A DNA stretch of 64,000 nt. Source: Ruminococcus sp. Its GTDB lineage: Bacteria; Bacillota; Clostridia; Oscillospirales; Ruminococcaceae. This document shows positions 1 through 64,000 of the stretch, one piece after another. How positions within the stretch are numbered: position 1 is the stretch's first letter; every line of letters begins with the position of its first letter. The stretch spans positions 1 to 64,000 of the forward strand of contig NZ_JAFUAG010000002.1 in assembly GCF_017464355.1 (NCBI RefSeq). Reading direction: 5' to 3'. The notes under the pieces are model-generated. The model saw only the letters and a list, made by a program, of their open reading frames with translations. It was not told the origin of the DNA and did not search any database. Both the position numbers and the translations under genes were made by a program.

Positions 1-916
1 TACAGGTATGCGGACGGATATTCCTGCATTTTATTCCGAGTGGTTCATGAACAGGATACGGGCAGGCTTTGTGTTGGTGAGAAACCCTTACCGCCCCGAT
101 TGGATAACACGCTACGAACTTAGTCCCGATGTTGTGGACTGTCTTGCGTTCTGCACAAAGAACCCTGAACCGATGCTGAAACACCTTGACGAGCTGAAAG
201 CATATCATCAGTACTGGTTCGTCACGATCACGCCCTACGGCAAAGAAGTCGAGCCGAATGTACCACAGAAAGAAAAGGTCATGCAGGACTTTATCACGCT
301 TTCCGAAAAAGTCGGAGTAAACTGCGTGGGCTGGCGGTATGATCCCATATTCATTGACAGCACATATACACTTGATAGGCATATATCGGATTTTGAGCAG
401 ATGTGCAGGATGCTTTCGGAATATACTCATGTATGCGTTATCAGCTTTATAGATCTATACGAAAAGGTCAAGCGGAACTTTCCGCAGGCTCGGACGGTCA
501 CGCCGCAGGAGCGTATCACCATAGGCAAGAGCTTTGCTGAGATTGGCAAACTGTACGGCATTACAATAAAAGCCTGTGCCGAAGGAACAGACCTTGCACC
601 ATACGGAGTAGATTGCGCAGGCTGCATGACACAGCAGACCTTTGAAACTGCGATAGGCAGTCATTTGAATGTGCCGAAGAAGAAATCTCAGAGAGCCGAA
701 TGTGCCTGTGTTCTCGGAACAGATATAGGCGCTTACGATACCTGCGGACACCTCTGCCGTTACTGCTACGCAAACTACAACCATGAAAATGTCAGACGGA
801 ATATGCAGCTTCACGATCCCAATTCTCCCTTCCTTGTAGGCGATTTGCAGGAGGGTGAGGTCATTCATCAGGCAAAGCAGGAAAGCTGGATAGATGCACA
901 GCTTACTCTGTTTTAG
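1..916 (+). CDS. DUF1848 family protein, 5' end outside window
   Basis: Uncharacterised DUF1848 protein. The reading frame is open to the window edge (codon phase from base 2); family members have a few more residues before the conserved RTDIPAFYSEWF segment, so the ATG at base 8 is probably internal. The C-terminal part carries cysteines DCAGC and then CGHLCRYCYANYN, a CX3CX2C arrangement that suggests an iron-sulfur cluster, although the family's reaction is unknown. It lies 12 bp upstream of a zinc macrodomain gene and a class M sirtuin gene on the same strand, so it is probably cotranscribed with ADP-ribosylation enzymes. Family call is firm, function is not known. Confidence 0.85.
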   Translation, partial: TGMRTDIPAFYSEWFMNRIRAGFVLVRNPYRPDWITRYELSPDVVDCLAFCTKNPEPMLKHLDELKAYHQYWFVTITPYGKEVEPNVPQKEKVMQDFITLSEKVGVNCVGWRYDPIFIDSTYTLDRHISDFEQMCRMLSEYTHVCVISFIDLYEKVKRNFPQARTVTPQERITIGKSFAEIGKLYGITIKACAEGTDLAPYGVDCAGCMTQQTFETAIGSHLNVPKKKSQRAECACVLGTDIGAYDTCGHLCRYCYANYNHENVRRNMQLHDPNSPFLVGDLQEGEVIHQAKQESWIDAQLTLF

Positions 917-928
917 AACGGTGATACA

Positions 929-1693
929 ATGAGTAAAGTGAATTATCTGATAAACTATTTGCTTTCCGAGCGTGATGATCTCGGCAGGATAGAGATACCA
1001 GAAACCGAACAGGATAAATTCAGATTGTACCGCAGTTTAGTTAATATCCGACCCGCTGTCAAGGCGGACGAGGACTTTTTGCTGGCAGAGGACGAATATC
1101 TCACAGCCTTGACCGAGAGCAAGGGTATCACGGATATTGCAGATCTGTCGCCAATAGAGGACGGCATTTATCTCTGGAAAGGTGATATTACCACGCTGCG
1201 ATGCGGTGCGATAGTCAATGCCGCCAATTCGGGAATGACGGGGTGCTGGCAGCCGTGTCACTCCTGCATCGACAACTGTATCCACACCTTTGCAGGGGTA
1301 CGGCTTCGTTACAAGTGCAGTCAGATCATGCAGGCGCAAGGTCATGAAGAACCTACGGGCAAGGCAAAAATAACGCCTGCCTACAACCTGCCCTGCGACT
1401 ATGTGATACACACAGTCGGACCGATCGTGCAGGAACAGCTCACGGACGGGCATTGCCGTCTATTGGAAAGCTCCTACCAAAGCTGTTTAGAGCTTGCCGT
1501 GCAAAACGGTATCGGGAGTATTGCTTTCTGCTGTATCTCAACGGGAGTGTTCGGATTTCCGCAGGACAGGGCGGCAGAGATTGCAGTCCGCACAGTAAGG
1601 GAGTTTCGCCAAAGGAATGATATAAAAGTTATTTTCAATGTGTTCAAGGAGGACGATCATGAAATTTACAAGAGATTACTCGGCGGAAATTGA
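929..1693 (+). CDS. Zinc-containing macrodomain protein, probable protein ADP-ribose hydrolase
   Basis: Macrodomain of 254 aa; an N-terminal helical segment (1-75) precedes the fold. The ADP-ribose binding asparagines are in NAAN (97-100), the second loop is STGVFGFP, and residues 109-116 (PCHSCIDN) give the Cys/His/Cys set that binds zinc in the macrodomains encoded beside class M sirtuins. Family knowledge: these enzymes remove mono-ADP-ribose that the partner sirtuin attaches to protein. The gene overlaps the sirtuin gene by 35 bp, which supports translational coupling. The substrate in other bacteria is a lipoylated GcvH-like carrier; no such gene is visible here, so the target in this organism is open. 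Confidence 0.9.
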   Translation: MSKVNYLINYLLSERDDLGRIEIPETEQDKFRLYRSLVNIRPAVKADEDFLLAEDEYLTALTESKGITDIADLSPIEDGIYLWKGDITTLRCGAIVNAANSGMTGCWQPCHSCIDNCIHTFAGVRLRYKCSQIMQAQGHEEPTGKAKITPAYNLPCDYVIHTVGPIVQEQLTDGHCRLLESSYQSCLELAVQNGIGSIAFCCISTGVFGFPQDRAAEIAVRTVREFRQRNDIKVIFNVFKEDDHEIYKRLLGGN

Positions 1694-2507
1694 CCGTCTG
1701 AAAAAAGAAATACAGAACGCTGATGTGATCGTGATCGGTGCTGGTGCAGGGCTTTCGACTGCCGCAGGATTTACCTATTCGGGCGAACGGTTTGAACGTT
1801 TCTTCTCTGATTTTGAAGCGAAGTACGGCTTTCACGATATGTATTCCGGCGGTTTCTTTCCCTTTGAAACGCCCGAAGAAATGTGGGCGTACTGGTCACG
1901 CTTTATCTGGTGCAACCGTTACATGGACATCGACAACGGCACATACAAGACGCTGTTCGAGCTTGTAAAGGACAAGGATTATTTCGTTATCACCACGAAT
2001 GTCGATCACCAATTTCAGAAGGCAGGCTTTGACAAAGAAAGACTCTTCTACACGCAGGGCGATTACGGACTTTTCCAATGCTCCGAGCCGTGTCATAATC
2101 AGACCTATGATAATGAGGAGATCGTCAAAGACATGATCGAGTTTCAGGAGGATATGAAGATACCCACCGAGCTGATCCCGAAATGCCCGAAATGCGGAAA
2201 GCCCATGACGATGAATTTACGCTCCGACGATAAGTTTGTCGAGGACGAGGGCTGGCACAGGGCTGCAAAGCGCTACGATGATTTCCTGCAATCGCACGAA
2301 GGAAAGCATATCTTGTTTTTAGAGCTTGGAGTGGGCTACAATACGCCCGTTATCATCAAGTACCCGTTCTGGAAGATGACGGCGAAGAACCCGAACGCAG
2401 TTTATGCCTGCCTGAATTTTGGTGAAGCGTATGCGCCCGATGAGATAGCTGGGCAGAGTATCTGTATCGATGGGGATATTCGTGAGGTGCTGAATGTTTT
2501 AGCTTAA
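1659..2507 (+). CDS. Class M sirtuin (SirTM-like), probable protein ADP-ribosyltransferase
   Basis: NAD-dependent sirtuin fold, 282 aa. Start chosen at 1659 because AGGAGG lies directly upstream. NAD-binding motif GAGAGLS is at 27-33 and TTNVDHQ at 112-118. The position that holds the catalytic histidine in deacylase sirtuins is glutamine (YTQGD, Gln133). Asn114, Gln133 and Arg188 are spaced as the three functional residues I recall for the streptococcal SirTM, which points to ADP-ribosyl transfer rather than deacylation. Structural zinc cysteines are 141, 145, 176 and 179. The overlapping upstream macrodomain is the expected reversing enzyme. No GcvH-L or LplA2 gene follows; it could lie upstream of the window. 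Confidence 0.9.
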   Translation: MKFTRDYSAEIDRLKKEIQNADVIVIGAGAGLSTAAGFTYSGERFERFFSDFEAKYGFHDMYSGGFFPFETPEEMWAYWSRFIWCNRYMDIDNGTYKTLFELVKDKDYFVITTNVDHQFQKAGFDKERLFYTQGDYGLFQCSEPCHNQTYDNEEIVKDMIEFQEDMKIPTELIPKCPKCGKPMTMNLRSDDKFVEDEGWHRAAKRYDDFLQSHEGKHILFLELGVGYNTPVIIKYPFWKMTAKNPNAVYACLNFGEAYAPDEIAGQSICIDGDIREVLNVLA

Positions 2508-2516
2508 TATTGATTT

Positions 2517-2553
2517 GAGCCTTGCTCTCTGTTTTGAGTGCAAGGCTCATTTT
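2517..2553 (+). terminator. Terminator of the DUF1848-macrodomain-sirtuin operon
   Basis: Nine-bp stem GAGCCTTGC (2517-2525) with GCAAGGCTC (2540-2548) followed by ATTTTAT, 10 bp after the sirtuin stop. It closes the plus-strand operon before the convergent hcp gene. Confidence 0.7.
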
Positions 2554-2687
2554 ATGTCAATAGGGTATGTTGTTATTTCGGTATGCGCCACAATGCCTGA
2601 TAGGACTTGTGCGGAACGGTTTATGGTTGCGCCAATAGACTACGGTCATTTGACATCACAGGAACAAATCATAAAACATAAAACTGA

Positions 2688-4316
2688 TCATATTCCAAAA
2701 ATTTTCATATCATCCTCAACCGTAGTAATTCCTGCAATACCAAAGTTTTCTACCAACACATTTGCAATATTCGGTGAAAGAAACGCAGGCAGAGTCGGTC
2801 CGAGGTGGATATTCTTCACTCCGAGATACAGCAGAGCAAGGAGAACGATGACTGCTTTCTGCTCATACCATGAGATGTTGTAAACGATAGGCAGATCATT
2901 TACATCATCAAGCCCGAATACCTCTTTCAGCTTCAGAGCGATAAGCGCCAAAGAATAAGAATCATTACACTGTCCTGCATCGAGAACTCTCGGAATACCG
3001 CCGATGTCGCCTAAGTCGAGCTTGTTATACTTGTACTTCGCACAGCCTGCGGTGAGAATAACTGTATCTTTTGGCAGCTTCTCAGCAAATTCCTGATAGT
3101 AGCTTCTGGACTTCGCTCTGCCGTCACAACCTGCCATTACCACAAACTTGCGAATTGCTCCGGATTTTACTGCTTCTACAACTGTATCGGCAAGTGCAAA
3201 TACCTGTTCATGGGCAAAACCGCCGATAATAGAGCCGGTTTCGATCTCGGTAGGCGGAGGACATTTCTTAGCCTGTTCGATGATCGGCGAGAAATCCTTT
3301 ACTTCGCCGTAGGGTGCGTCAATATGCTTACAGCCCGGATAGCCTGCGGCACCTGTTGTCCAAAGCCTGTCCTTGTAGCTGTCCCTCGGAGGAACGATAC
3401 AGTTTGTGGTCATAAGCACCGGACCGTTGAAACTCTCAAATTCCTCTTTCTGCTTCCACCACGCATTGCCGTAATTTCCTGCGAAATGAGGATACTTTTT
3501 GAAGAACGGATAATAATGCGCAGGTAGCATTTCCGAGTGCGTATAAACATCAACTCCCGTATCCTTTGTCTGCTCAAGGAGCATTTCAAGGTCTTTCAGA
3601 TCGTGACCTGAGATCAGTATTGCAGGATTTTTGCGGACACCGATATCAACTGTCGTGATCTCAGGATTGCCGTATGCTGTAGTATTTGCAGCATCAAGGT
3701 CAGCCATACCCTGAACGCCGTACTTGCCGACTTCCAGCGTGAGAGCCACAAGGTCATCGACCGACAGACTGTCATCAAGTGTTTTAGCAAGAGCCGACTG
3801 TAAGAAAGCATCAAGCTCCTCGTCATCATTCAGCAGAGCATTTGCGTGCTTGGTGTAAGCCGCAAGTCCTTTCAGACCGTATGTTATCAGCTCACGCAGA
3901 GAGCGTATATCCTCATTCTCTGTTGCAAGTACGCCGACAGTCTTTGCTTTCTCGGCATAGTCCGAACCGTTCCAAAGAGCTGTTTCGGGGAGTGATTCTT
4001 TATTCTGCACCTGTCTGAGCAATTCCTCTTTGACTGTAAGCGTTTCCTTGACCTTAGCAGTAATGCTGTCGAGATCGAAATTCGCATTGGTTATAGTGAT
4101 GAACAGATTCACGCTAATAAGGTGGTTGATTTCGGGACAGACCTTCTGCCCCTCTGCACGAAGCCGAGTTGTGACCGCCGACAGTCCTTTTGTAACATAT
4201 ACGAGCAAGTCCTGCATAGCTGCGACATCTGGCTTTTTACCGCATACTCCCGAAACTGTACATCCTTTACAGCCTGCTGTTTCCTGACATTGATAGCAAA
4301 ACATTTTCTGTTCCAT
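2688..4316 (-). CDS. hcp: Hybrid cluster protein / hydroxylamine reductase
   Basis: Hcp, 542 aa, about the usual length. The N-terminal motif [13 protein letters not shown] with the following GVCG supplies the four cysteines of the conventional iron-sulfur cluster. Later conserved segments such as LISGHDL, NCIVPP, AGCDGR and [10 protein letters not shown] carry ligands of the hybrid Fe-S-O cluster. Family role: reduction of nitric oxide or hydroxylamine, or S-nitrosylation chemistry, in the anaerobic cytoplasm. Start is preceded by CAGGAGG. It lies 60 bp downstream of a hemerythrin-type DUF438 protein on the same strand and opposite a Crp/Fnr regulator, a typical nitrosative-stress arrangement. 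Confidence 0.95.
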
Positions 4317-4376
4317 AATAATACCTCCTGTTATATTGAAGGGCGATACATGAAACGATCTGCACCGCCCTTATCC

Positions 4377-5918
4377 TTATTCCTGTGAATTAAAATGCTC
4401 TTTCGCAAACTCCATATCCTGCACAAGCTCCACTGTTCCGAGATACTTGCCGTTCCTGTCACGAACTGCCATATATCTTACAAGCATCGTTCTGCCGCCC
4501 TTGTCCATCCATACGGGAACACAGTCACGGCGGTTATTGCGGAAATCGTCAATGATACCTCTTACCATCTGTTCGATCTTTGGCGGGTGGCAGGAGAACA
4601 CCTCTCGGTCTATCGCCATTCCCGGACGTTTGAATACCTTTTCTCCCTCGTTAAAAAAACGGTTGATGTTGTCCGCATCGACAAAGGTGATCTCCATAGG
4701 TATCGTGTTGAACAATGCGGTTATCTGCTCTACTGTCATGTGACCGCCGGGCATTACGATTTCATCATTGTCCACATTTTGCTTTTCGGCAGGAGCAACA
4801 TTTTCGGCTTCTTCCCATATCTCATTCGACACGTTGAAGCAGTCTGCATAGTCCTTGGAATCCCGGTAAATGCCATACCATTCCTCCTGCGTGAAATTCA
4901 CCGCACATATCGGAAACAGGATATTCTGCTCCTTATAGATCATTTCCTCCGCACGTTTCAGGACAGCCTTCAGGCGCTCCGTCCGATCGGCAGAAAGTGC
5001 GGTTTCCTTTGCGAGAGAAGAAACCTCGTCCCTGATCTCATCATCGACTGTCCACATGACATCGGAGGGTCCGATAATGTCATATTTCACTTTCAGATGC
5101 GGATACAGCAGGTCTCCTTTCTTCGCATAGTGTATCGAAATATCACGCAATGCGGTCAGCTCGGCGGAAACATCATCACCGCTGTCGAGCTTATCTTTCA
5201 GCACGTTTATCAGCTTTTCAAGAGCATTGTTTTCCTGTGCGAACGTGTAAAGCGGGTGTCCCTTGACCTTTGCAAGCTGATCGGCACGCTCCTGCTTATC
5301 GGTATATGCCTCCTTCGGCTTACCCTTTGCCCTGACTTCCTGCCACGAGGGCTGCTGTTCTCTTTTCAAGGATTCCTCCACAGCACGTTCTGCATTGGCA
5401 ATCTGTTCCTCACGGGTAGCACCGTGAAACAGCGCCGAATGAACATCGCAGAGCCGCTGCACCTCGGAGATAGGCGTACCCTCCTTGATGAGAGCCTGCT
5501 CCGCTTTCATGATCTCGCTTGCTTCAACATCACTGAAATTCTCTACGAATTCGGCACGGACGGTTTCCAGATCCTCGCCGCGTCCCAAACGTACAAGATA
5601 GCTTTTCAGCAGAGCAATGCGTATATCCTCATCAGCAACAGGGCTTGTTACAGGCTCATCGCTATCAGCTTTTTCTGCCGATACCTCATCAGCACCGATG
5701 ACCTCAAAGCCCTTTTCTGCAAAAGCCTTAATGACAGTCTTCATAGGAATTTTCATCATTCCTGCACCCTTTGGAATAGTCATTACTCTGCCGAGCGTTT
5801 GCAGCTTTGCAGGCTTTGTGATCTCCGTAAAACCGAGTTCAAGCATGATATCCTTGACTTCCGGATATTCCTTAACAAGATCGTGTACTGTTTTCTTTAA
5901 GTTGATTATCTTAGCCAT
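4377..5918 (-). CDS. DUF438/hemerythrin/PAS protein, probable NO or oxygen sensor
   Basis: Multidomain cytosolic protein of 513 aa. Residues 1-75 form a DUF1858-like module (INLKKTVHDLVKEYPE). A DUF438 helical module follows at about 95-170, then a hemerythrin-type helical bundle at about 210-360 with suitably spaced His and Glu (for example HPLYTFAQEN, ISIHYAKKGDLLYPHL, EEMIYKEQNILFP), and a C-terminal PAS domain at about 385-505 ending in KYLGTVELVQDMEF. Family proteins are thought to bind diiron or small ligands; the exact role is unproven. It is the first gene of the minus-strand operon with hcp. RBS GAGGT is 7 nt before the ATG. Confidence 0.88.
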   Translation of the reverse strand: MAKIINLKKTVHDLVKEYPEVKDIMLELGFTEITKPAKLQTLGRVMTIPKGAGMMKIPMKTVIKAFAEKGFEVIGADEVSAEKADSDEPVTSPVADEDIRIALLKSYLVRLGRGEDLETVRAEFVENFSDVEASEIMKAEQALIKEGTPISEVQRLCDVHSALFHGATREEQIANAERAVEESLKREQQPSWQEVRAKGKPKEAYTDKQERADQLAKVKGHPLYTFAQENNALEKLINVLKDKLDSGDDVSAELTALRDISIHYAKKGDLLYPHLKVKYDIIGPSDVMWTVDDEIRDEVSSLAKETALSADRTERLKAVLKRAEEMIYKEQNILFPICAVNFTQEEWYGIYRDSKDYADCFNVSNEIWEEAENVAPAEKQNVDNDEIVMPGGHMTVEQITALFNTIPMEITFVDADNINRFFNEGEKVFKRPGMAIDREVFSCHPPKIEQMVRGIIDDFRNNRRDCVPVWMDKGGRTMLVRYMAVRDRNGKYLGTVELVQDMEFAKEHFNSQE

Positions 5919-5977
5919 AATGTGACCTCGCTTTCGATTTAGTTGTTTAAGTTACGCTCTATTATTGTTACCTCCTT

Positions 5978-5994
5978 ATGTTTTTTCAAAACAT
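5978..5994. promoter_or_regulatory. Inverted repeat in the leader of the DUF438-hcp operon
   Basis: ATGTTTT TTC AAAACAT, a perfect 7-3-7 inverted repeat in the roughly 110-nt untranslated leader of the minus-strand operon. Whether it acts as DNA operator or RNA hairpin cannot be told from sequence. Confidence 0.4.
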
Positions 5995-6018
5995 CTATCA
6001 AAAAAGTTGCTGTGGCTC

Positions 6019-6047
6019 TTGACTTTCTAATAATATTATAGTACAAT
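6019..6047 (+). promoter_or_regulatory. Promoter of the Crp/Fnr regulator gene
   Basis: TTGACT, 17-bp spacer, TACAAT. Predicted start of transcription is near 6054, about 38 nt before the regulator ATG. It overlaps the divergent promoter of the DUF438-hcp operon. Confidence 0.7.
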
Positions 6048-6062
6048 AGAAGAGAAAAGTCT
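6035..6062 (-). promoter_or_regulatory. Activator-dependent promoter of the DUF438-hcp operon
   Basis: On the minus strand a TATAAT -10 (6040-6035) has no recognisable -35 hexamer. The 14-bp palindrome at 6063-6076 is centred 41.5 bp upstream of the predicted start, the classic position for a Crp/Fnr protein contacting RNA polymerase (class II). The lack of a -35 fits dependence on an activator. Confidence 0.6.
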
Positions 6063-6076
6063 GTTGTATTTACAAC
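6063..6076. promoter_or_regulatory. Probable Crp/Fnr operator shared by two divergent promoters
   Basis: GTTGTA TT TACAAC, a perfect 6-2-6 palindrome. It is at -41.5 relative to the minus-strand hcp-operon promoter and at about +10 to +23 of the regulator's own promoter, so one site could activate hcp and block the regulator gene. The binding protein is inferred from position only. Confidence 0.6.
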
Positions 6077-6091
6077 GAAAGCAGGGATTTT

Positions 6092-6757
6092 ATGAAAAAA
6101 TATGCAGCTCTTTTGAAAAGAACAAAGCTATTCTCCGGTGTTGGGGAAAATGACATTCTATCTATGCTCCATTGCCTGAACACTCAGGTTCGGGAGTATA
6201 ACAAGGGAGAGTATGCCTTTCGGCAAGGTGAGTATATCCGCAGTTTGATGATCCTTGCAGTGGGCAGACTTCACATTCAGAAAGAGGATTATTGGGGCAA
6301 CCTGAATATATTGAATGAGATACGTCCCGGAGAAATGTTTGGAGAAGCCTATATTATACCAAACAGTGGAACTTTGATGAACGATGTTGTTGCTATCGAA
6401 GAAAGCGTAGTCCTCTTTTTTGATATAGACCGAATACTGACCGTGTGTTCCTCTGCTTGCCCCTTTCACACTCAGCTGATAAAAAATTTATTTTACACGA
6501 TCTCAGATAAGAATAAAAGCCTTGTACAAAAAATCAGCTATATGTCTCAGCGTTCCACAAGAGAAAAACTGCTGTCCTACCTTTCAGATGAAGCAAAACG
6601 TCAAAACAGCAATTCATTCTCTATTCCATTTAACCGACAACAGCTTGCGGATTTTCTTTCGGTAGACCGAAGTGCTATGTCCAACGAGCTAAGCAAGCTG
6701 CGGAACGAAGGAATGTTGGATTTTCATAAAAATGAGTTTACCCTGCGGGAACTTTGA
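6092..6757 (+). CDS. Crp/Fnr family regulator, HcpR-like
   Basis: Transcription factor of 221 aa: cyclic-nucleotide-binding-type beta roll at about 10-125 (RPGEMFGEAYIIP), a dimerisation helix at about 130-155, and a winged helix-turn-helix at about 160-218 (RQQLADFLSVDRSAMSNELSKL). The N-terminal cysteine cluster of true Fnr is absent. It is transcribed divergently from the DUF438-hcp operon, with a palindrome at 6063-6076 between them, so control of nitrosative-stress genes is likely; the signal (haem, NO or other ligand) cannot be read from the sequence. RBS is weak (GCAGGG). Confidence 0.85.
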   Translation: MKKYAALLKRTKLFSGVGENDILSMLHCLNTQVREYNKGEYAFRQGEYIRSLMILAVGRLHIQKEDYWGNLNILNEIRPGEMFGEAYIIPNSGTLMNDVVAIEESVVLFFDIDRILTVCSSACPFHTQLIKNLFYTISDKNKSLVQKISYMSQRSTREKLLSYLSDEAKRQNSNSFSIPFNRQQLADFLSVDRSAMSNELSKLRNEGMLDFHKNEFTLREL

Positions 6758-6778
6758 TCTGCAAAAACCATACACATA

Positions 6779-6814
6779 CCCCAAACCCAATGAAATTTCG
6801 GGTTTGGGGTTTTC
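6779..6814 (+). terminator. Terminator of the Crp/Fnr regulator gene
   Basis: Ten-bp perfect stem CCCCAAACCC (6779-6788) with GGGTTTGGGG (6800-6809), then TTTTCT. It lies 22 bp after the stop codon. Confidence 0.9.
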
Positions 6815-6898
6815 TATACATAGAAATAAAACAGGGATATGCCTTCTGTGGTTGCCACATTAGACATATCCCATTTACTTTAGTTACAATACAGTCTG

Positions 6899-7129
6899 TT
6901 ACTCTTGAATTTCCTGCATTATAGTTGCGCCGTCCTTGAAGCCGACCTTGTAAGCAGCTCTCATCTCAGCGGCAGCAGTCTCGCTCACACAGTCCAGTAT
7001 CTTGTGAAACACATCAATCTGCTCCTCACTCAGCGAATCCTCAAAGGGGATACAGAGTTTGTTGAACTCGTCAGAGAACTCGGCGGAGTGAATATCGCCC
7101 TGTCTGTAATTGTACATCGCATCAATCAT
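6899..7129 (-). CDS. Small uncharacterised protein, 76 aa
   Basis: Acidic, predominantly helical protein that I cannot assign. Recognisable segments are SEEQIDVFHKILDCVSETAAAEMRAAY in its middle, shown here only as a description of an amphipathic helix pair, and a C-terminus KVGFKDGATIMQEIQE. GAAAGGACA precedes the ATG at suitable spacing. Similar short proteins are common beside phage-like genes in Clostridia, but that is a general impression. It lies downstream of the YopX-like gene on the same strand. Confidence 0.6.
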   Translation of the reverse strand: MIDAMYNYRQGDIHSAEFSDEFNKLCIPFEDSLSEEQIDVFHKILDCVSETAAAEMRAAYKVGFKDGATIMQEIQE

Positions 7130-7232
7130 TTGTATCTGTCCTTTCGGTTTTATTGTTGTAAAACCAACCGTCCAAACTTTACCAAATAATCGTTGTTAAG
7201 GTGTTGCCTACGGCACCCCTTTCACCAATTAT

Positions 7233-7706
7233 CTACACACCAAAATCCGCTATGGAATTATCATGGATATTGCCCACAACATAGTATTCCGAATACCTTA
7301 TCGCGGGCATAAGATCACGGTCACAGGTGGGGTGTTCAATAAGTACTCCGTTGTCTATCCCGACAGCCATAAATTGATCATACTCCGCATACCACTTTAT
7401 GAGATAGTAAGCGTATTCCGAATCGCAGGGCTCCGGGGCAAGTCTTTTTTCGGCAATAATATCATTTTCAAAGATTATTTTCCCATTCATGTCATACTCA
7501 CCGATATTCCTATCCAATGTATGCGTGTCAATCTCAATCAGATACTTATCAAGAGATGACATAACAGCTGATGTCCTTTTTCTTGGAGGTACTGATAAGA
7601 TGTACCCATTTTTGCCGACAAATAAAACATTGCCGTATAACCATTCGCTTGTAACTGCTGCCTTCGCCCTGACAACAAATAATTCGTTACGTTTTACCTT
7701 TTTCAT
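7233..7706 (-). CDS. YopX-like phage protein
   Basis: 157-aa protein with the YopX pattern: an N-terminal part, then IGEYDMNGKIIFENDII (about 86-102), equivalent to the family's DKNGKEIYEGDI, and the C-terminal EYYVVGNIHDNS, equivalent to YEVIGNIYDNP. YopX proteins come from phages and integrated elements and have no known activity. Start at 7706 is chosen because AGGAGG lies 8 nt upstream. A terminator separates it from the restriction gene, so it is probably an independent accession to the defence block. Confidence 0.75.
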   Translation of the reverse strand: MKKVKRNELFVVRAKAAVTSEWLYGNVLFVGKNGYILSVPPRKRTSAVMSSLDKYLIEIDTHTLDRNIGEYDMNGKIIFENDIIAEKRLAPEPCDSEYAYYLIKWYAEYDQFMAVGIDNGVLIEHPTCDRDLMPAIRYSEYYVVGNIHDNSIADFGV

Positions 7707-7745
7707 GAAAACGACCTCCTGCATAAAAGTTTTTATATATGAAAA

Positions 7746-7772
7746 TCGGGAACAGAACTATTCTGCTCCCGA
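7746..7772 (-). terminator. Terminator of the type III restriction operon
   Basis: TCGGGAGCAGAA / TTCTGTTCCCGA stem with one mismatch and a 3-nt loop, followed on the minus strand by TTTTC, 14 bp after the res stop. Confidence 0.75.
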
Positions 7773-7785
7773 ATAACATATCTTA

Positions 7786-10401
7786 TTAAAGCTCGTTTAT
7801 GACCTCCGCGAAATCTTCAAGGTTATACGCTCCTTCAATAGAGTTATGATCGAAAGTCATAAAATACTTGAATTTTCTTCCTGCCTGTGCTGCCCAAGTC
7901 TGTCCAAGTTTCAATTTTGTTTTGCTGTCACCGTTGTCACGGTCATCGCCCTTTGCTTCAACAAGGACGATCTTACCGGACTTCATCATTACTATAAAAT
8001 CGGGATAATGGTTGATAAAGCCATTGATATGAAAGCCTTTTTTCTCAATGATCCTATGCCACCACAGAACGCCCTCACAGCCAGCTATCACATCAAGAGT
8101 GCGTCTTTCAAAGCCGTTCATTTTATCCCATTCTGCTTCATACAGCGATTTCGGCACTTTATCCGTAGATTCGGACGGAGTTATCACCATAGGAAAAGTA
8201 TATGTACCCTCGGTGAATACACGGTCACGCTCGATAAGATCGTAGAAACGTTCCAGCATATAGGCTTCACGCAGAGTTTTTATCTTCTCTTTGATTCGTG
8301 TAGCATAGGTGATATAAGAAGTTTCAAGTGCCGCCAGCTCGTCCTCGGTCATGTTTGCAATAATACGGCGGACATAGTTTTCGACCTCCGAAGTGCTGAA
8401 AGCATTATCACGGTTGATCTCATGGCAAATCTGCTTTGTGCAGCGTTCGATCTTTTCTTCAGGTGCGAGCTTTGCAAAGAGTTTTCGCAAATATTCATCT
8501 TCAAGGGAGGACAGTTTCTTATACTTCGGAACAGCTTCGCCCTGGCTCTCGACATCTATCTCAAACATTTCACCGGTTGACAGGCTAAAGGTAACAGAAG
8601 CGTCCTGCTCACTCAGTGAAAAGCCTTTCATCAGGCTTTCTTTTGTCAATAGAGCCGTATTGCCGCCGAAAAGATCTGGAACAGATTCAATGCAGAACTG
8701 CGGTATTTTTAGTTCCTGCGCCTGTTCGGTAAACTGCTCCTGAATACGATATTGTTTCAGCATATCACCAAGCTCACCACCTATCCAAACACTTTCTTGC
8801 TTTGATTCTTCTTCGTATTGCTCCGCTGTTTCCTCAGCCTGCGAGATCATTTCCTCAACAGACGGCAGAGCTGTTTTTACTTTTTCCGAGTACGGCGCAG
8901 GCTCGGCAGGTGTATGAATATCCGAGAAATCATCTTCTGTTTCCGTTTCAGGTTCGGGAGTAAACTGCATTGTGGTCTGCTCCTGCTGAGGTTCGGGAAC
9001 AGGCGGCTCCGTTTCGATTATGGGGAGAGTATCGGCAGTGCGGTAGTCCTTGCGTGAGAAGCCTGCATTATTCAAACCTGCAACAATGCTGTCAAGGGTA
9101 TCGTGGAACGCATTGGAGCAAGTAAGCACAAAAGAACTGTTCAGCAGCTTAGCACCGTGTTTACGGGCATAAGGCTGTCGAAGAATCCTGCCGAGTATCT
9201 GCTCAACATCGACTTTTGAGGTCTTATTGGCGAGACTTGCAAGGATATACGCAAACGGACAGTCCCAGCCCTCTTTCAGAGCATTGACCGTGATGATGTA
9301 TCTTATCGGACAATCACGGCTCATAAGGTTTGTTTTGCCGAGATCGTTGACCTTTGAGGTCTTTATCACTATCTGATTTTCGGGTATCCCTTTGCCGAGG
9401 AGTTTTTCTTTTACCCTCTCGAAAGTTTCATTATCATTATTATTCTTTGGCTGCGCCTGAAAAAGCACAATCGGGCGAATATAGACCCCCGTGCGTTCTT
9501 CTTCCTCAATTGCCTGCTGTTCGAGAGTACCGCGCAGTAGAATTGCATCGTCAATAACACTGTCCCTTGAAGTGCGGTTATACACGATAACGGGGAGCTT
9601 TACCATATTTTCCTTTTTGAGCTTTCGGGCATCTACATACGAGATAATATTGCTGTTTTTGCGAGGGGTTGCCGTCAGATCGAGAACGAATGACGGATTG
9701 AGGTTGTTCAGCATTTCCACGCTGAGGTCTGAACCGGCATTGTGGCTCTCGTCAACGATCACTACGGGCGTGAGGTGGCGCAGGGCTTGTATCAAAGCGG
9801 TATCTGGAGTATCGGCAAGCAGTTCCGACTCGTCCTTGAAATAGTCGGCAAAGTTTTTGAGATTGCCGTTTTCCTGATAAACCTTGCGAACATCTTTCTT
9901 TTTGCTGTCGATACGGAGTGAGCCGTAGCTCAAAATGCAGACTGTCAGCTGTTCGTGTACCGTATCGGGAGTGAAATTCTGTCCGTTCAGGAGCATTTCC
10001 TTTGTGCAGACACCAACACGACCGCCGAAATCCGCATTTAACCGCCGTGTATATGGGTGATCGGGATTCATCAGGTTTGCCGTGGTCTGCACCAAAATCG
10101 GATCGGACGGCACAAGCCACACAACCATTTTCGGCTTTCCCTGCGGCAATGCGTCAAAGATACGGCGGACGGCAGCACAAGCCATAAAGGTCTTACCGCC
10201 ACCTGTCGGTACTTTCATACAAACATGGGGAACTCCCTTGATACTGTTGCGGTAGCCGGGGACACCACCAAGACCAACGGCAACGTCCTGATCGCTCCAA
10301 TATTTCTGCCAAGCCTTGTTTAGATCGCCTGTTTCATTCAGCGCAGACAGATATGCGGACAGATTGCCCATGACTTCACGTTGATAGCTGTTCAATTCCA
10401 T
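7786..10401 (-). CDS. res: Type III restriction enzyme, Res subunit
   Basis: 871-aa helicase-nuclease that cuts DNA with the Mod subunit at unmethylated asymmetric sites. Superfamily 2 motifs are present: PTGGGKT (about 65-71), VDESHN, LTATPRKNS, LKEGWDCPFAYILASL and EQILGRILRQPYA. The C-terminus has the PD-(D/E)XK nuclease core PDFIVMM followed by LVEAKGDD. All catalytic motifs look intact. ATG at 10401 is preceded by GAGGT and follows the mod stop by 11 bp, so translation is likely coupled. An acidic low-complexity stretch (about 470-540, rich in Glu, Pro, Gln) separates helicase and nuclease halves. Confidence 0.95.
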   Translation of the reverse strand: MELNSYQREVMGNLSAYLSALNETGDLNKAWQKYWSDQDVAVGLGGVPGYRNSIKGVPHVCMKVPTGGGKTFMACAAVRRIFDALPQGKPKMVVWLVPSDPILVQTTANLMNPDHPYTRRLNADFGGRVGVCTKEMLLNGQNFTPDTVHEQLTVCILSYGSLRIDSKKKDVRKVYQENGNLKNFADYFKDESELLADTPDTALIQALRHLTPVVIVDESHNAGSDLSVEMLNNLNPSFVLDLTATPRKNSNIISYVDARKLKKENMVKLPVIVYNRTSRDSVIDDAILLRGTLEQQAIEEEERTGVYIRPIVLFQAQPKNNNDNETFERVKEKLLGKGIPENQIVIKTSKVNDLGKTNLMSRDCPIRYIITVNALKEGWDCPFAYILASLANKTSKVDVEQILGRILRQPYARKHGAKLLNSSFVLTCSNAFHDTLDSIVAGLNNAGFSRKDYRTADTLPIIETEPPVPEPQQEQTTMQFTPEPETETEDDFSDIHTPAEPAPYSEKVKTALPSVEEMISQAEETAEQYEEESKQESVWIGGELGDMLKQYRIQEQFTEQAQELKIPQFCIESVPDLFGGNTALLTKESLMKGFSLSEQDASVTFSLSTGEMFEIDVESQGEAVPKYKKLSSLEDEYLRKLFAKLAPEEKIERCTKQICHEINRDNAFSTSEVENYVRRIIANMTEDELAALETSYITYATRIKEKIKTLREAYMLERFYDLIERDRVFTEGTYTFPMVITPSESTDKVPKSLYEAEWDKMNGFERRTLDVIAGCEGVLWWHRIIEKKGFHINGFINHYPDFIVMMKSGKIVLVEAKGDDRDNGDSKTKLKLGQTWAAQAGRKFKYFMTFDHNSIEGAYNLEDFAEVINEL

Positions 10402-10412
10402 AAGTCTGCACC

Positions 10413-12134
10413 TCACATTCTTGTAATGTCACGGGGTATCTTTTTGAACGTAATGTGGAACTCTTCAAGCTCCTCGTCACTCAAAATGCACTTGTCGGCA
10501 TAGATCACATAGCTGTCGGCTTTGGTCTTTACCATGTGCAGAGATTCCCTGTCAAGAGTTGTGACCTCGTTTTTATCGTAGTAGAAATAGTAAGCCGTAC
10601 CGAAATGCTCACCGAGGAAATACGGCTCGTCCTCCTTGTCGGTGACGGTCTGCTTTGTTTCGGTGAAATAGACATAGCTGCGTATCTTGTCAAGGGGAAC
10701 ATTTTCATTGAGGTATTCACCGTCAAGTAGAGTTTCGCCCAGCTCATAGAATGTAAAGCCGCCGCCCGTTCCCTCGACCGCCTTTTTGCCCTCGCCGTAA
10801 CCGTCAATGACACGCTTCACACGCTCTGCGGTGATACTGTCGGCATAGTCCATCATCTCGATCAGGATAAACTTGCGATTGCCGCCGTCCTGCTTGTTCA
10901 TGTTGAGGACAGCGTGGGCAGTTGTGCCTGAGCCTGCAAAGCTGTCGAGGATAATGGAATCTTTGTCGGTTGCAATTTGAAGAACACGCTCTAATAAGCG
11001 GGTAGTTTTTGGAGTGTCAAACGGTGCAGAACCGTCAAAAATAGCCTTTAGCTGTTTTGAGGCTTCATCGGTATGACCGACTTCATCATAAAGCCAAAGG
11101 TTTGTGGCAAGTTTACCACCAACATCTTCAAGGTATCTCTTGCAAGCAAGACCACCTTTACCTTTGCTGGTGAAATACAGTAAAGCCCATGTTCCTTTAT
11201 CATAAATCTCTTGTGCTTTTTTGTATGTATCTTCACAATCATTTTTCAGCATAATAGCTGCTATTCTTTCAGGCACTTTTGAATCAGCACCGCAGATAAC
11301 TGAACGTTTCTCATAATCATCAATCTCACGCAGTTCATATTCAGCCCAATAGGACATGATTTCAAACATCTGAGGTTGTCCGAAAGTCCAGCAGCGATTA
11401 TTCGGAGGATATAGAAGTTTTCCTGTTATCGGGTGCTGAATTGCATATACCATACCTGTATGTGTTGCTGCCCCTGGTGCGCTTGCATCTCCTGCCTTCC
11501 ACGGACGAGGATCGTTGTCAGGGCTTGAATATCTGCTGTCCATTTCTGCCGTTCTTGGCAATTTACCTGGCTGCCAATCACCGGACTTACCATAGACAAG
11601 GATATGCTCAACCTCAGCAGGAATGCCCTTTGAGTCATTTCGTGTAGAATATGTACGCTGCCACGAAATATTGGATACAAAACAGTTAGAACCGAAAATC
11701 TCATCGCAAATCATTTTCAGATAGTAAAGCTCATTATCATCAATGGATATAAAAATAACCCCGTCCTCCGCAAGCAGCTTATGCAGGAGCTTCAACCGAG
11801 GATAGATCATACACAGCCACTTATCATGACGGGACAAGTCCTCGCCCTCGCTGCCGACTACCTCACCGAGCCACTTTCTGATACGGGGATCATTGACGTT
11901 ATCGTTGTAAACCCAGCCCTCGTTGCCTGTGTTGTATGGCGGATCTATGTAGATACAGCGGATCTTGCCTTCATACTGCGGTAAAAGTGATTTCAGCGCA
12001 GAGAGATTATCGCCGTGGATAATCATATTTCCGTCTGTTTCGCCGTATTCGTACTGCGCGTCAAGCACACGATACGGTACGTCCATGTGGTGATTGATGA
12101 CTTTATCCTTGCCTATCCAATCGAGTGTCGGCAT
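10413..12134 (-). CDS. mod: Type III DNA methyltransferase, Mod subunit (N6-adenine)
   Basis: 573-aa beta-class adenine methyltransferase that also provides sequence recognition for the Res subunit. Catalytic motif DPPYNTG is at about 64-70 and the S-adenosylmethionine motif DSFAGSGTTAHAV is near residue 400, the order expected of the beta class; the variable target-recognition region lies between. The start is moved to ATG 12134 because AAAGGAG lies about 10 nt upstream inside the end of the preceding gene, whereas the GTG at 12143 abuts it. No simple-sequence tract that would make the gene phase-variable is visible. Confidence 0.94.
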   Translation of the reverse strand: MPTLDWIGKDKVINHHMDVPYRVLDAQYEYGETDGNMIIHGDNLSALKSLLPQYEGKIRCIYIDPPYNTGNEGWVYNDNVNDPRIRKWLGEVVGSEGEDLSRHDKWLCMIYPRLKLLHKLLAEDGVIFISIDDNELYYLKMICDEIFGSNCFVSNISWQRTYSTRNDSKGIPAEVEHILVYGKSGDWQPGKLPRTAEMDSRYSSPDNDPRPWKAGDASAPGAATHTGMVYAIQHPITGKLLYPPNNRCWTFGQPQMFEIMSYWAEYELREIDDYEKRSVICGADSKVPERIAAIMLKNDCEDTYKKAQEIYDKGTWALLYFTSKGKGGLACKRYLEDVGGKLATNLWLYDEVGHTDEASKQLKAIFDGSAPFDTPKTTRLLERVLQIATDKDSIILDSFAGSGTTAHAVLNMNKQDGGNRKFILIEMMDYADSITAERVKRVIDGYGEGKKAVEGTGGGFTFYELGETLLDGEYLNENVPLDKIRSYVYFTETKQTVTDKEDEPYFLGEHFGTAYYFYYDKNEVTTLDRESLHMVKTKADSYVIYADKCILSDEELEEFHITFKKIPRDITRM

Positions 12135-12139
12135 TTCGG

Positions 12140-12469
12140 TCACGCTCCTTTTAAATTCTTCAATTCCGTAATCAGTTCATTCGGAAAAGTCGGAGAAAGA
12201 ATACAAGCTCTCTCCATCAGCTTGAATGAAGCCTCGGAACAGCAGGGCATATACCACAAGATTTCCCCAAGAAGCCCACACCATATATGGTCGTCATAAC
12301 CCTGTTTTTCAACAGAGCGAAGCAGTTTCGCAGCATTTACAAGCAGATTTTGATTCGGCAGAATATCGGGATAGCTTTCAAGAGAATAGTTTTCCAAGGC
12401 AAGGTCAAAACAGCCCTTTGCCAGTATCAGAACATCTTTGTAGGATAGCTGCTGATTATTTTCTGTCAT
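12140..12469 (-). CDS. Uncharacterised 109-aa protein in the type III restriction operon
   Basis: Helical, mildly acidic protein with no motif I recognise; segments such as YKDVLILAKGCFDLALENY and LMERACILSPTFPNELITEL resemble helical repeat or small scaffold proteins. ATG 12469 is favoured over 12478 because GGGAG is 9 nt upstream of the former and touches the latter. It ends 5 bp before mod and begins 13 bp after the SLOG gene, so all four genes form one transcript. Its position between a nucleotide-sensing fold and Mod suggests an accessory defence role, which is inference. Confidence 0.75.
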   Translation of the reverse strand: MTENNQQLSYKDVLILAKGCFDLALENYSLESYPDILPNQNLLVNAAKLLRSVEKQGYDDHIWCGLLGEILWYMPCCSEASFKLMERACILSPTFPNELITELKNLKGA

Positions 12470-12482
12470 GTCGCTCATCTCC

Positions 12483-12947
12483 CTATTCCGAAAGATTGAT
12501 AATCTTTTTTCCTTGCTTTTCAGCGTAGTTTACCGCAGCCCATGCTCCGCCGCTTTTTCTTTCAATGGCACAGATCACAAGGTCGGCGCGGTCTGCCATT
12601 GCTCGATTTCTGATACCGATAGCCGCCTTGAAATGTGCATTTGCGGATTCCGGGCATATCTCAACTTCATCATAATAGGCGAGGAAGTTTTCCATGTTGT
12701 CACGATACTCAGCACGTTCATACGGCAGCACCAACACGAGCGAGGTATTACCGTACCCATATAGCTTTGCAGCCTCACGGACAGCAGACGCGGCAGCCTG
12801 ATCGAACTCGCCATCTCTGCCAACAAGAAATTCGACATATTCCTTGCTGTTGATAAGCTCACGCAGAATGGGCTTGATTTTTTCCTCTATCGCATATTGA
12901 TTTGATAGCTCCCTGTGACCGAAAAAAGCAACGGTATATGTATTCAT
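12483..12947 (-). CDS. SLOG-superfamily protein (DUF1273/YpsA-like)
   Basis: Rossmann-like protein of about 155 aa, first gene of the restriction operon. FFGHREL at the N-terminus and the FLVGRDGEFDQAAASAV segment match the SLOG/DUF1273 pattern (GHR motif, then a G-x-G-D-x-x-A loop); the C-terminus RSGGAWAAVNYAEKQGKKIINL resembles the family's closing strand. SLOG domains bind nucleotide or NAD-derived ligands in several defence and stress systems. ATG 12947 is 11 nt and GTG 12953 is 5 nt from AGGAGG; either may be used. Confidence 0.8.
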   Translation of the reverse strand: MNTYTVAFFGHRELSNQYAIEEKIKPILRELINSKEYVEFLVGRDGEFDQAAASAVREAAKLYGYGNTSLVLVLPYERAEYRDNMENFLAYYDEVEICPESANAHFKAAIGIRNRAMADRADLVICAIERKSGGAWAAVNYAEKQGKKIINLSE

Positions 12948-13003
12948 GCCCACATCGCCCTCCTGCGCCTATACATTCTTGAATATCATTTACCTTTTGA
13001 TAT

Positions 13004-13032
13004 ATAATAAACAAGTAAGCAAAATTTCGCAA
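13004..13032 (-). promoter_or_regulatory. Possible promoter of the SLOG-109aa-mod-res operon
   Basis: Minus-strand TTGCGA, 17-bp spacer, TATTAT, about 50 nt upstream of the SLOG start. The -35 overlaps the 20-bp repeat at 13025-13044 that also lies beside the integrase gene, so recombination there could alter expression. Confidence 0.45.
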
Positions 13033-13044
13033 AATCTTTTGTTT
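13025..13044 (-). repeat. 20-bp inverted repeat flanking the integrase, copy 1
   Basis: Minus strand reads AAACAAAAGATTTTGCGAAA; the identical 20-mer occurs on the plus strand at 14294-14313. The two inverted copies bracket the integrase gene. The ORF remnant reading through this copy (PKTKDFAKFC on the minus strand) resembles the peptide read through the other copy. Confidence 0.75.
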
Positions 13045-13113
13045 TGGGTTAAAAGCCGGGAATTGGACGCTATTATTAAGTTTTCAAGCTGCTGTTTTGA
13101 CGAACCGTTTACG

Positions 13114-14199
13114 TTATGCGCTCATCGTCAGGAGGTTCATGCAGCTGCGCTTATGCTCCATGGACGTATGAATATACCTGTCAAGAGTTATTTGAACGCT
13201 GCTGTGTCCTAATATCTCCGAAAGGGTCTTTACATCAAAGCCGAGTTCCACCGCACCGCTTGCGAAGCAATGGCGGCACACATGGAAATTATAATAGCCT
13301 ACCCCGGCATTTTCGAGAATGTGCTTGAAACGGGATTGCATGGTACGCGGTTCAATGGGTTTCTCGGTTCCCGTAAGAACAAAGGCATTATTTTTACCTT
13401 TCACCTCTTTGAGCATGGGCATGATACAATCAGGAATGGGAATCTCACGGCGCGAGGACTGGCTTTTAGGCTCGGCAATTATCACTTTGGTTTTGCTGTC
13501 ACCCTCAAAGCACTGTATACGCTGGATAGTGTGCCTGACGGTCAAAACACGTTTTTCCAAGTCGATGTTCTCCCATTTCAATGCGCAGATCTCGCCGATT
13601 CTCATACCTGTGTATAAAGACATCGCCACTCCGAGCGTGGAGTTATTGCGATTATCGTTTATATAGTTGGCAAGCCGTTTCTGCTCGTCTTTGCTCATGA
13701 TAGTTATTTCCGGCTTTAACTTTTTGGGCATTATGATACCGTCGGTTACGTTATTGATGTGGTATTCGCGGCTCGCATACTTAAAAATCGACTTCAATAC
13801 GACCATAATATCACTTATATAACGTGCAGAAAGTCCGTTACGAAGTTTTTCTTCCATAAATTCATAGACTGCCTTTGCTTTTATAAGTGCAGCGTTCATG
13901 CTGCCAAACGCCGGAACGATGTGTTTTTCTATCTTCATTCGGTAATTGGCGGCGGTAGATTCCTTTATTCTGTTTTTGCTTACGGAGAACCATTCGAGCG
14001 CCAACTCCTTGACGGTCATTTCCGTTATTTGTTCGGTGGTATGCTCCGCACTCTGACAAGCCGTTACCATTTTAAACTCCGCTTCTTCTTTGGTCTTACC
14101 GTAGAAGGAGCGGTATTTTTTATGTCCCGATTCGCTGCCGAGCGATACTCTGCACTCCCAGCGACCGTCCTTTCGCTTATATGTCGTCCCTCTTATCAT
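13114..14199 (-). CDS. int: Tyrosine-type site-specific integrase
   Basis: 361-aa recombinase of integrative elements. N-terminal arm-binding region (GTTYKRKDGRWECRVSLG, about 3-20), SAM-like core-binding domain at about 60-150, and catalytic domain with the Arg of TGMRIGEICALKW, HVCRHCFASGAVELG (His and Arg), LGHSSVQITLDRYIH (His and nucleophilic Tyr). All five catalytic residues are visible, so it is probably active. ATG 14199 follows GGAGG. It reads towards the nearby base-composition edge, as integrase genes at element ends usually do, placing the element to its right. Confidence 0.94.
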   Translation of the reverse strand: MIRGTTYKRKDGRWECRVSLGSESGHKKYRSFYGKTKEEAEFKMVTACQSAEHTTEQITEMTVKELALEWFSVSKNRIKESTAANYRMKIEKHIVPAFGSMNAALIKAKAVYEFMEEKLRNGLSARYISDIMVVLKSIFKYASREYHINNVTDGIIMPKKLKPEITIMSKDEQKRLANYINDNRNNSTLGVAMSLYTGMRIGEICALKWENIDLEKRVLTVRHTIQRIQCFEGDSKTKVIIAEPKSQSSRREIPIPDCIMPMLKEVKGKNNAFVLTGTEKPIEPRTMQSRFKHILENAGVGYYNFHVCRHCFASGAVELGFDVKTLSEILGHSSVQITLDRYIHTSMEHKRSCMNLLTMSA

Positions 14200-14227
14200 T
14201 TTATCCTCCAAAAATCTATCTGTACAA

Positions 14228-14256
14228 TTGACAATCAGCGCAAAATCGTGTATAAT
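14228..14256 (+). promoter_or_regulatory. Consensus promoter divergent from the integrase
   Basis: TTGACA, 17-bp spacer, TATAAT. The predicted transcript start (about 14263) coincides with an ATG, so the transcript would be leaderless or noncoding. It starts 29 bp upstream of the integrase ATG on the opposite strand. Confidence 0.75.
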
Positions 14257-14262
14257 ATCGTT

Positions 14263-14493
14263 ATGGAGAATTTGGTTTTACCGTCCTTTCTCCAAACAAA
14301 AGATTTTGCGAAACGCTTCTGTATTTTACTGCGTTTTTCCGATCATAACGTTCAAAAAATCTCCGAGATCGGCTCGTCACCGAACTCGAACTTTTCAAGT
14401 TGCATATATTGCTTTATGTACGCATATTATAAAAATCCGATCCTTATTTACCTTATGGGAGGAGGGCGCCAACCATCTCCTCTCACAAGATAG
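14263..14493 (+). CDS. Possible leaderless short ORF, HTH-like remnant
   Basis: 76 codons beginning at the predicted transcription start of a consensus promoter, with no ribosome binding site. The segment QTKDFAKRFCILLRFSDHNVQ followed by KISEIGSSPNS is loosely like the first helices of small XRE-type regulators, but the rest is not. It may be a decayed regulator, a leaderless peptide gene, or chance coding over a noncoding RNA. The 20-bp repeat encodes its QTKDFAK segment. Confidence 0.3.
   Translation: MENLVLPSFLQTKDFAKRFCILLRFSDHNVQKISEIGSSPNSNFSSCIYCFMYAYYKNPILIYLMGGGRQPSPLTR
14294..14313 (+). repeat. 20-bp inverted repeat flanking the integrase, copy 2
   Basis: Plus strand AAACAAAAGATTTTGCGAAA, exact inverted match to 13025-13044. 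A shorter related GCGCAAAATC lies at 14238-14247. Such repeats could be recombinase arm or core sites. Confidence 0.75.
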
Positions 14494-14550
14494 GAAATGG
14501 GAGGGCAATTTTTTCTGGTCGATCTGAGCAAAATCTACTTTTTGCACAAA

Positions 14551-15285
14551 TCAAGCCAATCCGAAGTATTCCTTTCCGTAACTTCTAACAATAGCTTTAA
14601 TTTTGTTAACCGACTCCCACACGGACTTGGGGCTTACGTCTTCCGACCTCGCTATCTGTGTAGTATTCTGACCGTAAACAAGATACTTGATTGCCCTGCG
14701 GCAGAGTATCTCCCCATACTGTTCAAATGCCTTCTTGACTGTCAGGTAACGGTCGATTTTCTCAGTGTTATCATTTGTATATATCCCATTCATTTCACCC
14801 CTGATGTTTTCATCAAAGCCCAGACCGTCGCATCTGTTTGTGTAGTTTTTATCCTCCGCATTATCCTCGTTTCTGAAAGCTGCGAGCGTCATGCAAATCT
14901 CATTTGTGACCTCCATGAACACGGGGCAGCCTATATAATCCTTCTGCATATCCTTGACCTTTATAAGAACGGTCTTACGATTTTTCACATGGTCTGTCTG
15001 GCTTTCGTACATTTCCCTTGTTACATACACCTTAGTACTTTTCTTGCACAGATGAGGGTACAGCTTCTTGATGTCTATTTTGACATCGTTCTCGCCGTTT
15101 TTTTCTTTGGTGCAGGCACCCATCAGCAGCTTATATTCGCAGAGATCATGGTAAGCCTCTCTGCTTACGTTGAAAAATTCTACGCTCGAATTATCATCGG
15201 GGAAATAGTCCTTGACAGCGATTCTTACCGTCTTGCTGTCTGCTGTCTTTACGTTTGCGTTTGTACCCATGATAGTGTTATTCAT
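14551..15285 (-). CDS. Sigma-like helix-turn-helix regulator of the integrated element
   Basis: 244-aa protein with no close family name that I can give. Its last 60 residues (RRAIKYLVYGQNTTQIARSEDVSPKSVWESVNKI) form a region-4-type helix-turn-helix as found in sigma-70-like proteins of conjugative elements; the first 180 residues contain strand-rich segments such as VRIAVKDYFPDD and KVYVTREMYESQT. ATG 15285 follows GGAGG by 8 nt. It lies upstream of the integrase on the same strand, so regulation of integration or excision is a reasonable inference. Confidence 0.65.
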   Translation of the reverse strand: MNNTIMGTNANVKTADSKTVRIAVKDYFPDDNSSVEFFNVSREAYHDLCEYKLLMGACTKEKNGENDVKIDIKKLYPHLCKKSTKVYVTREMYESQTDHVKNRKTVLIKVKDMQKDYIGCPVFMEVTNEICMTLAAFRNEDNAEDKNYTNRCDGLGFDENIRGEMNGIYTNDNTEKIDRYLTVKKAFEQYGEILCRRAIKYLVYGQNTTQIARSEDVSPKSVWESVNKIKAIVRSYGKEYFGLA

Positions 15286-15392
15286 AATGAAATCCTCCAT
15301 TTTGATTGATTTTTGTTAAGCTCAAATTCAAAACGGAATATCAAGGATACTTGGCTGTAAGGCACAGCCATTTTGCCGATAAAAACACGAAA

Positions 15393-15428
15393 AGCCCCTT
15401 TCCGGCACACAAATGCCGGAAAGGGGCT
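15393..15428 (-). terminator. Second strong hairpin downstream of the structured RNA
   Basis: Perfect 15-bp stem AGCCCCTTTCCGGCA (15393-15407) with its complement (15414-15428), followed on the minus strand by TTTTCG then TTTTT. It stands between the 15.46-kb terminator and the sigma-like gene, so it could be a backup terminator or an attenuator for that gene. Confidence 0.75.
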
Positions 15429-15454
15429 ATCTAACACGGTACAAAATCGAGCAC

Positions 15455-15719
15455 AAAAAAAGCGCCGCACAAAATGACCGAATAAACTTGCATATATGAG
15501 TAGATATACTCACATACCGGTTTATCGGTCAGATTTTGTACGGCGCTTGGTAGTCCGCAGCCTTACGCTGCGCCTCCGCTAAGACGGGTTTCTCTCCCGC
15601 CCCATTTATGCACGATTAGAAATCTTAGTCTATATCCAATTGTAATTGTGGTATTATCAAAAATACCATTGGTGTCCTAAAAACGCAAGAACAGTAGCAA
15701 TATGCTCTTGCGCTTCGGA
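15455..15719 (-). ncRNA. Probable structured noncoding RNA of about 265 nt
   Basis: A consensus minus-strand promoter (15726-15754) begins a transcript without a convincing reading frame. Successive stems are CGCAAGA/TCTTGCG (15684-15712), TGGTATT/AATACCA (15649-15668), CGGG/CCCG within 15583-15600, GCAGC/GCTGC (15557-15571), and an 87-nt imperfect hairpin (15461-15547: AGCGCCG/CGGCGCT, ACAAAAT/ATTTTGT, GACCG/CGGTC) that ends in a run of seven U. An 8-codon ORF (MGRERNPS) starts at about 15609 without a ribosome binding site. It could be a regulatory RNA, an attenuator leader for the sigma-like gene, or an oriT-like structure. No reverse transcriptase gene is present, so a retron is not supported. 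Confidence 0.55.
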
Positions 15720-15725
15720 TACCTC

Positions 15726-15754
15726 ATTATATCACTTTAAGAGTGACGTGTCAA
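15726..15754 (-). promoter_or_regulatory. Consensus promoter of the structured RNA
   Basis: Minus strand TTGACA (15754-15749), 17-bp spacer, TATAAT (15731-15726): perfect match to both hexamers. Confidence 0.8.
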
Positions 15755-15865
15755 GTGAATTGTAGCGTGAAAAATCAATTTTGTAGAAACGCACCTAAAA
15801 GCGCATTTCAAATGCGCAAAAGTAACCTGAATGCACAAACAAAAGTTTATTCTTGCGAATTGTAT

Positions 15866-15908
15866 AAGGTGGGAGCGGAGTCTTATCACTCTGAGCCCAC
15901 CTTTTTTG
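15866..15908 (+). terminator. Plus-strand terminator-like hairpin
   Basis: AAGGTGGG (15866-15873) pairs with CCCACCTT (15896-15903), with an inner GGAGT/ACTC helix, followed by TTTTG. A small GCGCATTT/AATGCGC hairpin precedes it at 15801-15817. No plus-strand gene lies upstream, so 15770-15865 may be a short RNA or the scar of a lost gene. Confidence 0.6.
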
Positions 15909-15970
15909 TTTCTTATTATCATTATTAGTCCTTAAAAGCCTGTAATTGCGCGTGTTTATAACTGTTTACT

Positions 15971-16348
15971 TTGGTTTTACTAAATTATATAGTCATAATA
16001 ATAGGTTTGGCTCTAATAATACTAATTAAAATAATAAATCCTAGCAATATAGAAATTAAAGTATTACTGCCTAAATTAGCAGTGGTAATCTTATTAGATT
16101 TTTTAGAAGTAGTATCGTTCTCTTTAAAGCGTTCATTTGTGATTACTGTTAAGTATTCTAAAGTTTACACTAGTATTATAAAGATATGTATAATTATTAT
16201 CCCACTTTTAGTAAGAAATCTGTCAGGTTTTCAATTTGCTTCTGTCGTGTTTATTAGTATAGTTGTTTCAGATTTTATTTATACATTAGATGTAGTTATT
16301 TCGTATTATATTACAAATAGAATAAAGGAGAAAGGTTCAAATGGGTAA
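15971..16348 (+). CDS. Small membrane protein before the ABC transporter, possibly 5'-truncated
   Basis: 125 residues from a TTG with no ribosome binding site. Three or four hydrophobic segments (IVIIIGLALIILIKII; LAVVILLDFLEVV; IIKICIIIIPLLV; ASVVFISIVVSDFIY) make it an integral membrane protein. Codons are very AT-rich, unlike the genes after 19.6 kb. It overlaps the ATPase gene by 8 bp, so it belongs to the transporter operon. The poor start and the missing upstream region suggest that the original 5' end was lost; family not recognised. Confidence 0.5.
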   Translation: MVLLNYIVIIIGLALIILIKIINPSNIEIKVLLPKLAVVILLDFLEVVSFSLKRSFVITVKYSKVYTSIIKICIIIIPLLVRNLSGFQFASVVFISIVVSDFIYTLDVVISYYITNRIKEKGSNG

Positions 16349-17219
16349 GATCTTATATACTGAATCGTTAACAAAAGAATACGGAAAAAAGAGAATAATA
16401 GATTCTATTTCCATGAATATAAAAGAAGGCGAAATTTATGGCTTCGTAGGGAAAAATGGTGCTGGAAAAAGTACAACTATGAGAATGCTTTGTGGTTTAG
16501 CATATCCCACTTCTGGAAAAATCATAATGGATAGTAAATTGTTACCTAGTTATAGCAAGATTGGTGCTTTGATAGAATCTCCTGGCTTATACTACAATAT
16601 GACAGCTATTGATAATCTATCCTATAAAGCAATAATGCTTGGATGCAATACCAAAGATGAGTTAAAAGAAATCCTTAAAAGCGTTGGTCTAGATAGTAAT
16701 TTAAAAACTAAAGTTAAGGATTTTTCTTTAGGTATGAAACAACGTCTCGGAATAGCCATTGCTTTAGTTGGCAGCCCAAATCTTATGATCCTCGATGAAC
16801 CAATAAATGGACTCGATCCACAGGGCATTGCAGAAGTAAGAGATGTATTGCTTGATTTAAACAAAAAAGGAATTACAATTATGATTTCCAGCCACATTCT
16901 TACTGAACTATATAAAGTAGCAACAAATTATGGGTTTATAAGTAGAGGCAAATTGCTGTTAGAAATCACTAAGGACAATCTTGATAAAAAATGTTCTGGA
17001 AAATGTTTATTAACAGTTAATAATGTTGATAAGGCAAAAATGATTTTATCTGATTTTGATATAGAGCACTCTAATAATAATGATTCTATTATTTTAAACA
17101 ATGTAGATAATAGATCAGATGCTATAAACCTTCTTGTAAAAAATGGAATCAATATATTAAATATATCGATTGAAGAGACAAGTTTAGAGGATTTTTATTT
17201 TGATATATGTAAAGAATAA
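16341..17219 (+). CDS. ABC transporter ATPase, peptide-immunity (BcrA/LanF) type
   Basis: 292-aa ATPase. Walker A GKNGAGKST at about 37-45, signature SLGMKQRLGIA, Walker B LMILDEPINGLDP, and the switch histidine in ISSHIL are all present. The signature SLGMKQR instead of LSGGQ and the 80-residue C-terminal extension are usual in bacitracin and lantibiotic resistance ATPases. AAAGGAGAAAGG precedes the ATG. With the following permease it should expel or extract a hydrophobic peptide from the membrane; the substrate is not known and no matching peptide gene lies in this element. Confidence 0.88.
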   Translation: MGKILYTESLTKEYGKKRIIDSISMNIKEGEIYGFVGKNGAGKSTTMRMLCGLAYPTSGKIIMDSKLLPSYSKIGALIESPGLYYNMTAIDNLSYKAIMLGCNTKDELKEILKSVGLDSNLKTKVKDFSLGMKQRLGIAIALVGSPNLMILDEPINGLDPQGIAEVRDVLLDLNKKGITIMISSHILTELYKVATNYGFISRGKLLLEITKDNLDKKCSGKCLLTVNNVDKAKMILSDFDIEHSNNNDSIILNNVDNRSDAINLLVKNGINILNISIEETSLEDFYFDICKE

Positions 17220-17240
17220 TGGAAAGGATATACTTAAAAT

Positions 17241-17993
17241 ATGCTTATAAAAATAATTCATATGGATTTGTATCGAATGATAAAAAGTCTATCTACTTGG
17301 ATAATCATTTTAGTATCCGGATTAGTATACTGCTTAATGCTTTTTGTATCAACATCAAGTTTTGGTGATGATATTTCTTTATTAAATCAAATATCTAAAG
17401 TTATATTTGGGGATTTTATTGCAATGTTTCTTGCAATATTTGTAAGTATTTTTTGGTATGCAGACTATAAAAATGGATATATAAAAAACACGTGGAACAG
17501 CGTAATAAATAAAGTGCATTTTATATTCTCTAAAACGATATGCGCATTAGTATTTATTGTTCTAGAATATATTTTCTTACTCTTTGTATCAGGTATATTT
17601 AATCTGGTGTATTTACATAATAAAGTCATTGGCGATTGGTCATCATTTATTAAATGTTTAATGTGTCAATTAATACTAAATGTAGCATTCGGGACAATAA
17701 TAATTTTGGTGAATTGTCTTGTTAAAAATCATGCAATAGCAATCGCTTCGTGTATAGCTTACGTTACTATTGCACCTGTGACAGTCTATTCTGCTATAAA
17801 CATATTAATTGGTAAAGTAGTAAGTGATAAAAATTTCTCAATTGGAGAATATCTACCATATGGCAATTTATATAATATAGTTCCTGACAGTTCAACCTCA
17901 GACTATACTAAAGCATATATTATATCTTTGGGATTTATTCTTATCTCATTTATTTGTACTAGTCTTGTATTAAGAAGAAGAGAAATAAAGTAA
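17241..17993 (+). CDS. ABC-2 type permease of the immunity transporter
   Basis: 250-aa integral membrane protein with six hydrophobic stretches, starting MLIKIIHMDLYRMIKSLSTW (a cytoplasmic lead-in common to LanE/G and BcrB permeases) and ending ISFICTSLVLRRREIK. It starts 21 bp after the ATPase stop. Very AT-rich. It is expected to form the membrane channel for the adjacent ATPase. Confidence 0.8.
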   Translation: MLIKIIHMDLYRMIKSLSTWIIILVSGLVYCLMLFVSTSSFGDDISLLNQISKVIFGDFIAMFLAIFVSIFWYADYKNGYIKNTWNSVINKVHFIFSKTICALVFIVLEYIFLLFVSGIFNLVYLHNKVIGDWSSFIKCLMCQLILNVAFGTIIILVNCLVKNHAIAIASCIAYVTIAPVTVYSAINILIGKVVSDKNFSIGEYLPYGNLYNIVPDSSTSDYTKAYIISLGFILISFICTSLVLRRREIK

Positions 17994-18007
17994 GATAATT
18001 ATTTGAA

Positions 18008-18169
18008 ATGAAAAAAATAATAACGAATATCTTTAGAGTGATTATAACGCTTATAGTATTTATACTTCTTACACATAGCCCCGTAATTAACTCTATACCT
18101 TTTATAAATATTGAGTCTGGTAGTATTGTACTTTATTGGAATACTCAAGAATATATTTTAATAGACTAA
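18008..18169 (+). CDS. 53-aa single-span membrane peptide in the ABC operon
   Basis: Short gene beginning MKKIITNIFRVIITLIVFIL and ending YWNTQEYILID. The N-terminus is a positively charged lead plus a 13- to 16-residue hydrophobic stretch, so it is either membrane-anchored or exported; there is no lipobox cysteine and no double glycine. It starts 14 bp after the permease stop and is followed at once by the operon terminator. A role as small immunity or accessory subunit is inferred from position only. Confidence 0.55.
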   Translation: MKKIITNIFRVIITLIVFILLTHSPVINSIPFINIESGSIVLYWNTQEYILID

Positions 18170-18170
18170 A

Positions 18171-18203
18171 AAACAAAGAGCTTTTCGAAGCTCTTTGTTT
18201 TTT
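18171..18203 (+). terminator. Terminator of the ABC transporter operon
   Basis: Perfect 13-bp stem AAACAAAGAGCTT / AAGCTCTTTGTTT (18171-18183, 18188-18200) with a TTCG tetraloop, followed by T residues. Confidence 0.92.
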
Positions 18204-18324
18204 GTAAAATATATATGTTTTTATTGTAAAATAATCTTTATAACGCTTGAAAAGTGAAGCATTTTATGTAATAATTAATTTAAATGTGCATAAACTATAT
18301 ATAATATTTGTTGTTATAAGGTGA

Positions 18325-19134
18325 GTGAGCAATTTGAACATCAAGAGTCTATGTAAGAGCATACTTTTCTTTATTTTGTATGCTTTGCTGCTTATAGTTT
18401 TCCAAACATTGTCATCCATTGTTTTAATGGCTGTAGCAGCTTTCAAAGGCATTCGGGATGAGGAGGTCATTACTCAATTTGCAAGTGATAATATACTTGT
18501 TTCTAATGGTGTATCGTTCATTTTAGTATCTTTAGTTCTTATACTTATTTTTAAAATTAGAAAAGCAAACATCAAAAAAGAGTTTAAATTGCAAAAATGC
18601 AAAGCTAAACATTTACTCATGTCAATTGCTCTCGCTTTTTCATATTCAATGCTCTTCTTTTTATTAACATATGATAATAATTTCGAGAATTCAGAAGCTA
18701 TCCACAATTCTGTTGATTACTATTCCCGATTTGCACCCGGATTAGGTTTTGTTTTAATGATAACAAACCTACTTGTTTTAGCACCTATCTCGGAAGAACT
18801 ATCGTTCAGAGGAATAATATACACACGAAGTGAATCAGGATCATCTACACTTATTCCTGTTATTGTCAGTTCTTTGTTATTTGGTATCATGCACCTGTCA
18901 GCCGGTGGGATATTGCTTGTTATCGGTGCTTTTGTGATGGGCTTTGTATTCAGCTTCATTTTCTACAAAACCAAATCACTATATGCCTGTATCTTAGCTC
19001 ACTCGACTGCAAATCTTCCTGACTTTATTTTCTATAATCACCCTAAAATATCAGGAACACAGACAGTTGTAATTTTAGGTATATCAGCTGCTATAATGAT
19101 TGCTTCCTTTGTTTTATTGTATAGATCTGAATAA
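18325..19134 (+). CDS. CPBP family intramembrane metalloprotease (CAAX/Abi type)
   Basis: 269-aa polytopic membrane protein. The conserved motifs are SEELSFRGIIYTR (about 155-167, EEXXXR) and FGIMHLS (about 191-197) plus a third conserved His/Asn region ILAHSTANLPD. Members cleave proteins within membranes or protect against bacteriocins; several accompany peptide loci. GTG at 18325 is given, but TTG at 18334 with AGGTGA 9 nt upstream is equally likely. It follows the immunity-type ABC operon inside the same AT-rich element, which fits a self-protection role (inference). Confidence 0.85.
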   Translation: MSNLNIKSLCKSILFFILYALLLIVFQTLSSIVLMAVAAFKGIRDEEVITQFASDNILVSNGVSFILVSLVLILIFKIRKANIKKEFKLQKCKAKHLLMSIALAFSYSMLFFLLTYDNNFENSEAIHNSVDYYSRFAPGLGFVLMITNLLVLAPISEELSFRGIIYTRSESGSSTLIPVIVSSLLFGIMHLSAGGILLVIGAFVMGFVFSFIFYKTKSLYACILAHSTANLPDFIFYNHPKISGTQTVVILGISAAIMIASFVLLYRSE

Positions 19135-19148
19135 TACTTTATAAATAC

Positions 19149-19182
19149 ATAACGAGAGCATCTATTTTGGATGTCCTCGTTA
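19149..19182 (+). terminator. Terminator of the CPBP protease gene
   Basis: TAACGAG-GCATC / GATG-CCTCGTTA stem with small bulges, followed by TTATTATTA, 15 bp after the stop codon. Confidence 0.65.
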
Positions 19183-19220
19183 TTATTACATATCTGCCAT
19201 TTTAGAATGGCTCTTATTGT

Positions 19221-19433
19221 TTATTCATACTCATCTGAACATCTGTCAATTCCATGTATAAGTTGAATATAAACACACTCCGCACGTTCACGCTTCTCTC
19301 CTTCGGTGGACATCATGAGTTCAAGGAAGTACGCTTTTGCTTCTTCGTAGTCGTTCCAGACCTTACATTTACCATTATATACGGTGGTGACGGTGTTCGA
19401 TTTCGGCATTGCTAATTCGGGTATTGCTAACAT
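19221..19433 (-). CDS. Small uncharacterised protein, 70 aa
   Basis: Not recognised. The sequence has a short strand-rich start (NTVTTVYNGKCKVWNDYEEA) and a C-terminal helical half rich in Glu and Arg with HGIDRCSDEYE at the end. GGAGGT is 6 nt upstream of the ATG, a good start signal. Proteins of this size and style are usual in clostridial integrated elements. It is the last gene before composition shifts at about 19.5 kb, so it may mark the right end of the element. Confidence 0.6.
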   Translation of the reverse strand: MLAIPELAMPKSNTVTTVYNGKCKVWNDYEEAKAYFLELMMSTEGEKRERAECVYIQLIHGIDRCSDEYE

Positions 19434-19524
19434 ATGGTTACCTCCATTTTTTTAATAACGATATTGTTTTACTGATGATTATATATTGAAAAATAGCTGC
19501 TTGGGCTTAGGTCTCCATATGAAA

Positions 19525-19595
19525 TGCTTTCTTCAGAAAGGTTTCCCCCAATAAATACATAAGCTTCTTTATGGGCACCAGCCTAATGCGGGCGG
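19525..19595. repeat. Decayed copy of the palindromic intergenic repeat seen at 30.5 kb
   Basis: TTTCTTCAGAAAGGTT, CCCCC, TAAGCTTCTTTATG and GCGGGCGGGGG align in the same order with 30579-30642, about 70 nt with small gaps. The left palindromic half is missing. It coincides with the edge of the AT-rich element. Confidence 0.5.
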
Positions 19596-19605
19596 GGGCT
19601 ATTAT

Positions 19606-20025
19606 TTACAGCTTTTTGCGCAGGCCGTATCTGTGGCGGCCTGTTACACCACAGGCATTTTCAAAGCGGACGAATTCTGTGTAGCCGTTTGCTATGTAGA
19701 AGAGTGCGTTTTCTTCACCTGCTGTCCAGAGGTAGGCTTCATCGCAGCCCTGCTCGGCGGCACATTTTTCCAGCCGGAGGAGGAGCCTGCTGCCAATGCC
19801 CTGCCTGCGCAGGTCTTTGCGCACCCAGAGGTCTGATATGTAAAACAGCCTGTGTTCTCTCAGCCCCGAGGCGTAGGCGGTGATATTCCCGCTGTCATCT
19901 TTTGCGGCAAGCTCCTTGCGGTTCTCTGCCTGCGGGGGAATGCCCAGGGCTTTGTCAATGGCGGCGAAGTCTTCGTATATGCGGGCAAGTTCTTCTGACG
20001 TTATTTTAATGCTCTCAAATCTCAT
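19606..20025 (-). CDS. GNAT family N-acetyltransferase
   Basis: 139-aa acetyltransferase. Acetyl-CoA motif A is visible as LWVRKDLRRQGIGSRLLLRLE (Q/RxxGxG/A), followed by the family's ENALFYIANGYTEF strand-helix-strand end. It probably acetylates a small amine or peptide; substrate unknown. ATG 20025 is preceded by AGGTGAGAGC and chosen over 20043. Higher G+C codon use than the preceding 70-aa gene marks the return to backbone sequence. Confidence 0.88.
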   Translation of the reverse strand: MRFESIKITSEELARIYEDFAAIDKALGIPPQAENRKELAAKDDSGNITAYASGLREHRLFYISDLWVRKDLRRQGIGSRLLLRLEKCAAEQGCDEAYLWTAGEENALFYIANGYTEFVRFENACGVTGRHRYGLRKKL

Positions 20026-20217
20026 GCTCTCACCTCGCTCCAATTATAGCAGATAGCGGGCTGAGTGTCAAATATTTCAGCTAATTTTCACCAACATCAT
20101 GCACTAAAGCTTTGAATATCCCTTGCATATTTTTTCACACTATGCTATAATATACCCAAGCGGTGCCTTGCCGCGAAGAAAGATAAAAAAATTGAAACAA
20201 AACATGAGGTGACAAAA

Positions 20218-21564
20218 ATGGCATTAAATCACGACCTTTTTATCCATGAAGCAGACCGCACAGCGCTGAACGCATTGAAGGCTATACCGGGTTTCACACC
20301 GCTGCTGCGGGGATTTATGAAAATATGGAACGAGCGTCAGTTCAAGCTGATGAACCTGTCAACGTTTGTCAGGGCTGATGAGTCGCAGATGTCCAAGTAC
20401 CACGATATGCTCATACCTATCTGCAAGCGGCTGGATATCCCCGTGCCCGACCTTTATGTGTCGCTGAACCCCTATCCCAATGCTTACACATCAGGTGACA
20501 ACGAGCCTTTCATCGTTATGACCTCGGGCCTGCTGAACACTGTTCCCGAGGAGCTTATACCCACGGTGCTTGCCCATGAGTGCGGGCATATCGCCTGCCA
20601 CCATGTGCTTTACCTTACCATGGGCAGACTTATCCTCAGCGGTGCATTGAGCGTGCTTGACCTTTCGCCCCTGATAACCCAGCCTGTGAGCATGGCATTC
20701 TATTACTGGATGCGCTGCAGCGAATATTCGGCGGACAGGGCAGCGGCAGTATGTGACGGCTCGGGCAGCAACACTATCGAGCTTTGCATGAGGCTGGCGG
20801 GCTTTGACAAGAATGTCCCCATAGCGCCTAATAAGGAAGCTTTCCTCAGGCAGGCAGAGGAATACTATAAAATGGTAGATGAGTCCGCCTGGAACAAGGT
20901 CATGGAATTCATGATGTTCAGCCGCGCCACCCACCCCCTGAATGCCCTGAGAGCTTACCAGTGCAACAAGTGGACAAGCACCACCGATTTCAAGCGCATG
21001 GTGGAATATCTTGATGACCTCGACAAAGGCCAGCAGAGCGCCTATGTGCCTTTGAACGTGGCACTGAGCAGCTTCCTGAAGAGAGATGCAGAGGCAGTTG
21101 CCAATGAACTTCGTGAGGCAGGCTTTACCAACATAGTGACCATGCGTTCCGCCCAGGAGCGTTCGGGAATGCCTGTAAACGGCATTATCTTGATCACCGC
21201 CGACGGCAGGACGGATATAAAAATGGGCGAGTGGCTGCCTGCGGGCATACCCTGGCTCATAACCGCCTACCAGCCCCTTTCTGCCGCGGAAGAAAAGGCG
21301 GCTCACCCGGGACAGGCCTGCGTGCCTTATTCCAGCGTGGGCTACTGCGGCAGAGATTACCGCACTGTAGTTGACGAACTGCGTGCCCTGGGCTTTACCA
21401 ACATCTCCGTTTGCGAGCAGGCGGATATCAAGGTGAAGTTCCTCATCAAGGAATACAGCGTGGCGCATATCTCCATAGACCATGTGGACAGATTTGACAA
21501 GAACAGCTGGTTCAGCCTGAAAGCCCCCGTATCCATAAGATACCATGTAATGGCACAGAGCTGA
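20218..21564 (+). CDS. M48 family metallopeptidase with two C-terminal repeat modules
   Basis: 448-aa zinc peptidase. The HEXXH motif is in LAHECGHIACHH (about 120-131) and the third ligand in SEYSADRAA (about 171-179). A helical region to about 270 is followed by two similar modules that begin ANELREAGFTNIV and VDELRALGFTNIS, about 85 residues apart, resembling small alpha/beta ligand or protein-binding repeats. No signal peptide; one moderately hydrophobic stretch sits beside the active site, so it may be a membrane-associated protease of the HtpX type. GAGGTGA precedes ATG 20218. Confidence 0.85.
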   Translation: MALNHDLFIHEADRTALNALKAIPGFTPLLRGFMKIWNERQFKLMNLSTFVRADESQMSKYHDMLIPICKRLDIPVPDLYVSLNPYPNAYTSGDNEPFIVMTSGLLNTVPEELIPTVLAHECGHIACHHVLYLTMGRLILSGALSVLDLSPLITQPVSMAFYYWMRCSEYSADRAAAVCDGSGSNTIELCMRLAGFDKNVPIAPNKEAFLRQAEEYYKMVDESAWNKVMEFMMFSRATHPLNALRAYQCNKWTSTTDFKRMVEYLDDLDKGQQSAYVPLNVALSSFLKRDAEAVANELREAGFTNIVTMRSAQERSGMPVNGIILITADGRTDIKMGEWLPAGIPWLITAYQPLSAAEEKAAHPGQACVPYSSVGYCGRDYRTVVDELRALGFTNISVCEQADIKVKFLIKEYSVAHISIDHVDRFDKNSWFSLKAPVSIRYHVMAQS

Positions 21565-21590
21565 TCTCGCTGAAAGGAGGATAGGATATC

Positions 21591-22142
21591 ATGGGACTTT
21601 TTGACAACATTGGAACACCCCCCGCACCCGCACCAAAGCCCTCGGGAAACAAGAGCGTTGATGTGACCTTTGCAAAGCTTCCCGATAATTTTGCCGAGTT
21701 CACTGCACTGCCCCAGGCAAAGCTTGCAAACCCCTTTGACACTGCGGCGCTGACGGTGCTGGCGCTGTGCTTTTATCCTCAGGATAAGGAAGCTTCTTTG
21801 AAAATGCTGAATTTCCTGAAAGGTCCCCAGCCCCTGTCCGCTTACGAGCAGCAGTTCCTGCGGGACAGGTTCATGGACTCGGACTATGTCCCCCGCAGCT
21901 ATTTCACAGGTGCGTGCCCCGAAAATGATTACAAGCCCTCTCAGCCCTACACTGTCAGGGTAAGCGAGAATCCCTATTCCTATCAGGAGCAGGGCTATGC
22001 CAAGCTGTATCTGAGTTCGGGCGGCGCTGACAGCCCCCGTGCTGTCACCCTGCGCCTTGCCAAGGACGGCAAGTGGTACCTGTGGGAGCAGTTTCTGCTG
22101 GCAGGCATACGTCAGCCCTCGTCCTCATCGCCATGGGCCTGA
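21591..22142 (+). CDS. Uncharacterised 183-aa protein downstream of the M48 peptidase
   Basis: Cytoplasmic-looking protein that I cannot assign to a named function. The N-terminus MGLFDNIGTPPAPAPKP contains a Pro/Ala linker, then a globular part with FTALPQAKLANPFDTAALTV and a C-terminal strand region with ending RLAKDGKWYLWEQFLLAGIR. AAAGGAGG lies upstream of the ATG. It is 26 bp from the M48 gene, so the two are probably cotranscribed and functionally linked. Confidence 0.75.
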   Translation: MGLFDNIGTPPAPAPKPSGNKSVDVTFAKLPDNFAEFTALPQAKLANPFDTAALTVLALCFYPQDKEASLKMLNFLKGPQPLSAYEQQFLRDRFMDSDYVPRSYFTGACPENDYKPSQPYTVRVSENPYSYQEQGYAKLYLSSGGADSPRAVTLRLAKDGKWYLWEQFLLAGIRQPSSSSPWA

Positions 22143-22242
22143 TTTTTTAATTCATAATTATTGGCAGGTATTATGGATCGGTCTGTCTTTGGCTGGTTTG
22201 TGGCGGACACGGGCTTTTTTAAGCTTACATTTTTGACAAGAA

Positions 22243-22274
22243 AAGACCCCTGAGGATTTTTCCTCAGGGGTCTT
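22243..22274 (-). terminator. Terminator of valS
   Basis: Perfect 14-bp stem AAGACCCCTGAGGA / TCCTCAGGGGTCTT with TTTT loop, flanked by T residues on the minus strand; it can also stop transcription from the plus side. Confidence 0.9.
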
Positions 22275-22285
22275 GCTGTTTGTTA

Positions 22286-24979
22286 TCAGAGATTATTGAG
22301 CATTTCGGTAAGGTTAGCTACCAGAGCCTTTGCCTTGACCTCTTTTTCGCGTATCTCGTTGACTACCTTTTCGGGAGCCTTGGACATGAACTTCTCGTTG
22401 TTCAGCTTGCTGTTGACAAAGTCCAGTTCCTTGTTGGCCTTTTCAAGCTCCTTGGTGATACGAGCCTTTTCAGCCTCGATATCCACCAGCTCTCTCAGTG
22501 GGAGCAGCAGCTTGGCATCGGCGGTGGCAACAGTTACCATGCCGCTGATATCTGCGGGCTCTTCGGCGGTAACAGTAACCTCGGAGGCGCTTGCCAGCCT
22601 CTTGAGGAAGTCAACTGCCTCAGCGTAATCAGTGGTGTTTGCTGTTACTATGGAGATATGCGCCTTTCTGGAGTTGGGCACGTTGTGACCCGAACGGCAC
22701 TCACGGACAGCTCTTACAGCCTCCATTATCTTCTCCATTCTTGCCTCGTCCTCGGGGAAGTCCAGCTCAGCCTTGTACTCAGGCCAGCTCTGCATCATCA
22801 GGAAGCCGTCCTCGTGGGGCAGTGCCTGATAGATCTCCTCAGTGATGAAAGGCATGAAGGGGTGCAGCAGCTTGAGAATATCTGTCAGCACATAAGCCAG
22901 TACGTTCTCAACGTTCTTCTTGGCAGCGGCATCATCACCGCCAAAGCGGTTCTTTGCCAGCTCTATATACCAGTCGCAGAAGCTGTTCCAGATAAAGTCG
23001 TAGACCTTCTGGGCAGCCACGCCCATCTCAAAGTGTTCAAGGTTGTAGGTAACTTCCTTGATGACCTTGTTCAGGCCGGAGAGTATCCACTTGTCCTCCA
23101 GGGTCAGCTCCTCAGGCAGCTCTATCTTGTCAATGGTCATGTTCATCAGCAGGAAGCGTGAAGCGTTCCAGATCTTGTTGGTGAAGTTTCTCATGGCCAC
23201 TATCTTCTCTTCGCTGTAACGCATATCGTTTCCGGGGGAAGAACCCTGTATCAGCATAAATCTCAGTGCATCGGCGCCGTACTGTGCGATGACCTCCAGG
23301 GGGTCGATACCGTTGCCCAGTGACTTGGACATCTTCCTGCCCTGAGAATCTCTTACGATACCGTGGATAAGTACGGTGTCAAAGGGTGCCTTGTCAGTAT
23401 AGGCAAGACCAGAGAATATCATTCTGCTTACCCAGAAGCCGATTATGTCATAACCCGTTACCAGTGTGTTGGTGGGGTAGAAGTAGTTGTAGTCATCAGA
23501 CTGGTTATCAGGCCAGCCCAGTATGCTGAAAGGCCACAGCGCAGAGCTGAACCATGTATCCAGCGAATCCTCGTCCTGAGTCAGGTTCGTGCTGCCGCAC
23601 TTCCTGCACTTGCAGGGTGCAGATTTTGCCACGTTTATCTCGCCGCAGTCGCCGCAGTACCATGCAGGTATCCTGTGGCCCCACCACAGCTGACGGGATA
23701 TGCACCAATCTCTTGTGCCTCTCATCCAGTTGAGGTATATCTTGGTGAAACGCTCAGGCACGAACTTTATCCTGCCGTCTTCAACAGCCTTGATAGCAGG
23801 TTCAGCCAGAGACTTCATCTTAACGAACCACTGCTTGGATATCATAGGCTCGATAGTTGAGTGGCAGCGGTAGCAGGTGCCTACATCGTGCTTAAGGGGC
23901 TCAACCTCTTTCAGCTGACCCAGTGCCTCCAGGTCGGCAACTATGGCCTTTCTTGCCTCAGCAGTGGTCATGCCCGCATACTTGCCGCAATCCAGGACTT
24001 CGGGCTCGCCCTCAGTCATCAGGCCGCTGGCTTTCAGCTCTTCATAGGCAGCCTTGTCCTCGGCGCCTGTCATGTGGCCGTCATATGTAAAGCACCTTAC
24101 GCTGGGCAGAGAATGCCTCTGACCAACTTCAAAGTCGTTGGGGTCGTGGGCGGGAGTTATCTTAACTACACCTGTACCCTTTTCCATATCAGCGTGCTCA
24201 TCGCATACAATGGGTATCTCCTTATCCAGCAGAGGAAGTATAGCGTGGCAGCCGTGGAGGTGCTTGTATCTGGGGTCTTCTTCGTTTATGGCAACGGCAG
24301 TATCGCCCAGCATGGTCTCGGGGCGGGTGGTAGCTATCTCCAGGAACTCGCCTGTTTCCTTGACCTTGTAGAGGATATGCCAGAAATTGCCGTCCTTGTT
24401 CTCATACTCAACTTCCGCATCGGAAATTGAGGTCTGGCACTTGGGGCACCAGTTTACCATACGGTTGCCGCGGTAGATGAGCCCCTCTTCGTAAAGCTTT
24501 ACAAATACTTCCAGCACTGCCTTTGAGCACTGCTCGTCCATGGTGAAATGCTCTCTCTCCCAGTCGCAGGAAGAACCCAGTGTTCTCAGCTGTTCAACTA
24601 TACGTCCGCCGAACTTTTCCTTCCAGGCCCAGGCTCTCTCCATGAACTTATCTCTGCCCAGGTCAGCCTTTGTCAGCCCCTCCTGACGCATAGCCTCAAC
24701 TATCTTGGCTTCGGTGGCTATGGCAGCGTGGTCGGTGCCGGGTATCCACAGGGCAGCGTAGCCCTGCATTCTCTTGAAACGGGTCAGTATATCCTGCATG
24801 GTGTTGTCTACCGCGTGACCCATGTGCAGCTGGCCTGTAACGTTCGGGGGCGGCATAGCGATAGAGTAAGGCTTTTTCTTGGGATCTGCTATCCCCCTGA
24901 AACAGCCGTTCTTTTCCCACGCGCGGTAGGTACGCTCTTCTACCTCACGGGGGTCATAGGTCTTTGATAATTCTTTCAT
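22286..24979 (-). CDS. valS: Valine--tRNA ligase
   Basis: Class I aminoacyl-tRNA synthetase of 897 aa, full length. HIGH-type motif PPPNVTGQLHMGHA (about 43-56), editing domain with TTRPETMLGDTAVA, zinc-type cysteine cluster CGDCGE...CKCRKCG, KMSKS motif GRKMSKSLGNG (about 526-536), and a C-terminal coiled coil with the tRNA arm (EKARITKELEKANKELDF). GAAAGGAAAGC precedes ATG. It lies next to ileS on the same strand, an uncommon but understandable pairing of related enzymes. No T-box leader is visible. Confidence 0.97.
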   Translation of the reverse strand: MKELSKTYDPREVEERTYRAWEKNGCFRGIADPKKKPYSIAMPPPNVTGQLHMGHAVDNTMQDILTRFKRMQGYAALWIPGTDHAAIATEAKIVEAMRQEGLTKADLGRDKFMERAWAWKEKFGGRIVEQLRTLGSSCDWEREHFTMDEQCSKAVLEVFVKLYEEGLIYRGNRMVNWCPKCQTSISDAEVEYENKDGNFWHILYKVKETGEFLEIATTRPETMLGDTAVAINEEDPRYKHLHGCHAILPLLDKEIPIVCDEHADMEKGTGVVKITPAHDPNDFEVGQRHSLPSVRCFTYDGHMTGAEDKAAYEELKASGLMTEGEPEVLDCGKYAGMTTAEARKAIVADLEALGQLKEVEPLKHDVGTCYRCHSTIEPMISKQWFVKMKSLAEPAIKAVEDGRIKFVPERFTKIYLNWMRGTRDWCISRQLWWGHRIPAWYCGDCGEINVAKSAPCKCRKCGSTNLTQDEDSLDTWFSSALWPFSILGWPDNQSDDYNYFYPTNTLVTGYDIIGFWVSRMIFSGLAYTDKAPFDTVLIHGIVRDSQGRKMSKSLGNGIDPLEVIAQYGADALRFMLIQGSSPGNDMRYSEEKIVAMRNFTNKIWNASRFLLMNMTIDKIELPEELTLEDKWILSGLNKVIKEVTYNLEHFEMGVAAQKVYDFIWNSFCDWYIELAKNRFGGDDAAAKKNVENVLAYVLTDILKLLHPFMPFITEEIYQALPHEDGFLMMQSWPEYKAELDFPEDEARMEKIMEAVRAVRECRSGHNVPNSRKAHISIVTANTTDYAEAVDFLKRLASASEVTVTAEEPADISGMVTVATADAKLLLPLRELVDIEAEKARITKELEKANKELDFVNSKLNNEKFMSKAPEKVVNEIREKEVKAKALVANLTEMLNNL

Positions 24980-25002
24980 CTATAAGCTTTCCTTTCAAAC
25001 AT

Positions 25003-25037
25003 CACTCCCCGCCTCCGCCTGGCGGAAACGGGGTGTG
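25003..25037 (-). terminator. Hairpin between ileS and valS
   Basis: CACTCCCCG...CCGCC / GGCGG...CGGGGTGTG stem in the 69-bp gap. There is no good U-run, so it may be an attenuating or stabilising structure rather than a full terminator. Confidence 0.45.
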
Positions 25038-25048
25038 AAAGCGTTAAT

Positions 25049-28000
25049 TTACTTTTTCAGTGCAACAGTTACCTTTCTGCCGTCCTCATACTCAACTTCG
25101 TATGAAGTATCAGCATCAGCTATCTCACCGCTGTCAGACAGTGTTTCGCCGCAGATGTAATCTACCCATGCCGCAGGCACATCGCCTGTCAGCTGCATAG
25201 ATATCTTGTCGGTGATAGCACAGCCCAGCTTGCGGCGGGCATCCTGTATGCTTCTCACGATATCTCTTGCGAAGCCCTCGTCACGCAGTTCATCGGTGAT
25301 AGTCAGGTCAAGGGAAACAACAATACCCTTGTCGGAAGCCACGTGCTGGCCTGCCTTAGCCTGATAAGTCACCAGTATAACTTCGCTGTCGAACTCTTCC
25401 TCAGTGCCGTTTATGTTCAGCACTGCCTTGTCGCCCTTAAGTGCGAACTTGCCGCTCTTGACAGCCTTGATGATATCGGGTATCCTGTCGGGATATCTGT
25501 TTCTTATCTCGTTGAAGTTGGGCGCATACTTGATCTCAGCCACGCTCTCGGCGCTTTCGAGTATCTTCACGCTCTTGACATTCAGCTCCTCAGCGATTAT
25601 ATCCTTGAAGCTCTCAACTACGCCGTTGCCCTGGCTGTCGCTCAGTGCCACGCACAGCTCGCTCAGAGGCTGGCGGTTCTTGACGTTGTTCTTGCTTCTG
25701 ATAGATCTTGCCAGATAGATGACATTTCTTACCAGCTTGACTTCATCCAGCAGCTTGTCATCACGGAAGCTGTCGGGTATCTCAGCCCAGCTCTCCAGAT
25801 GAACGGAGTAGCCGCCTGTCAGTGTCTTATAAAGCTTTTCAGCGATGATAGGCGCAGCAGGTGCGAACAGCTTGCACATATTCACCAGTACATAGTACAG
25901 TGTCTCGTAAGCGTTCTTCTTGTCCTCGCTCAGACCTTTCTCCCAGAAACGTCTTCTGGAACGTCTGATGAACCAGTTGGTCAGGCCGTCTACCAGCTCG
26001 ATAAGGTTCTCGACATACTTGTTTACGAAGTAAGCGTCCATATTCTTGCTGATAGCATCGCTTGCCTCCCACAGCTTAGCCAGCATCCAGCGGTCAAGCT
26101 GGTTGTCGGAGGTCGGGGGTGTCAGGCTCTCGGGCTTGAAATCATCTATATTCGCATAAGAGATGTAGAAGTTGCAGGCATTCCACAGAGGGAATATGAT
26201 CTGCTGAAGTGCATCGGATATGCCGTTGTCGTCAAACTGGAGATCACCTATGAGCATAGCGTTTGTCTGATAGAGGTACAGCCTGAATGCGTCGGTACCG
26301 AACTTCTTCATCAGCTCCATGGGGTCGGTGTAGTTCCTGGAGGACTTGGAAAGTTTCTTGCCGTCCTTGGCCAGGATAGTACCGTGTACCACGCAGTTCG
26401 AGAAGCAGGGCTTGTCGAACAGTGCCACAGAGAGAACGTGCAGGTAGTAGAACCAGCATCTGATCTGACCTGTGTACTCAACTATGAAATCAGAGGGGAA
26501 GTGGGAATCGAACCACTCCTTGTTCTCAAAGGGATAGTGCTTCTGTGCGAAAGGAACAGAGCCGCTTTCAAACCAGCAGTCAAGAACTTCGGGAACTCTC
26601 ACCTTTGTGCCTGTGCAGCCCTCGCAGTTACACTTGAACTTGATCTTGTCCATGTACTGCCTGTGCAGGTTGGTCAGCCTTACGCCGCTGGCCTGCTCGA
26701 TCTCGTCGATAGAGCCGAGAACTGTCCTGTCGCCGCAGGTGTCGCACTCCCAGATCGGGATAGGTGTTGACCAGTATCTGTTTCTGGAGATGTTCCAGTC
26801 ACGGGCATTCTCCAGCCACTTGCCGAATCTGCCGTGCTTAACGGTCTCGGGTACCCAGTTTATCAGCTCGTTCTGAGCTATCAGCTTGTCTTTTATCTTT
26901 GTAACATCGAAGTACCATGCGTCCATGGCCTTGTAGATAAGGGGTCTCTTACATCTCCAGCAGTGAGGATAGTTATGCTCGATGGTGCCGTCTGCCACAG
27001 CCTTGCCCTGCTCATACAGGAAGCGTATAACAGTGGGGTTCATCTCGATAACGTTCTTCTCGCCGTCAGCTTCGTAGAAGTCGGTGACTTCCTCGGTAAA
27101 TCTGCCCTTGGCGTCAACAGGGTTCACCAGGGGGATACCGTTGTTCTTGCAGGTCCAGTAGTCGTCCTCACCGAAAGCGGGAGCTGTATGCACGATACCC
27201 ACACCTTCGTCAGCGCCTACATAGTCAGCAGTAACTACCCTGAATGCCTTGTCCTTAAGGTCAGCAAAGTAGGGGAACAGAGGCTCGTAGGTTCTGCCCA
27301 CCAGCTCTTCGCCCTTAGCGGTCTTGACTATCTTGGGCTCCTTGCCGAATATCTTGTCATATCTGCCCAGCACTGCTGTACAAGCGATGAATATCTCCTC
27401 GCCCACGTCACAGAATGCATATTCCAGATCCTTGCCCACAGCCAGGCACAGGTTTGAAGGCAGTGTCCAGGGAGTGGTCGTCCATGCCAGGAAGAACACA
27501 GGCTTGCCGTCGATGACTTCCTCGGTCCTGAACTTGGTGATTATCCATCTGTCCTGACGGGGTCTGGTAGAGTCAGACTCTCTCGTATCGGAAATGGACA
27601 GTGAAGTCTCGCAGTGGGTGCAGTAAGGGGTAACTCTGTAATCACGATAGATGAGACCCTTGTCATAGCACTGCTTGAACGCCCACATGACACTTTCCAT
27701 GAAAGTGGGGTTCATGGTCTTGTAAGCGCCGTCGTAATCTACCCAGCGCGCCATCTGCTCAACGTACTCTTTCCATGCTTCGTTGTTGCCGCTTACCAGC
27801 TCAAAGCACTTGTCGTTGAACTTGTCTATACCCAGTGTATTCTCGATGTAGTTCTTGTCGTCTATGCCCAGGTCCTTCTCGACCTGATTTTCTATAGGCA
27901 GACCATGGCAGTCCCAGCCCCATACTCTGGGGACCTTGTAGCCCTTCATCGTCCAGTAGCGGGCGATCATATCCTTGATGAAGGATACCAGTATAGTGCC

Positions 28001-28174
28001 GTGGTGGGGCTTGCCTGTAGGGAAGGGAGGACCGTCATAGAACACGACCTCGGGAGCTTCCTTGTTGACCGATTTTTCAAATACGTTCTCGTCTTTCCAG
28101 AATTTCAGCACATCAGCCTGAATTTCAGGAATGTTCGGCTTTCCTGCCAGTTCTTCGTACTTCAAATTTTTCAC
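25049..28174 (-). CDS. ileS: Isoleucine--tRNA ligase
   Basis: 1041-aa class I synthetase. The HIGH-type motif is GPPFPTGKPHHG (about 48-59), the editing region includes TTTPWTLPSNL, and the KMSKS-type motif is GKKLSKSSRN (about 600). The C-terminal region is the long eukaryote-like form (about 1040 aa) rather than the 920-aa form with a zinc finger; this long form is associated with natural mupirocin resistance in other bacteria (family knowledge). The start is GTG 28174, preceded by AAAGGTG; upstream codons to 28261 lie outside the conserved protein. Confidence 0.96.
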   Translation of the reverse strand: MKNLKYEELAGKPNIPEIQADVLKFWKDENVFEKSVNKEAPEVVFYDGPPFPTGKPHHGTILVSFIKDMIARYWTMKGYKVPRVWGWDCHGLPIENQVEKDLGIDDKNYIENTLGIDKFNDKCFELVSGNNEAWKEYVEQMARWVDYDGAYKTMNPTFMESVMWAFKQCYDKGLIYRDYRVTPYCTHCETSLSISDTRESDSTRPRQDRWIITKFRTEEVIDGKPVFFLAWTTTPWTLPSNLCLAVGKDLEYAFCDVGEEIFIACTAVLGRYDKIFGKEPKIVKTAKGEELVGRTYEPLFPYFADLKDKAFRVVTADYVGADEGVGIVHTAPAFGEDDYWTCKNNGIPLVNPVDAKGRFTEEVTDFYEADGEKNVIEMNPTVIRFLYEQGKAVADGTIEHNYPHCWRCKRPLIYKAMDAWYFDVTKIKDKLIAQNELINWVPETVKHGRFGKWLENARDWNISRNRYWSTPIPIWECDTCGDRTVLGSIDEIEQASGVRLTNLHRQYMDKIKFKCNCEGCTGTKVRVPEVLDCWFESGSVPFAQKHYPFENKEWFDSHFPSDFIVEYTGQIRCWFYYLHVLSVALFDKPCFSNCVVHGTILAKDGKKLSKSSRNYTDPMELMKKFGTDAFRLYLYQTNAMLIGDLQFDDNGISDALQQIIFPLWNACNFYISYANIDDFKPESLTPPTSDNQLDRWMLAKLWEASDAISKNMDAYFVNKYVENLIELVDGLTNWFIRRSRRRFWEKGLSEDKKNAYETLYYVLVNMCKLFAPAAPIIAEKLYKTLTGGYSVHLESWAEIPDSFRDDKLLDEVKLVRNVIYLARSIRSKNNVKNRQPLSELCVALSDSQGNGVVESFKDIIAEELNVKSVKILESAESVAEIKYAPNFNEIRNRYPDRIPDIIKAVKSGKFALKGDKAVLNINGTEEEFDSEVILVTYQAKAGQHVASDKGIVVSLDLTITDELRDEGFARDIVRSIQDARRKLGCAITDKISMQLTGDVPAAWVDYICGETLSDSGEIADADTSYEVEYEDGRKVTVALKK

Positions 28175-28232
28175 ACACCTTTTCTTAGCGGGGGCTGTTC
28201 TATTTAACCCGCGCCTAAAATATACAAAATCA

Positions 28233-28261
28233 ATTATACCACTGTATAATATCATTGTCAA
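28233..28261 (-). promoter_or_regulatory. Consensus promoter of ileS
   Basis: Minus strand TTGACA (28261-28256), 17-bp spacer, TATAAT (28238-28233). The leader to the GTG start is only about 50 nt, too short for a T-box. Confidence 0.85.
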
Positions 28262-28314
28262 GCATAATTTATTAAAATTTGCCGAATTTATGGGGCTTTG
28301 CCCGAATGTCTGCC

Positions 28315-28956
28315 CTAGTCCTCAACTATGGATTTGACAGGTGCGGTATCCCGCTGATACTGTGCCCGCTTTGCCGCCAGTACCTTAAGTATTATCCACC
28401 AGATGAGTATGATAAGCTCCAGCACTGCCACCGCCCCCATGGGGTAATGGTGTTTCATGTACTCGGTGTTGATGTTCTGCATATCTTCCTCGACCCAGAC
28501 CTCGTCCAGCCTGTTGCTCAGGTAGTCGATGAAATACTGTGAAGCCCGCAGATAAAGCCCTGTTCCCACAGCTATCACCGCCATGGCAGGTATGTGCTTC
28601 CTGAAAAATTCGACTATTATGCCCCCAAGCACCAGCACGTCCCCTGCGAGCATACACCAGCCCACCCAGGCAGGCGGCTGGGGGTCTATATACCCGCCGA
28701 AAGTGCCAAATATCATTATGAGCCCGTAATACACTCCCGACCAGGCAAAGGGCAGCAGCATCAGCAGCCTGATGAACAAAAATCCCAGGGGTTCCTTGCC
28801 GTATCTGCCGTACTTGGTCTTTCGCAGCAGTTTTTTAGCCGACTTGCTCTGCCTGCGGCGGGCTTCTTCTCTGGCTTCCTGCTCTTCCTCTTCCAGCTCC
28901 CGCTTAGCCTGAAGCTGCTTTTGGTGCCGGGCTTTCAATCTATCCTTTTTTGACAT
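28315..28956 (-). CDS. Membrane protein with charged coiled-coil N-terminus
   Basis: 213-aa protein of unknown function. Residues 1-45 are Lys/Glu/Arg-rich (RELEEEEQEAREEARRRQSK) and probably a cytoplasmic coiled coil; four hydrophobic segments follow at about 58-80, 95-115, 122-140 and 172-192. GAGGT precedes the ATG. It is transcribed ahead of ileS on the same strand but ileS has its own promoter. No family is recognised. Confidence 0.75.
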   Translation of the reverse strand: MSKKDRLKARHQKQLQAKRELEEEEQEAREEARRRQSKSAKKLLRKTKYGRYGKEPLGFLFIRLLMLLPFAWSGVYYGLIMIFGTFGGYIDPQPPAWVGWCMLAGDVLVLGGIIVEFFRKHIPAMAVIAVGTGLYLRASQYFIDYLSNRLDEVWVEEDMQNINTEYMKHHYPMGAVAVLELIILIWWIILKVLAAKRAQYQRDTAPVKSIVED

Positions 28957-28983
28957 ATTTTACCTCTGTTATGTAATATAATT

Positions 28984-29083
28984 ATCCCAATTTGGTTGTG
29001 TATTGTTTTCCCCCGCCTTCGGCGGGGGAAACAATACGAAAAAGCTATTCTGTATCATCAGCAGTACACTTCAAAATTGGGAT
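28984..29083. mobile_element. MITE-like palindromic element, copy 1 (100 bp)
   Basis: Terminal inverted repeats ATCCCAATTT / AAATTGGGAT, with ATATAATT directly repeated on both sides (28976-28983 and 29084-29091), a perfect 8-bp target duplication. The interior holds GTGTATTG and a 17-bp hairpin (29000-29037) with core CCCCCGCC TTCG GGCGGGGG. A shorter relative lies at 56304-56351. No coding capacity; the source transposase is not in the window. Confidence 0.75.
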
Positions 29084-29303
29084 ATATAATTTTGAACTGA
29101 AATATTATACCATACTTTTATATGCATTTCAAGGCGCAAATTTGAAAATTTTGCTATTCCCGCAAATTTCAGCCGCTGCTGCCAAGACAAATAATGCTTG
29201 CGGAAAGCTTGGTATGAAAGCTGCGTCAGCTGTCAAAAATATAGCTGAGAGCAAAAATCGAAAAAAGGCAGTTCTTCTGCCGAAAGCAAAGGAAGATACC
29301 AAA

Positions 29304-30506
29304 ATGGAGATAAGAAAATTTTCAAAACAGACAGCTGCCGCCTTTGGCGCGGCTGCCCTGAGCCTGCTGGGGCTGGCAGGCTTTTACGGCAAAGCCCTCC
29401 CTGACAGATACAACGTGGGCAGCGGGGGCGAACTCACCCTGAACACTTTTTTCACCATATCCTCACGGCCTGCAAAAAACATCTGCACGGTGGCGCTGAC
29501 GGATATGTCGGCAGGCGGCTCCCATTCCTCCGAGAACACCCTGCTGCTTTTCGGCAGTGTGCCTGTCAAGGACGTTACTGCCGTCAGCGAGCCCCGACCT
29601 CAGCTTGTGCCCTGCGGTGAGACCTTCGGCATAAAGCTGCTGACCGACGGCGTGGTAGTGGTGGAGCTGACTAAGGTAGGCGACAGCTGTCCTGCCCGTG
29701 AATGTGGCATACGCAAGGGTGATATCATTGTTTCCATAGACGGGAAAAATATACGCTCGAACCGTGATGTTTCCGCTGCCGTAAGAGAATGCTGTGAGGG
29801 CGGCTGCACTGTCAGGCTGCGGCGGGGCGGCAAGGATATGACCCTGACTATTTTCCCCGTATGGTGGGAGGGCAGCTACAAGGCAGGTATGTGGGTGCGG
29901 GATTCCTCGGCGGGCATAGGCACCCTGACTTTCTATGATGAGGACACAGGCATTTTCGGCGGCCTGGGGCACCCAGTCTGTGACAGCGACACCAAAGAAA
30001 TGCTGCCCCTTTCCGAGGGCGCGGTGGGCAGCATAGGCATAACGGGGCTTATACCCTCCTCTGAGGGCTGCCCTGGGCAGCTGCTGGGTGAATTCAAGGG
30101 TGACGAAGTGCTGGGGGACATAACCCTCAACTGCGAGCAGGGGCTTTTCGGCAGGCTGGAAGCACCTCCCGACAAAAAGGAAGCCGTTGAGCTGGGCTAC
30201 AAGCAGGAGATACGCAAAGGCCCCGCCGAGATATACAGTTCCCTTGACGGGGGAGAGCCCAGGGCATACTCGGTGGAGATAGAGCATATCGACCTGAGCG
30301 ACAGCGCCCCCCATGACCTGGTGGTACACATAACCGACAGGGAACTCATCGGCGAAACAGGGGGCATAGTACAGGGCATGAGTGGCTCGCCCATTATCCA
30401 GAACGGCCGACTTGTAGGTGCTGTCACCCACGTCTTTATCGACGACCCCACCCGTGGCTATGGCATTTTCGCCGAGGACATGGCCGAAGCCGCCCTGACA
30501 TCATAA
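29304..30506 (+). CDS. spoIVB: SpoIVB-type peptidase (S55, PDZ), sporulation signalling protease
   Basis: About 400 aa. Signal-anchor at about 10-28 (AAAFGAAALSLLGLAGF), PDZ domain at about 100-190 (ARECGIRKGDIIVSIDGKNI), then the S55 peptidase domain with His in GIFGGLGHPVCD and nucleophilic Ser in QGMSGSPIIQNG. SpoIVB activates the SpoIVFA-SpoIVFB complex and so sigma-K processing in the mother cell. ATG 29304 is preceded by AAAGGAAG; an upstream in-frame ATG at 29214 lacks a good site. spo0A, its usual neighbour, is not here. Confidence 0.93.
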   Translation: MEIRKFSKQTAAAFGAAALSLLGLAGFYGKALPDRYNVGSGGELTLNTFFTISSRPAKNICTVALTDMSAGGSHSSENTLLLFGSVPVKDVTAVSEPRPQLVPCGETFGIKLLTDGVVVVELTKVGDSCPARECGIRKGDIIVSIDGKNIRSNRDVSAAVRECCEGGCTVRLRRGGKDMTLTIFPVWWEGSYKAGMWVRDSSAGIGTLTFYDEDTGIFGGLGHPVCDSDTKEMLPLSEGAVGSIGITGLIPSSEGCPGQLLGEFKGDEVLGDITLNCEQGLFGRLEAPPDKKEAVELGYKQEIRKGPAEIYSSLDGGEPRAYSVEIEHIDLSDSAPHDLVVHITDRELIGETGGIVQGMSGSPIIQNGRLVGAVTHVFIDDPTRGYGIFAEDMAEAALTS

Positions 30507-30512
30507 AGCAGA

Positions 30513-30645
30513 ACACCCCCGCTTTATGGGTGGCACTCACAAAGAAACTTGTGTGTTTTATCGGGGGAAACCTTTCTGAAGAAAGGTTATCCCCCAGCAG
30601 AACATATAAGCTTCTTCATGAGAACTACCCATAAAGCGGGGGTGT
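30513..30645. repeat. Palindromic intergenic element with 19-bp perfect ends
   Basis: ACACCCCCGCTTTATGGGT (30513-30531) is exactly complementary to 30627-30645. The interior has a second stem, GGGGG-AACCTTT / AAAGGTT-CCCCC (30563-30595). It begins 7 bp after the spoIVB stop and ends 13 bp before the convergent dockerin gene, so it may also end transcription from both sides. A partial copy is at 19525-19595. Confidence 0.7.
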
Positions 30646-30658
30646 GTGATTTTATGAC

Positions 30659-31228
30659 TTATTCAGCAACATCAAATGCGACTTTCTCACGGGCTATACC
30701 ATTTTCTTCCATGAATTTCAATATCCTTTCAATTGCAGCGTCGCCGTGCTTTTGCAATGTTTCATCGCTGACAGGTCCTTCATAGAGCGAGCCGTTTACC
30801 TGTACCCAGACTACCTTTCTGGGGGGAAATTCACCTGTTCCGTCGTCATCCAGGTCATAGATCCCGATACTTGTCGATGCATGGAGATCATTTTCCTTTA
30901 TGAACTGATATAACATCTTGTTGCAGGTCAGCAGGTCGGCATCGGCAGTATCGGCGGGGCGAATGTTCTTCACCTGTGCCGTCAGCACCATAAGGTCGGT
31001 CAGATCCACCTCGCCGTCAACATTGATATCAGCTGCAAAAAGCTGTTCGCTGTCAAGGGCTTTTATGGATTTCACATGAGCCGCAAGCATGACAACATCG
31101 GTGACATCGGCATTGCCGTCACCGTTTATATCGCCGCCGATCACAGGTTCAGCGCATACGGGCAGTATCATCGTGCCGCCTATGCAGGCAGCGGTGAGCA
31201 GGGCTGTGAGTTTTTTTGTTATTTTCAT
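30659..31228 (-). CDS. Secreted dockerin protein, 189 aa, paralogue A
   Basis: Signal peptide at 1-27 (LLTAACIGGTMILPVCA), then a complete type I dockerin (about 30-90) with two calcium loops, DINGDGNADVTD and DINVDGEVDLTD, and a 95-residue C-terminal domain of unknown fold (strand KVVWVQVNGSLYEGPVS, helix AAIERILKFMEENGI). The dockerin should attach it to a cohesin on the cell surface or cellulosome-like complex. The first 90 residues are almost identical to paralogue B, which shows recent duplication. AGGAGG precedes ATG. Third gene of the protease operon. Confidence 0.85.
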   Translation of the reverse strand: MKITKKLTALLTAACIGGTMILPVCAEPVIGGDINGDGNADVTDVVMLAAHVKSIKALDSEQLFAADINVDGEVDLTDLMVLTAQVKNIRPADTADADLLTCNKMLYQFIKENDLHASTSIGIYDLDDDGTGEFPPRKVVWVQVNGSLYEGPVSDETLQKHGDAAIERILKFMEENGIAREKVAFDVAE

Positions 31229-31261
31229 GGCTATTCCTCCTTTTGTGACAGAACGTCAGGT

Positions 31262-31798
31262 CTATTCAGGCAAATCATATCTTAAACGGTATGTATCTAT
31301 GTTGTTTTTCTCAACAAAGTCCATCATCTTGTTTAATGCGGCCTGACCTCTCCTTTGTTCTCTTTCGGGGGACACCGGCGATACTATACATTCATTGTCG
31401 ATGGTTATGTATACTACTTTCCTTCCGATCTCGTCATCATACATGATCTTGGCATAAGCTTCAAGTTCGTTTTCATCGATGAACTTTGTTACCATGCCGA
31501 GGATGGTATCAAGGTCGGTTATTTCTGCTCTTATGTTCTTCACCTGTGCCGTCAGCACCATAAGGTCGGTTATATCCACCTCGCCGTCAACATTGATATC
31601 AGCTGCAAAAAGCTGTTCGCTGTCAAGGGCTTTTATGGATTTCACATGAGCCGCGAGCATGACAACATCGGTGACATCGGCATTGCCGTCACCGTTTATA
31701 TCGCCGCCGATCACAGGCTCGGCGCATACGGGCAGTATCATCGTGCCACCTATGCAGGCAGCAGTGAGCAGGGCTGTGAGTTTTTTTGTTTTTTTCAT
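31262..31798 (-). CDS. Secreted dockerin protein, 178 aa, paralogue B
   Basis: Same layout as its neighbour: signal peptide (1-27), two-loop dockerin (about 30-90), and a diverged C-terminal domain with the corresponding strand KVVYITIDNECIVSPVS and helix ALNKMMDFVEKNNID. Dockerin halves are nearly identical while C-terminal domains share only about a third of positions by eye, so the tails have been selected to differ or the front has been homogenised. It lies 18 bp downstream of the secreted protease gene. GGAGGG precedes the ATG. Confidence 0.85.
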   Translation of the reverse strand: MKKTKKLTALLTAACIGGTMILPVCAEPVIGGDINGDGNADVTDVVMLAAHVKSIKALDSEQLFAADINVDGEVDITDLMVLTAQVKNIRAEITDLDTILGMVTKFIDENELEAYAKIMYDDEIGRKVVYITIDNECIVSPVSPEREQRRGQAALNKMMDFVEKNNIDTYRLRYDLPE

Positions 31799-31815
31799 AT
31801 GGATCCCTCCATCTC

Positions 31816-33009
31816 TTAATAGCTTATATTCGGATTATCGAAATAGAATTGCAAGTGATATTTGGTGATTCGACTACTAGTATTTGCTGTGGAGTCAAAT
31901 TCTCCGTGATGAATTGCCAGTGCTGTATATATTTTTTTCGTTGAACCGCCGAACTTATACTTAGTAACAGTATAGACTGGCGCACCGCTTTGGCCATGCC
32001 CCGTATCAACGCTATAATGTAGGCACTGGGAATTACTGTTCCCAACGACCCAGCCTTCTCCAGAGTAGAATGTATTATCACCTCTAAAACCTGTGACACG
32101 CAGAGGAATGTTAGCATAATTTGTGGCATTTACATTGTACGAAACACCAAGATTAAAATATTTATGTTCAGCTGAAGATAACTCGGAATTGATTGTCAAT
32201 AGGGCATAATCAAATTTATTATTACCATTGGTTATATACTCAGCAGGAATGTGTGCTTGAACTGCACTATAAGGAGTAGATATCAAATTTCCACTACTGT
32301 CATATGAATAAGCAGTAACAACCATGTTAGAACACCATTTGGAGTGTTCTTTATCATAAACACAATGAGCGGCAGTAGCGATTATATGATCATCTATGAT
32401 AAATCCAGTTGCACTTCTGGGCGCATTATTCTTGAGATAATCTAACTTTACTATACCTGTTATTTCAGCGTGGTCGTAATTAACTTCAGTTTCATCGGTG
32501 CCAATTATAGAAGTTATGAGAGAACTGGGTGTTGACATAGTCGTTGAGCTTGGAGTAAGGTTGTATGAGGTTCCGGTTTCTGACGCACTATTTGAGAAGT
32601 TGTGTTTCAGATACTGCCTTGGAGTCATGCTTGAAGCAAGATAGTCAGGGGTAAATCCGGAAGTAAGATTGAAGGGGTAAGATGTGTTAGTAGTTTCTGA
32701 ATAGAATGTGGCATTATACGTCTTATTCTGCACATATGCTGAAATACATTTTACATCGGCTTCGTCAACTGTCATGCTGCGATTAGCATCCAGCTGATTG
32801 TAGTTATCAACTCTCAGATATCCAAGCAGATAACCCTGAACGGCGAGAACATCGGTGACATTGATGTCACCGTCGTGATTGACATCACGAGGATCATAAA
32901 GGGTTGCACTCTCCATATCAGCGAAATTAGCGAATGCACCTATGACACAACTTGATGCACAAATAGTCATAGCGGCAAGACCCGCAACCAATGATTTGAA
33001 AAGTTTCAT
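31816..33009 (-). CDS. Secreted trypsin-like serine protease (S1B) with N-terminal dockerin
   Basis: 397 aa from ATG 33009 (AGGAGGT upstream). Signal peptide at about 1-28, dockerin at about 35-92 (DVNHDGDINVTD and LDANRSMTVDEAD as the two loops), a linker, and a V8-like protease domain with His in TAAHCVY, Asp in FDYALL and Ser in GHGQSGAPVY. All three catalytic residues are intact. The zymogen linker is Ser/Thr-rich. It leads an operon with two small dockerin proteins. Probably cell-surface or cellulosome-bound protein degradation. Confidence 0.92.
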   Translation of the reverse strand: MKLFKSLVAGLAAMTICASSCVIGAFANFADMESATLYDPRDVNHDGDINVTDVLAVQGYLLGYLRVDNYNQLDANRSMTVDEADVKCISAYVQNKTYNATFYSETTNTSYPFNLTSGFTPDYLASSMTPRQYLKHNFSNSASETGTSYNLTPSSTTMSTPSSLITSIIGTDETEVNYDHAEITGIVKLDYLKNNAPRSATGFIIDDHIIATAAHCVYDKEHSKWCSNMVVTAYSYDSSGNLISTPYSAVQAHIPAEYITNGNNKFDYALLTINSELSSAEHKYFNLGVSYNVNATNYANIPLRVTGFRGDNTFYSGEGWVVGNSNSQCLHYSVDTGHGQSGAPVYTVTKYKFGGSTKKIYTALAIHHGEFDSTANTSSRITKYHLQFYFDNPNISY

Positions 33010-33092
33010 TTTGCATAACCTCCTTAGCAAATTAGTTAAATGAGTTCGTTTGTGAGTTATTGTTAAACAAAGGTTTATGTTTTATATATATA

Positions 33093-33121
33093 ATTGTACA
33101 GTATATAAAAGAAAACGTCAA
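33093..33121 (-). promoter_or_regulatory. Promoter of the secreted protease operon
   Basis: Minus strand TTGACG (33121-33116), 17-bp spacer, TACAAT (33098-33093). Between it and 33332 (the rest of a 408-bp gap between genes) I see only AT-rich sequence without other structure. Confidence 0.7.
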
Positions 33122-33332
33122 GGAAAACATTTCCAATTACGAATAAATTCACAACTTATTTACGATAAGTTTACATTTTTGATGATATCTTCCGTTTCCT
33201 CCCGCCGCACATAAATACTCGGAAAACATGAATATCTCTGCCTTTCAGCCCTTTGCTGACCCGCCCCTTTTCAGCTGATATCCACCCGTATATCCCCACG
33301 GTTTTGTCGGAATTCTTTATTGCGAAAAAATA

Positions 33333-33361
33333 TTGACATAATAAGGGAGCTAATGTATAAT
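33333..33361 (+). promoter_or_regulatory. Promoter of the half-dockerin gene
   Basis: TTGACA, 17-bp spacer, TATAAT, about 50 nt before the AAGGAGGAATAGT ribosome binding site of the 86-aa gene. Confidence 0.8.
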
Positions 33362-33417
33362 GTAATCAGCATTATCCCGCAAACTTAACTTCATGCGTGA
33401 ATAAGGAGGAATAGTAT

Positions 33418-33678
33418 ATGACAAAGAAGATCATTTCAGCGGTTATGGCTGTTACACTGGGGTTTGGTGCAGCGGCGGCAGTGCTGCCCGCAGGCAGTGC
33501 TTTCAGCATGGCGGTAACTGCTTCTGCGGAGGACAAAAACAGCGGCAAGTGCGGCGAGGAGGCCGAATGGGTTCTGGACGGCGATACCCTGACAGATGTC
33601 AACAACGACGGGAACGTAAATGTCACCGACCTGAATCTGGTAGCCGCCCGCGTAAAGGGCATAAGGCCGCTTTCGTAA
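33418..33678 (+). CDS. Secreted 86-aa protein with a single dockerin loop
   Basis: Signal peptide at 1-37 (LGFGAAAAVLPAGSAFS, cleavage near ASA-ED), a short acidic linker with one cysteine, and one calcium loop plus helix, DVNNDGNVNVTDLNLVAARV, ending KGIRPLS. A functional dockerin has two such units, so this is half a module at the very end of the protein. It has its own consensus promoter, a strong ribosome binding site and a terminator, so it is a real gene rather than a fragment. Role unknown. Confidence 0.75.
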   Translation: MTKKIISAVMAVTLGFGAAAAVLPAGSAFSMAVTASAEDKNSGKCGEEAEWVLDGDTLTDVNNDGNVNVTDLNLVAARVKGIRPLS

Positions 33679-33691
33679 ACCAAAACTGAAT

Positions 33692-33728
33692 GTCCCCCGC
33701 AGGCAGCGTTCCTGCGGGGACGTTTTTT
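33692..33728 (+). terminator. Terminator of the half-dockerin gene
   Basis: GTCCC-CGCAGG / CCTGCGGGGAC stem with one bulged C, followed by GTTTTTTT. Confidence 0.9.
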
Positions 33729-33742
33729 TGCTTTGCTATGTC

Positions 33743-33771
33743 TTTACATTTTCGGGAAAATGTGTTATAAT
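33743..33771 (+). promoter_or_regulatory. Promoter of purB
   Basis: TTTACA, 17-bp spacer, TATAAT. The spacer is filled by an 18-bp palindrome. Confidence 0.8.
33746..33763. promoter_or_regulatory. Palindromic operator candidate in the purB promoter
   Basis: ACATTTTC GG GAAAATGT, perfect 8-2-8 inverted repeat between -35 and -10; a further half-site GAAAATGT occurs at 33793-33800. It does not look like the Bacillus PurR box. The repressor is unknown. Confidence 0.55.
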
Positions 33772-33836
33772 GACTGTATATTGTTTTATGACGGAAAATG
33801 TTCCGCACTATACTTTTTCTGAAAGAGGTAATGACT

Positions 33837-35276
33837 ATGTCAACTAACAGCTATGAGTCACCGTTCTGCACAAGATATGCCAGCAAGGAGATGCAGTACA
33901 TCTTTTCTGCTGACAAGAAGTTCACCACCTGGAGAAAGCTCTGGGTAGCACTGGCAAGGGCAGAGATGAAGCTGGGTCTGAACGTGACCCAGGAGCAGGT
34001 AGATGAGCTTGAAGCTAATGTGAACAACATCGACTACGCTATGGCAGCCGAGGAGGAGAAGATAGTCCGCCACGACGTTATGGCTCACGTTCACACCTAC
34101 GGCAAGTGCTGCCCCAATGCTGACAAGATAATACATCTGGGCGCCACAAGCTGCTATGTAGGCGATAACACCGATGTCATCATCATGCGTGATGCCCTCA
34201 AGATAGTAAAGAGAAAGCTCGTTAAGGTCATCGACCAGCTGGCTAAGTTCGCTGACAAGTACAAGGGTCTGCCCTGCCTGGCATATACCCACCTGCAGCC
34301 CGCCCAGCTGACCACCGTGGGCAAAAGGGCTACCCTCTGGTGCAATGAGCTGATAATGGACCTGGAAGACCTTGATTTCCAGCTGGGCAGACTTAAGCTC
34401 CTGGGCTCCAAGGGCACCACAGGCACCCAGGCTTCCTTTATGGAGCTTTTCCACGGCGACACCGACAAGGTGAAGGAGCTTGAAAGGCTCATCGCTGAGG
34501 AAATGGGCTTTGACGCAGTAGTTCCCGTATCGGGACAGACCTATTCCAGAAAGGTCGATTTCGCAGTTTGTCAGGTAATGGCAGCCATTGCCCAGAGTGC
34601 TATGAAGTTCGGCAATGATATAAGACTTCTCCAGTCCTTCAAGGAGATAGAGGAGCCTTTTGAGAAGACCCAGATAGGTTCTTCTGCTATGGCTTACAAG
34701 CGCAACCCCATGAGAGATGAGCGTATCTGCTCACTGGCAAGATATGTGATCTGCGATGTGCTGAACCCCGCCTTCACCGCAGGTACCCAGTGGTTCGAGA
34801 GAACACTGGACGACTCCGCAAACAAGCGTATCTCCGTAGCTGAGGCTTTCCTGGGCGTTGACGCTATACTGAACATCATGCTCAACGTAACCGACCCCGA
34901 AAACGGCCTGGTGGTATACGACAAGATCATCACCCGCCGTGTTATGGCTGAGCTGCCTATCATGGCCACCGAGAACATCATCATGGACGCCTGCGAAAAG
35001 GGCGGCAACAGACAGGAGCTGCACGAGCATATAAGAAGACTTTCCATGATAGCAGGCGAGCACGTCAAGAAGGACGGTCTTGACAACGACCTGGCCGACC
35101 TCATCGCTGCTGACCCCATCTTCATGGTGACCCGTGAGGAGCTGGCTGAGATAATGAAGCCCGAGAACTACATAGGCAGATGCCCCCAGCAGGTCGATGA
35201 ATTCATCGAAAACTGCGTAAAGCCCATCATCGAGGCTAATGGTGTATCTGACGACGTGGCTGAGATAAATGTCTGA
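33837..35276 (+). CDS. purB: Adenylosuccinate lyase
   Basis: 479-aa lyase of the aspartase/fumarase superfamily that forms AMP from adenylosuccinate and AICAR from SAICAR. Conserved C3 signature SSAMAYKRNPMRDE (about 285-298), upstream HLGATSCYVGDN (catalytic His loop) and AYTHLQPAQLTTVGKR segments are present. Start is ATG 33837 with AGAGGT at 7 nt; the N-terminal extension to 33798 is not conserved. Controlled from the palindrome-bearing promoter at 33743. The following three small genes may be read through from it. Confidence 0.96.
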   Translation: MSTNSYESPFCTRYASKEMQYIFSADKKFTTWRKLWVALARAEMKLGLNVTQEQVDELEANVNNIDYAMAAEEEKIVRHDVMAHVHTYGKCCPNADKIIHLGATSCYVGDNTDVIIMRDALKIVKRKLVKVIDQLAKFADKYKGLPCLAYTHLQPAQLTTVGKRATLWCNELIMDLEDLDFQLGRLKLLGSKGTTGTQASFMELFHGDTDKVKELERLIAEEMGFDAVVPVSGQTYSRKVDFAVCQVMAAIAQSAMKFGNDIRLLQSFKEIEEPFEKTQIGSSAMAYKRNPMRDERICSLARYVICDVLNPAFTAGTQWFERTLDDSANKRISVAEAFLGVDAILNIMLNVTDPENGLVVYDKIITRRVMAELPIMATENIIMDACEKGGNRQELHEHIRRLSMIAGEHVKKDGLDNDLADLIAADPIFMVTREELAEIMKPENYIGRCPQQVDEFIENCVKPIIEANGVSDDVAEINV

Positions 35277-35325
35277 TACGTTACAGAGATAAAGCTTAAG
35301 AAGACAGAGAAAAAGGAGTAACAGA

Positions 35326-35577
35326 ATGAGCAGGAGATATAATAATAACGGTGCATACTACGGCGGCATGGCCTGCCCGAGGTGCGGCTGTCCGAATTGT
35401 CAGATCATAAATGAAACGAAGACCACAGGCAAAGATTACGGGGTGTTCAGCGGTATATGCGGCTACCTCATAATGGGGCCTGTGGGGCTTCTCTGCGGAC
35501 TTTGCGGCGCCGACAGGCAGATAAAGACCAAGGCCTACTGGGTATGTCCCAACTGCGGCAAAAAGTTCAAGGTATGA
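35326..35577 (+). CDS. Small zinc-ribbon membrane protein, 83 aa
   Basis: Two cysteine pairs, CPRCGCPNC at about 17-25 and CPNCGKKF at the end, bracket a hydrophobic segment (YLIMGPVGLLCGLCG, about 46-61), a layout like LITAF or zinc-ribbon membrane proteins. AAGGAG precedes ATG. It overlaps the DUF2085 gene by four bases (ATGA), so the two are coupled. Function unknown. Confidence 0.75.
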   Translation: MSRRYNNNGAYYGGMACPRCGCPNCQIINETKTTGKDYGVFSGICGYLIMGPVGLLCGLCGADRQIKTKAYWVCPNCGKKFKV

Positions 35578-35951
35578 CGGAGGCACGCAGGCAGCAGCTC
35601 TGGGTGAGCGCCATGGACTTAGGCGGCCGCTGCGGCTGCCACCAGCGGGCGGACAGAAGCTTTTTTATCAGGGGCTGGCAGTTCCCCGTCTGCGCCAGAT
35701 GTACAGGGGTGCTGATAGGGCATATCATCGCTTTTCCACCGGGGCTGAAATTTTCCTTTTCCCCATGGGCAGCAGTATGCGGCTGCGAGGTAATGCTTGC
35801 CGACTGGACGCTCCAGCGGCTGGGCATAAAAGAGTCCACCAACTCAAGGCGGCTGGTCACAGGCATCATCGGGGGAGGGTGTACAGCGCTCCTTTACGCA
35901 TATGCCCTGAAAAAGCTGCTGAGGCTCGTAAAGGTGCGGCCGCGGACGTAA
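35574..35951 (+). CDS. DUF2085 membrane protein
   Basis: 125 aa. The DUF2085 signature CGCHQRADRSFFIRGWQFPV then CARCTGVLIGH is clear (about 19-50), followed by two or three membrane segments (PWAAVCGCEVMLADWTLQRLG; TGIIGGGCTALLYAYAL). The paired CxxH and CARC cysteines suggest metal or haem-like binding, unproven. ATG overlaps the stop of the zinc-ribbon gene. Confidence 0.85.
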   Translation: MTEARRQQLWVSAMDLGGRCGCHQRADRSFFIRGWQFPVCARCTGVLIGHIIAFPPGLKFSFSPWAAVCGCEVMLADWTLQRLGIKESTNSRRLVTGIIGGGCTALLYAYALKKLLRLVKVRPRT

Positions 35952-35990
35952 AGCACCGAAGATATATTCCCGACAGCAAAGGGTGAGATT

Positions 35991-36614
35991 ATGGATATAA
36001 CAAAGCTGCAAAAAGGCGCAGATGCTGTCCTTGAACGGCTGATAAATGCCATGCGGGGCGGCAGGGAAGAGGTACACCCTCAGTCGCTGGTGTGCGCCGT
36101 AGGCAGCCTGGCGGGGTATGCCTGCCAGAAAGATGTGCGGGTCATGTTCATGAAAAAGAACGGCCTTTCCGAGGACAAGGTGTTCACGATAATGACCGAT
36201 AAACAGGGCAGGAAATTCTATTTCGGCGACCTTATAAACGAGCCTCTCGTCAATGAGAAGTATTCCGTATGGTCCATGATAGGCGGCGCTGTAAAACAGC
36301 GGGGCGGTAGCCTGCCTGATGTGAACGACATATTCAGGTATATCTCATATACCGTAGGCGGCGAGAATTTCGGAAGACCGAGAGCCTGCCAGGTGGGGGA
36401 GCCCATGAGTTTCTACCTGAAACAGCTGTGGCTGCCCCTGGCTGAGATAGCAAGCAAGTTCGCTGAGGACGGCGAGCTGCATATCCTCTACGGCATAGCT
36501 TTGCAGAAAGCAGTATTCGCCGCAGGCGGCAGCATGAACGTCACTGAGGCTGCCCGCATAGCCATGGAAAGCGCTGTCAGCATGAGCAAGGTGGATTTTA
36601 ATGCCCTGCCCTGA
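35991..36614 (+). CDS. Uncharacterised 207-aa cytosolic protein
   Basis: No named family recognised. It begins DITKLQKGADAVLERLINAM, has a mid region KVFTIMTDKQGRKFYFGDLI, and ends in two helices (HILYGIALQKAVFAAGG and VTEAARIAMESAVSMSKVDF). No membrane segments or signal peptide. AAGGGTGAG precedes the ATG. It lies between the DUF2085 gene and metY on the same strand with 40- and 77-bp gaps. Confidence 0.75.
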   Translation: MDITKLQKGADAVLERLINAMRGGREEVHPQSLVCAVGSLAGYACQKDVRVMFMKKNGLSEDKVFTIMTDKQGRKFYFGDLINEPLVNEKYSVWSMIGGAVKQRGGSLPDVNDIFRYISYTVGGENFGRPRACQVGEPMSFYLKQLWLPLAEIASKFAEDGELHILYGIALQKAVFAAGGSMNVTEAARIAMESAVSMSKVDFNALP

Positions 36615-36691
36615 AAAAGTATCTGCCGACCTGCGGAGAAAGAAGAGCTTCCGCGGGCTGAGATAAAACATAAACGAAAGGACAGATAAAA

Positions 36692-37960
36692 ATGAAGATC
36701 GAAACAAAATGTCTGCATGAGGGCTACAAGCCCAAGAACGGAGAACCCAGAGTAGTGCCTATAGTACAGAGCACCACCTATGTTTATGATTCTACCGATG
36801 CGGTAGCGGCCGTTTTCGATGACCCTACCCTGAGCCTTATCTATTCAAGATTTGAGAACCCCACCACTGACGCTGTCGAGAAGAAGATAGCAGCCCTTGA
36901 GGGCGGTGTGGCTGCAATGTGTACCTCCTCGGGTCAGGCAGCTACCCTGTGCAGCGTGCTGAATATCTGCGAAAGCGGCGACAGCTTCATCGCGTCTACA
37001 GCTATCTACGGCGGCACTATCAACCTGTTCAGCATAACCATGAAGAAGCTGGGCATCGAGTGCATCTGGGTAGACCCCGACTGCACCGAGGAAGAACTCA
37101 TGGCAGCCTTCAAACCCAACACCAAGCTGGTATTCGGCGAAACTATCGCTAACCCCGCCCTGACAGTTCTTGATATAGAGAAATTCGCCAAGGCAGCCCA
37201 TGCCAACGGCGTGCCCCTCATAGTCGATAACACCTTTGCTACCCCCATACTTTGCAGACCTATCGAGTGGGGTGCTGATATAGTTATACACTCCACCTCC
37301 AAGTACATGGACGGCCATGCTGTACAGGTAGGCGGTGTAATAGTTGACAGCGGCAAGTTCGATTGGGCAGCCAGCGGCAAGTTCCCCTGCCTGACCGAGC
37401 CCGATGAGAGCTATCACGGCACTGTATATACCGAGAAATACCCCTTTGCGCCTTTCATCGTAAAGGCTCGTATGCAGCTGATGAGAGATTTCGGCTGCTA
37501 CCCCGCAGCTAACTCCTCCTTCCTGCTGAACCTGGGCCTGGAGACCCTGCCTGTCCGCATGAAGCAGTATGTGGAGAACGCTAAGATAGTCGCTGATTAC
37601 CTCAACAATAATGACAAGGTGGAGAGCGTGTTCTATCCCGGTCTTGAGGGCAACAAGTATTATCCTCTGGTGCAGAAGTACCTGCCTCTGGGCGCATCGG
37701 GTGTCATCAGCTTCTCTATCAAGGGCGGCAGACCTGTGGCTGTAAAGTTCATGGACAGCCTTAAGCTGGCTTCCAATGAAGTTCACGTTGCAGACATTCG
37801 CACCTGCGTGCTTCACCCCGCTTCCGCTACTCACCGTCAGCTTACCGATGAACAGCTGGTGGCAGCAGGCATCGACGGCGGTATGATAAGATTTTCAGTA
37901 GGTCTTGAAAACGTTGAAGACATACTTGACGACCTTAAGCAGGCCTTTGCAAACATCTGA
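36692..37960 (+). CDS. metY: O-acetylhomoserine sulfhydrylase (MetY-type)
   Basis: 422-aa PLP enzyme of the Cys/Met metabolism family that makes homocysteine from O-acetylhomoserine and sulfide. PLP lysine is in HSTSKYMDGHA (about 206); IYSRFENPTTDAVEKKIA near residue 50 and the ATHRQLTDEQL segment near 375 are typical. Length matches MetY rather than the 390-aa MetB/MetC enzymes. AAAGGACAG precedes ATG; a terminator follows. Closest alternative is a methionine gamma-lyase, which the length and the AYE-poor start make less likely. Confidence 0.92.
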   Translation: MKIETKCLHEGYKPKNGEPRVVPIVQSTTYVYDSTDAVAAVFDDPTLSLIYSRFENPTTDAVEKKIAALEGGVAAMCTSSGQAATLCSVLNICESGDSFIASTAIYGGTINLFSITMKKLGIECIWVDPDCTEEELMAAFKPNTKLVFGETIANPALTVLDIEKFAKAAHANGVPLIVDNTFATPILCRPIEWGADIVIHSTSKYMDGHAVQVGGVIVDSGKFDWAASGKFPCLTEPDESYHGTVYTEKYPFAPFIVKARMQLMRDFGCYPAANSSFLLNLGLETLPVRMKQYVENAKIVADYLNNNDKVESVFYPGLEGNKYYPLVQKYLPLGASGVISFSIKGGRPVAVKFMDSLKLASNEVHVADIRTCVLHPASATHRQLTDEQLVAAGIDGGMIRFSVGLENVEDILDDLKQAFANI

Positions 37961-37974
37961 TAATATGGGCATAG

Positions 37975-38008
37975 GAACACCTCCGTTTTTTCGGAGGTGT
38001 TCTTTTTA
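37975..38008 (+). terminator. Terminator of metY
   Basis: Perfect 11-bp stem GAACACCTCCG / CGGAGGTGTTC with a T6 loop, followed by TTTTTATT. Confidence 0.93.
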
Positions 38009-38102
38009 TTGCAAAAAGTTATCTAAGGTAAAACTATTGACAAAATGTTGCATATAATGTATAATTATGAAAACGATATCGCATGATGAAGGGAGAAAGA
38101 AT

Positions 38103-39038
38103 ATGTCTAAAGGACCAATGAGCGATAACGAGCGTGCTGCCCGTTCGCTGGGAGTTAAAAGAGATCTTAAGCTGAAGTTTGCCGCCATGGGCGTGTGGTG
38201 GCTGGTGGGCATAATGTTCAGTTATCTGGTGCTGTCTTTTGTGACACAATGGTCTTTCCTGATAAATATGGCGGTGTCGCTGCTGACGGGGTTCTTGCTT
38301 ATGCTGGTGTTCTACTACCTGGTGCTGCCAAGGCTGAACCGTGAGGGTGCATTCTACAGGGAGATACTTACCCGATTCAACCGTGAGGGCTTCACCCCAG
38401 AACTGGCCGCACAGCTGGACCAGCGTCTGCGCACCCAGGATTTTTCTTCCAACCTGTACAGAAATTACTACAACAACTACCTTGAACTGCTGGCCGTGTA
38501 TAACCTGAACCTGCACAACTACGGCGAAACTATGCGCCTGCTGGACAGCTTTGATATGAACCAGATGCAGCAGGCCATGTCCTATGATTCGGGCAGGATA
38601 CATATGACTAACTATCACTATATCCGCCTGATAACAGCGGCGGAAATAGGTGATATAAGCCGCCTTGAATACTACTACGGCGCAGCCTCGCCTTGCTTTG
38701 CACAGTGCAGGGGCGTGAACAAGCTGGTCGATGCCATGATAGATTCTTCCCGTGCCATGAGGGAGGTAGCCTTTGCCCGTGCAGCACTTTCAAGGGGTGA
38801 CAGAGAAGAAGCATTCAGAAACCTTGATGAGGCCGACAGGGTACTTGCACCCTACAGCAGCGAGCCAGCCACAAAGCAGGACTACTGCAACATAAGCGCC
38901 CGCACCGCCGCCCTGAGAGGTGACAGGGACACGGCAGAAAGGCTGTTTGACGAAGCCTACAGCCTGGCAAAGAACAATTTTCAGCGGGAAACTGTCCTGC
39001 GGGACAAAGCAAGGGTGCTGGGTACCTCGGAAGCGTAA
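38103..39038 (+). CDS. Membrane-anchored helical-repeat protein
   Basis: 311 aa from ATG 38103 (GGGAGAAAG upstream). Two hydrophobic segments at about 30-52 and 58-80 (VTQWSFLINMAVSLL; FLLMLVFYYLVLPRL), then a long helical cytoplasmic tail with TPR-like pairs, such as ALSRGDREEAFRNLDEADRV and AALRGDRDTAERLFDEAYSL near the C-terminus. Function unknown; TPR tails usually mediate protein contacts. Confidence 0.78.
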   Translation: MSKGPMSDNERAARSLGVKRDLKLKFAAMGVWWLVGIMFSYLVLSFVTQWSFLINMAVSLLTGFLLMLVFYYLVLPRLNREGAFYREILTRFNREGFTPELAAQLDQRLRTQDFSSNLYRNYYNNYLELLAVYNLNLHNYGETMRLLDSFDMNQMQQAMSYDSGRIHMTNYHYIRLITAAEIGDISRLEYYYGAASPCFAQCRGVNKLVDAMIDSSRAMREVAFARAALSRGDREEAFRNLDEADRVLAPYSSEPATKQDYCNISARTAALRGDRDTAERLFDEAYSLAKNNFQRETVLRDKARVLGTSEA

Positions 39039-39061
39039 CTAAATAATACATATTCAACGAA

Positions 39062-39096
39062 AGCGCAAGCTGTCACTGACGGCTTGTGCTTTTTTA
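39062..39096 (+). terminator. Terminator of the membrane-anchored TPR gene
   Basis: AGCGCAAGC / GCTTGTGCT stem with G-U pairing, followed by TTTTTTA. Confidence 0.8.
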
Positions 39097-39202
39097 TTTG
39101 CGTCTTTTTTCTTTCGACAAAAACCTGTCCCCATGAATGCTATGATATAACTATATCAAAACGGCAGCGCTAATGCAGCTGCAAAGGAAAGGACTGGTAA
39201 AT

Positions 39203-39577
39203 TTGACAGAACTAAAGACCGTCGGTGAGGTGGTGCTGGCACAGCTGTCGGGGGACCTTGACCACCATTCTGCCAGACTAATGCGCCTGGAGATAGACCG
39301 TGCCATAGCCGATGCCCGCCCCCGCCGCCTGATAATCGACTTTTCCGCCGTGACCTTTATGGACAGCTCGGGCATAGGGCTGATAATGGGGCGCTACAAG
39401 CTCATGCATGAACAGGGCGGGGAAGTCATAGTGGCAAGACCCCCTGCCTACATAAAAAAGGTGCTGCGCCTGGCAGGTGTGGACAGGCTGGCACCTATCA
39501 CAGACAGCCTTGAAGGGCTTATTCCCGAAGTAAAGGAGGTGGATAAAATTGAGCAGACGACCCCTCAGACCACTTAA
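39203..39577 (+). CDS. spoIIAA: Anti-sigma F factor antagonist SpoIIAA
   Basis: 124-aa STAS protein. The phosphorylation loop is FMDSSGIGLIMG (about 52-63), in which the second serine is the site phosphorylated by SpoIIAB. Start is TTG 39203; the preceding GGAAAGGA is the ribosome binding site and the conserved protein begins there. First gene of the spoIIA operon; its end overlaps spoIIAB by 29 bp. When dephosphorylated it frees sigma F in the forespore. Confidence 0.93.
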   Translation: MTELKTVGEVVLAQLSGDLDHHSARLMRLEIDRAIADARPRRLIIDFSAVTFMDSSGIGLIMGRYKLMHEQGGEVIVARPPAYIKKVLRLAGVDRLAPITDSLEGLIPEVKEVDKIEQTTPQTT

Positions 39578-40004
39578 CGAGATGACCGTCAGCTTTCCTG
39601 CAAAGTCGGAAAACGAGCGCTTTGCCCGCCTGGCGGTCAGCGGCTTTCTCTCCCAGCTTGACCCGACCATAGACGAGCTTTCCGATATAAGGACAGCAGT
39701 TTCCGAGGCCGTGACCAATGCCATAGTCCACGGCTACCGTGACTTCACAGGTGATGTTTTACTTCAGGTGCGCATATTTGAAGAAGGCCGTATCTCTATA
39801 AAAGTGCAGGACAAGGGCTGCGGCATGGCAGACATCGAGCAGGCCATGACCCCGCTGTACACCACCTCCCCCGAGGAGGAAAGGGCAGGGCTGGGCTTTA
39901 CTATCATGGAGAATTTCATGGAGAAGGTCAGGGTGAAGAGCCGCCCTGCCAAAGGCACCACCGTGGTGCTGGAGCGCACCATAAAAGGGAAGCGCCGCCT
40001 ATGA
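39549..40004 (+). CDS. spoIIAB: Anti-sigma F factor SpoIIAB
   Basis: 151-aa GHKL-type serine kinase. ATP-binding N box AVSEAVTNAIVHGY (about 49-62), G1 box VQDKGCGMADIE and G2 box RAGLGFTIMENFMEKV are intact. It binds and holds sigma F and phosphorylates SpoIIAA. Start is TTG 39549 preceded by AAAGGAGGT at 7 nt. Its stop overlaps the sigF ATG (ATGA). Confidence 0.95.
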   Translation: MSRRPLRPLNEMTVSFPAKSENERFARLAVSGFLSQLDPTIDELSDIRTAVSEAVTNAIVHGYRDFTGDVLLQVRIFEEGRISIKVQDKGCGMADIEQAMTPLYTTSPEEERAGLGFTIMENFMEKVRVKSRPAKGTTVVLERTIKGKRRL

Positions 40005-40657
40005 GCAGCGCAGAAAGCTTCCTGCCCGAGGACAACCTGGGGCTGGTACACCTGTGTGCGAACCGTTTCCGCGGGCGGGGCATTGAGTACGATGACCTCT
40101 ACAGTGCAGGCTGTATCGGCCTGGTGAAAGCCTCAAAGGCCTTTGACAGCACCAGAGGACTGAAATTCTCCACCTATGCCGTACCTGTTATCCTGGGGGA
40201 GATAAAGCGGCTTTTCCGTGACGGCGGCACTGTCAAGGTGTCCCGCAGCCTGAAAGAGCTTTCACTGAAGCTTACCCGTGAGAGCATGGCTTTTGCCCGC
40301 CGTGAGGGACGGGAGCCTACTGTCAGTGAACTGGCGGAGATAACCGGGGCCTCCCCCGAAGACGTCATAGAAGCCCTTAACGCAGCCCGCCCCGCTGTCA
40401 GCCTTACTGTAGGGGACGATGAGGGCGATTCTCAGGCAGACCTGCCCACCCCGCCTCCCGATGAGGATATCACCGACCGCCTTGCCCTGCGGCAGGTAAT
40501 GGCCGAGCTTTCCCCCGAGGACAGGCGCCTGCTGGAGTACCGCTATTTTCAGAACATGACCCAGACTGCCGCCGCCGCAAAGCTGGGCATGACCCAGGTG
40601 CAGGTATCCCGCCGTGAGAAAAAGCTGCTGCTCTTCATGCGCTCACGGCTCATCTGA
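40001..40657 (+). CDS. sigF: RNA polymerase sigma-F factor (SpoIIAC)
   Basis: 218-aa sigma-70 family factor of the forespore. Region 2 is RGIEYDDLYSAGCIGLVKASKAFD...KFSTYAVPVILGEIKRL described here in parts, region 3 covers SLKLTRESMAF, and region 4 has YFQNMTQTAAAAKLGMTQVQVSRREKKLL. Complete, coupled to spoIIAB. Presence of the intact operon and spoIVB argues that this lineage can, or recently could, make spores. Confidence 0.95.
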   Translation: MSSAESFLPEDNLGLVHLCANRFRGRGIEYDDLYSAGCIGLVKASKAFDSTRGLKFSTYAVPVILGEIKRLFRDGGTVKVSRSLKELSLKLTRESMAFARREGREPTVSELAEITGASPEDVIEALNAARPAVSLTVGDDEGDSQADLPTPPPDEDITDRLALRQVMAELSPEDRRLLEYRYFQNMTQTAAAAKLGMTQVQVSRREKKLLLFMRSRLI

Positions 40658-40755
40658 AAGGGCTTTTGCTATGCAGTTTGCCTCCGTTATGTAAAATAAG
40701 CAACACCTGACCTCCGCAGTGTTGCTTTAGCGACATCACACGCTGATGTTGAATA

Positions 40756-40784
40756 TTGAAAACCTCCGTAAAACATGGTATTAT
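40756..40784 (+). promoter_or_regulatory. Promoter of the peptide array
   Basis: TTGAAA, 17-bp spacer, TATTAT, about 50 nt before the first peptide gene's ribosome binding site (AACGGAGG). Confidence 0.75.
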
Positions 40785-40842
40785 GTAATCACAGCAAGGG
40801 AAACAAAAACACTGAAACAGATCAATAACGGAGGCGTTCATC

Positions 40843-41061
40843 ATGACAAACACAAACAACATCAAGGACATGGAACTTACAATGGCACAGCTCGAAGAGG
40901 TATCGGGCGGTATCGAAAGCGAAGACGTATCTAAGTTCTTCAAGGGCTCCAATTCAAACGTAGGAAGGTGCATAGGCCTTGTAGCTGAACACTACACCGA
41001 AACAGTTACTATCATAAAGAACCCCAGCATACTGATATCTGTCATCAAGTCCTGGTTCTGA
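40843..41061 (+). CDS. Double-glycine leader peptide 1 (72 aa)
   Basis: Precursor-type peptide: leader of 23 residues ending in the double glycine of MELTMAQLEEVSGG, then a 49-residue mature part. The mature part differs from its two neighbours in the middle (SKFFKGSNSNVGRCIGLVAE) but keeps their C-terminus VTIIKNPSILISVIKSWF. One cysteine. This is the form of class II bacteriocins or signalling peptides cut by C39 transporter proteases. No modification enzyme or C39 transporter lies in the window, so bacteriocin, pheromone or RiPP remain possible. Confidence 0.75.
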   Translation: MTNTNNIKDMELTMAQLEEVSGGIESEDVSKFFKGSNSNVGRCIGLVAEHYTETVTIIKNPSILISVIKSWF

Positions 41062-41103
41062 TAAACAAGTAAAGAAAACAAAAAATAACGGAGGTAATTC
41101 ATC
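41062..41103 (+). repeat. 42-bp intergenic repeat of the peptide array, copy 1
   Basis: Identical to 41314-41355; it carries AAAATAACGGAGGTAATTC, the ribosome binding site of the next peptide. It shows that genes 2 and 3 arose by tandem duplication. Confidence 0.9.
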
Positions 41104-41313
41104 ATGACAAACACAAACACTATCAAGGATATGGAACTTTCATTCACACAGCTGGAAACAGTATCTGGCGGTATCACAAGCGAAGATATGATCAATAAGA
41201 CAACTTGCACAGTAACCAGGTACATGAGCGATGTCGAGGATACAGCCCGCGATATCAACGTTATCGTAAAGAACCCCAGCATACTGATAACTATTATCAA
41301 GTCCTGGTTCTGA
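41104..41313 (+). CDS. Double-glycine leader peptide 2 (69 aa)
   Basis: Leader ends MELSFTQLETVSGG; the 46-residue mature part is ITSEDMINKTTCTVTRYMSD onwards with C-terminus VIVKNPSILITIIKSWF. Differs from peptide 3 in only a handful of leader residues and conservative mature changes (SDVEDTARDI against SEVEETARDV). One cysteine. Tandem copy with a 252-bp period; strong GGAGG site. Confidence 0.75.
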   Translation: MTNTNTIKDMELSFTQLETVSGGITSEDMINKTTCTVTRYMSDVEDTARDINVIVKNPSILITIIKSWF

Positions 41314-41355
41314 TAAACAAGTAAAGAAAACAAAAAATAACGGAGGTAATTCATC
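41314..41355 (+). repeat. 42-bp intergenic repeat of the peptide array, copy 2
   Basis: Identical to 41062-41103. Confidence 0.9.
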
Positions 41356-41565
41356 ATGACAAACACAAACACCATCAAGGATATGGAACTTACAATGGCA
41401 CAGCTCGAAGAGGTATCTGGCGGTATCACAAGCGAAGATATGATCAATAAGACAACTTGCACAGTAACCAGGTACATGAGCGAGGTCGAGGAGACAGCCC
41501 GCGATGTCAACGTTATCGTAAAGAACCCCAGCATACTGATAACTATTATCAAGTCCTGGTTCTGA
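41356..41565 (+). CDS. Double-glycine leader peptide 3 (69 aa)
   Basis: Same plan as peptide 2: leader through MELTMAQLEEVSGG (identical to peptide 1 in this stretch), mature part of 46 residues ending VIVKNPSILITIIKSWF. Leader from copy 1 and mature part like copy 2 suggest recombination inside the array. Last intact gene before a terminator at 41651. Confidence 0.75.
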   Translation: MTNTNTIKDMELTMAQLEEVSGGITSEDMINKTTCTVTRYMSEVEETARDVNVIVKNPSILITIIKSWF

Positions 41566-41650
41566 TAACATGACGGGGTTTCACAAAAAAATATCGCAGT
41601 GCGGCTATAATGCAGGAAATCCAGGGCTGATAATATCACAATATAAGAAA

Positions 41651-41701
41651 AGGGCTATGTCTTCCGTGAGCGTGTACGGAAGGCATAGCCCTGATTTTTT
41701 T
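41651..41701 (+). terminator. Terminator of the peptide array
   Basis: AGGGCTATG-CTTCCGT / ACGGAAG-CATAGCCCT stem (41651-41692), then GATTTTTTT. Confidence 0.92.
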
Positions 41702-41759
41702 AGTATGTTCAGCTTTATTAAATATCCGTCTGATAATTTCAAGAAAATTATTTTACATA

Positions 41760-41788
41760 TTGACAATTCTCGAAATGTGTGATATAAT
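41760..41788 (+). promoter_or_regulatory. Consensus promoter of the ArsR-redox cassette
   Basis: TTGACA, 17-bp spacer, TATAAT, about 25 nt before the GAAAGAAGG ribosome binding site of the ArsR-type gene. Confidence 0.85.
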
Positions 41789-41818
41789 GTATCTAACATC
41801 AGGAAAGAAGGTGTATAA

Positions 41819-42139
41819 ATGGACATAGATATGATCGAGATCAGCAAGGCGCTTTCCAACGAAACGAGGCTTAATATCCTGCTCTGGCTCAAAGACCCCG
41901 AGGGCAATTTTCCACCCCAGGGCGGCTGTCTGAACGAGCCTGTTGACCTGAAAGGCGGTGTCTGCGTCAGCAGTATACAGGCGAAAGCAAATCTCTCGCC
42001 GTCCACGGTATCGAACTACCTGGACACCTTGCAGAGGGCAGGACTTCTTCTCTCAGAGCGCCACGGCAAGTGGACGTATTACCGCAGGAATGAGGAGACG
42101 ATCAAAGCTCTGGCGGAGTTTGTGAAAGAGGCATTGTAA
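41819..42139 (+). CDS. ArsR-type winged-helix regulator
   Basis: 106-aa regulator with N-terminal helix KALSNETRLNILLWLKDPEG and recognition region AKANLSPSTVSNYLDTLQRAGLL, then the beta wing GKWTYYRRNEE. Two cysteines (in QGGCLNEP and GGVCVSS) sit in the alpha1-to-alpha3 region but not in the usual ELCVCDL metal site, so a redox or electrophile signal is as likely as a metal. It has the promoter of the cassette directly upstream and probably regulates it. Confidence 0.85.
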   Translation: MDIDMIEISKALSNETRLNILLWLKDPEGNFPPQGGCLNEPVDLKGGVCVSSIQAKANLSPSTVSNYLDTLQRAGLLLSERHGKWTYYRRNEETIKALAEFVKEAL

Positions 42140-42142
42140 TAA

Positions 42143-42156
42143 TCCGATAAATCGGA
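42143..42156. promoter_or_regulatory. Palindrome after the ArsR-type gene
   Basis: TCCGAT AA ATCGGA, perfect 6-2-6 inverted repeat 4 bp after the stop and 22 bp before the next gene. Possible operator; related CCGAC sequences occur at 42395 and 42537. Confidence 0.4.
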
Positions 42157-42178
42157 ATTTACAGGAGGTGATTCATCA

Positions 42179-42382
42179 ATGACTACTCTTGGAGAAGATT
42201 TTGGATTAACGGAATATTCTGACGAATTTATCAACAAAATAATCGATTATAGAATGCATATCTATAAAAACAGAGAATTATGGGAATATTACACCTATGA
42301 TGAGATCGCCGAAAAGGAAAACTGTGATGCTGATGATGTAAGAAAAATACTCAATAGCACAGCAATAATATGGAATCATTAA
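42179..42382 (+). CDS. Small uncharacterised protein, 67 aa
   Basis: Acidic protein with a C-terminal part that reads like a short helix-turn-helix (YDEIAEKENCDADDVRKILN) but is otherwise unrecognised. AGGAGGTGATTCATCA before the ATG is a very strong start signal. Lower G+C than the genes around it, so it may be a later insertion into the cassette. Confidence 0.6.
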   Translation: MTTLGEDFGLTEYSDEFINKIIDYRMHIYKNRELWEYYTYDEIAEKENCDADDVRKILNSTAIIWNH

Positions 42383-42565
42383 CAATTGTTCTATCCGACC
42401 GAGCTGTAAGCCTCGCTTGCAGCTCATAAAACAAGCATATCAATTCGACAATATTAGAAATAACAAATAAAATCAGAGCGGTCATTGCGGTGCCCGCTCT
42501 CTAAAAACGCATTTCATATCGAATATTATAGAATTGTCGGATAAACAAAATAAGGAGAGATAACT

Positions 42566-43435
42566 ATGAAAAAACTGAAAGTCCCCACAAAAAGGGGAGT
42601 TCTGCTGGACGGTGTTTTGTTTACTGCCGGCGAATCTGGTAGTAGCGGCAGTGCGGATACCGTGATGATAGCGATAACAGGCATACATGGCAATTTCTAC
42701 TCAAACCCGTTCTATTATAACATCGGGAATACGCTGAATTCTGGCGGTATCGACTTCATCTACGCCCAGACAAATGATGCCTTCGGGCAGATCGAAACGC
42801 TGAATGTCCGCAGGGGCGAGCCTGAAATGATCGGCTCATGGAACGAGCGATTTGCTTACACCGATGATGATATTGATGCCTACCTGAGCTATGCCGAAAA
42901 GCTCGGCTACAAGCACATCATTCTCGCAGGGCATTCCCTCGGTGCGAACAAGGTCATTTACTATCTGTCCCGACATCACGATGAACGGGTTGAGAAGTTC
43001 ATTTTTCTGAGTCCTGCCAACCTCACCCACATGATGAACGGTGTGACCGAACATGAGAAGGACTATATCCGCAGTGAGGTGGAGAAAGGTCGGGGCGACA
43101 GGCTTTTGCCGTTCTATTTCATGGGGTGGGTGCAGTGCATCGCCTACACCGCCTATGACTGGATAAGCGGAACGCTGAACAATGTTCATGTAGAGCATGA
43201 CGGCGATTTCTCGCAGGCGGAGAAGATCACCCACACGGGTGCTCTGCTGATCGGTACGCTCGACCGCTTCACTTACGGCGATCCGTCGGGGTTTCTCCGA
43301 AATATAAATGACCATATCCCGACAGCGGAGCAGAACAAGCTGATATTCATTGAGGGAACGGGTCACACCTATCAGCAGAAGGAACAGCAGCTTAGCATGA
43401 TTCTGCTTGAAACGCTGAAAGAATGGGGGTATTGA
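42566..43435 (+). CDS. Alpha/beta hydrolase
   Basis: 289-aa hydrolase with nucleophile elbow LAGHSLGANKVIYYL (Ser about 125), oxyanion region ITGIHGNFYSNP, and C-terminal catalytic His in EGTGHTYQQKE. Asp is probably in IGTLDRF or YGDPSG. No signal peptide. It resembles the DUF1749/UPF0613-type hydrolases; ester or lactone substrate unknown. AAGGAG precedes ATG. It is followed directly by the tautomerase, DsbA-like and OYE genes with gaps of 1 to 3 bp. Confidence 0.88.
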   Translation: MKKLKVPTKRGVLLDGVLFTAGESGSSGSADTVMIAITGIHGNFYSNPFYYNIGNTLNSGGIDFIYAQTNDAFGQIETLNVRRGEPEMIGSWNERFAYTDDDIDAYLSYAEKLGYKHIILAGHSLGANKVIYYLSRHHDERVEKFIFLSPANLTHMMNGVTEHEKDYIRSEVEKGRGDRLLPFYFMGWVQCIAYTAYDWISGTLNNVHVEHDGDFSQAEKITHTGALLIGTLDRFTYGDPSGFLRNINDHIPTAEQNKLIFIEGTGHTYQQKEQQLSMILLETLKEWGY

Positions 43436-43436
43436 T

Positions 43437-43799
43437 ATGCCGTTTATTTTATCAAAGGTGAGTACGCCGATAAGTGCGGAACAGGAAACCAAATTGAAAT
43501 CTGGGCTTGGCAGAGCGATCTCACTTATCCCCGGCAAGAGCGAGGAATACTTACTCTGTGAGTTTGAGGATAATTGCCGCCTGTGGCTTCGGGGCGAACA
43601 TGATGAGCCAATCGCCTACATCACGGTGAGCATTTTCGGGAATGAACCGCACATCGGCAATGACCGTTTCTTTTCGGAGGTAACACGGCTGTAAGGTGAG
43701 ATACTCGGTATCCCTGCGGACAGGGTGTATATCAAGTATGACGATATTTCCGTGTGGGGCGTAAACGGTATGGCGATAGACAGACGAGCGTGGAGGTAG
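43437..43799 (+). pseudogene. MIF-type tautomerase gene interrupted by an in-frame stop
   Basis: The frame starts MPFILSKVSTPIS, with the catalytic Pro1 of the tautomerase/MIF superfamily, and runs 85 codons to TAA at 43692-43694. The same frame continues without other stops for 34 codons (GEILGIPADRVYIKYDDISV, WGVNGMAIDR) to TAG at 43797, giving the normal family length of about 120. A single nonsense change therefore separates the N-terminal two thirds from the conserved RVYIKYDDI end. It might be a sequencing error, a real pseudogene, or readthrough. Confidence 0.8.
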
Positions 43800-43801
43800 C
43801 T

Positions 43802-44437
43802 ATGGACAGACTGATGATAACAACATTCACCGATCCGATGATGGGGCTGACTTACGAATGTGAGCCGATATATGACAAGCTGAAGGAGAATTATCCGCAG
43901 ATAGAATTCCGCTGGGTAATGAGCCTGCTTGTGCGTGATATTAGCGATTTCATGCTCCCGAATGAAACCATAGCACAGTACAACAAACGGCTTGCAAGGA
44001 TATACGAAAGTGAGCAGAGTATCGGCGGTCTGCCGATAAGTATGCCCGATCTGCATCTGTTTGACGAACAGCACCGCAGCTCACTTCCGCTGAATTTAGC
44101 ATACAAGGCGGCACAGCTTGCGGACATAGACAGGGCTGACGAGTTTCTCAAAAATCTGCGTCATGTCACGATCGTTGATGTTCTGCCGACCACACATTTT
44201 GATGTGATACTGAAGGTTGTGCGTGATACGGGCATTGACGAGGATCAATTCACGCAGTATTACAATGACGGCACGGCGCAGACCATGCTTGAACATGATC
44301 TGAATATGCTGCGGAAGCTGAACATCCGAACACTTCCTGTCTACATGATACAGTACGGCGAAAGGTCTGTCATTATCCGCAATCTGATCAGCTATGAGTC
44401 GTTTGTAGAGATCATCGAGCAGTTAAAGGAGGACTGA
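43802..44437 (+). CDS. DsbA-family thioredoxin-fold protein lacking the CXXC
   Basis: 211 aa. DsbA/FrnE-like layout: first strand MDRLMITTFTDPMMGLTYECEP has TDPMMGL in the place of the CXXC active site, a long helical insert follows, and NIRTLPVYMIQYG gives the cis-proline strand. The missing cysteines rule out ordinary dithiol oxidoreduction; glutathione-dependent or isomerase activity remains possible. Start 43802 with GGAGGT close upstream, inside the end of the tautomerase frame. Confidence 0.82.
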   Translation: MDRLMITTFTDPMMGLTYECEPIYDKLKENYPQIEFRWVMSLLVRDISDFMLPNETIAQYNKRLARIYESEQSIGGLPISMPDLHLFDEQHRSSLPLNLAYKAAQLADIDRADEFLKNLRHVTIVDVLPTTHFDVILKVVRDTGIDEDQFTQYYNDGTAQTMLEHDLNMLRKLNIRTLPVYMIQYGERSVIIRNLISYESFVEIIEQLKED

Positions 44438-44439
44438 CC

Positions 44440-45420
44440 ATGAAAACCATTTTTGACAAAACCGAGATAAATGATCTGAACCTGAAAAACCGCCTGTTCC
44501 GCTCCGCCACATGGGAGGCACTTGCGGACGAAAGCGGTCATTTTGACGAGGAAATATACAACATCTATAACGAGCTTGCCGCAGGCGGTGTGGGCTGTAT
44601 CATCAGCGGATTTACCTCCGTTTCGGACACTGACCGCTATTTCGGCGGTATGGCAAGGCTCTCCAATGACGGGCTTATCTCCGAGCATACAAGGCTTACT
44701 GACATTGTTCACCGCAATGACATTCCGATCATCGCACAGCTTGCGTTGGGCGAATATCAGAATAAGGAGATAGACGAGCTGACCGAAAATGACATTGACA
44801 CTATCCGTGAAATGTTCATAAAAGCCGCCGACAGAGCCGTTCTTGCCGGCTATGACGGAGTGCAGATACACGCCGCACACGGTTTCTTTTTAAGCCGTTA
44901 TATCAGTCCTGCCCACAACCGCAGAGCGGATCCCGAACAGCTTATCATCGACATTGCAAATGCGATCAGGGCGAATCACCCCGAACTGCATATCACAATG
45001 AAGATCAATTCCAGTGATTTCACATTCGGCGGTCTTGATGAGAACGGCAGTATGCGTATCTGTCTTGCCTGTGCGCCCTATCTTGACAGTATCGAGGTCA
45101 GCGGCAACGGCACATCGGTGGGCGGCATACGACCGGGCGTGAACGAAGCGTATTTCAAGAAGTTCGCACTTGCACTTGCGGAAAAGGTCGATATTCCGGT
45201 GATACTTGTGGGCGGTCACAGAAGTATTGAGAACATGAACAACGTACTGAACGAGGGCAAGATCGAATACCTCTCGCTGTCCCGTCCGCTTATCCATGAG
45301 CCTGATTTAATAAACCGCTGGCAGAAGGGCGAATGTTCTCCAGCAAAATGCGTGAGCTGTAATATGTGCTACCGCACACCTGCCCACAAGTGCATTTTCA
45401 GACTGAGGGGGATAGAATGA
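44440..45420 (+). CDS. Old yellow enzyme family NADH:flavin oxidoreductase
   Basis: 326-aa FMN TIM-barrel. Typical features: LKNRLFRSATWEAL (FMN-binding start), IIAQLALGEYQ, GYDGVQIHAAHGFFLSRYISP then HNRRADP (active-site HXXH region), VGGHRSIENM and a C-terminal CVSCNMCYR. Cys at the end is not the 2,4-dienoyl reductase cluster, so it is the short OYE form that reduces activated double bonds of electrophiles. Two bp after the DsbA-like gene; last gene of the cassette. Confidence 0.92.
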   Translation: MKTIFDKTEINDLNLKNRLFRSATWEALADESGHFDEEIYNIYNELAAGGVGCIISGFTSVSDTDRYFGGMARLSNDGLISEHTRLTDIVHRNDIPIIAQLALGEYQNKEIDELTENDIDTIREMFIKAADRAVLAGYDGVQIHAAHGFFLSRYISPAHNRRADPEQLIIDIANAIRANHPELHITMKINSSDFTFGGLDENGSMRICLACAPYLDSIEVSGNGTSVGGIRPGVNEAYFKKFALALAEKVDIPVILVGGHRSIENMNNVLNEGKIEYLSLSRPLIHEPDLINRWQKGECSPAKCVSCNMCYRTPAHKCIFRLRGIE

Positions 45421-45497
45421 AAGTCAGAGTGAATGTTAAAAGCGTTGTTGACGGTGAGCCACGAATGTCTGCACATAAAGCGTGAGGGCGGTTTTGA

Positions 45498-45650
45498 GGG
45501 AGAGATGCTTTTAGATACGACACAGTCAAGAAAAGCACAGTTTCCGCAGTCAGAAAGTGCTTAAGCGAAGTTGAGGAGAAAGCCCATGAGTTCGGCACCC
45601 TCATAAAGAAACCGAAAATAATGATAGCTGTCATCAGCTCATGGTTCTGA
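45498..45650 (+). pseudogene. Remnant of a fourth array peptide (leader lost)
   Basis: A 50-codon open frame without start ends KKSTVSAVRKCLSEVEEKA, then HEFGTLIKKPKIMIAVISSWF. It aligns end to end with the mature part of peptides 2 and 3 (CTVTRYMSDVEDTARDINVI, then VKNPSILITIIKSWF): shared TV, LSEVEE/MSDVED, KKP/KNP and the ISSWF/IKSWF end. No double-glycine leader or ATG in frame. It lies 77 bp beyond the OYE stop. Confidence 0.65.
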
Positions 45651-45655
45651 CAAAG

Positions 45656-45684
45656 AAAAAAGTGCCCTTAAGGACACTTTTTTT
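45656..45684. terminator. Bidirectional terminator between the cassette and the ABC operon
   Basis: AAAAGTG-CC TTAA GG-CACTTTT symmetrical hairpin with A-run before and T-run after, serving both the plus-strand cassette and the minus-strand permease gene. Confidence 0.8.
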
Positions 45685-45687
45685 ATT

Positions 45688-46368
45688 TCATCTGTCTGTT
45701 CTTTTGGAGAATTTTACGGCTATGAAGAAAGAGATACAGTATGCTGCGATCACCGCTGCGATGACGGCCAGCCCTGCGGGAACGGAGATCTTTCCGTAAA
45801 CGGTCTCGGATCTCATTGCCAGCGCACCTTTCATCAGCATGAAAGTGGCTGCGCCCAGGCCGATGATACCCACAACTGAAAATACAGCCATGGCCTTTTT
45901 GAAGCTCAGCCTGAAAAATGCGGGGTAAGCCAGGGCAGGTACGGCCATTATGCTTGTCACTATCATCATTATGTGGAAGATCAGCGACTCACCGAATTCG
46001 GGGCTCATGCCGTCTTTGCAGAGCATGGTGCCAAGGTAAGCCATAACAGTATCGGCCATTATGCAGATCAGCGCCGTACCCGCAGGGGTCATATATCTTG
46101 CCAGAACAAGCTCGGTATCGGTGTAGGGCAGGGACTTCCTGTAGGCCTTGAGGCCGTTCTTCTCGTCGAAGGCAAAGGCATTGGTCATGAAGAACATGGC
46201 AACTATGCCGAAGTTGCTCGTCATTATGCTGCTGACCTCACCCTGTGCCGCCGACCAGAACAGCATCGATATGCTGTCAAAAATTATCATAACTGTTACA
46301 AAGGGATATATCAGTTTCATCTGGGCGAAGTCTGTGTACACCAGCGCCCTCATTCTGCTTAGCTTCAT
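45688..46368 (-). CDS. ABC-2 permease paralogue 4 of the GntR-controlled transporter
   Basis: 226-aa membrane protein with six hydrophobic segments and an internal loop motif LPYTDTELVLARYMTP shared in position with the three paralogues upstream. The last gene of the operon. Such permeases with a GntR regulator and one ATPase form Ytr-like exporters linked to cell-envelope stress (family knowledge). AGGAGGTAC precedes ATG. Confidence 0.8.
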   Translation of the reverse strand: MKLSRMRALVYTDFAQMKLIYPFVTVMIIFDSISMLFWSAAQGEVSSIMTSNFGIVAMFFMTNAFAFDEKNGLKAYRKSLPYTDTELVLARYMTPAGTALICIMADTVMAYLGTMLCKDGMSPEFGESLIFHIMMIVTSIMAVPALAYPAFFRLSFKKAMAVFSVVGIIGLGAATFMLMKGALAMRSETVYGKISVPAGLAVIAAVIAAYCISFFIAVKFSKRTDR

Positions 46369-46387
46369 ATGTACCTCCTTGTACGGA

Positions 46388-47077
46388 CTAATCCTTCAGC
46401 CCCAGCTGCTTTACCGATGACCTGAGGGACAGCACTGTCAGCCCGACCATTACGGCGATATCGATAATGCTGACGATCACAGGCACTTCAAAGTCAGGTG
46501 TCATGAACTGTGTCGAGGCACCGTTTTCTGTGGGGACTATCATCATGATCATGAACCCCGAGAATACAGCCAGCATATACAAAGCCGTCACCAGGCTGTA
46601 GGCCGTCTGCAGCTTCTGGTAGCCATAGCGGAATATGAACGGGTAGAATATTATGGGCATTATCAGTATCACGTCTGCTTCCAGCGCTATGCAGAACAGC
46701 AGCTGTCCCGCAAAGCCCTCAGCGAAGCCATGCATAGCCCCTCCGATGACGGAAGTTATAACTGTGAAAAGGGCTACAGCCAGTACCACGACCACAACGG
46801 GTATGTAGCGGGAAAGCACCATTTCCTTGTCGGAGTAGGGCATGGTCCTGCGGGTCACGCCTATGTTCTTGGTATCGTCTGAGGCAAAGGAAGTGACCAG
46901 CAGCATCACGGCAAAAGCACCGATGAAAGCGCTGAACCCGATACCTGCGGTGCCTGTTTCCCTGGCCTGAGAAAAGGTCATGAACGAGCCTGAAACGATC
47001 ATTACGATGAGAGCGATGTATACCACTTTCATGGTGAACCAGTCGTGGGTCATCAGGGCTTTCAGCTTTTTGCTCAT
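46388..47077 (-). CDS. ABC-2 permease paralogue 3
   Basis: 229-aa six-span membrane protein with motif MPYSDKEMVLSRYIPV. ATG 47077 lies 2 bp after the stop of the preceding gene, with AAGGA 9 nt upstream; GTG 47083 is too near that site. Same operon. Confidence 0.8.
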   Translation of the reverse strand: MSKKLKALMTHDWFTMKVVYIALIVMIVSGSFMTFSQARETGTAGIGFSAFIGAFAVMLLVTSFASDDTKNIGVTRRTMPYSDKEMVLSRYIPVVVVVLAVALFTVITSVIGGAMHGFAEGFAGQLLFCIALEADVILIMPIIFYPFIFRYGYQKLQTAYSLVTALYMLAVFSGFMIMMIVPTENGASTQFMTPDFEVPVIVSIIDIAVMVGLTVLSLRSSVKQLGLKD

Positions 47078-47079
47078 GG

Positions 47080-47709
47080 TCACACGTCCTTTCTTTCAAA
47101 TATCCTTATGGAGATGAACCATGAAACGAAGAATGCTATGACCATCACGCTCATGAATACTACCGAGCCCATGATACCAGGGATATGGTTCAGGAAGAAT
47201 ATATTTGAAAAACCTACCAGACCGCCTGTCAGACCGCCCAGGAATATCCTCTTGCCGCCCACGGTGTCATACCACTTGAAGTTGAAGGGCAGGAAAGCCA
47301 CTGCGGGCATGAGCCCCAGCCCGAAGCCCGAGCAGAGCAGGGAAGTCACTGTGCCTGCGGTGACATTTGCACCGAGAAGCGAGCATATGCCCATGAATAT
47401 CAGCCATACTACTGCCGTGCCTGTTACAAGTATAAGGGAAGATATGTACTTTGCAGATACTATCTGTCTGCGGGAATAGGGCAGTGTCATGCAGCCCATA
47501 TGCCATTTGCTCTGTATATCGTTGTTTGAGGTGTTTACAGGTACTATGCCCATGAACATGAACACCATGCCCACAGGGAAGCCGACAATGGTGCTGTGCC
47601 TGCCGAACAGTGTTATCAGCATCGCAGCGAAGAAGAACAGCGGTACCAGCAGGAATAGTGCGCAGTTGTGCCACATTGTATATTTTTCTTTGATGAGTAA
47701 GCCTTTCAT
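47080..47709 (-). CDS. ABC-2 permease paralogue 2
   Basis: 209-aa six-span membrane protein starting MKGLLIKEKYTMWHN with motif LPYSRRQIVSAKYISS. The start resembles that of paralogue 1 (MKGLLTKDIIQI), which shows direct duplication. AAGGAG precedes ATG. Confidence 0.8.
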   Translation of the reverse strand: MKGLLIKEKYTMWHNCALFLLVPLFFFAAMLITLFGRHSTIVGFPVGMVFMFMGIVPVNTSNNDIQSKWHMGCMTLPYSRRQIVSAKYISSLILVTGTAVVWLIFMGICSLLGANVTAGTVTSLLCSGFGLGLMPAVAFLPFNFKWYDTVGGKRIFLGGLTGGLVGFSNIFFLNHIPGIMGSVVFMSVMVIAFFVSWFISIRIFERKDV

Positions 47710-47747
47710 GTTGTTTGCTCCTTTTTTATATGTAAGGGTCTGCCCCG

Positions 47748-48395
47748 TCAGATGTCTTTCTTTTCGTATAAGGCCGTCGAGATGAGATAAGATATCACCG
47801 TCAGCACTGCCATTACCCCCAGCACCGCCGCAGAGGTCTTCACGGGAATATGTACGCCGTATATGCTGTCCTTCATGCCGAGCCTTGAAACAAAGCCTCC
47901 CGATATGGAGCCGTATATCACCAGCGATACAGTGTAAGCTATCCTCGCTCCCGATGCGCTCCTGCTCTTTGAAACGAAGGGCATTATAAAGGCGCTTACC
48001 GCCAGGCTCAGCGCACTTATCATGATCCCTCCCGATATGGGGTCGTTCACGGGATTTCCGCTAAAATGGGCAGCAGCCGCTGTCACCAGCATGAAGAATG
48101 CACCGCTGGCCAGGGCGTTTATCGCCGTAAGCATAAACTTCGAGCCCATGTAATCCTTCCTTGAATTCGGCAGTGTCACGGACATTTTGTCAAAGCCTGT
48201 TTTCAGGTCGTCCATTATCAGCGTCAGCGGCATGATCGCCTGAAATATCGATACCATAGGCAATATGGCAAAGGGTATGCTGCCGTTTTTCATAGTGCCT
48301 ATGGCGCACAGCACCGACATGAATATCAGGAACGGGAAAAAAGTCAGGTAAGCCGTTCTGATCTGTATGATATCCTTGGTCAGCAGACCTTTCAT
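47748..48395 (-). CDS. ABC-2 permease paralogue 1
   Basis: 215-aa six-span membrane protein starting MKGLLTKDIIQIRTAYL with motif LPNSRKDYMGSKFMLT. It follows the ATPase gene by 21 bp. Same family as the next three genes. Confidence 0.8.
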   Translation of the reverse strand: MKGLLTKDIIQIRTAYLTFFPFLIFMSVLCAIGTMKNGSIPFAILPMVSIFQAIMPLTLIMDDLKTGFDKMSVTLPNSRKDYMGSKFMLTAINALASGAFFMLVTAAAAHFSGNPVNDPISGGIMISALSLAVSAFIMPFVSKSRSASGARIAYTVSLVIYGSISGGFVSRLGMKDSIYGVHIPVKTSAAVLGVMAVLTVISYLISTALYEKKDI

Positions 48396-48416
48396 TTCTT
48401 TATCTCCTCTTTGATG

Positions 48417-49262
48417 TCAGTTTATCTCTTTTATCATGAAAATGAACAGTTCCTCAATGGTGACGGGAGAGAGGTTCATCCCCGCAGGAACAGCGTCCCG
48501 CCTTACCAGTACCTGTACCCCGTACTTGCCTGCCTTTTTGCCCCGTATAGCCTCAGGGTCAAGGTCTTTCAGCTCTTCCTCGGAGCAGTGGGCTATGGCA
48601 TACTCTTCCAGCAGAACGTCCTTCTCCTCGTTGAGCAGCACCCTGCCCTTGTGTATGAATGAAACATAGTCGCAAAGCTTTTCCAGGTCGCTGACTATGT
48701 GGGAGGATATCAGTATGGAATGTTCCTCATCTCTGGTGAACTCATAGAAGATATCCGTTACCTCATCTCTTACCACAGGGTCAAGACCGTTGGTGGCTTC
48801 GTCCAGCACCAGCAGCTTTGCCTTGTGGGAAAGGGCAATGGCTATGCCCATTTTCATCTTCATGCCTCGGGAGAACTCCTTGAACTTTTTGTCCTTTGAA
48901 AGCTGGAACCTGTCCATATATTCAAAGAACAGCTTTTCGTCCCAGTTGCGGAAGGTGTTCTTCATAACCGCATTTATGTGCTTTACCTTGAAGGTGTCGG
49001 GTATGCCCACTTCGTCCAGCACCACGCCGATATCCTCCTTGATATCCGCAAGCTCGGTGTCTGCATCTCTGCCGAGTATCTTTATGCTGCCCGAATTCTT
49101 GTGGATTATGCCCAGCAGGCACTTTATCAGCGTGGATTTGCCCGCACCGTTCTCACCGATAAGACCCAGTATGCAGCCTCCGGGCAGTGTCAGGTCAACG
49201 TTGTCCAGCCTGAATTCCTTGTATTCCTTTACCAGGCCCTTTATCTCAATGGCATTTGTCAT
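48417..49262 (-). CDS. ABC transporter ATPase of the GntR-controlled exporter
   Basis: 281-aa ATPase. Walker A GENGAGKSTLIK, signature FSRGMKMKMGIA, Walker B LLVLDEATNGLDP and HisSwitch ISSHIV are intact; the C-terminal third matches YtrB/EcsA-type extensions. ATG 49262 follows GGAGGAGTAACAAG directly after the GntR stop. It should energise one or more of the four permeases. Confidence 0.9.
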   Translation of the reverse strand: MTNAIEIKGLVKEYKEFRLDNVDLTLPGGCILGLIGENGAGKSTLIKCLLGIIHKNSGSIKILGRDADTELADIKEDIGVVLDEVGIPDTFKVKHINAVMKNTFRNWDEKLFFEYMDRFQLSKDKKFKEFSRGMKMKMGIAIALSHKAKLLVLDEATNGLDPVVRDEVTDIFYEFTRDEEHSILISSHIVSDLEKLCDYVSFIHKGRVLLNEEKDVLLEEYAIAHCSEEELKDLDPEAIRGKKAGKYGVQVLVRRDAVPAGMNLSPVTIEELFIFMIKEIN

Positions 49263-49266
49263 CTTG

Positions 49267-49641
49267 TTACTCCTCCTCGGAGATGTATTCAAACATCTCG
49301 ATCAATTCTTGTTTCGTCAGCCCGCAGCCTGCTGCCAGCTTTCCTATCTCTTCCATGAGTTCCTCTATTTTTCTGAGGTTAGCTTCTTTTATCAGTTCCA
49401 CATTTTTTGGTGCCACAAAGCAGCCCTTGGCCGCTATGGTGTATATGAAGCCTTCCCGTTCCAGTTCGTCGTAAGCTCGCTTCGTCGTGACCACGCTTAT
49501 CTTCAGGTCCTTGGCGAGATTTCTTATGGAGGGCAGGGCTTCGTCCTCTTTCAGTGTGCCGTTTATGATCTGGGTCTTTATCTGGTTGAAAATCTGATCG
49601 TAGATCGGCGCACCGCTTTTATTGTCAATAAATATGTTCAT
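49267..49641 (-). CDS. GntR family regulator, YtrA subfamily
   Basis: 124 aa. Winged helix with YDQIFNQIKTQIINGTLKE and LRNLAKDLKISVVTTKRAYD-type recognition segment (given in part), then a short helical effector-free tail as in YtrA. First gene of the ABC operon and most likely its repressor. GAGGT precedes ATG. Confidence 0.9.
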   Translation of the reverse strand: MNIFIDNKSGAPIYDQIFNQIKTQIINGTLKEDEALPSIRNLAKDLKISVVTTKRAYDELEREGFIYTIAAKGCFVAPKNVELIKEANLRKIEELMEEIGKLAAGCGLTKQELIEMFEYISEEE

Positions 49642-49670
49642 TTATCCACCTCAATTCTTTAGCGGAGCTT

Positions 49671-49860
49671 TCATTCCTTCCGCTTGCTGAATTTATCTAT
49701 GCCCTTTCTGATAAAGAACAGTGTCAGGGCTGTACCGCCGACTTTCAGCAGTGTTACCGCAGCCGTTGTCGCTATGGCGGGTATCAGCTGTTCCACGGGC
49801 ATGGTACTGTAGACCGCAGCTATCCGCATTGCACGGATCTTTTTTTGTGTTGTCTTTCAT
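49671..49860 (-). pseudogene. Small MKD membrane-protein gene with a frameshift in an A7 run
   Basis: ATG at 49860 starts MKDNTKK but soon meets poor coding; losing one base in the seven-A run near 49842 would join it to a frame that encodes MRIAAVYSTMPVEQLIPAIA, then TTAAVTLLKVGGTALTLFFI and RKGIDKFSKRKE, a 62-aa hydrophobic protein in the style of the MKD genes upstream. Could be a decayed gene, a phase-variable tract or a sequencing error. Ribosome binding site weak. Confidence 0.45.
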
Positions 49861-49900
49861 ATTGCTCTCTCATTTACAGCCTGGTATTTCTTTTCTTTCT

Positions 49901-50140
49901 CTACTCAGCCCCTGCTACCACAAAGCCCTCCGACCTGTGGAGCAGCAGCCCCTCACTGCAAAGTCTGTCATAAGCCCTGCCCGTTGTCAGACGGCTTATG
50001 TTCAGCTCGTCTGCCAGGGCTTTCACAGCGGGAAGCTCTTCCCCCGCCGTAAGTCTTCCGTTCTCTATAAGTCTTCTTATCTGCCCGACCACCTGTTCTA
50101 ATATAGGCTGTCGGCTTTTTGTGTCTATCTCTATTTCCAT
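49901..50140 (-). CDS. Short GntR-type regulator (79 aa)
   Basis: DNA-binding half of a YtrA-like GntR protein: MEIEIDTKSRQPILEQVVGQ start, then GEELPAVKALADELNISRLT and YDRLCSEGLLLHRSEGFVV wing, and stop where related proteins carry about 40 more residues. Either a shortened but functional repressor or a truncation. Start 50140 is preceded by AAGGAGATAACA; ATG 50164 overlaps the upstream stop. Last intact gene of the MKD operon. Confidence 0.75.
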   Translation of the reverse strand: MEIEIDTKSRQPILEQVVGQIRRLIENGRLTAGEELPAVKALADELNISRLTTGRAYDRLCSEGLLLHRSEGFVVAGAE

Positions 50141-50160
50141 TGTTATCTCCTTATCCTGCG

Positions 50161-50382
50161 TCATTTCTCATTTTCGCTGACGCTTGTTTCTTTCTCTGCC
50201 TTAGCCGAGGCCATGACCCCTGCATTGGCTATCCACATAAAAACTATGGGTATTATGAAGGGCTGAGGTCCGCTGCCCTTTATCAAGGCAGCTATGCCTC
50301 CTGCTATGATGATGATACGAAAAAACAGGCTCATCAGGAAGAATGCTCTCTTAGCCTTGGCGGCTTTCTTTTTATCTTTCAT
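50161..50382 (-). CDS. Small MKD membrane protein, 73 aa
   Basis: Starts MKDKKKAAKAKRAFFLMSLF; two membrane spans (SLFFRIIIIAGGIAALI and FIIPIVFMWIANAGVMA) and a charged C-terminal tail. AGGAGACGACAAA precedes ATG. Cotranscribed with the other MKD genes. Function unknown. Confidence 0.7.
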   Translation of the reverse strand: MKDKKKAAKAKRAFFLMSLFFRIIIIAGGIAALIKGSGPQPFIIPIVFMWIANAGVMASAKAEKETSVSENEK

Positions 50383-50402
50383 TTTGTCGTCTCCTGTGGC
50401 TC

Positions 50403-50579
50403 TCAGTTCCCGATCGCTTTCTTCAGTTTTCTTGCCTTGCTGTATTCATCTACGCTCAGCGAGGCGAAAAGCAGCGCTATGGGCAGCATGGATTCCATCA
50501 CCACTCCGAAGACCACTGCACAGCCGAGCCAGGCTGCGCTGTTGCTCATGTGTTTTTTGTACTCTTTGTTGTCTTTCAT
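50403..50579 (-). CDS. Small MKD membrane protein, 58 aa
   Basis: Starts MKDNKEYKKHMSNSAAWLG and has one or two hydrophobic segments (GCAVVFGVVMESMLPIALLF) before a basic tail SVDEYSKARKLKKAIGN. AAGGAGATG lies 7 nt before ATG. It begins 2 bp after the preceding gene's stop, so it is coupled. Too short for usual ORF thresholds, but start signal and operon position support it. Confidence 0.65.
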   Translation of the reverse strand: MKDNKEYKKHMSNSAAWLGCAVVFGVVMESMLPIALLFASLSVDEYSKARKLKKAIGN

Positions 50580-50581
50580 AG

Positions 50582-50890
50582 TTACATCTCCTTTGTTTTG
50601 TTCTGCACTTCTTTTTCTTTCTTTTTTTTCTCATCCGACTTTATTGCTGCCCCCAGCACCAGCATCCAGGGTGCCATTGCCAGGAAGAAGAACGAACCGC
50701 CTGTGTTGCCTCCCAGCAGCCCGAAGACTCCTATCAGCACATACACGCCTGCCATTATTTTGCAGGTCACGTTGTAGTTCTCGCCTTTGAACCACCTGTA
50801 CAGCTTGTTCTCAGGCTCGGTGAAAGTCTTTTCTGTGTTGTCCTCCTCAGCTGTAAACAGGCTGCGCATCTTTTCTGTCTTGTCTTTCAT
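50582..50890 (-). CDS. Small MKD membrane protein, 102 aa
   Basis: First gene of the operon: MKDKTEKMRSLFTAEEDN start, cytoplasmic acidic segment, two membrane spans (IMAGVYVLIGVFGLLGG and GSFFFLAMAPWMLVLGAAI), and a Lys-rich tail. AAAGGAGAAACAGAC precedes ATG 50890. Driven by the promoter and palindrome at 50967-51008. Confidence 0.72.
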   Translation of the reverse strand: MKDKTEKMRSLFTAEEDNTEKTFTEPENKLYRWFKGENYNVTCKIMAGVYVLIGVFGLLGGNTGGSFFFLAMAPWMLVLGAAIKSDEKKKKEKEVQNKTKEM

Positions 50891-50966
50891 GTCTGTTTCT
50901 CCTTTGTGTGTTGTTATCTTTCTCTTGTTCTGTGTCCAAACTGTGTTCACTGTTTATTTCGTTTGA

Positions 50967-51008
50967 ACTGTATGTATACAGTATACACAGTTTGCACAGT
51001 TTTGTCAA
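50967..51008 (-). promoter_or_regulatory. MKD operon promoter overlapped by a 25-bp operator
   Basis: Minus strand TTGACA (51008-51003), 17-bp spacer, TATACT (50985-50980). An imperfect 25-bp palindrome (50967-50991; arms ACTGT.TGTATA and TATACA.AGT) covers the -10, as for GntR-type repressors that bind TGTATA..TATACA. The short GntR protein of the same operon is the natural candidate. Confidence 0.65.
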
Positions 51009-51098
51009 CGCTTTCGGAATTTCTTTGTATATCTGCATAATACAACGCGGCAAAAAGGCTCGTCGTATTATTAAATTTCCATAAACATCACCCGCCAA

Positions 51099-51167
51099 GC
51101 TGTGTATAACTGTATATACACAGCTGTTATCATTCCCCCCGACTGTGTATATACAGTTATGCACAGC
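51099..51167. repeat. Inverted repeat with 25-bp arms between the MKD operon and murD
   Basis: 51099-51123 and 51143-51167 are complementary with one mismatch; each arm contains TGTATATACA, the core of the operator at 50967. TTATNCACA (DnaA-box-like) occurs in both arms. It lies in the 580-bp gap 50891-51470, which otherwise holds the two promoters described and no gene I can support. Confidence 0.6.
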
Positions 51168-51374
51168 CCTGGCTTTTCCCCACAAACAAAACAGCCCCCC
51201 GACATGGTCGGAGAGCTGCTCTGCGGTAAAATTATTTATAGGAGAGGGTGAATTCATTTTTTCGCTCATCTCTGAGCTTGTTTATAGTATAACCCCCTTT
51301 GCTTAAATTTACCTTAAAGAAAACTAAGTTTTGGAAAAATTTTTTCTCCGTTCAAATAAACTTCGGCTTGCCCC

Positions 51375-51403
51375 TTGCGTTTTCAGATAAAATAGTGTAT
51401 AAT
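51375..51403 (+). promoter_or_regulatory. Promoter of murD
   Basis: TTGCGT, 17-bp spacer, TATAAT, about 60 nt before the GAGGAGAAGAG ribosome binding site. Confidence 0.65.
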
Positions 51404-51470
51404 ATAATAGATAATCTATGTGCGCAGGTAAACCGCGCCCTGACAGACTTTATATGAGGAGAAGAGAGAA

Positions 51471-52865
51471 ATGACTAAAGCACAGAAGTATTTCAATGCC
51501 ATAAAGGATAAGCGTGTGGCTTTCATAGGTGTGGGTGTCAGCCATACCGACCTTATAAAGGTGTTCCTTTCAAAGGGCATAAACTGCGTTATCTGCGATA
51601 AGCGTGACGAGAGCGAGTTCGACGCGCTGCTCATCGAGGATTTCCGTGCCAAGGGCTGTGAGTTCGCCCTGGGTGAAAATTACCTTGACGAGATATTCAA
51701 CTGCGATATAGTTTTCCGCACCCCAGGTATGTACTATAATGACCCCACCCTGACAAAGGCGAGAAAGCAGGGCGTTGTCATTACCTCCGAAATGGAAACG
51801 TTCTTCGACCTCTGCCCCTGCAAGACCTACGCGCTCACAGGCTCTGACGGCAAGACCACTACCACCACTCTGGTCAGCGAGTTCCTCAAGGCTGAGGGCA
51901 AGCGTGTGCATCTTGGCGGAAATATCGGCAAGGCGCTGCTGCCCCTGGTGGAAACTATCTCCGAAACAGATGTGGCTGTCTGCGAGCTTTCCAGCTTCCA
52001 GCTCATCTCCATGCGCGAGAGCCCCGATGTGGCAGGCATAACAAATATCCGCCCCAACCACCTGAACGTTCACGGTACCATGGAAGAATATACCGAGGCC
52101 AAGTGCAATATCCTTTATCATCAGAACGCTTATTCAAGAGCCGTACTCAGCCTTGATGACGAAGTCACCCGCGGCCTGGCAGACCTTGTCCGCGGTGATC
52201 TGGTATGGTTCAGCATAAAGGAAAAGCCCGATAACGGCGCATTCCTCCGTGAGGACGGAATGCTCTGCTATAACGAGAGGGGCAAAGTCACCGAATATGT
52301 TCACATGAAGGATATTAAGATACCCGGTATGCACAACGTTGAGGACTACCTCACAGCCATCGCCATGACCTACGGCGAGGTAAAGCCTGAGACCGTTGCA
52401 AGGATAGCAAAAGAATTCGGCGGTGTTGAACACCGTATCGAATTTGTCCGTGAGCTGGACGGTGTAAGGTATTACAACAACTCCATAGCCTCCAGCCCTA
52501 CAAGAGTGCTGGCCTGCCTGGCAGCCTTTGACCAGAAGCAGATAATGATACAGGGCGGCTCTGACAAGGGTGTTTCCTTTGAACCTATGGCTGCACCTAT
52601 CTGCGATAAGGTCAAGGTGCTGATACTCATGGGACAGACCAAGGACAAGATAAGGGCGGCGGTAGAAGCTGCACCTAACTTCAAGGGCAGCGGCCTTAAG
52701 ATATTCATGGTAAAGGATATGGCAGAAGCTGTGCAGACAGCCCGTGACAATGCGGAGGAGGGCGACATAGTTTCCCTGACCCCCGCCTGCGCTTCCTTTG
52801 ATATGTACCGTATGTTCGAGGACAGAGGCAGACACTTCAAGCAGCTGGTAAACGAACTGAGCTGA
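51471..52865 (+). CDS. murD: UDP-N-acetylmuramoylalanine--D-glutamate ligase
   Basis: 464-aa Mur ligase that adds D-Glu to UDP-MurNAc-Ala in peptidoglycan synthesis. N-terminal substrate domain (VAFIGVGVSHTDLIKVFL), ATP loop TGSDGKTTTTTLVSEFL (about 120-136), central ELSSFQL and NIRPNHLNVHG, and C-terminal HRIEFVRELDGVRYYNNSIA then PTRVLACL. All family motifs are present. It stands alone from the dcw cluster here. Confidence 0.95.
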   Translation: MTKAQKYFNAIKDKRVAFIGVGVSHTDLIKVFLSKGINCVICDKRDESEFDALLIEDFRAKGCEFALGENYLDEIFNCDIVFRTPGMYYNDPTLTKARKQGVVITSEMETFFDLCPCKTYALTGSDGKTTTTTLVSEFLKAEGKRVHLGGNIGKALLPLVETISETDVAVCELSSFQLISMRESPDVAGITNIRPNHLNVHGTMEEYTEAKCNILYHQNAYSRAVLSLDDEVTRGLADLVRGDLVWFSIKEKPDNGAFLREDGMLCYNERGKVTEYVHMKDIKIPGMHNVEDYLTAIAMTYGEVKPETVARIAKEFGGVEHRIEFVRELDGVRYYNNSIASSPTRVLACLAAFDQKQIMIQGGSDKGVSFEPMAAPICDKVKVLILMGQTKDKIRAAVEAAPNFKGSGLKIFMVKDMAEAVQTARDNAEEGDIVSLTPACASFDMYRMFEDRGRHFKQLVNELS

Positions 52866-52959
52866 TGAGTGGGGGGACATATCTTCCTCTGCCTTACCCG
52901 ACACTGACGGAAGACCACTATACTTTCACCGAGCCGTTTTCGGCGGAAGGGAGAAAATA

Positions 52960-53745
52960 ATGATATATCAGACCAAAGACATCGACCTTGCGCTGATAGA
53001 CAAGCTCAGGGACAACAACTACAGCAGGCGTATAAAATCGCACTTTCTGGCCTATGGCACCAAGTACGATTTCCTGCGGTTCTTCTTTATGGACTACAAG
53101 GGCGAAAGGCTGGGTATGTTCTCTGAGTTCAACAGTGCGCTGATGATATCCACCTTCCAGGGCAAAGAACTGCCCGAGGAAATGCTGGAAGAGCTGGCAG
53201 GCTTTGTGCGTATGCTTAAGCCCTTCTCGGTGGAGGTGGAAAGAAAGTACGGCGACAGGCTGGCTGTGCTGCTGGATGATGAGTACCACAGTGAAAAGCG
53301 CACCGAGTTCAACTATGCCCCCACAGGCAAGCTGCCCCCGCTGGAGGTCGATGAGACCCCGAAGCTGGACGATGTCTATAAGATACTGGCACAGTGTTTC
53401 CCCAGGCTGGCGGACAGCTATGATATCTGGCTGACAGATACCTCCCACCGTATCAGGCGGGGACTTTCCCAGTCTTTCCTTATGGGAGATTATACCACCG
53501 CTACCATACAGTATATAATAGATAAGGTGGCGCTGGTGGGTCAGGTAGGCACTGTCCCCGAGGAGCGTGGCAAGATGCACGCGAGAACACTGCTCTACTG
53601 GATAGGCGAAAGGCTGTGGCAGCAGGGCATATCCGTGAAGCTTTTTGCAAGGCCCCACAGGGTAAGCTACTATGACGAGATAGGCTTCAAGGCCATGGGC
53701 ATTGATACCGTTCTTGAAAGACGGGACGAAAAGCCCAGCCACTGA
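52960..53745 (+). CDS. GNAT-type acetyltransferase with N-terminal extension
   Basis: 261 aa. The C-terminal 110 residues have the GNAT features: VGQVGTVPEERGKMHARTLL (acetyl-CoA motif) and SYYDEIGFKAMG. The N-terminal 140 residues form a second, degenerate GNAT-like or unknown domain. GGAAGGGAG precedes ATG. It is followed by a phosphatase gene after 11 bp, so the two are coexpressed. Substrate unknown. Confidence 0.75.
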   Translation: MIYQTKDIDLALIDKLRDNNYSRRIKSHFLAYGTKYDFLRFFFMDYKGERLGMFSEFNSALMISTFQGKELPEEMLEELAGFVRMLKPFSVEVERKYGDRLAVLLDDEYHSEKRTEFNYAPTGKLPPLEVDETPKLDDVYKILAQCFPRLADSYDIWLTDTSHRIRRGLSQSFLMGDYTTATIQYIIDKVALVGQVGTVPEERGKMHARTLLYWIGERLWQQGISVKLFARPHRVSYYDEIGFKAMGIDTVLERRDEKPSH

Positions 53746-53756
53746 GAGGTGACGGA

Positions 53757-54353
53757 ATGAGGCTGCTGATAATAAGGCACGGCGAAAGCGAAGCTGACAT
53801 ACTCCATGTGCATGAGGGCAGGGCTGACTTTGAACTGACAGAGAAAGGCCACCGTCAGGCGGAGGCAGCAGCTGAGTACATAGCGAAGAACTATGCGCCC
53901 GACAGGATATATCACAGCACCCTGAAAAGGGCAGCGCAGACGGCCGCCCATATAGCAGAAAAAACAGGGGCTCCCCTCAGAGCCGAGGAAAAGCTCATGG
54001 AGTTTGGCAACGGCTTGCTGGCAGGCCTTGGGTATGATGAGGCGAGGGAGAAATATCCTCCCGTAAAGGCCGCCCCCCACGAAGCTTTCTATGAGCAGGA
54101 AACTGCCCTGGGATTCAGGTACCGTGCCGAATTCATGCTTTCAAAAATACTATCGGAAAACCCGCCTGACAGCACCATCGCGGTTGTCACTCACGGGGGC
54201 ATGATAAACCAGCTTTACAGAGCTTTTCTACGCATACCCCACGACGGGGACTATGGCTTTCGGTCGGGGGACTGCTGCATACACGAATGGCTCGCAGAAG
54301 ACAATAAAAGACAGATAATAAGGGCAAATTTCGTGCCTGAGATATACGGATAA
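53757..54353 (+). CDS. Histidine phosphatase family protein
   Basis: 198-aa phosphoglycerate-mutase-like phosphatase. Catalytic RHGESEAD at 7-14, DFELTEKGHRQAEAAA, the LMEFGNGLLAG segment with acid residue, and second His in VVTHGGMINQLYRAF. All catalytic positions are intact. Substrate unknown (small phosphate esters, as in CobC or YhfR). GAGGTGACGG precedes ATG. Confidence 0.9.
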   Translation: MRLLIIRHGESEADILHVHEGRADFELTEKGHRQAEAAAEYIAKNYAPDRIYHSTLKRAAQTAAHIAEKTGAPLRAEEKLMEFGNGLLAGLGYDEAREKYPPVKAAPHEAFYEQETALGFRYRAEFMLSKILSENPPDSTIAVVTHGGMINQLYRAFLRIPHDGDYGFRSGDCCIHEWLAEDNKRQIIRANFVPEIYG

Positions 54354-54423
54354 AAGGGAACTCATATAAAGAAGGATAAGGTCATCTGACCCGGAACAGT
54401 GTGGAATAAAAAGGGAGGATAAT

Positions 54424-54864
54424 ATGGATAAGCAGTTAAAGACATTCCTTGGTGTGCTGATAGGACTCGGCATCATCTTCGGGGCGGTGGGCATAGTGTT
54501 CTCCGTCAGGGAATTCAACAATGTGGGAAAATGTTCTGAAAATGTGGTGGCTCACTTTGAGTCCTCAGAACGTATGGTGTCTCACGCTGCACGCAACAGC
54601 GGCACCTATTCTCTGGTCACATATGCCTACGAATACGACGGCCACACATTTTATGCGACCAAAACATTCTCATATCCCGATGTGATACCTGTGGATAAGG
54701 AACTCAAGCTCCTGATAGACCCCGATAACCCCGCTTATTATACCATTAAAAGCGAAAGATACTATGATGTTCTAAATGTCTGCGATGTGGTCGCACTGGT
54801 GCTGTTCGCTTCGGCATTTGCAGTGTTCAAGATCTCGGGGGCGGTCATCAAGCCCTATATCTGA
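54424..54864 (+). CDS. DUF3592 membrane protein
   Basis: 146-aa protein with two membrane spans (about 9-30, LGVLIGLGIIFGAVGIVFSV, and about 120-138) enclosing an extracellular beta domain with YAYEYDGHTFYATKTFSYPD and LLIDPDNPAYY, the DUF3592 signature. Function unknown. AAAGGGAGG precedes ATG. Confidence 0.85.
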   Translation: MDKQLKTFLGVLIGLGIIFGAVGIVFSVREFNNVGKCSENVVAHFESSERMVSHAARNSGTYSLVTYAYEYDGHTFYATKTFSYPDVIPVDKELKLLIDPDNPAYYTIKSERYYDVLNVCDVVALVLFASAFAVFKISGAVIKPYI

Positions 54865-54904
54865 GAAATACATACATTATAAATTTTCATATGAGGTGAA
54901 ATAA

Positions 54905-56173
54905 TTGACTAACATTTTTTGCATAGATGAAAGTCTGCTGAAACTTGCAGCACAGGCAGAGAGCGAGTGCGCTTCGGCTTTTGCAGAGATAGACCGCATA
55001 GCGGATATCAACGGACAGAAGGTGCTGAAAGCCTTCATTGACAACCGTGTGAGCGAGGGCTGCCTTAAGGGTACCACAGGCTACGGCTACGGCGACCTGG
55101 GCAGAGATACCGCAGATAAGGTGTTCGCACAGGCCCTGGGCGGCGAGGACGCTATAGTCCGCCATACCTTTGTAAACGGCACCCATGCCCTTAGTACGGC
55201 ACTTTTCGGCATACTGCGCCCCAAGGATAAGCTGTGCTTTCTGACAGGGGCACCCTATGATACCCTGGAGGGTGTGGTAGGCAAAGAGGACGACAGCGGC
55301 AGCGGTTCTCTTCGTGATTTCGGGGTGGAGCATGAGATAGTCACCCTTAAGGAAGACGGCACCCCCGACCTTGAAGCTATAGCAAAGGCTGCAAAGTCCG
55401 CTAAGGTGGGCTACGTGCAGCGTTCAAGGGGATATTCGCTGCGCCCCTCTTTCACGGTGGAGGTCATAGGCGAGGTCATAAAGGCCGCCCGTGAAGCCAA
55501 CCCCGATATCATCATACTGACAGATAACTGCTACGGCGAGTTCGTGGAGGAGAAAGAACCTCTGGCAGTGGGCGCTGACCTCATTGTAGGTTCGCTCATA
55601 AAGAATCCGGGCGGCGGCATAGCTTCCACAGGCGGCTATATCTGCGGACGCGCCGACCTGGTGGAAAAGTGCGCCGACAGGCTCACCTGCGTGGGCATGG
55701 GCAAGGAGGTAGGCTGTTCGCTGAACATGAACCGTGAGATACTGCTGGGCTTCTTCCTCTGCACCCAGACGGTGGCAAGTGCGCTGAAAACTTCCGTTTT
55801 TGCCTGCCGCCTTTTCGAGAAGCTGGGTTACAAGACCCTCCCCGAAAGCGGCGAAAAGCGCACGGATATCATAGCGTCTATACTGCTTGAAAATGAGAAG
55901 AACCTGACAGCTTTCTGCAAGGGCATACAAAAGGGAAGTCCCGTGGACAGCTATGTTACTCCCGAGGCCTGGGATATGCCCGGCTACGAGAGCAAGGTGA
56001 TAATGGCGGCAGGCGCCTTCACCATGGGGGCAAGTATCGAGCTTTCAGCCGATGCACCCATACGCGAGCCATACGCAGTGTGGCTGCAGGGCGGCATAAC
56101 CTACCCCAGCGGCAAGGCGGGGATACTCCTTGCGGCACAGGAAATGCTCAGTGCGGGGAACATAACCCTCTGA
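54905..56173 (+). CDS. Methionine gamma-lyase family protein (aluminium resistance/YnbB type)
   Basis: 422-aa PLP fold-type I protein. Segments KGTTGYGYGDLGRDTADKVF, RHTFVNGTHALSTALFG and LIKNPGGGIASTGGYI (PLP lysine in the last) are diagnostic. Annotated in databases as aluminium resistance or methionine gamma-lyase-like; the physiological reaction is uncertain. The start is TTG 54905, with GAGGTGA 6 nt upstream. Full length. Confidence 0.9.
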   Translation: MTNIFCIDESLLKLAAQAESECASAFAEIDRIADINGQKVLKAFIDNRVSEGCLKGTTGYGYGDLGRDTADKVFAQALGGEDAIVRHTFVNGTHALSTALFGILRPKDKLCFLTGAPYDTLEGVVGKEDDSGSGSLRDFGVEHEIVTLKEDGTPDLEAIAKAAKSAKVGYVQRSRGYSLRPSFTVEVIGEVIKAAREANPDIIILTDNCYGEFVEEKEPLAVGADLIVGSLIKNPGGGIASTGGYICGRADLVEKCADRLTCVGMGKEVGCSLNMNREILLGFFLCTQTVASALKTSVFACRLFEKLGYKTLPESGEKRTDIIASILLENEKNLTAFCKGIQKGSPVDSYVTPEAWDMPGYESKVIMAAGAFTMGASIELSADAPIREPYAVWLQGGITYPSGKAGILLAAQEMLSAGNITL

Positions 56174-56303
56174 CAGGGCGGCTGTATATGCCCGAAAATC
56201 TTTGAATATAAATGGCGCTTCTCTGTTTCACTTTTATACCGCCTTTTGCGGAGTTCTTATTGGTGTGTATGTTCTTCACGGGAAGTGCTGACGGAAATAA
56301 TAT

Positions 56304-56351
56304 GATCCCAATTTGGTTGTGTATTGTTAGCAATACACTTCAAAATTGGGA
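56304..56351. mobile_element. MITE-like palindromic element, copy 2 (48 bp)
   Basis: TCCCAATTT / AAATTGGGA ends with inner GTGTATTG TTAG CAATACAC, so nearly the whole element folds. AATAATAT is directly repeated on both sides (56296-56303, 56352-56359). Same ends as the element at 28984-29083 but without its central hairpin. It sits about 40 bp upstream of the hprK start and may affect its leader. Confidence 0.7.
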
Positions 56352-56391
56352 AATAATATCAGATAAAATAATAAATAAGGAGTTGAAAGAT

Positions 56392-57351
56392 ATGGCTGAG
56401 ATATTCAGTGTTACCGTAAACGAGATAATCAAACAGCTTGGGCTTGAAGTGCTGTATGCACCCGATAACATGGACGAGCTGATAGTTACCGATAACGACT
56501 GCAACCGTCCCGGGCTGCAGCTTATGGGCTTTTATGAGTATTTTAATGCCGAGCGTATACAAATCTGCGGAAATATGGAGTTTGCATATCTGGCATCGCT
56601 GGAGGAACATGACAGATATGAAAAGCTGGACGCTCTGTTTGCCACAAAGATACCCATGTTCGTAGTTGCCAGGAGCCATGAGCTTTATCCCGAGATGATA
56701 GAGATAGCTGCCAAGCATAACGTGCCCATAGCCCGTACCGCTGACAGCACCACTGCATTCATCGCTGCACTTATCGGCTACCTGAATGTGGAGCTGGCAC
56801 CCCGTATAACCCGCCACGGCGTACTTATCGAAGTCTACGGCGAGGGCATACTCATCGTGGGCGAAAGCGGAGTTGGTAAGAGTGAAACTGCTATCGAGCT
56901 GGTAAAGCGCGGACACCGTCTTGTGGCTGATGACGCCGTTGAGATAAGAAAGACCTCCAGCAGAACACTGGTAGGCCAGTCCCCCGACAACATCAGGCAT
57001 TTTCTTGAACTGCGCGGCATAGGTATTATCAATACCCGCCGTCTGTTCGGTATGGGTGCTGTAAAGATATCCGAGAAGATAGACCTGGTAGTACAGCTTG
57101 AGCCCTGGGACAGCAAGAAGATATACGACCGTATGGGTGTTGACAACGAGTATACCTCCATACTGGGCATAAAGATACCCTCACTGACCATACCCATAAA
57201 GCCGGGCCGTAATCTGGCCGTTATACTGGAAGTTGCAGCTATGAACAACCGTCATAAGAAGATGGGCTACAACGCTGCTGCCGAGCTGCTGCAGAACCTG
57301 GGTCTTGAAATGGATACCAAGGAAAGCGTCAAGAACTGGGACGCTTTCTGA
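56392..57351 (+). CDS. hprK: HPr kinase/phosphorylase
   Basis: 319-aa bifunctional enzyme that phosphorylates HPr Ser46 and so governs carbon catabolite control. P-loop GESGVGKSETAIEL at 157-170, catalytic loop HRLVADDAVEI, and the LELRGIGIINTRRLFGMGAV family signature are intact. AAGGAG precedes ATG 56392; the frame to 56212 crosses the MITE and is not coding. It heads the hprK-murB-rapZ-whiA block. Confidence 0.96.
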   Translation: MAEIFSVTVNEIIKQLGLEVLYAPDNMDELIVTDNDCNRPGLQLMGFYEYFNAERIQICGNMEFAYLASLEEHDRYEKLDALFATKIPMFVVARSHELYPEMIEIAAKHNVPIARTADSTTAFIAALIGYLNVELAPRITRHGVLIEVYGEGILIVGESGVGKSETAIELVKRGHRLVADDAVEIRKTSSRTLVGQSPDNIRHFLELRGIGIINTRRLFGMGAVKISEKIDLVVQLEPWDSKKIYDRMGVDNEYTSILGIKIPSLTIPIKPGRNLAVILEVAAMNNRHKKMGYNAAAELLQNLGLEMDTKESVKNWDAF

Positions 57352-57440
57352 TACATCGCATAAGGACCCGTTTGCAGTACAAACGTCAGGGCGGCGGGAA
57401 ATTGCCCCGTCCTGAAAACATACAATAAGGAGAAGAACAA

Positions 57441-58376
57441 GTGAGAGAACTTGACATGAATACCCGTTCGCTGCTGACGCTGGCGGAGGAACTGGAGTGC
57501 AGGGTGTTCCTTGATGAACCTCTGGATAAGCACAACACTTTCCGTATCGGCGGAAGCTGTACGGCTATGATAGATATAAATTCACCCGATAACCTTTCAC
57601 AGCTGTGGGAGGAGGCCAATCGTCTGGGCATAAGGACGATGGCGCTGGGCAACGGCTCCAACGTGCTGTTTGATGACAAGGGCTTCGATGGGGTCATATT
57701 CCTCATCGGCAGCTCAATGGATAAGATATATATGAGATCGGATAACGTCATCGTGGCACAGGCAGGCTGCCCCCTGCTGAAGCTCTGCCGCTTTGCGCTG
57801 GAGCATTCGCTCAGCGGCCTGGAATTTGCCTACGGTATCCCCGGAAGCGTGGGCGGCGCCATATTTATGAACGCAGGTGCCTACGGCGGCGAGATAAAGG
57901 ACGTTATCAAATTCGGCAGAGCTGTTGACCGTGAGGGCAGACAGTTCGAGTTCACCGCCGAGCAGATGAAGTTCGGCTACCGTTCCAGCCGTTTTCTGGC
58001 AGGAGATGAACTTATAGTTGAGGGCGAGTTCGAGCTGCCCTCAGGAAGCTATGATGATATACAGGATAAAATGGTTGACCTGATGGGCCGCCGCAGAGAA
58101 AAGCAGCCCCTCAACCTGCCCAGCGCAGGCAGCACCTTCAAGCGCCCCGACGTTGAGGGCGTTTACGCAGGCAAGCTCATAGAAGACAGCGGCCTTCGGG
58201 GATTTTCCGTGGGCGGTGCCCAGGTCAGCGAGAAGCACTGCGGCTTTGTGGTCAACAAAGGCGGCGCCACCAGCGGCGATGTGCTTGAACTGATAAAGCA
58301 GGTGCAGGCTAAGGTCGAAAAGGACAGCGGATACCTGCTCGAATGTGAAGTAAGATATATCCCATACAGTGTCTGA
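57441..58376 (+). CDS. murB: UDP-N-acetylenolpyruvoylglucosamine reductase
   Basis: 311-aa FAD enzyme, type IIa without the extra loop. HNTFRIGGSC start, GNGSNVLFDDKGFDGVI FAD-binding segment, YGIPGSVGGAIFMNAGAYGG, SSRF and C-terminal SAGSTFKRP with catalytic Ser, then ending LECEVRYI. The start is GTG 57441 after AAGGAGAAGAACAA. In order with hprK and rapZ. Confidence 0.95.
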   Translation: MRELDMNTRSLLTLAEELECRVFLDEPLDKHNTFRIGGSCTAMIDINSPDNLSQLWEEANRLGIRTMALGNGSNVLFDDKGFDGVIFLIGSSMDKIYMRSDNVIVAQAGCPLLKLCRFALEHSLSGLEFAYGIPGSVGGAIFMNAGAYGGEIKDVIKFGRAVDREGRQFEFTAEQMKFGYRSSRFLAGDELIVEGEFELPSGSYDDIQDKMVDLMGRRREKQPLNLPSAGSTFKRPDVEGVYAGKLIEDSGLRGFSVGGAQVSEKHCGFVVNKGGATSGDVLELIKQVQAKVEKDSGYLLECEVRYIPYSV

Positions 58377-58449
58377 TGACCATACAGATATAGAATGTGC
58401 AGAACAGAAAAAGAAGCAAAAGATCCCACAGACAGAGAGGAGAAGAAAA

Positions 58450-59310
58450 ATGCAGTTCGTAGTTGTAACAGGCATCTCGGGCTCAGGCAAGTCCACGGCG
58501 GTGAACGTGCTGGAGGATATAGGCTATTATTGCATAGATAATATGCCCCCCGAACTTATGGTAAAGTTCGCGGATATCTGCGCCCAGTCCGAGGGCAAGA
58601 TAGATAAGGTGGCTTTCGTGGCGGACGTCCGCGGCGGTGAGCTTTTCCTGAAACTGAAAGACGCCATAGGCGATATGAGAAGAATGGGCATTAAGGTAAA
58701 GGTGATGTTCCTTGACTGCAGCGACGATGTCATCATGCGCCGCTATAAGGAGACCCGCCGCAAGCACCCCCTTGATGAGATGGCACACGGAAATATCCGC
58801 AATGCCATTGAGACCGAAAGGCATTTCCTTGAAACAGTGCGGGATAAGGTGGATTATTATATCGACACCTCTTCCACTTCCACCGCAGAATTCAAGGAGA
58901 GGATGTATTCCATTTTCCTGGGCGAGGGACAGTCTGCCATGCAGATAGATGTGCGTTCCTTCGGCTTCAAGTACGGGGTCATGAACGATGCGGACCTGAC
59001 CTTTGATGTCAGGTGCCTGCCCAATCCTTTCTATATCGCCGAGCTGAAGCATAAGACAGGCCTTAACCCCGAGGTATCGGGATATGTCATGAAGTTTAAG
59101 GAGGCGCAGGATCTCCTGGCGAAACTCAATGACCTCATCGACTTCCTAATACCCCTCTATGAAAAAGAGGGCAAGGCGCAGCTGGTCATAGCCTTCGGCT
59201 GTACAGGCGGCAAGCACCGCAGCGTTACCTTTGCGGAAGCAGTAGCAAAGCACCTGACCGACAACGGCAGGACCATCAGGCTGGCTCACAGGGATATCGA
59301 GAAGCGCTGA
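58450..59310 (+). CDS. rapZ: RapZ/YvcJ nucleotide-binding protein
   Basis: 286-aa P-loop protein. GISGSGKSTAVNVLEDIGYY at 8-27, RRYKETRRKHPL central motif, and the C-terminal FGCTGGKHRSVTFAEAVAKHL domain that binds glucosamine-6-phosphate or RNA in the enterobacterial protein. In Firmicutes the role is less clear. Start 58450 with AGAGAGGAG upstream; the frame before it overlaps murB. Next to murB and whiA as usual. Confidence 0.94.
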   Translation: MQFVVVTGISGSGKSTAVNVLEDIGYYCIDNMPPELMVKFADICAQSEGKIDKVAFVADVRGGELFLKLKDAIGDMRRMGIKVKVMFLDCSDDVIMRRYKETRRKHPLDEMAHGNIRNAIETERHFLETVRDKVDYYIDTSSTSTAEFKERMYSIFLGEGQSAMQIDVRSFGFKYGVMNDADLTFDVRCLPNPFYIAELKHKTGLNPEVSGYVMKFKEAQDLLAKLNDLIDFLIPLYEKEGKAQLVIAFGCTGGKHRSVTFAEAVAKHLTDNGRTIRLAHRDIEKR

Positions 59311-59432
59311 GATATATAGTGAAAAAATAGTGGATAGCCGGGGCGAACGACGGGCAGTATCACCGCCGCAGAAAAGACCCTTGCTGTTCACTATTTCCCT
59401 GCAGGGAAAATAATGATAAGGGTGATGTGATA

Positions 59433-60374
59433 ATGGACGAGATGTCATTCTCATACAGGGTAAAGGCCGAGATAATAGAAAAGATAAATACCTCACAGAA
59501 AGCAGATGCCTGCCTTATGGGGCTGCTTTGCTGCTGCAATGAACTCAGTGACAGGGAGATACTTTTCCTCACGGAAAATCCCCGTGTCAAGGATTTCTTC
59601 GTGCGCAACGTGAGCCGTATCCTCCGCGATGAGGACGCCGTTTCGGTAAGCTCCGCTGAGCGCCGCAGCGGGGTCACACTTTTCAGCATGACCATACCCG
59701 ATGAAGGACAGCGCATTTTCCTGCTGGACTATTTCGGTATGGACGAAAGCAGGCGGCTGACGGAGGACTATCTTCCCAAGGATAAATTCATTCCTCAGCT
59801 GGCAGCAGGTATCTTCCTGGCCTGCGGCTCTGTGAACGACCCCAACAAGAAGTATCATATGGAATACGTCATGCCCACCCTTGACCTGTGCAACGACTTC
59901 GGCCTGCTGCTCATCGAGCGCCACGGTATAGTCCCAAAGCACGTTGAGCGCAAGGGCGCCCAGATAGTTTATATCAAGGAGTCGGAGAATATCATCGACG
60001 TGCTGACTCTTATGGGTGCTACCATGTGTTCGCTGGAGCTTATGAACGTCAAAATGGAAAAGGATATGCGCAACAAGATAAACCGCGCCATGAACTGCGA
60101 CAATGCCAATATCGACAAGACTCTGAAAGCCTCCGAAAGGCAGATAGAGGATATTGAGCTTATCGAGAAAAAGCTGGGGCTGTCATCTCTGCCCGACCAG
60201 CTGCGGGAAATAGCCGAGCTGAGGCTAGAGAATCCCGACTATAACCTGAAACAGCTGGGCGCCGAAATGGTGCCGCCCATATCCCGTTCAGGTGCTAACC
60301 ACCGCCTGCAGAAGCTGGCCGAGATAGCCGACGGTCTGCGCAAAAAGCAGTCCCGTGAGGGCGATGATACTTGA
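59433..60374 (+). CDS. whiA: WhiA family DNA-binding protein
   Basis: 313-aa regulator of division and sporulation. N-terminal homing-endonuclease-like domain (SFSYRVKAEIIEK; FLACGSVNDPNKKYHMEYV, LLIERHGIVPKHVERKG) and C-terminal helix-turn-helix LRLENPDYNLKQLGAEMVP then SRSGANHRLQKL. GGGTGATGTG precedes ATG 59433. In most Firmicutes yvcK (gluconeogenesis factor) lies between rapZ and whiA; here only 122 bp separate them. Confidence 0.95.
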   Translation: MDEMSFSYRVKAEIIEKINTSQKADACLMGLLCCCNELSDREILFLTENPRVKDFFVRNVSRILRDEDAVSVSSAERRSGVTLFSMTIPDEGQRIFLLDYFGMDESRRLTEDYLPKDKFIPQLAAGIFLACGSVNDPNKKYHMEYVMPTLDLCNDFGLLLIERHGIVPKHVERKGAQIVYIKESENIIDVLTLMGATMCSLELMNVKMEKDMRNKINRAMNCDNANIDKTLKASERQIEDIELIEKKLGLSSLPDQLREIAELRLENPDYNLKQLGAEMVPPISRSGANHRLQKLAEIADGLRKKQSREGDDT

Positions 60375-60399
60375 CAAAATCCCGCTTTGGGTATATAAT
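60371..60399 (+). promoter_or_regulatory. Promoter of rex
   Basis: TTGACA, 17-bp spacer, TATAAT, overlapping the whiA stop codon. Confidence 0.85.
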
Positions 60400-60403
60400 A
60401 ATA

Positions 60404-60421
60404 TCGTTATTTATTTGACAA
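60404..60421. promoter_or_regulatory. Probable Rex operator, autoregulatory
   Basis: TCGTTATTTATTTGACAA matches 11 of 14 fixed positions of TTGTTAANNNNTTAACAA, the clostridial Rex site I recall. It spans the predicted transcription start, where bound Rex would block the gene. Confidence 0.6.
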
Positions 60422-60442
60422 ACCTCGGAAGGACGGGATATA

Positions 60443-61084
60443 ATGGCGAAAAACGGTAACATATCAGCTTCGGTCATAAAGCGGCTGCCGAGGTATTACA
60501 GGTTTCTGGGCGAACTGGAAAAGCAGGGCGTTGAGCGCATATCTTCCAGAGAGCTTTCGGAAAGAATGAAGCTGACAGCTTCCCAGATAAGACAGGACCT
60601 TAACTGCTTCGGCGGATTTGGCCAGCAGGGCTACGGGTACCATGTGTGTTCCCTGCGGGAGGAGATAGGGCATATACTTGGTGTGGATAAGGAGTATCCC
60701 ACCATACTCATAGGTGCGGGCAACCTGGGCAAGGCCATAGCACTGCACATAAATTTTGAAACACGAGGCTGCCGTCTGGTGGGCATATTTGATGCTAACC
60801 CCCGCCTGACAGGTGAAACTGTGGGCAGCGTGGCTATCCGCCACACCGATGAGATAGAGGCCTTCTGCAATGAACATCACCCCGTTGTGGCGGTGCTGTG
60901 CATACCCAAGGCGAACACCCAGGAGATAGCTGATAAGCTGGTAGGGCTGGGCATACGCTCTTTCTGGAACTTTTCCCATTACGACCTCACCATCGACTAC
61001 AAGGGTATCGAGGTGGAGAACGTTCATCTGGGGGACAGCCTGCTGACACTGACCTACCGCACCAATCAGCTTGACAGCGAATAA
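60443..61084 (+). CDS. rex: Redox-sensing transcriptional repressor Rex
   Basis: 213 aa. Winged-helix domain 1-80 (RISSRELSERMKLTASQIRQ DLNCFGGFG read in two parts) and NAD(H)-binding Rossmann domain with GAGNLGKAIALHINFE and IFDANPRLTGETVG. It senses the NADH/NAD+ ratio and represses fermentation genes. GGAAGGACGG precedes ATG. The promoter carries a Rex-like site. Confidence 0.95.
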   Translation: MAKNGNISASVIKRLPRYYRFLGELEKQGVERISSRELSERMKLTASQIRQDLNCFGGFGQQGYGYHVCSLREEIGHILGVDKEYPTILIGAGNLGKAIALHINFETRGCRLVGIFDANPRLTGETVGSVAIRHTDEIEAFCNEHHPVVAVLCIPKANTQEIADKLVGLGIRSFWNFSHYDLTIDYKGIEVENVHLGDSLLTLTYRTNQLDSE

Positions 61085-61090
61085 GAAAAA

Positions 61091-61127
61091 ATGAGCGCAG
61101 ACAGCAGCGTCTGCGCTCATTATTATT
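61091..61127 (+). terminator. Terminator of rex (possibly bidirectional)
   Basis: Perfect 12-bp stem ATGAGCGCAGAC / GTCTGCGCTCAT with AGCAGC loop, followed by TATTATT and preceded by an A-run, so it can serve the convergent EAL gene. Confidence 0.88.
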
Positions 61128-61142
61128 GTCCAAAATTTCACC

Positions 61143-62792
61143 CTAGGTCAGGTACATCTGCAAAAACTGCCCGATGACCACAGGCCGCGAGAAATAATAC
61201 CCCTGGAAGCTGTATATGCAGTACTGGCGCACAAATTCTATCATCTCACGGGTCTCCATGCCCTCTAAGCAAACGTTGACATTCAGCTCGCTGGCACAAT
61301 TTGATATGGCCTTGATTATGGCCTGATTTGCCGTGTTCGTCATGATATCCTTTGTAAAGCCCCTGTCGAATTTCAGAGTTTCCACAGAAAGGTCGCTGAG
61401 CAGATTGAGGGAAGAAAATCCTGTGCCGAAATCGTCTATGGCTATCCTTATGCCCAGGCCTTTCAGGAAGCCTATCTCGCTTTGCAGATAGCTCTTCTCC
61501 AGCTGACGGCAGCTCTCCGTCAGTTCCATGCAAAGGTTCGCAGGCGGGAAGCCTGTCTCTTTCAGTATGGCCTTCACCGATTCACGGAACAGCGGGTGAG
61601 AAAGCTGGGTGTAGGCGATGTTCACATTCAGCGTGAAACGGGGGTCACGGTCCACCATTATCATGCTCTCGTTCAGTGAGCGTCTGAGTATCCAGCAGCC
61701 CAGTTCAAAGAAGCTGGGGTCGTTCTCCAGCATGGGTATGAACTCCCCGGGCATTACCGTGCCGAAATCTCTGCTCTCCCACCTTAGCAGCGCCTCAGCC
61801 CCGATAAGCTCTTCATTGTCCGAAGATACCAGCGGCTGGTAGCACATGAAAAATCCCTCGTAGTCGTTGAGCATGGATTTCCTCAGCGCACTCATAAGTT
61901 CCAGCCTGCGCCTGGTGGTGTCCTTCATGTCGTTCTCAAAGACGTAAAGCTCACCGTGCTGCTCGTGCTTTGACTTCTCCAGGGCATACCTGGCCGAGCC
62001 CTGCACCGAGAATTCATCATAATCTCCGTCCAGCAGCACCGCCCCCGCAGATACGCTTATGGGTATACGTATACCGTCCACGAAAACATTGTACTTCATC
62101 TCAAACTGTATCTTGCGGTAAAGCTCATATATGTAGCCCACAGCCGTGTCGCTGAGGCAGCAGGCAAATCTCACACCGTCCATGCGGTATACCTTGCTGC
62201 GGGTACCCAGTACCTCTATAAGCACCCGCCCTACCTGCTTCAGCACCCTGTCACCGAAGTTGTGGCCGTACATATCGTTTATCTCAGAAAAACAGTTTAT
62301 ACCGATGAGCAGTTCCACCGCCGTTTTGCCGTTGAGCTTCAGCTGGCGGATATCCTGTAAGAATTCGTATACATTGTAAAGCCCCGAGGTCGCATCGACC
62401 CTGTCAGCTATGCCGTGGTTCTCCAGAGAACCGATGAATATATCGGGCTCGCCCTCACTGCCGTGCATGACCTTGCCCCTGCAGGTGCAGATGACGTAGT
62501 CGCCGTCCTTGTTCATGGCACGGTAATCCAGCTCATGTCTGTCCTTCTTGCCCGAGAATACCTGCTCTATGTCGTCCAGATATTTCTGCCTGTCCTCGGG
62601 ATGTATGTGGGCAGCCCACAGCTTGTCTGCCCCCTGTAAATATTCCCCGGGAAGCCCGAAGTATTCCACCGCAGACCTTGACCACCTTGACAGATCACTG
62701 CTCATGTCGCAGATGTAAAGGTAGCGCCTGTCCGATGAATCTGCGAAGCCGTCAAATAAGCGGCTTTCCAGCAGTTCACTCCTGATGTACAC
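61143..62792 (-). CDS. PAS-GGDEF(degenerate)-EAL protein, probable c-di-GMP phosphodiesterase
   Basis: 549 aa. PAS domain at about 20-120 (LYICDMSSDLSRWSRSAVEYFG), a GGDEF-type domain at about 130-285 whose active site reads RMDGVRFACCL instead of GGDEF and so should not make c-di-GMP, and an EAL domain at about 305-545 with EALLRW, NVNIAY, ELTES, IAIDDFGTGFSSLN, LKFDR, EGMET and FQGYYFSRP; all metal and catalytic acids are present. No membrane segment. The start GTG 62792 has GGAGG 8 nt upstream. Confidence 0.9.
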   Translation of the reverse strand: MYIRSELLESRLFDGFADSSDRRYLYICDMSSDLSRWSRSAVEYFGLPGEYLQGADKLWAAHIHPEDRQKYLDDIEQVFSGKKDRHELDYRAMNKDGDYVICTCRGKVMHGSEGEPDIFIGSLENHGIADRVDATSGLYNVYEFLQDIRQLKLNGKTAVELLIGINCFSEINDMYGHNFGDRVLKQVGRVLIEVLGTRSKVYRMDGVRFACCLSDTAVGYIYELYRKIQFEMKYNVFVDGIRIPISVSAGAVLLDGDYDEFSVQGSARYALEKSKHEQHGELYVFENDMKDTTRRRLELMSALRKSMLNDYEGFFMCYQPLVSSDNEELIGAEALLRWESRDFGTVMPGEFIPMLENDPSFFELGCWILRRSLNESMIMVDRDPRFTLNVNIAYTQLSHPLFRESVKAILKETGFPPANLCMELTESCRQLEKSYLQSEIGFLKGLGIRIAIDDFGTGFSSLNLLSDLSVETLKFDRGFTKDIMTNTANQAIIKAISNCASELNVNVCLEGMETREMIEFVRQYCIYSFQGYYFSRPVVIGQFLQMYLT

Positions 62793-62842
62793 AATTTTCA
62801 CCTCCCTCTCCTAAGGTAATGAAGTCATATTTATCCATCTGC

Positions 62843-62871
62843 ATTATACCACATTTATAAAAAATTTACAA
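62843..62871 (-). promoter_or_regulatory. Promoter of the EAL phosphodiesterase gene
   Basis: Minus strand TTGTAA (62871-62866), 17-bp spacer, TATAAT (62848-62843). The remaining part of the gap to greA (62872-63085) is AT-rich and shows nothing else that I can support. Confidence 0.72.
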
Positions 62872-63085
62872 TAGGTCATACACATTTTTATTTGCTCGCA
62901 TAAACATTTTGAACAAAATGCACAATTCGCATAAACCAAAACTGTACACAAATCAAAGTATGAACTATTCAGTCGCTTACAAAATATGAATTGGTATAAA
63001 ACGGCCTGTCCAAGCCGAAAGTACAGCCTTGGTTAAACAATTCGCAGAAAGTTACATTCTTCCGCCGATGAAGTCCCCGTAAAAC

Positions 63086-63114
63086 TTGACAAAACAGCGG
63101 AAATATAGTATAAT
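63086..63114 (+). promoter_or_regulatory. Promoter of greA
   Basis: TTGACA, 17-bp spacer, TATAAT; TTAGGAGCG ribosome binding site 12 nt before the ATG. Confidence 0.85.
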
Positions 63115-63167
63115 ATTAATTTGATAATGACCCTGTTAAAACTATACTTTTTTAGGAGCGTGCAATT

Positions 63168-63644
63168 ATGGAAATCAACAAGACCGTATCAAAAGCAGGT
63201 TATGCCAAGCTGGTTGAAGAAAAGGAATATCTCGTTACCGTCAAGCGTAAAGAGGTAGCACAGAAGCTTAAAGAAGCCCGTTCTTTCGGCGACCTTTCCG
63301 AGAACGCCGAGTACGATGAAGCCAAGAACGAACAGGCTATACTGGAGTCCCGCATAAACGAACTGGAAATACTCATCTCCAACGCTACTGTAGTTGAGGA
63401 CGACGAGATATCCGTTCACGAGATAGGTGTAGGCTCTTATGTAAAGCTGAAAGACCTTGAGCTGGACGAAATAGAAAATTTACAGATCGTAGGTTCCACC
63501 GAGTCTGACCCCGACAACGGCAAGATCTCTGACGAGAGCCCCATAGGCAAGGCTGCTCTGCACATGAAGGTCGGCGACGTGTTCGAGGTAGAGGCACCTG
63601 CGGGCATGATAAAGTTTGAAGTTCTGGAGATAACCAGAGAATAA
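63168..63644 (+). CDS. greA: Transcription elongation factor GreA
   Basis: 158 aa, standard length. N-terminal coiled coil with the acidic tip SFGDLSENAEYDEAKNEQA (about 43-61) and the C-terminal FKBP-like domain VGSTESDPDNGKISDESPIG then EVEAPAGMIKFEVLEI. It stimulates transcript cleavage by backtracked RNA polymerase. The stop overlaps the ATG of the next gene by one base. Confidence 0.97.
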   Translation: MEINKTVSKAGYAKLVEEKEYLVTVKRKEVAQKLKEARSFGDLSENAEYDEAKNEQAILESRINELEILISNATVVEDDEISVHEIGVGSYVKLKDLELDEIENLQIVGSTESDPDNGKISDESPIGKAALHMKVGDVFEVEAPAGMIKFEVLEITRE

Positions 63645-63994
63645 TGGGCGCAAGGCTGCCTTTCTCCTTTGAGGAGATAAACTTCGGGTCGGGTGAGCTT
63701 GGTTTTTATATGAATGTGTGCGATGAGGAAACACCTCTGCTGGCACACATTAAATATCCCAACAGCTTCGATATCATAGTGGAGCATCATAGCGGGAAAA
63801 GCTTTACAGCCTCGTTATACTGGGATATCGAGAACCATTGTCCCCCTGTGGCAGTGTACCGCACTGCTGACCTCAGTCTGCTGGAAAAAACTCTGGCAGC
63901 GGCAGTTGATCGCACCGAAAGGGAAGTGGAGAAAAGACGTTTCTCCTACTACGGCCCTCTCTGGGAAACTGAATTCATTGAGATAAACGACTGA
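63644..63994 (+). CDS. Uncharacterised 116-aa protein coupled to greA
   Basis: Beta-rich cytoplasmic protein, family not recognised. Segments ELGFYMNVCDEETPLLAHIK and FDIIVEHHSGKSFTASLYWD suggest a small sandwich, with a C-terminal helix LEKTLAAAVDRTEREVEKRR. Its ATG overlaps the greA stop (TAATG), so translation is coupled and no separate promoter is seen. Confidence 0.72.
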   Translation: MGARLPFSFEEINFGSGELGFYMNVCDEETPLLAHIKYPNSFDIIVEHHSGKSFTASLYWDIENHCPPVAVYRTADLSLLEKTLAAAVDRTEREVEKRRFSYYGPLWETEFIEIND

Positions 63995-64000
63995 TGTTTT

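Follow-up and report, generated by a model that had tools for sequence, protein, structure and literature searches.

A probable cassette insertion into a tandem array of double-glycine peptide genes in Ruminococcus sp.

In the stretch of a Ruminococcus sp. contig analyzed here (64,000 nucleotides, hereafter the window), three intact double-glycine peptide genes are followed by an inserted cassette, and directly beyond it lies the leaderless fragment of a fourth, related peptide gene. Both joints of the insert can be read, relatives carry the site without it, the cassette occurs independently in other genomes, and the fragment is kin to the three intact copies. Taken as a whole, the locus is probably best explained by a cassette that split an array of at least four genes, the intact peptides being exported in trans and acting outside the cell.

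With these peptides, what Ruminococcus relatives probably export would grow by an orphan multi-copy family that is linked to the only exporter detected. The insertion is a clear horizontal case in which a resident peptide gene was broken. Neither point alters the general picture; the insertion is well resolved but ordinary.

Three intact peptide genes

40756..40784, + strand: promoter-like site TTGAAA-17-TATTAT ahead of the array, consensus match only
40843..41061, + strand: peptide 1, 72 aa, double-glycine leader
41104..41313, + strand: peptide 2, 69 aa, double-glycine leader
41356..41565, + strand: peptide 3, 69 aa, leader resembling peptide 1 and mature part resembling peptide 2

An earlier note on this DNA had described three adjacent double-glycine genes with a common leader and a common end, and this is borne out by the open reading frames (72, 69, and 69 aa) and their alignment. 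The leader, which is 23 aa long, follows the pattern MTNTN-x-IKDMEL-x3-QLE-x-VSGG in all three peptides, and the C-terminal end reads KNPSILI-x2-IKSWF. Hydrophobic residues can be read from the sequence at V(-4), L(-7), and L(-12), and position -15 is Asp. After the GG, each peptide has one Cys, and the computed net charge of the mature part is 0 or -1; without modification, the mature parts of peptides 1, 2, and 3 would have average masses of 5458, 5277, and 5291 Da. Judging from these sequences, the array looks like a mosaic, with the ends alike and the center diverged between copies 1 and 3. The substitution counts rest on too few sites to claim positive selection.

The intact genes most likely form a transcription unit of their own. 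A scan for promoters found 11 sites in the region, against 9.5 expected in shuffled sequences, which is no real excess. The predicted structure of peptide 3 had a mean pLDDT of 61.4, too low to base a fold search on, and a search against solved structures gave three matches, all with E-values of 0.18 or worse.

A leaderless fourth copy

45519..45650, + strand: leaderless fragment of peptide 4, by similarity to peptides 1 to 3

With peptide 3 as query against the whole genome, the fourth copy was found at an E-value of 4.5e-6, with 43% identity over query residues 28–69. Its best local score against peptides 1 to 3 was 95, while 5000 shuffled sequences scored 42 at most. The window holds 1359 stop-to-stop frames in all, counting the three peptide genes and the fourth-copy frame, and the best score among the other 1355 was 43; the resemblance is thus more than chance. 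Because the leader is absent and the sole in-frame ATG lies nine codons before the end of the frame, we regard the fourth copy as a fragment and not a gene. It is real and leaderless, as first proposed, but it begins at about 45519 and not at 45498, the stretch 45498–45515 being still cassette DNA.

The inserted cassette and its joints

41569..41599, no strand: left joint between array and insert, lying somewhere within; similarity between copies 2 and 3 stops at 41568 and dispersed-repeat similarity opens at 41599
41599..41701, + strand: scar, the end and terminator hairpin (41651–41692) of a dispersed DUF6809-like gene, by dispersed-repeat similarity
41760..41788, + strand: promoter-like site TTGACA-17-TATAAT of the cassette, consensus match only
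41819..42139, + strand: ArsR-family regulator (NF033788, 61.5 bits, cut-off 55)
42179..42382, + strand: orf67, which fills the cassette's variable slot and matched no family
42566..43435, + strand: alpha/beta hydrolase (PF00561 and PF08538 above cut-off)
43437..43694, + strand: short frame, presumably MIF/tautomerase-like, no family match, ending early relative to the cassette of Ruminococcus sp. UBA4275
43754..44437, + strand: DsbA/thioredoxin-like protein (PF13743, 64.1 bits, cut-off 27)
44440..45420, + strand: old-yellow-enzyme (OYE, FMN oxidoreductase) family protein (PF00724, 102.5 bits, cut-off 27)
45418..45515, + strand: DUF1934 gene remnants carrying an internal deletion, rightmost part of the insert, by similarity to a DUF1934 gene elsewhere

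Matches in other DNA cover the insert from about 41599 to 45515 (3.9 kb). On the left, its edge falls within about 35 bp of the peptide 3 stop and consists of the end of the dispersed DUF6809-like gene. On the right, the gap between the DUF1934 parts and the onset of peptide 4 similarity is about 4 bp, and since the former reach 45515 and the latter opens at 45519, the right edge of the cassette falls within the fourth peptide gene.

These features suggest that a horizontally moving fragment, carrying the DUF6809-like gene end, arsR, orf67, the hydrolase, the MIF-like frame, dsbA, OYE, and the DUF1934 parts, entered directly after peptide 3, and that peptide 4 would have lost its start, its leader, and its first residues at the joint.

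The site in relatives and the cassette in other genomes

39173..40657, + strand: left flank, with a STAS protein, a HATPase_c_2 (RsbW-like) protein, and a SigB/F/G-like sigma factor
45688..49641, - strand: right flank, a GntR/ABC operon running towards the sigma operon

The original array of at least four tandem genes would have stood between these two operons. Of the 12 same-genus relatives whose sigma locus was compared, 4 show the two operons in convergent orientation, free of both the peptides and the cassette, and in all 12 the stretch after the sigma factor lacks peptide and cassette genes. It is very improbable that an artefact, be it similarity by chance or a chimeric contig, accounts for the fourth copy or for the split. 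The assembly has draft status, with 49 contigs and 91% completeness, and near-identical units of 252 nt are open to miscounting in assembly; against this stand the significance of the fourth-copy similarity and the adjacency of the outer flanks in four relatives, which makes the contig plausible across the insert.

The cassette was also found without the peptides in five other contigs (L109, from Ruminococcus sp. UBA4275, L110, L111, G015, and G010), within the stretches retrieved, two of them being cut by contig ends. In L109, the order arsR, hydrolase, MIF-like frame, dsbA, and OYE is that of the window. The slot after arsR varies among the cassette contigs, and the matches to the MIF-like frame and dsbA are absent in L072, L073, and L111, as is the MIF-like match in L110. 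ArsR is 94% identical in G015 and G010, whereas identity to the sigma factor of the window is 62% and 65% in these two. Between species, both ArsR and OYE are better conserved than the sigma factors.

The insert-free site, the cassette elsewhere without peptides, and the DUF1934 joint all support the earlier proposal that the cassette entered a longer array. We infer the order of events, array first and cassette later, because the peptides were seen in no other genome searched. Alternatively, the fragment might have travelled in together with the cassette from a donor whose own cassette adjoined a same-family peptide gene, homology to the resident array then guiding integration. It does directly abut the cassette, and it is not close to any single one of the three copies. 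What makes such an origin improbable is that none of the five cassette contigs has a same-family peptide beside the cassette within the stretches described above, that the cassette of L111 runs from OYE into an intact DUF1934 gene instead, and that the distances of peptide 4 from peptide 1 (33/90 nucleotide differences) and from peptide 3 (27/90) are comparable to the distance between peptides 1 and 3 (29/90).

Search for relatives of the peptides

The family was found in no other genome searched, and no unsplit array was found; searches of genome contigs, viral contigs, plasmids, and phages gave no relatives within their set limits. In the genus, 5 of 28 other genomes had a match with an E-value of 1 or better (lowest 0.189). 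At a threshold of 0.1, the family sample had matches in 17 of 395 other genomes (lowest 0.0023), and at 0.01 the order sample, which overlaps it, had them in 2 of 393 (lowest 0.0043). With E-values calculated per genome, these numbers fall short of chance expectation. Inspection of the DNA around two of the five genus matches showed no such peptide gene. A match in genome G274 belongs to another family, whose double-glycine leaders are longer. The literature searched showed no report of the family.

Export and modification

The genome encodes one C39 domain (PF03412, 117.4 bits), on another contig than the array. The protein carrying it and its partner form an NHLM exporter pair, both above cut-offs, and the pair adjoins a peptide whose leader matches that of the array. 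According to PMC6363468, LahT150 binds leader residues V(-4), L(-7), and L(-12), as found in the array peptides. Export in trans is therefore plausible on paper: the three intact peptides would be cleaved after the GG and carried out by this sole detected C39 transporter. Counting against an exported, bacteriocin-like product are the location of the exporter on another contig, the mature charge, and the leader Asp at -15, a position that matters for two pneumococcal exporters (PMC7018657). With the genome incomplete, a closer exporter may be missing.

The earlier statement that there are no obvious modification enzymes stands locally, but a radical SAM/SPASM protein with both domains above cut-off is encoded on another contig (C11), next to two other double-glycine peptides. 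Their leaders share D-x-EL...L..VSGG with the array, and NHLM exporters have been described in gene clusters for modified peptides (PMC2887384), so that this enzyme might modify the three peptides in trans before export. We consider this unlikely, given that none of the maturase models reaches its cut-off, that the array is on a different contig, that there is only one Cys per mature peptide, and that no LanC-like cyclase was found (0 PF05147 matches in the genome, 91% complete). The peptides would more probably act unmodified outside the cell.

Comparison with known systems and predicted function

The array resembles the double-glycine peptides of C39/peptidase ABC transporters (class II bacteriocins and pheromones) in its short GG leader with V(-4), L(-7), and L(-12) (PMC6363468), in its small mature part, and in the genomic C39 transporter. 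It differs in that domain-model searches recognized no transporter, immunity, or regulator gene for the peptides in the insert, and in a mature part that fits no known family. No immunity gene was recognized next to the peptides, orf67 being a cassette slot without a family. The GntR/ABC operon was set aside as a dedicated immunity or export system, since it adjoins the sigma operon in relatives that lack the peptides; against the PmtR and PmtA models it stays below both cut-offs (123.7 bits against 200 and 245.8 against 350).

No bacteriocin model scored above its cut-off for the array peptides, the closest being a weak leader similarity to the cyanobacterial CTB family (NF038167, 18.5 bits at best, cut-off 32). 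The NHLP/Nif11 precursors of NHLM exporters (TIGR03793, TIGR03798, TIGR03796, and TIGR03797) share with this genome the NHLM type of the C39 exporter and its partner, and the array leader ends in VSGG; the NHLP and Nif11 leader models gave no match, and those leaders are about 70–83 aa long (PMC4289311), against 23 aa in the array.

The array peptides are thus probably an orphan family of a familiar exported kind, with a function that is only predicted from sequence. From leader type, size, and copy number, the mature peptides could be unmodified and bacteriocin-like, a reading to which we give a little less than even weight, or, with a smaller chance, signals. More speculatively, and with little expectation that all of it holds, they may be a species-private, fast-changing family whose ends are kept alike by recombination and whose center is swapped or diversified. 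They would then be interchangeable cargo of one genome-wide exporter, and perhaps substrates of one radical SAM enzyme, which they would have in common with at least four unlinked double-glycine peptides; the KNPSILIxxIKSWF end would bind a receptor or the membrane, and the center would set the specificity.

Peptide array

The ORF listing of the window showed three ORFs (72, 69, and 69 aa) on the + strand downstream of the sigma-factor gene, each preceded by AATAACGGAGG. A 252-nt unit recurs there head to tail with 94% identity. The peptides share a 23-aa leader ending in VSGG and the C-terminal end KNPSILIxxIKSWF, as the earlier note had described for three adjacent double-glycine peptide genes with a common end. 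The features of the region are as follows.

40843–41061, +, peptide 1
41104–41313, +, peptide 2
41356–41565, +, peptide 3
upstream of copy 1, promoter-like TTGAAA-17-TATTAT (consensus match only)
41651–41692, downstream of copy 3, hairpin terminator
~41599–45515, cassette (~3.9 kb): arsR (41819–42139), orf67, hydrolase (42566–43435), MIF-like frame, dsbA, OYE (44440–45420), DUF1934 remains
in the cassette, its own promoter-like TTGACA-17-TATAAT (consensus match only)
from 45519, peptide 4, leaderless fragment

Both promoter-like sites are listed as consensus matches only because the promoter scan overall gave no excess of sites over shuffled sequence. No Pfam or NCBIfam model exceeded its cut-off with the array peptides and PHROG gave no match; the nearest model was the CTB family bacteriocin (18.5 bits at best, cut-off 32).

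Over leader codons 12–23 (36 nt), copy 3 has 1 mismatch with copy 1 and 8 with copy 2; the remainder of copy 3 has 3 mismatches with copy 2 in 141 nt. When copies 1 and 3 are compared, the rate of synonymous differences per site is 0.14 for the leader (14.0 synonymous sites), 0.61 for codons −29 to −17 (9.0 sites), and 0.10 for the final 16 codons (10.3 sites), all of them small numbers. The array segments seem to have differing histories, which makes recombination inside the array likely. Elsewhere in the window, 30659–31228 and 31262–31798 encode adjoining proteins, which we take to be dockerin-like, with almost identical first halves.

Proposed insertion site and distribution of the cassette

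The sigma-factor match was present in all 29 genomes of the genus, this one included, and the stretch beyond it was compared across 12 relatives; two or more of these stretches stop at contig ends. In 4 of the 12, the sigma operon and the same GntR/ABC operon are convergent neighbours, the two matches lying 417 (G004), 72 (G013), 72 (G003), and 975 (G023) bases apart; in the other eight, the ABC operon is absent from the compared stretch. Since this gap is 5.0 kb in the window, the DNA from ~40.66 to 45.69 kb is extra here relative to these four genomes. None of the 12 relatives had a peptide or cassette match beyond the sigma factor at E 1e-4. A chimeric contig was also considered, but the flanks common to the window and the four relatives argue against it.

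Relatives of the OYE at E 1e-30 or better were found in 3 of the 28 other genus genomes (G015, 84% identity; G010, 76%, in two pieces; G012, 40%). The genome_contigs scan added four: Ruminococcus sp. UBA4275 (91%), Bacillota USPA_maxbin.103 (89%), Ruminococcus sp. RGIG9280 (87%), and one from Paracoccaceae (34% across 60 residues), which was set aside. Five cassette contigs were compared, namely L072 (from G015), L073 (from G010), L109 (UBA4275), L110, and L111. The ArsR of both G015 and G010 shares 94% identity with that of the window, but their sigma factors share 62% and 65%, which points to horizontal movement of the cassette. A tblastn comparison of peptides 1, 3, and 4 with the five contigs gave E values of 0.60 at best; a peptide 3 match at E 0.010 in L013, another stretch of G010, contains an internal stop and was taken as chance.

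Between arsR and the hydrolase lies a variable slot. It holds orf67 in the window (42140–42385), a GNAT-family protein in L073 (8191–8721), and a family-less 189-aa ORF in L072 (2686–3255), while L109 and L110 have no ORF of at least 80 aa there. The GC3 of orf67 is 29%, versus 54–70% across the 12 further genes or fragments in the comparison. The frame at 43437–43694, presumably MIF/tautomerase-like although it matched no family, ends after 85 aa, and its L109 counterpart extends further.

Fourth peptide and joints

The earlier note placed a leaderless fourth copy at 45498–45650. Its kinship holds: in a whole-genome search the frame is 43% identical to peptide 3 across residues 28–69 (E 4.5e-6). 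The resemblance, whose significance was to be checked, is significant, as the local score is 95, whereas 5000 shuffles did not exceed 42 and the highest-scoring frame among the other 1355 of the window reached 43. The leader is indeed missing, and the sole in-frame ATG lies nine codons before the end. The start must be revised, since similarity to the peptides begins only at 45519. In L111, a DUF1934 gene (PF09148, 39.0 bits, cut-off 22.5) comes next after the OYE; the window matches the start of this gene up to 45458, and the match resumes past a ~100-bp internal deletion and ends at 45515. Over the 90 nt of its last 29 codons and stop, peptide 4 has 27 mismatches with peptide 3 and 33 with peptide 1, and because these distances resemble that between peptides 1 and 3 (29 differences), it looks like an ordinary array member.

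On the left, 41599–41701 is a dispersed repeat with matches in 13 of the 29 genus genomes, this one included. Judged by eye, the mutual likeness reaches upstream into a gene end in 7 of the 13 aligned copies, and gene end and terminator are dispersed, including in the stretches L096, L098, and L099. The L096 gene ending at the repeat is barely over the DUF6809 cut-off (27.9 bits vs 27), and a serine recombinase ends 0.6–0.8 kb upstream of the repeat in two of the eight stretches listed for ORFs. As the same terminator also lies upstream of arsR in L110, it belongs to the cassette side, placing the left joint somewhere in 41569–41599. Since a gene or gene end is interrupted at each joint, this looks like illegitimate joining rather than a known element with a clean terminus.

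In the simplest history, an array with four or more peptide genes would have been split later by the cassette, whose entry would have cost copy 4 its spacer, start, and leader. The earlier proposal that the cassette entered a longer array thus gains support from the four relatives lacking peptides and cassette at the site, from the cassette elsewhere without peptides, and from the DUF1934 end abutting the peptide 4 similarity. None of the other genomes searched yielded the array peptides; as no unsplit array was found, we infer the order of events from the nesting.

Possible export, modification, and function

The single C39 domain detected in the genome lies within an NHLM exporter pair on another contig (C15, L011 8782–14833; TIGR03796, 925.9 bits vs 853.3; TIGR03797, 719 vs 709.4), preceded by a STAS-like and a short HlyD-like protein (137 aa only; 29.9 vs 156.2 bits) and followed by a double-glycine peptide. 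TIGR03796 is over cut-off in 8 of the 29 genus genomes, this one included, so the exporter distribution does not track the array peptides. A leader profile built from six peptides (three from the array, two from contig C11, one from C15) recovered its own six by construction; the next matches fell within a frame of 784 aa (E 0.94) and on C25 (E 3.1), the latter reading ELDPEQLEGVGGG. All seven leaders (the six members and C25) have V(−4), L(−7), and L(−12), residues that LahT150 takes into its hydrophobic groove (PMC6363468). The array leaders carry Asp at −15, a position important for two pneumococcal exporters, such exporters discriminating among leaders (PMC7018657). Export in trans by the NHLM C39 exporter is therefore a plausible but putative route.

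At 16341–19134 of the window, three proteins are encoded in series: the first two we take to be an ABC ATPase and a permease-like protein, and the third is a CAAX protease of the Rce1-like family (PF02517).

Modification in trans by the radical SAM/SPASM protein of C11 is possible: the protein is over cut-off (65.2 and 25.1 bits) and near two of the double-glycine peptides, but none of the maturase models exceeded its cut-off with it. A LanC-like protein was not found in the genome. The radical SAM/SPASM protein is grouped with the two peptides and with a response regulator (L123 5472–9046), possibly as a modified-peptide cluster.

The mature array peptides have a computed net charge of 0 or −1, 5.3–5.5 kDa, and one Cys each, and we therefore take them to be unlike typical cationic bacteriocins. 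An antagonistic role is tentatively suggested, at somewhat below even chances; signalling is somewhat less likely, a modified product unlikely, and some other role improbable. In another genus of the family, L025 (G274:C33) encodes several adjoining peptides that combine a long double-glycine leader with a CxxC-rich core.
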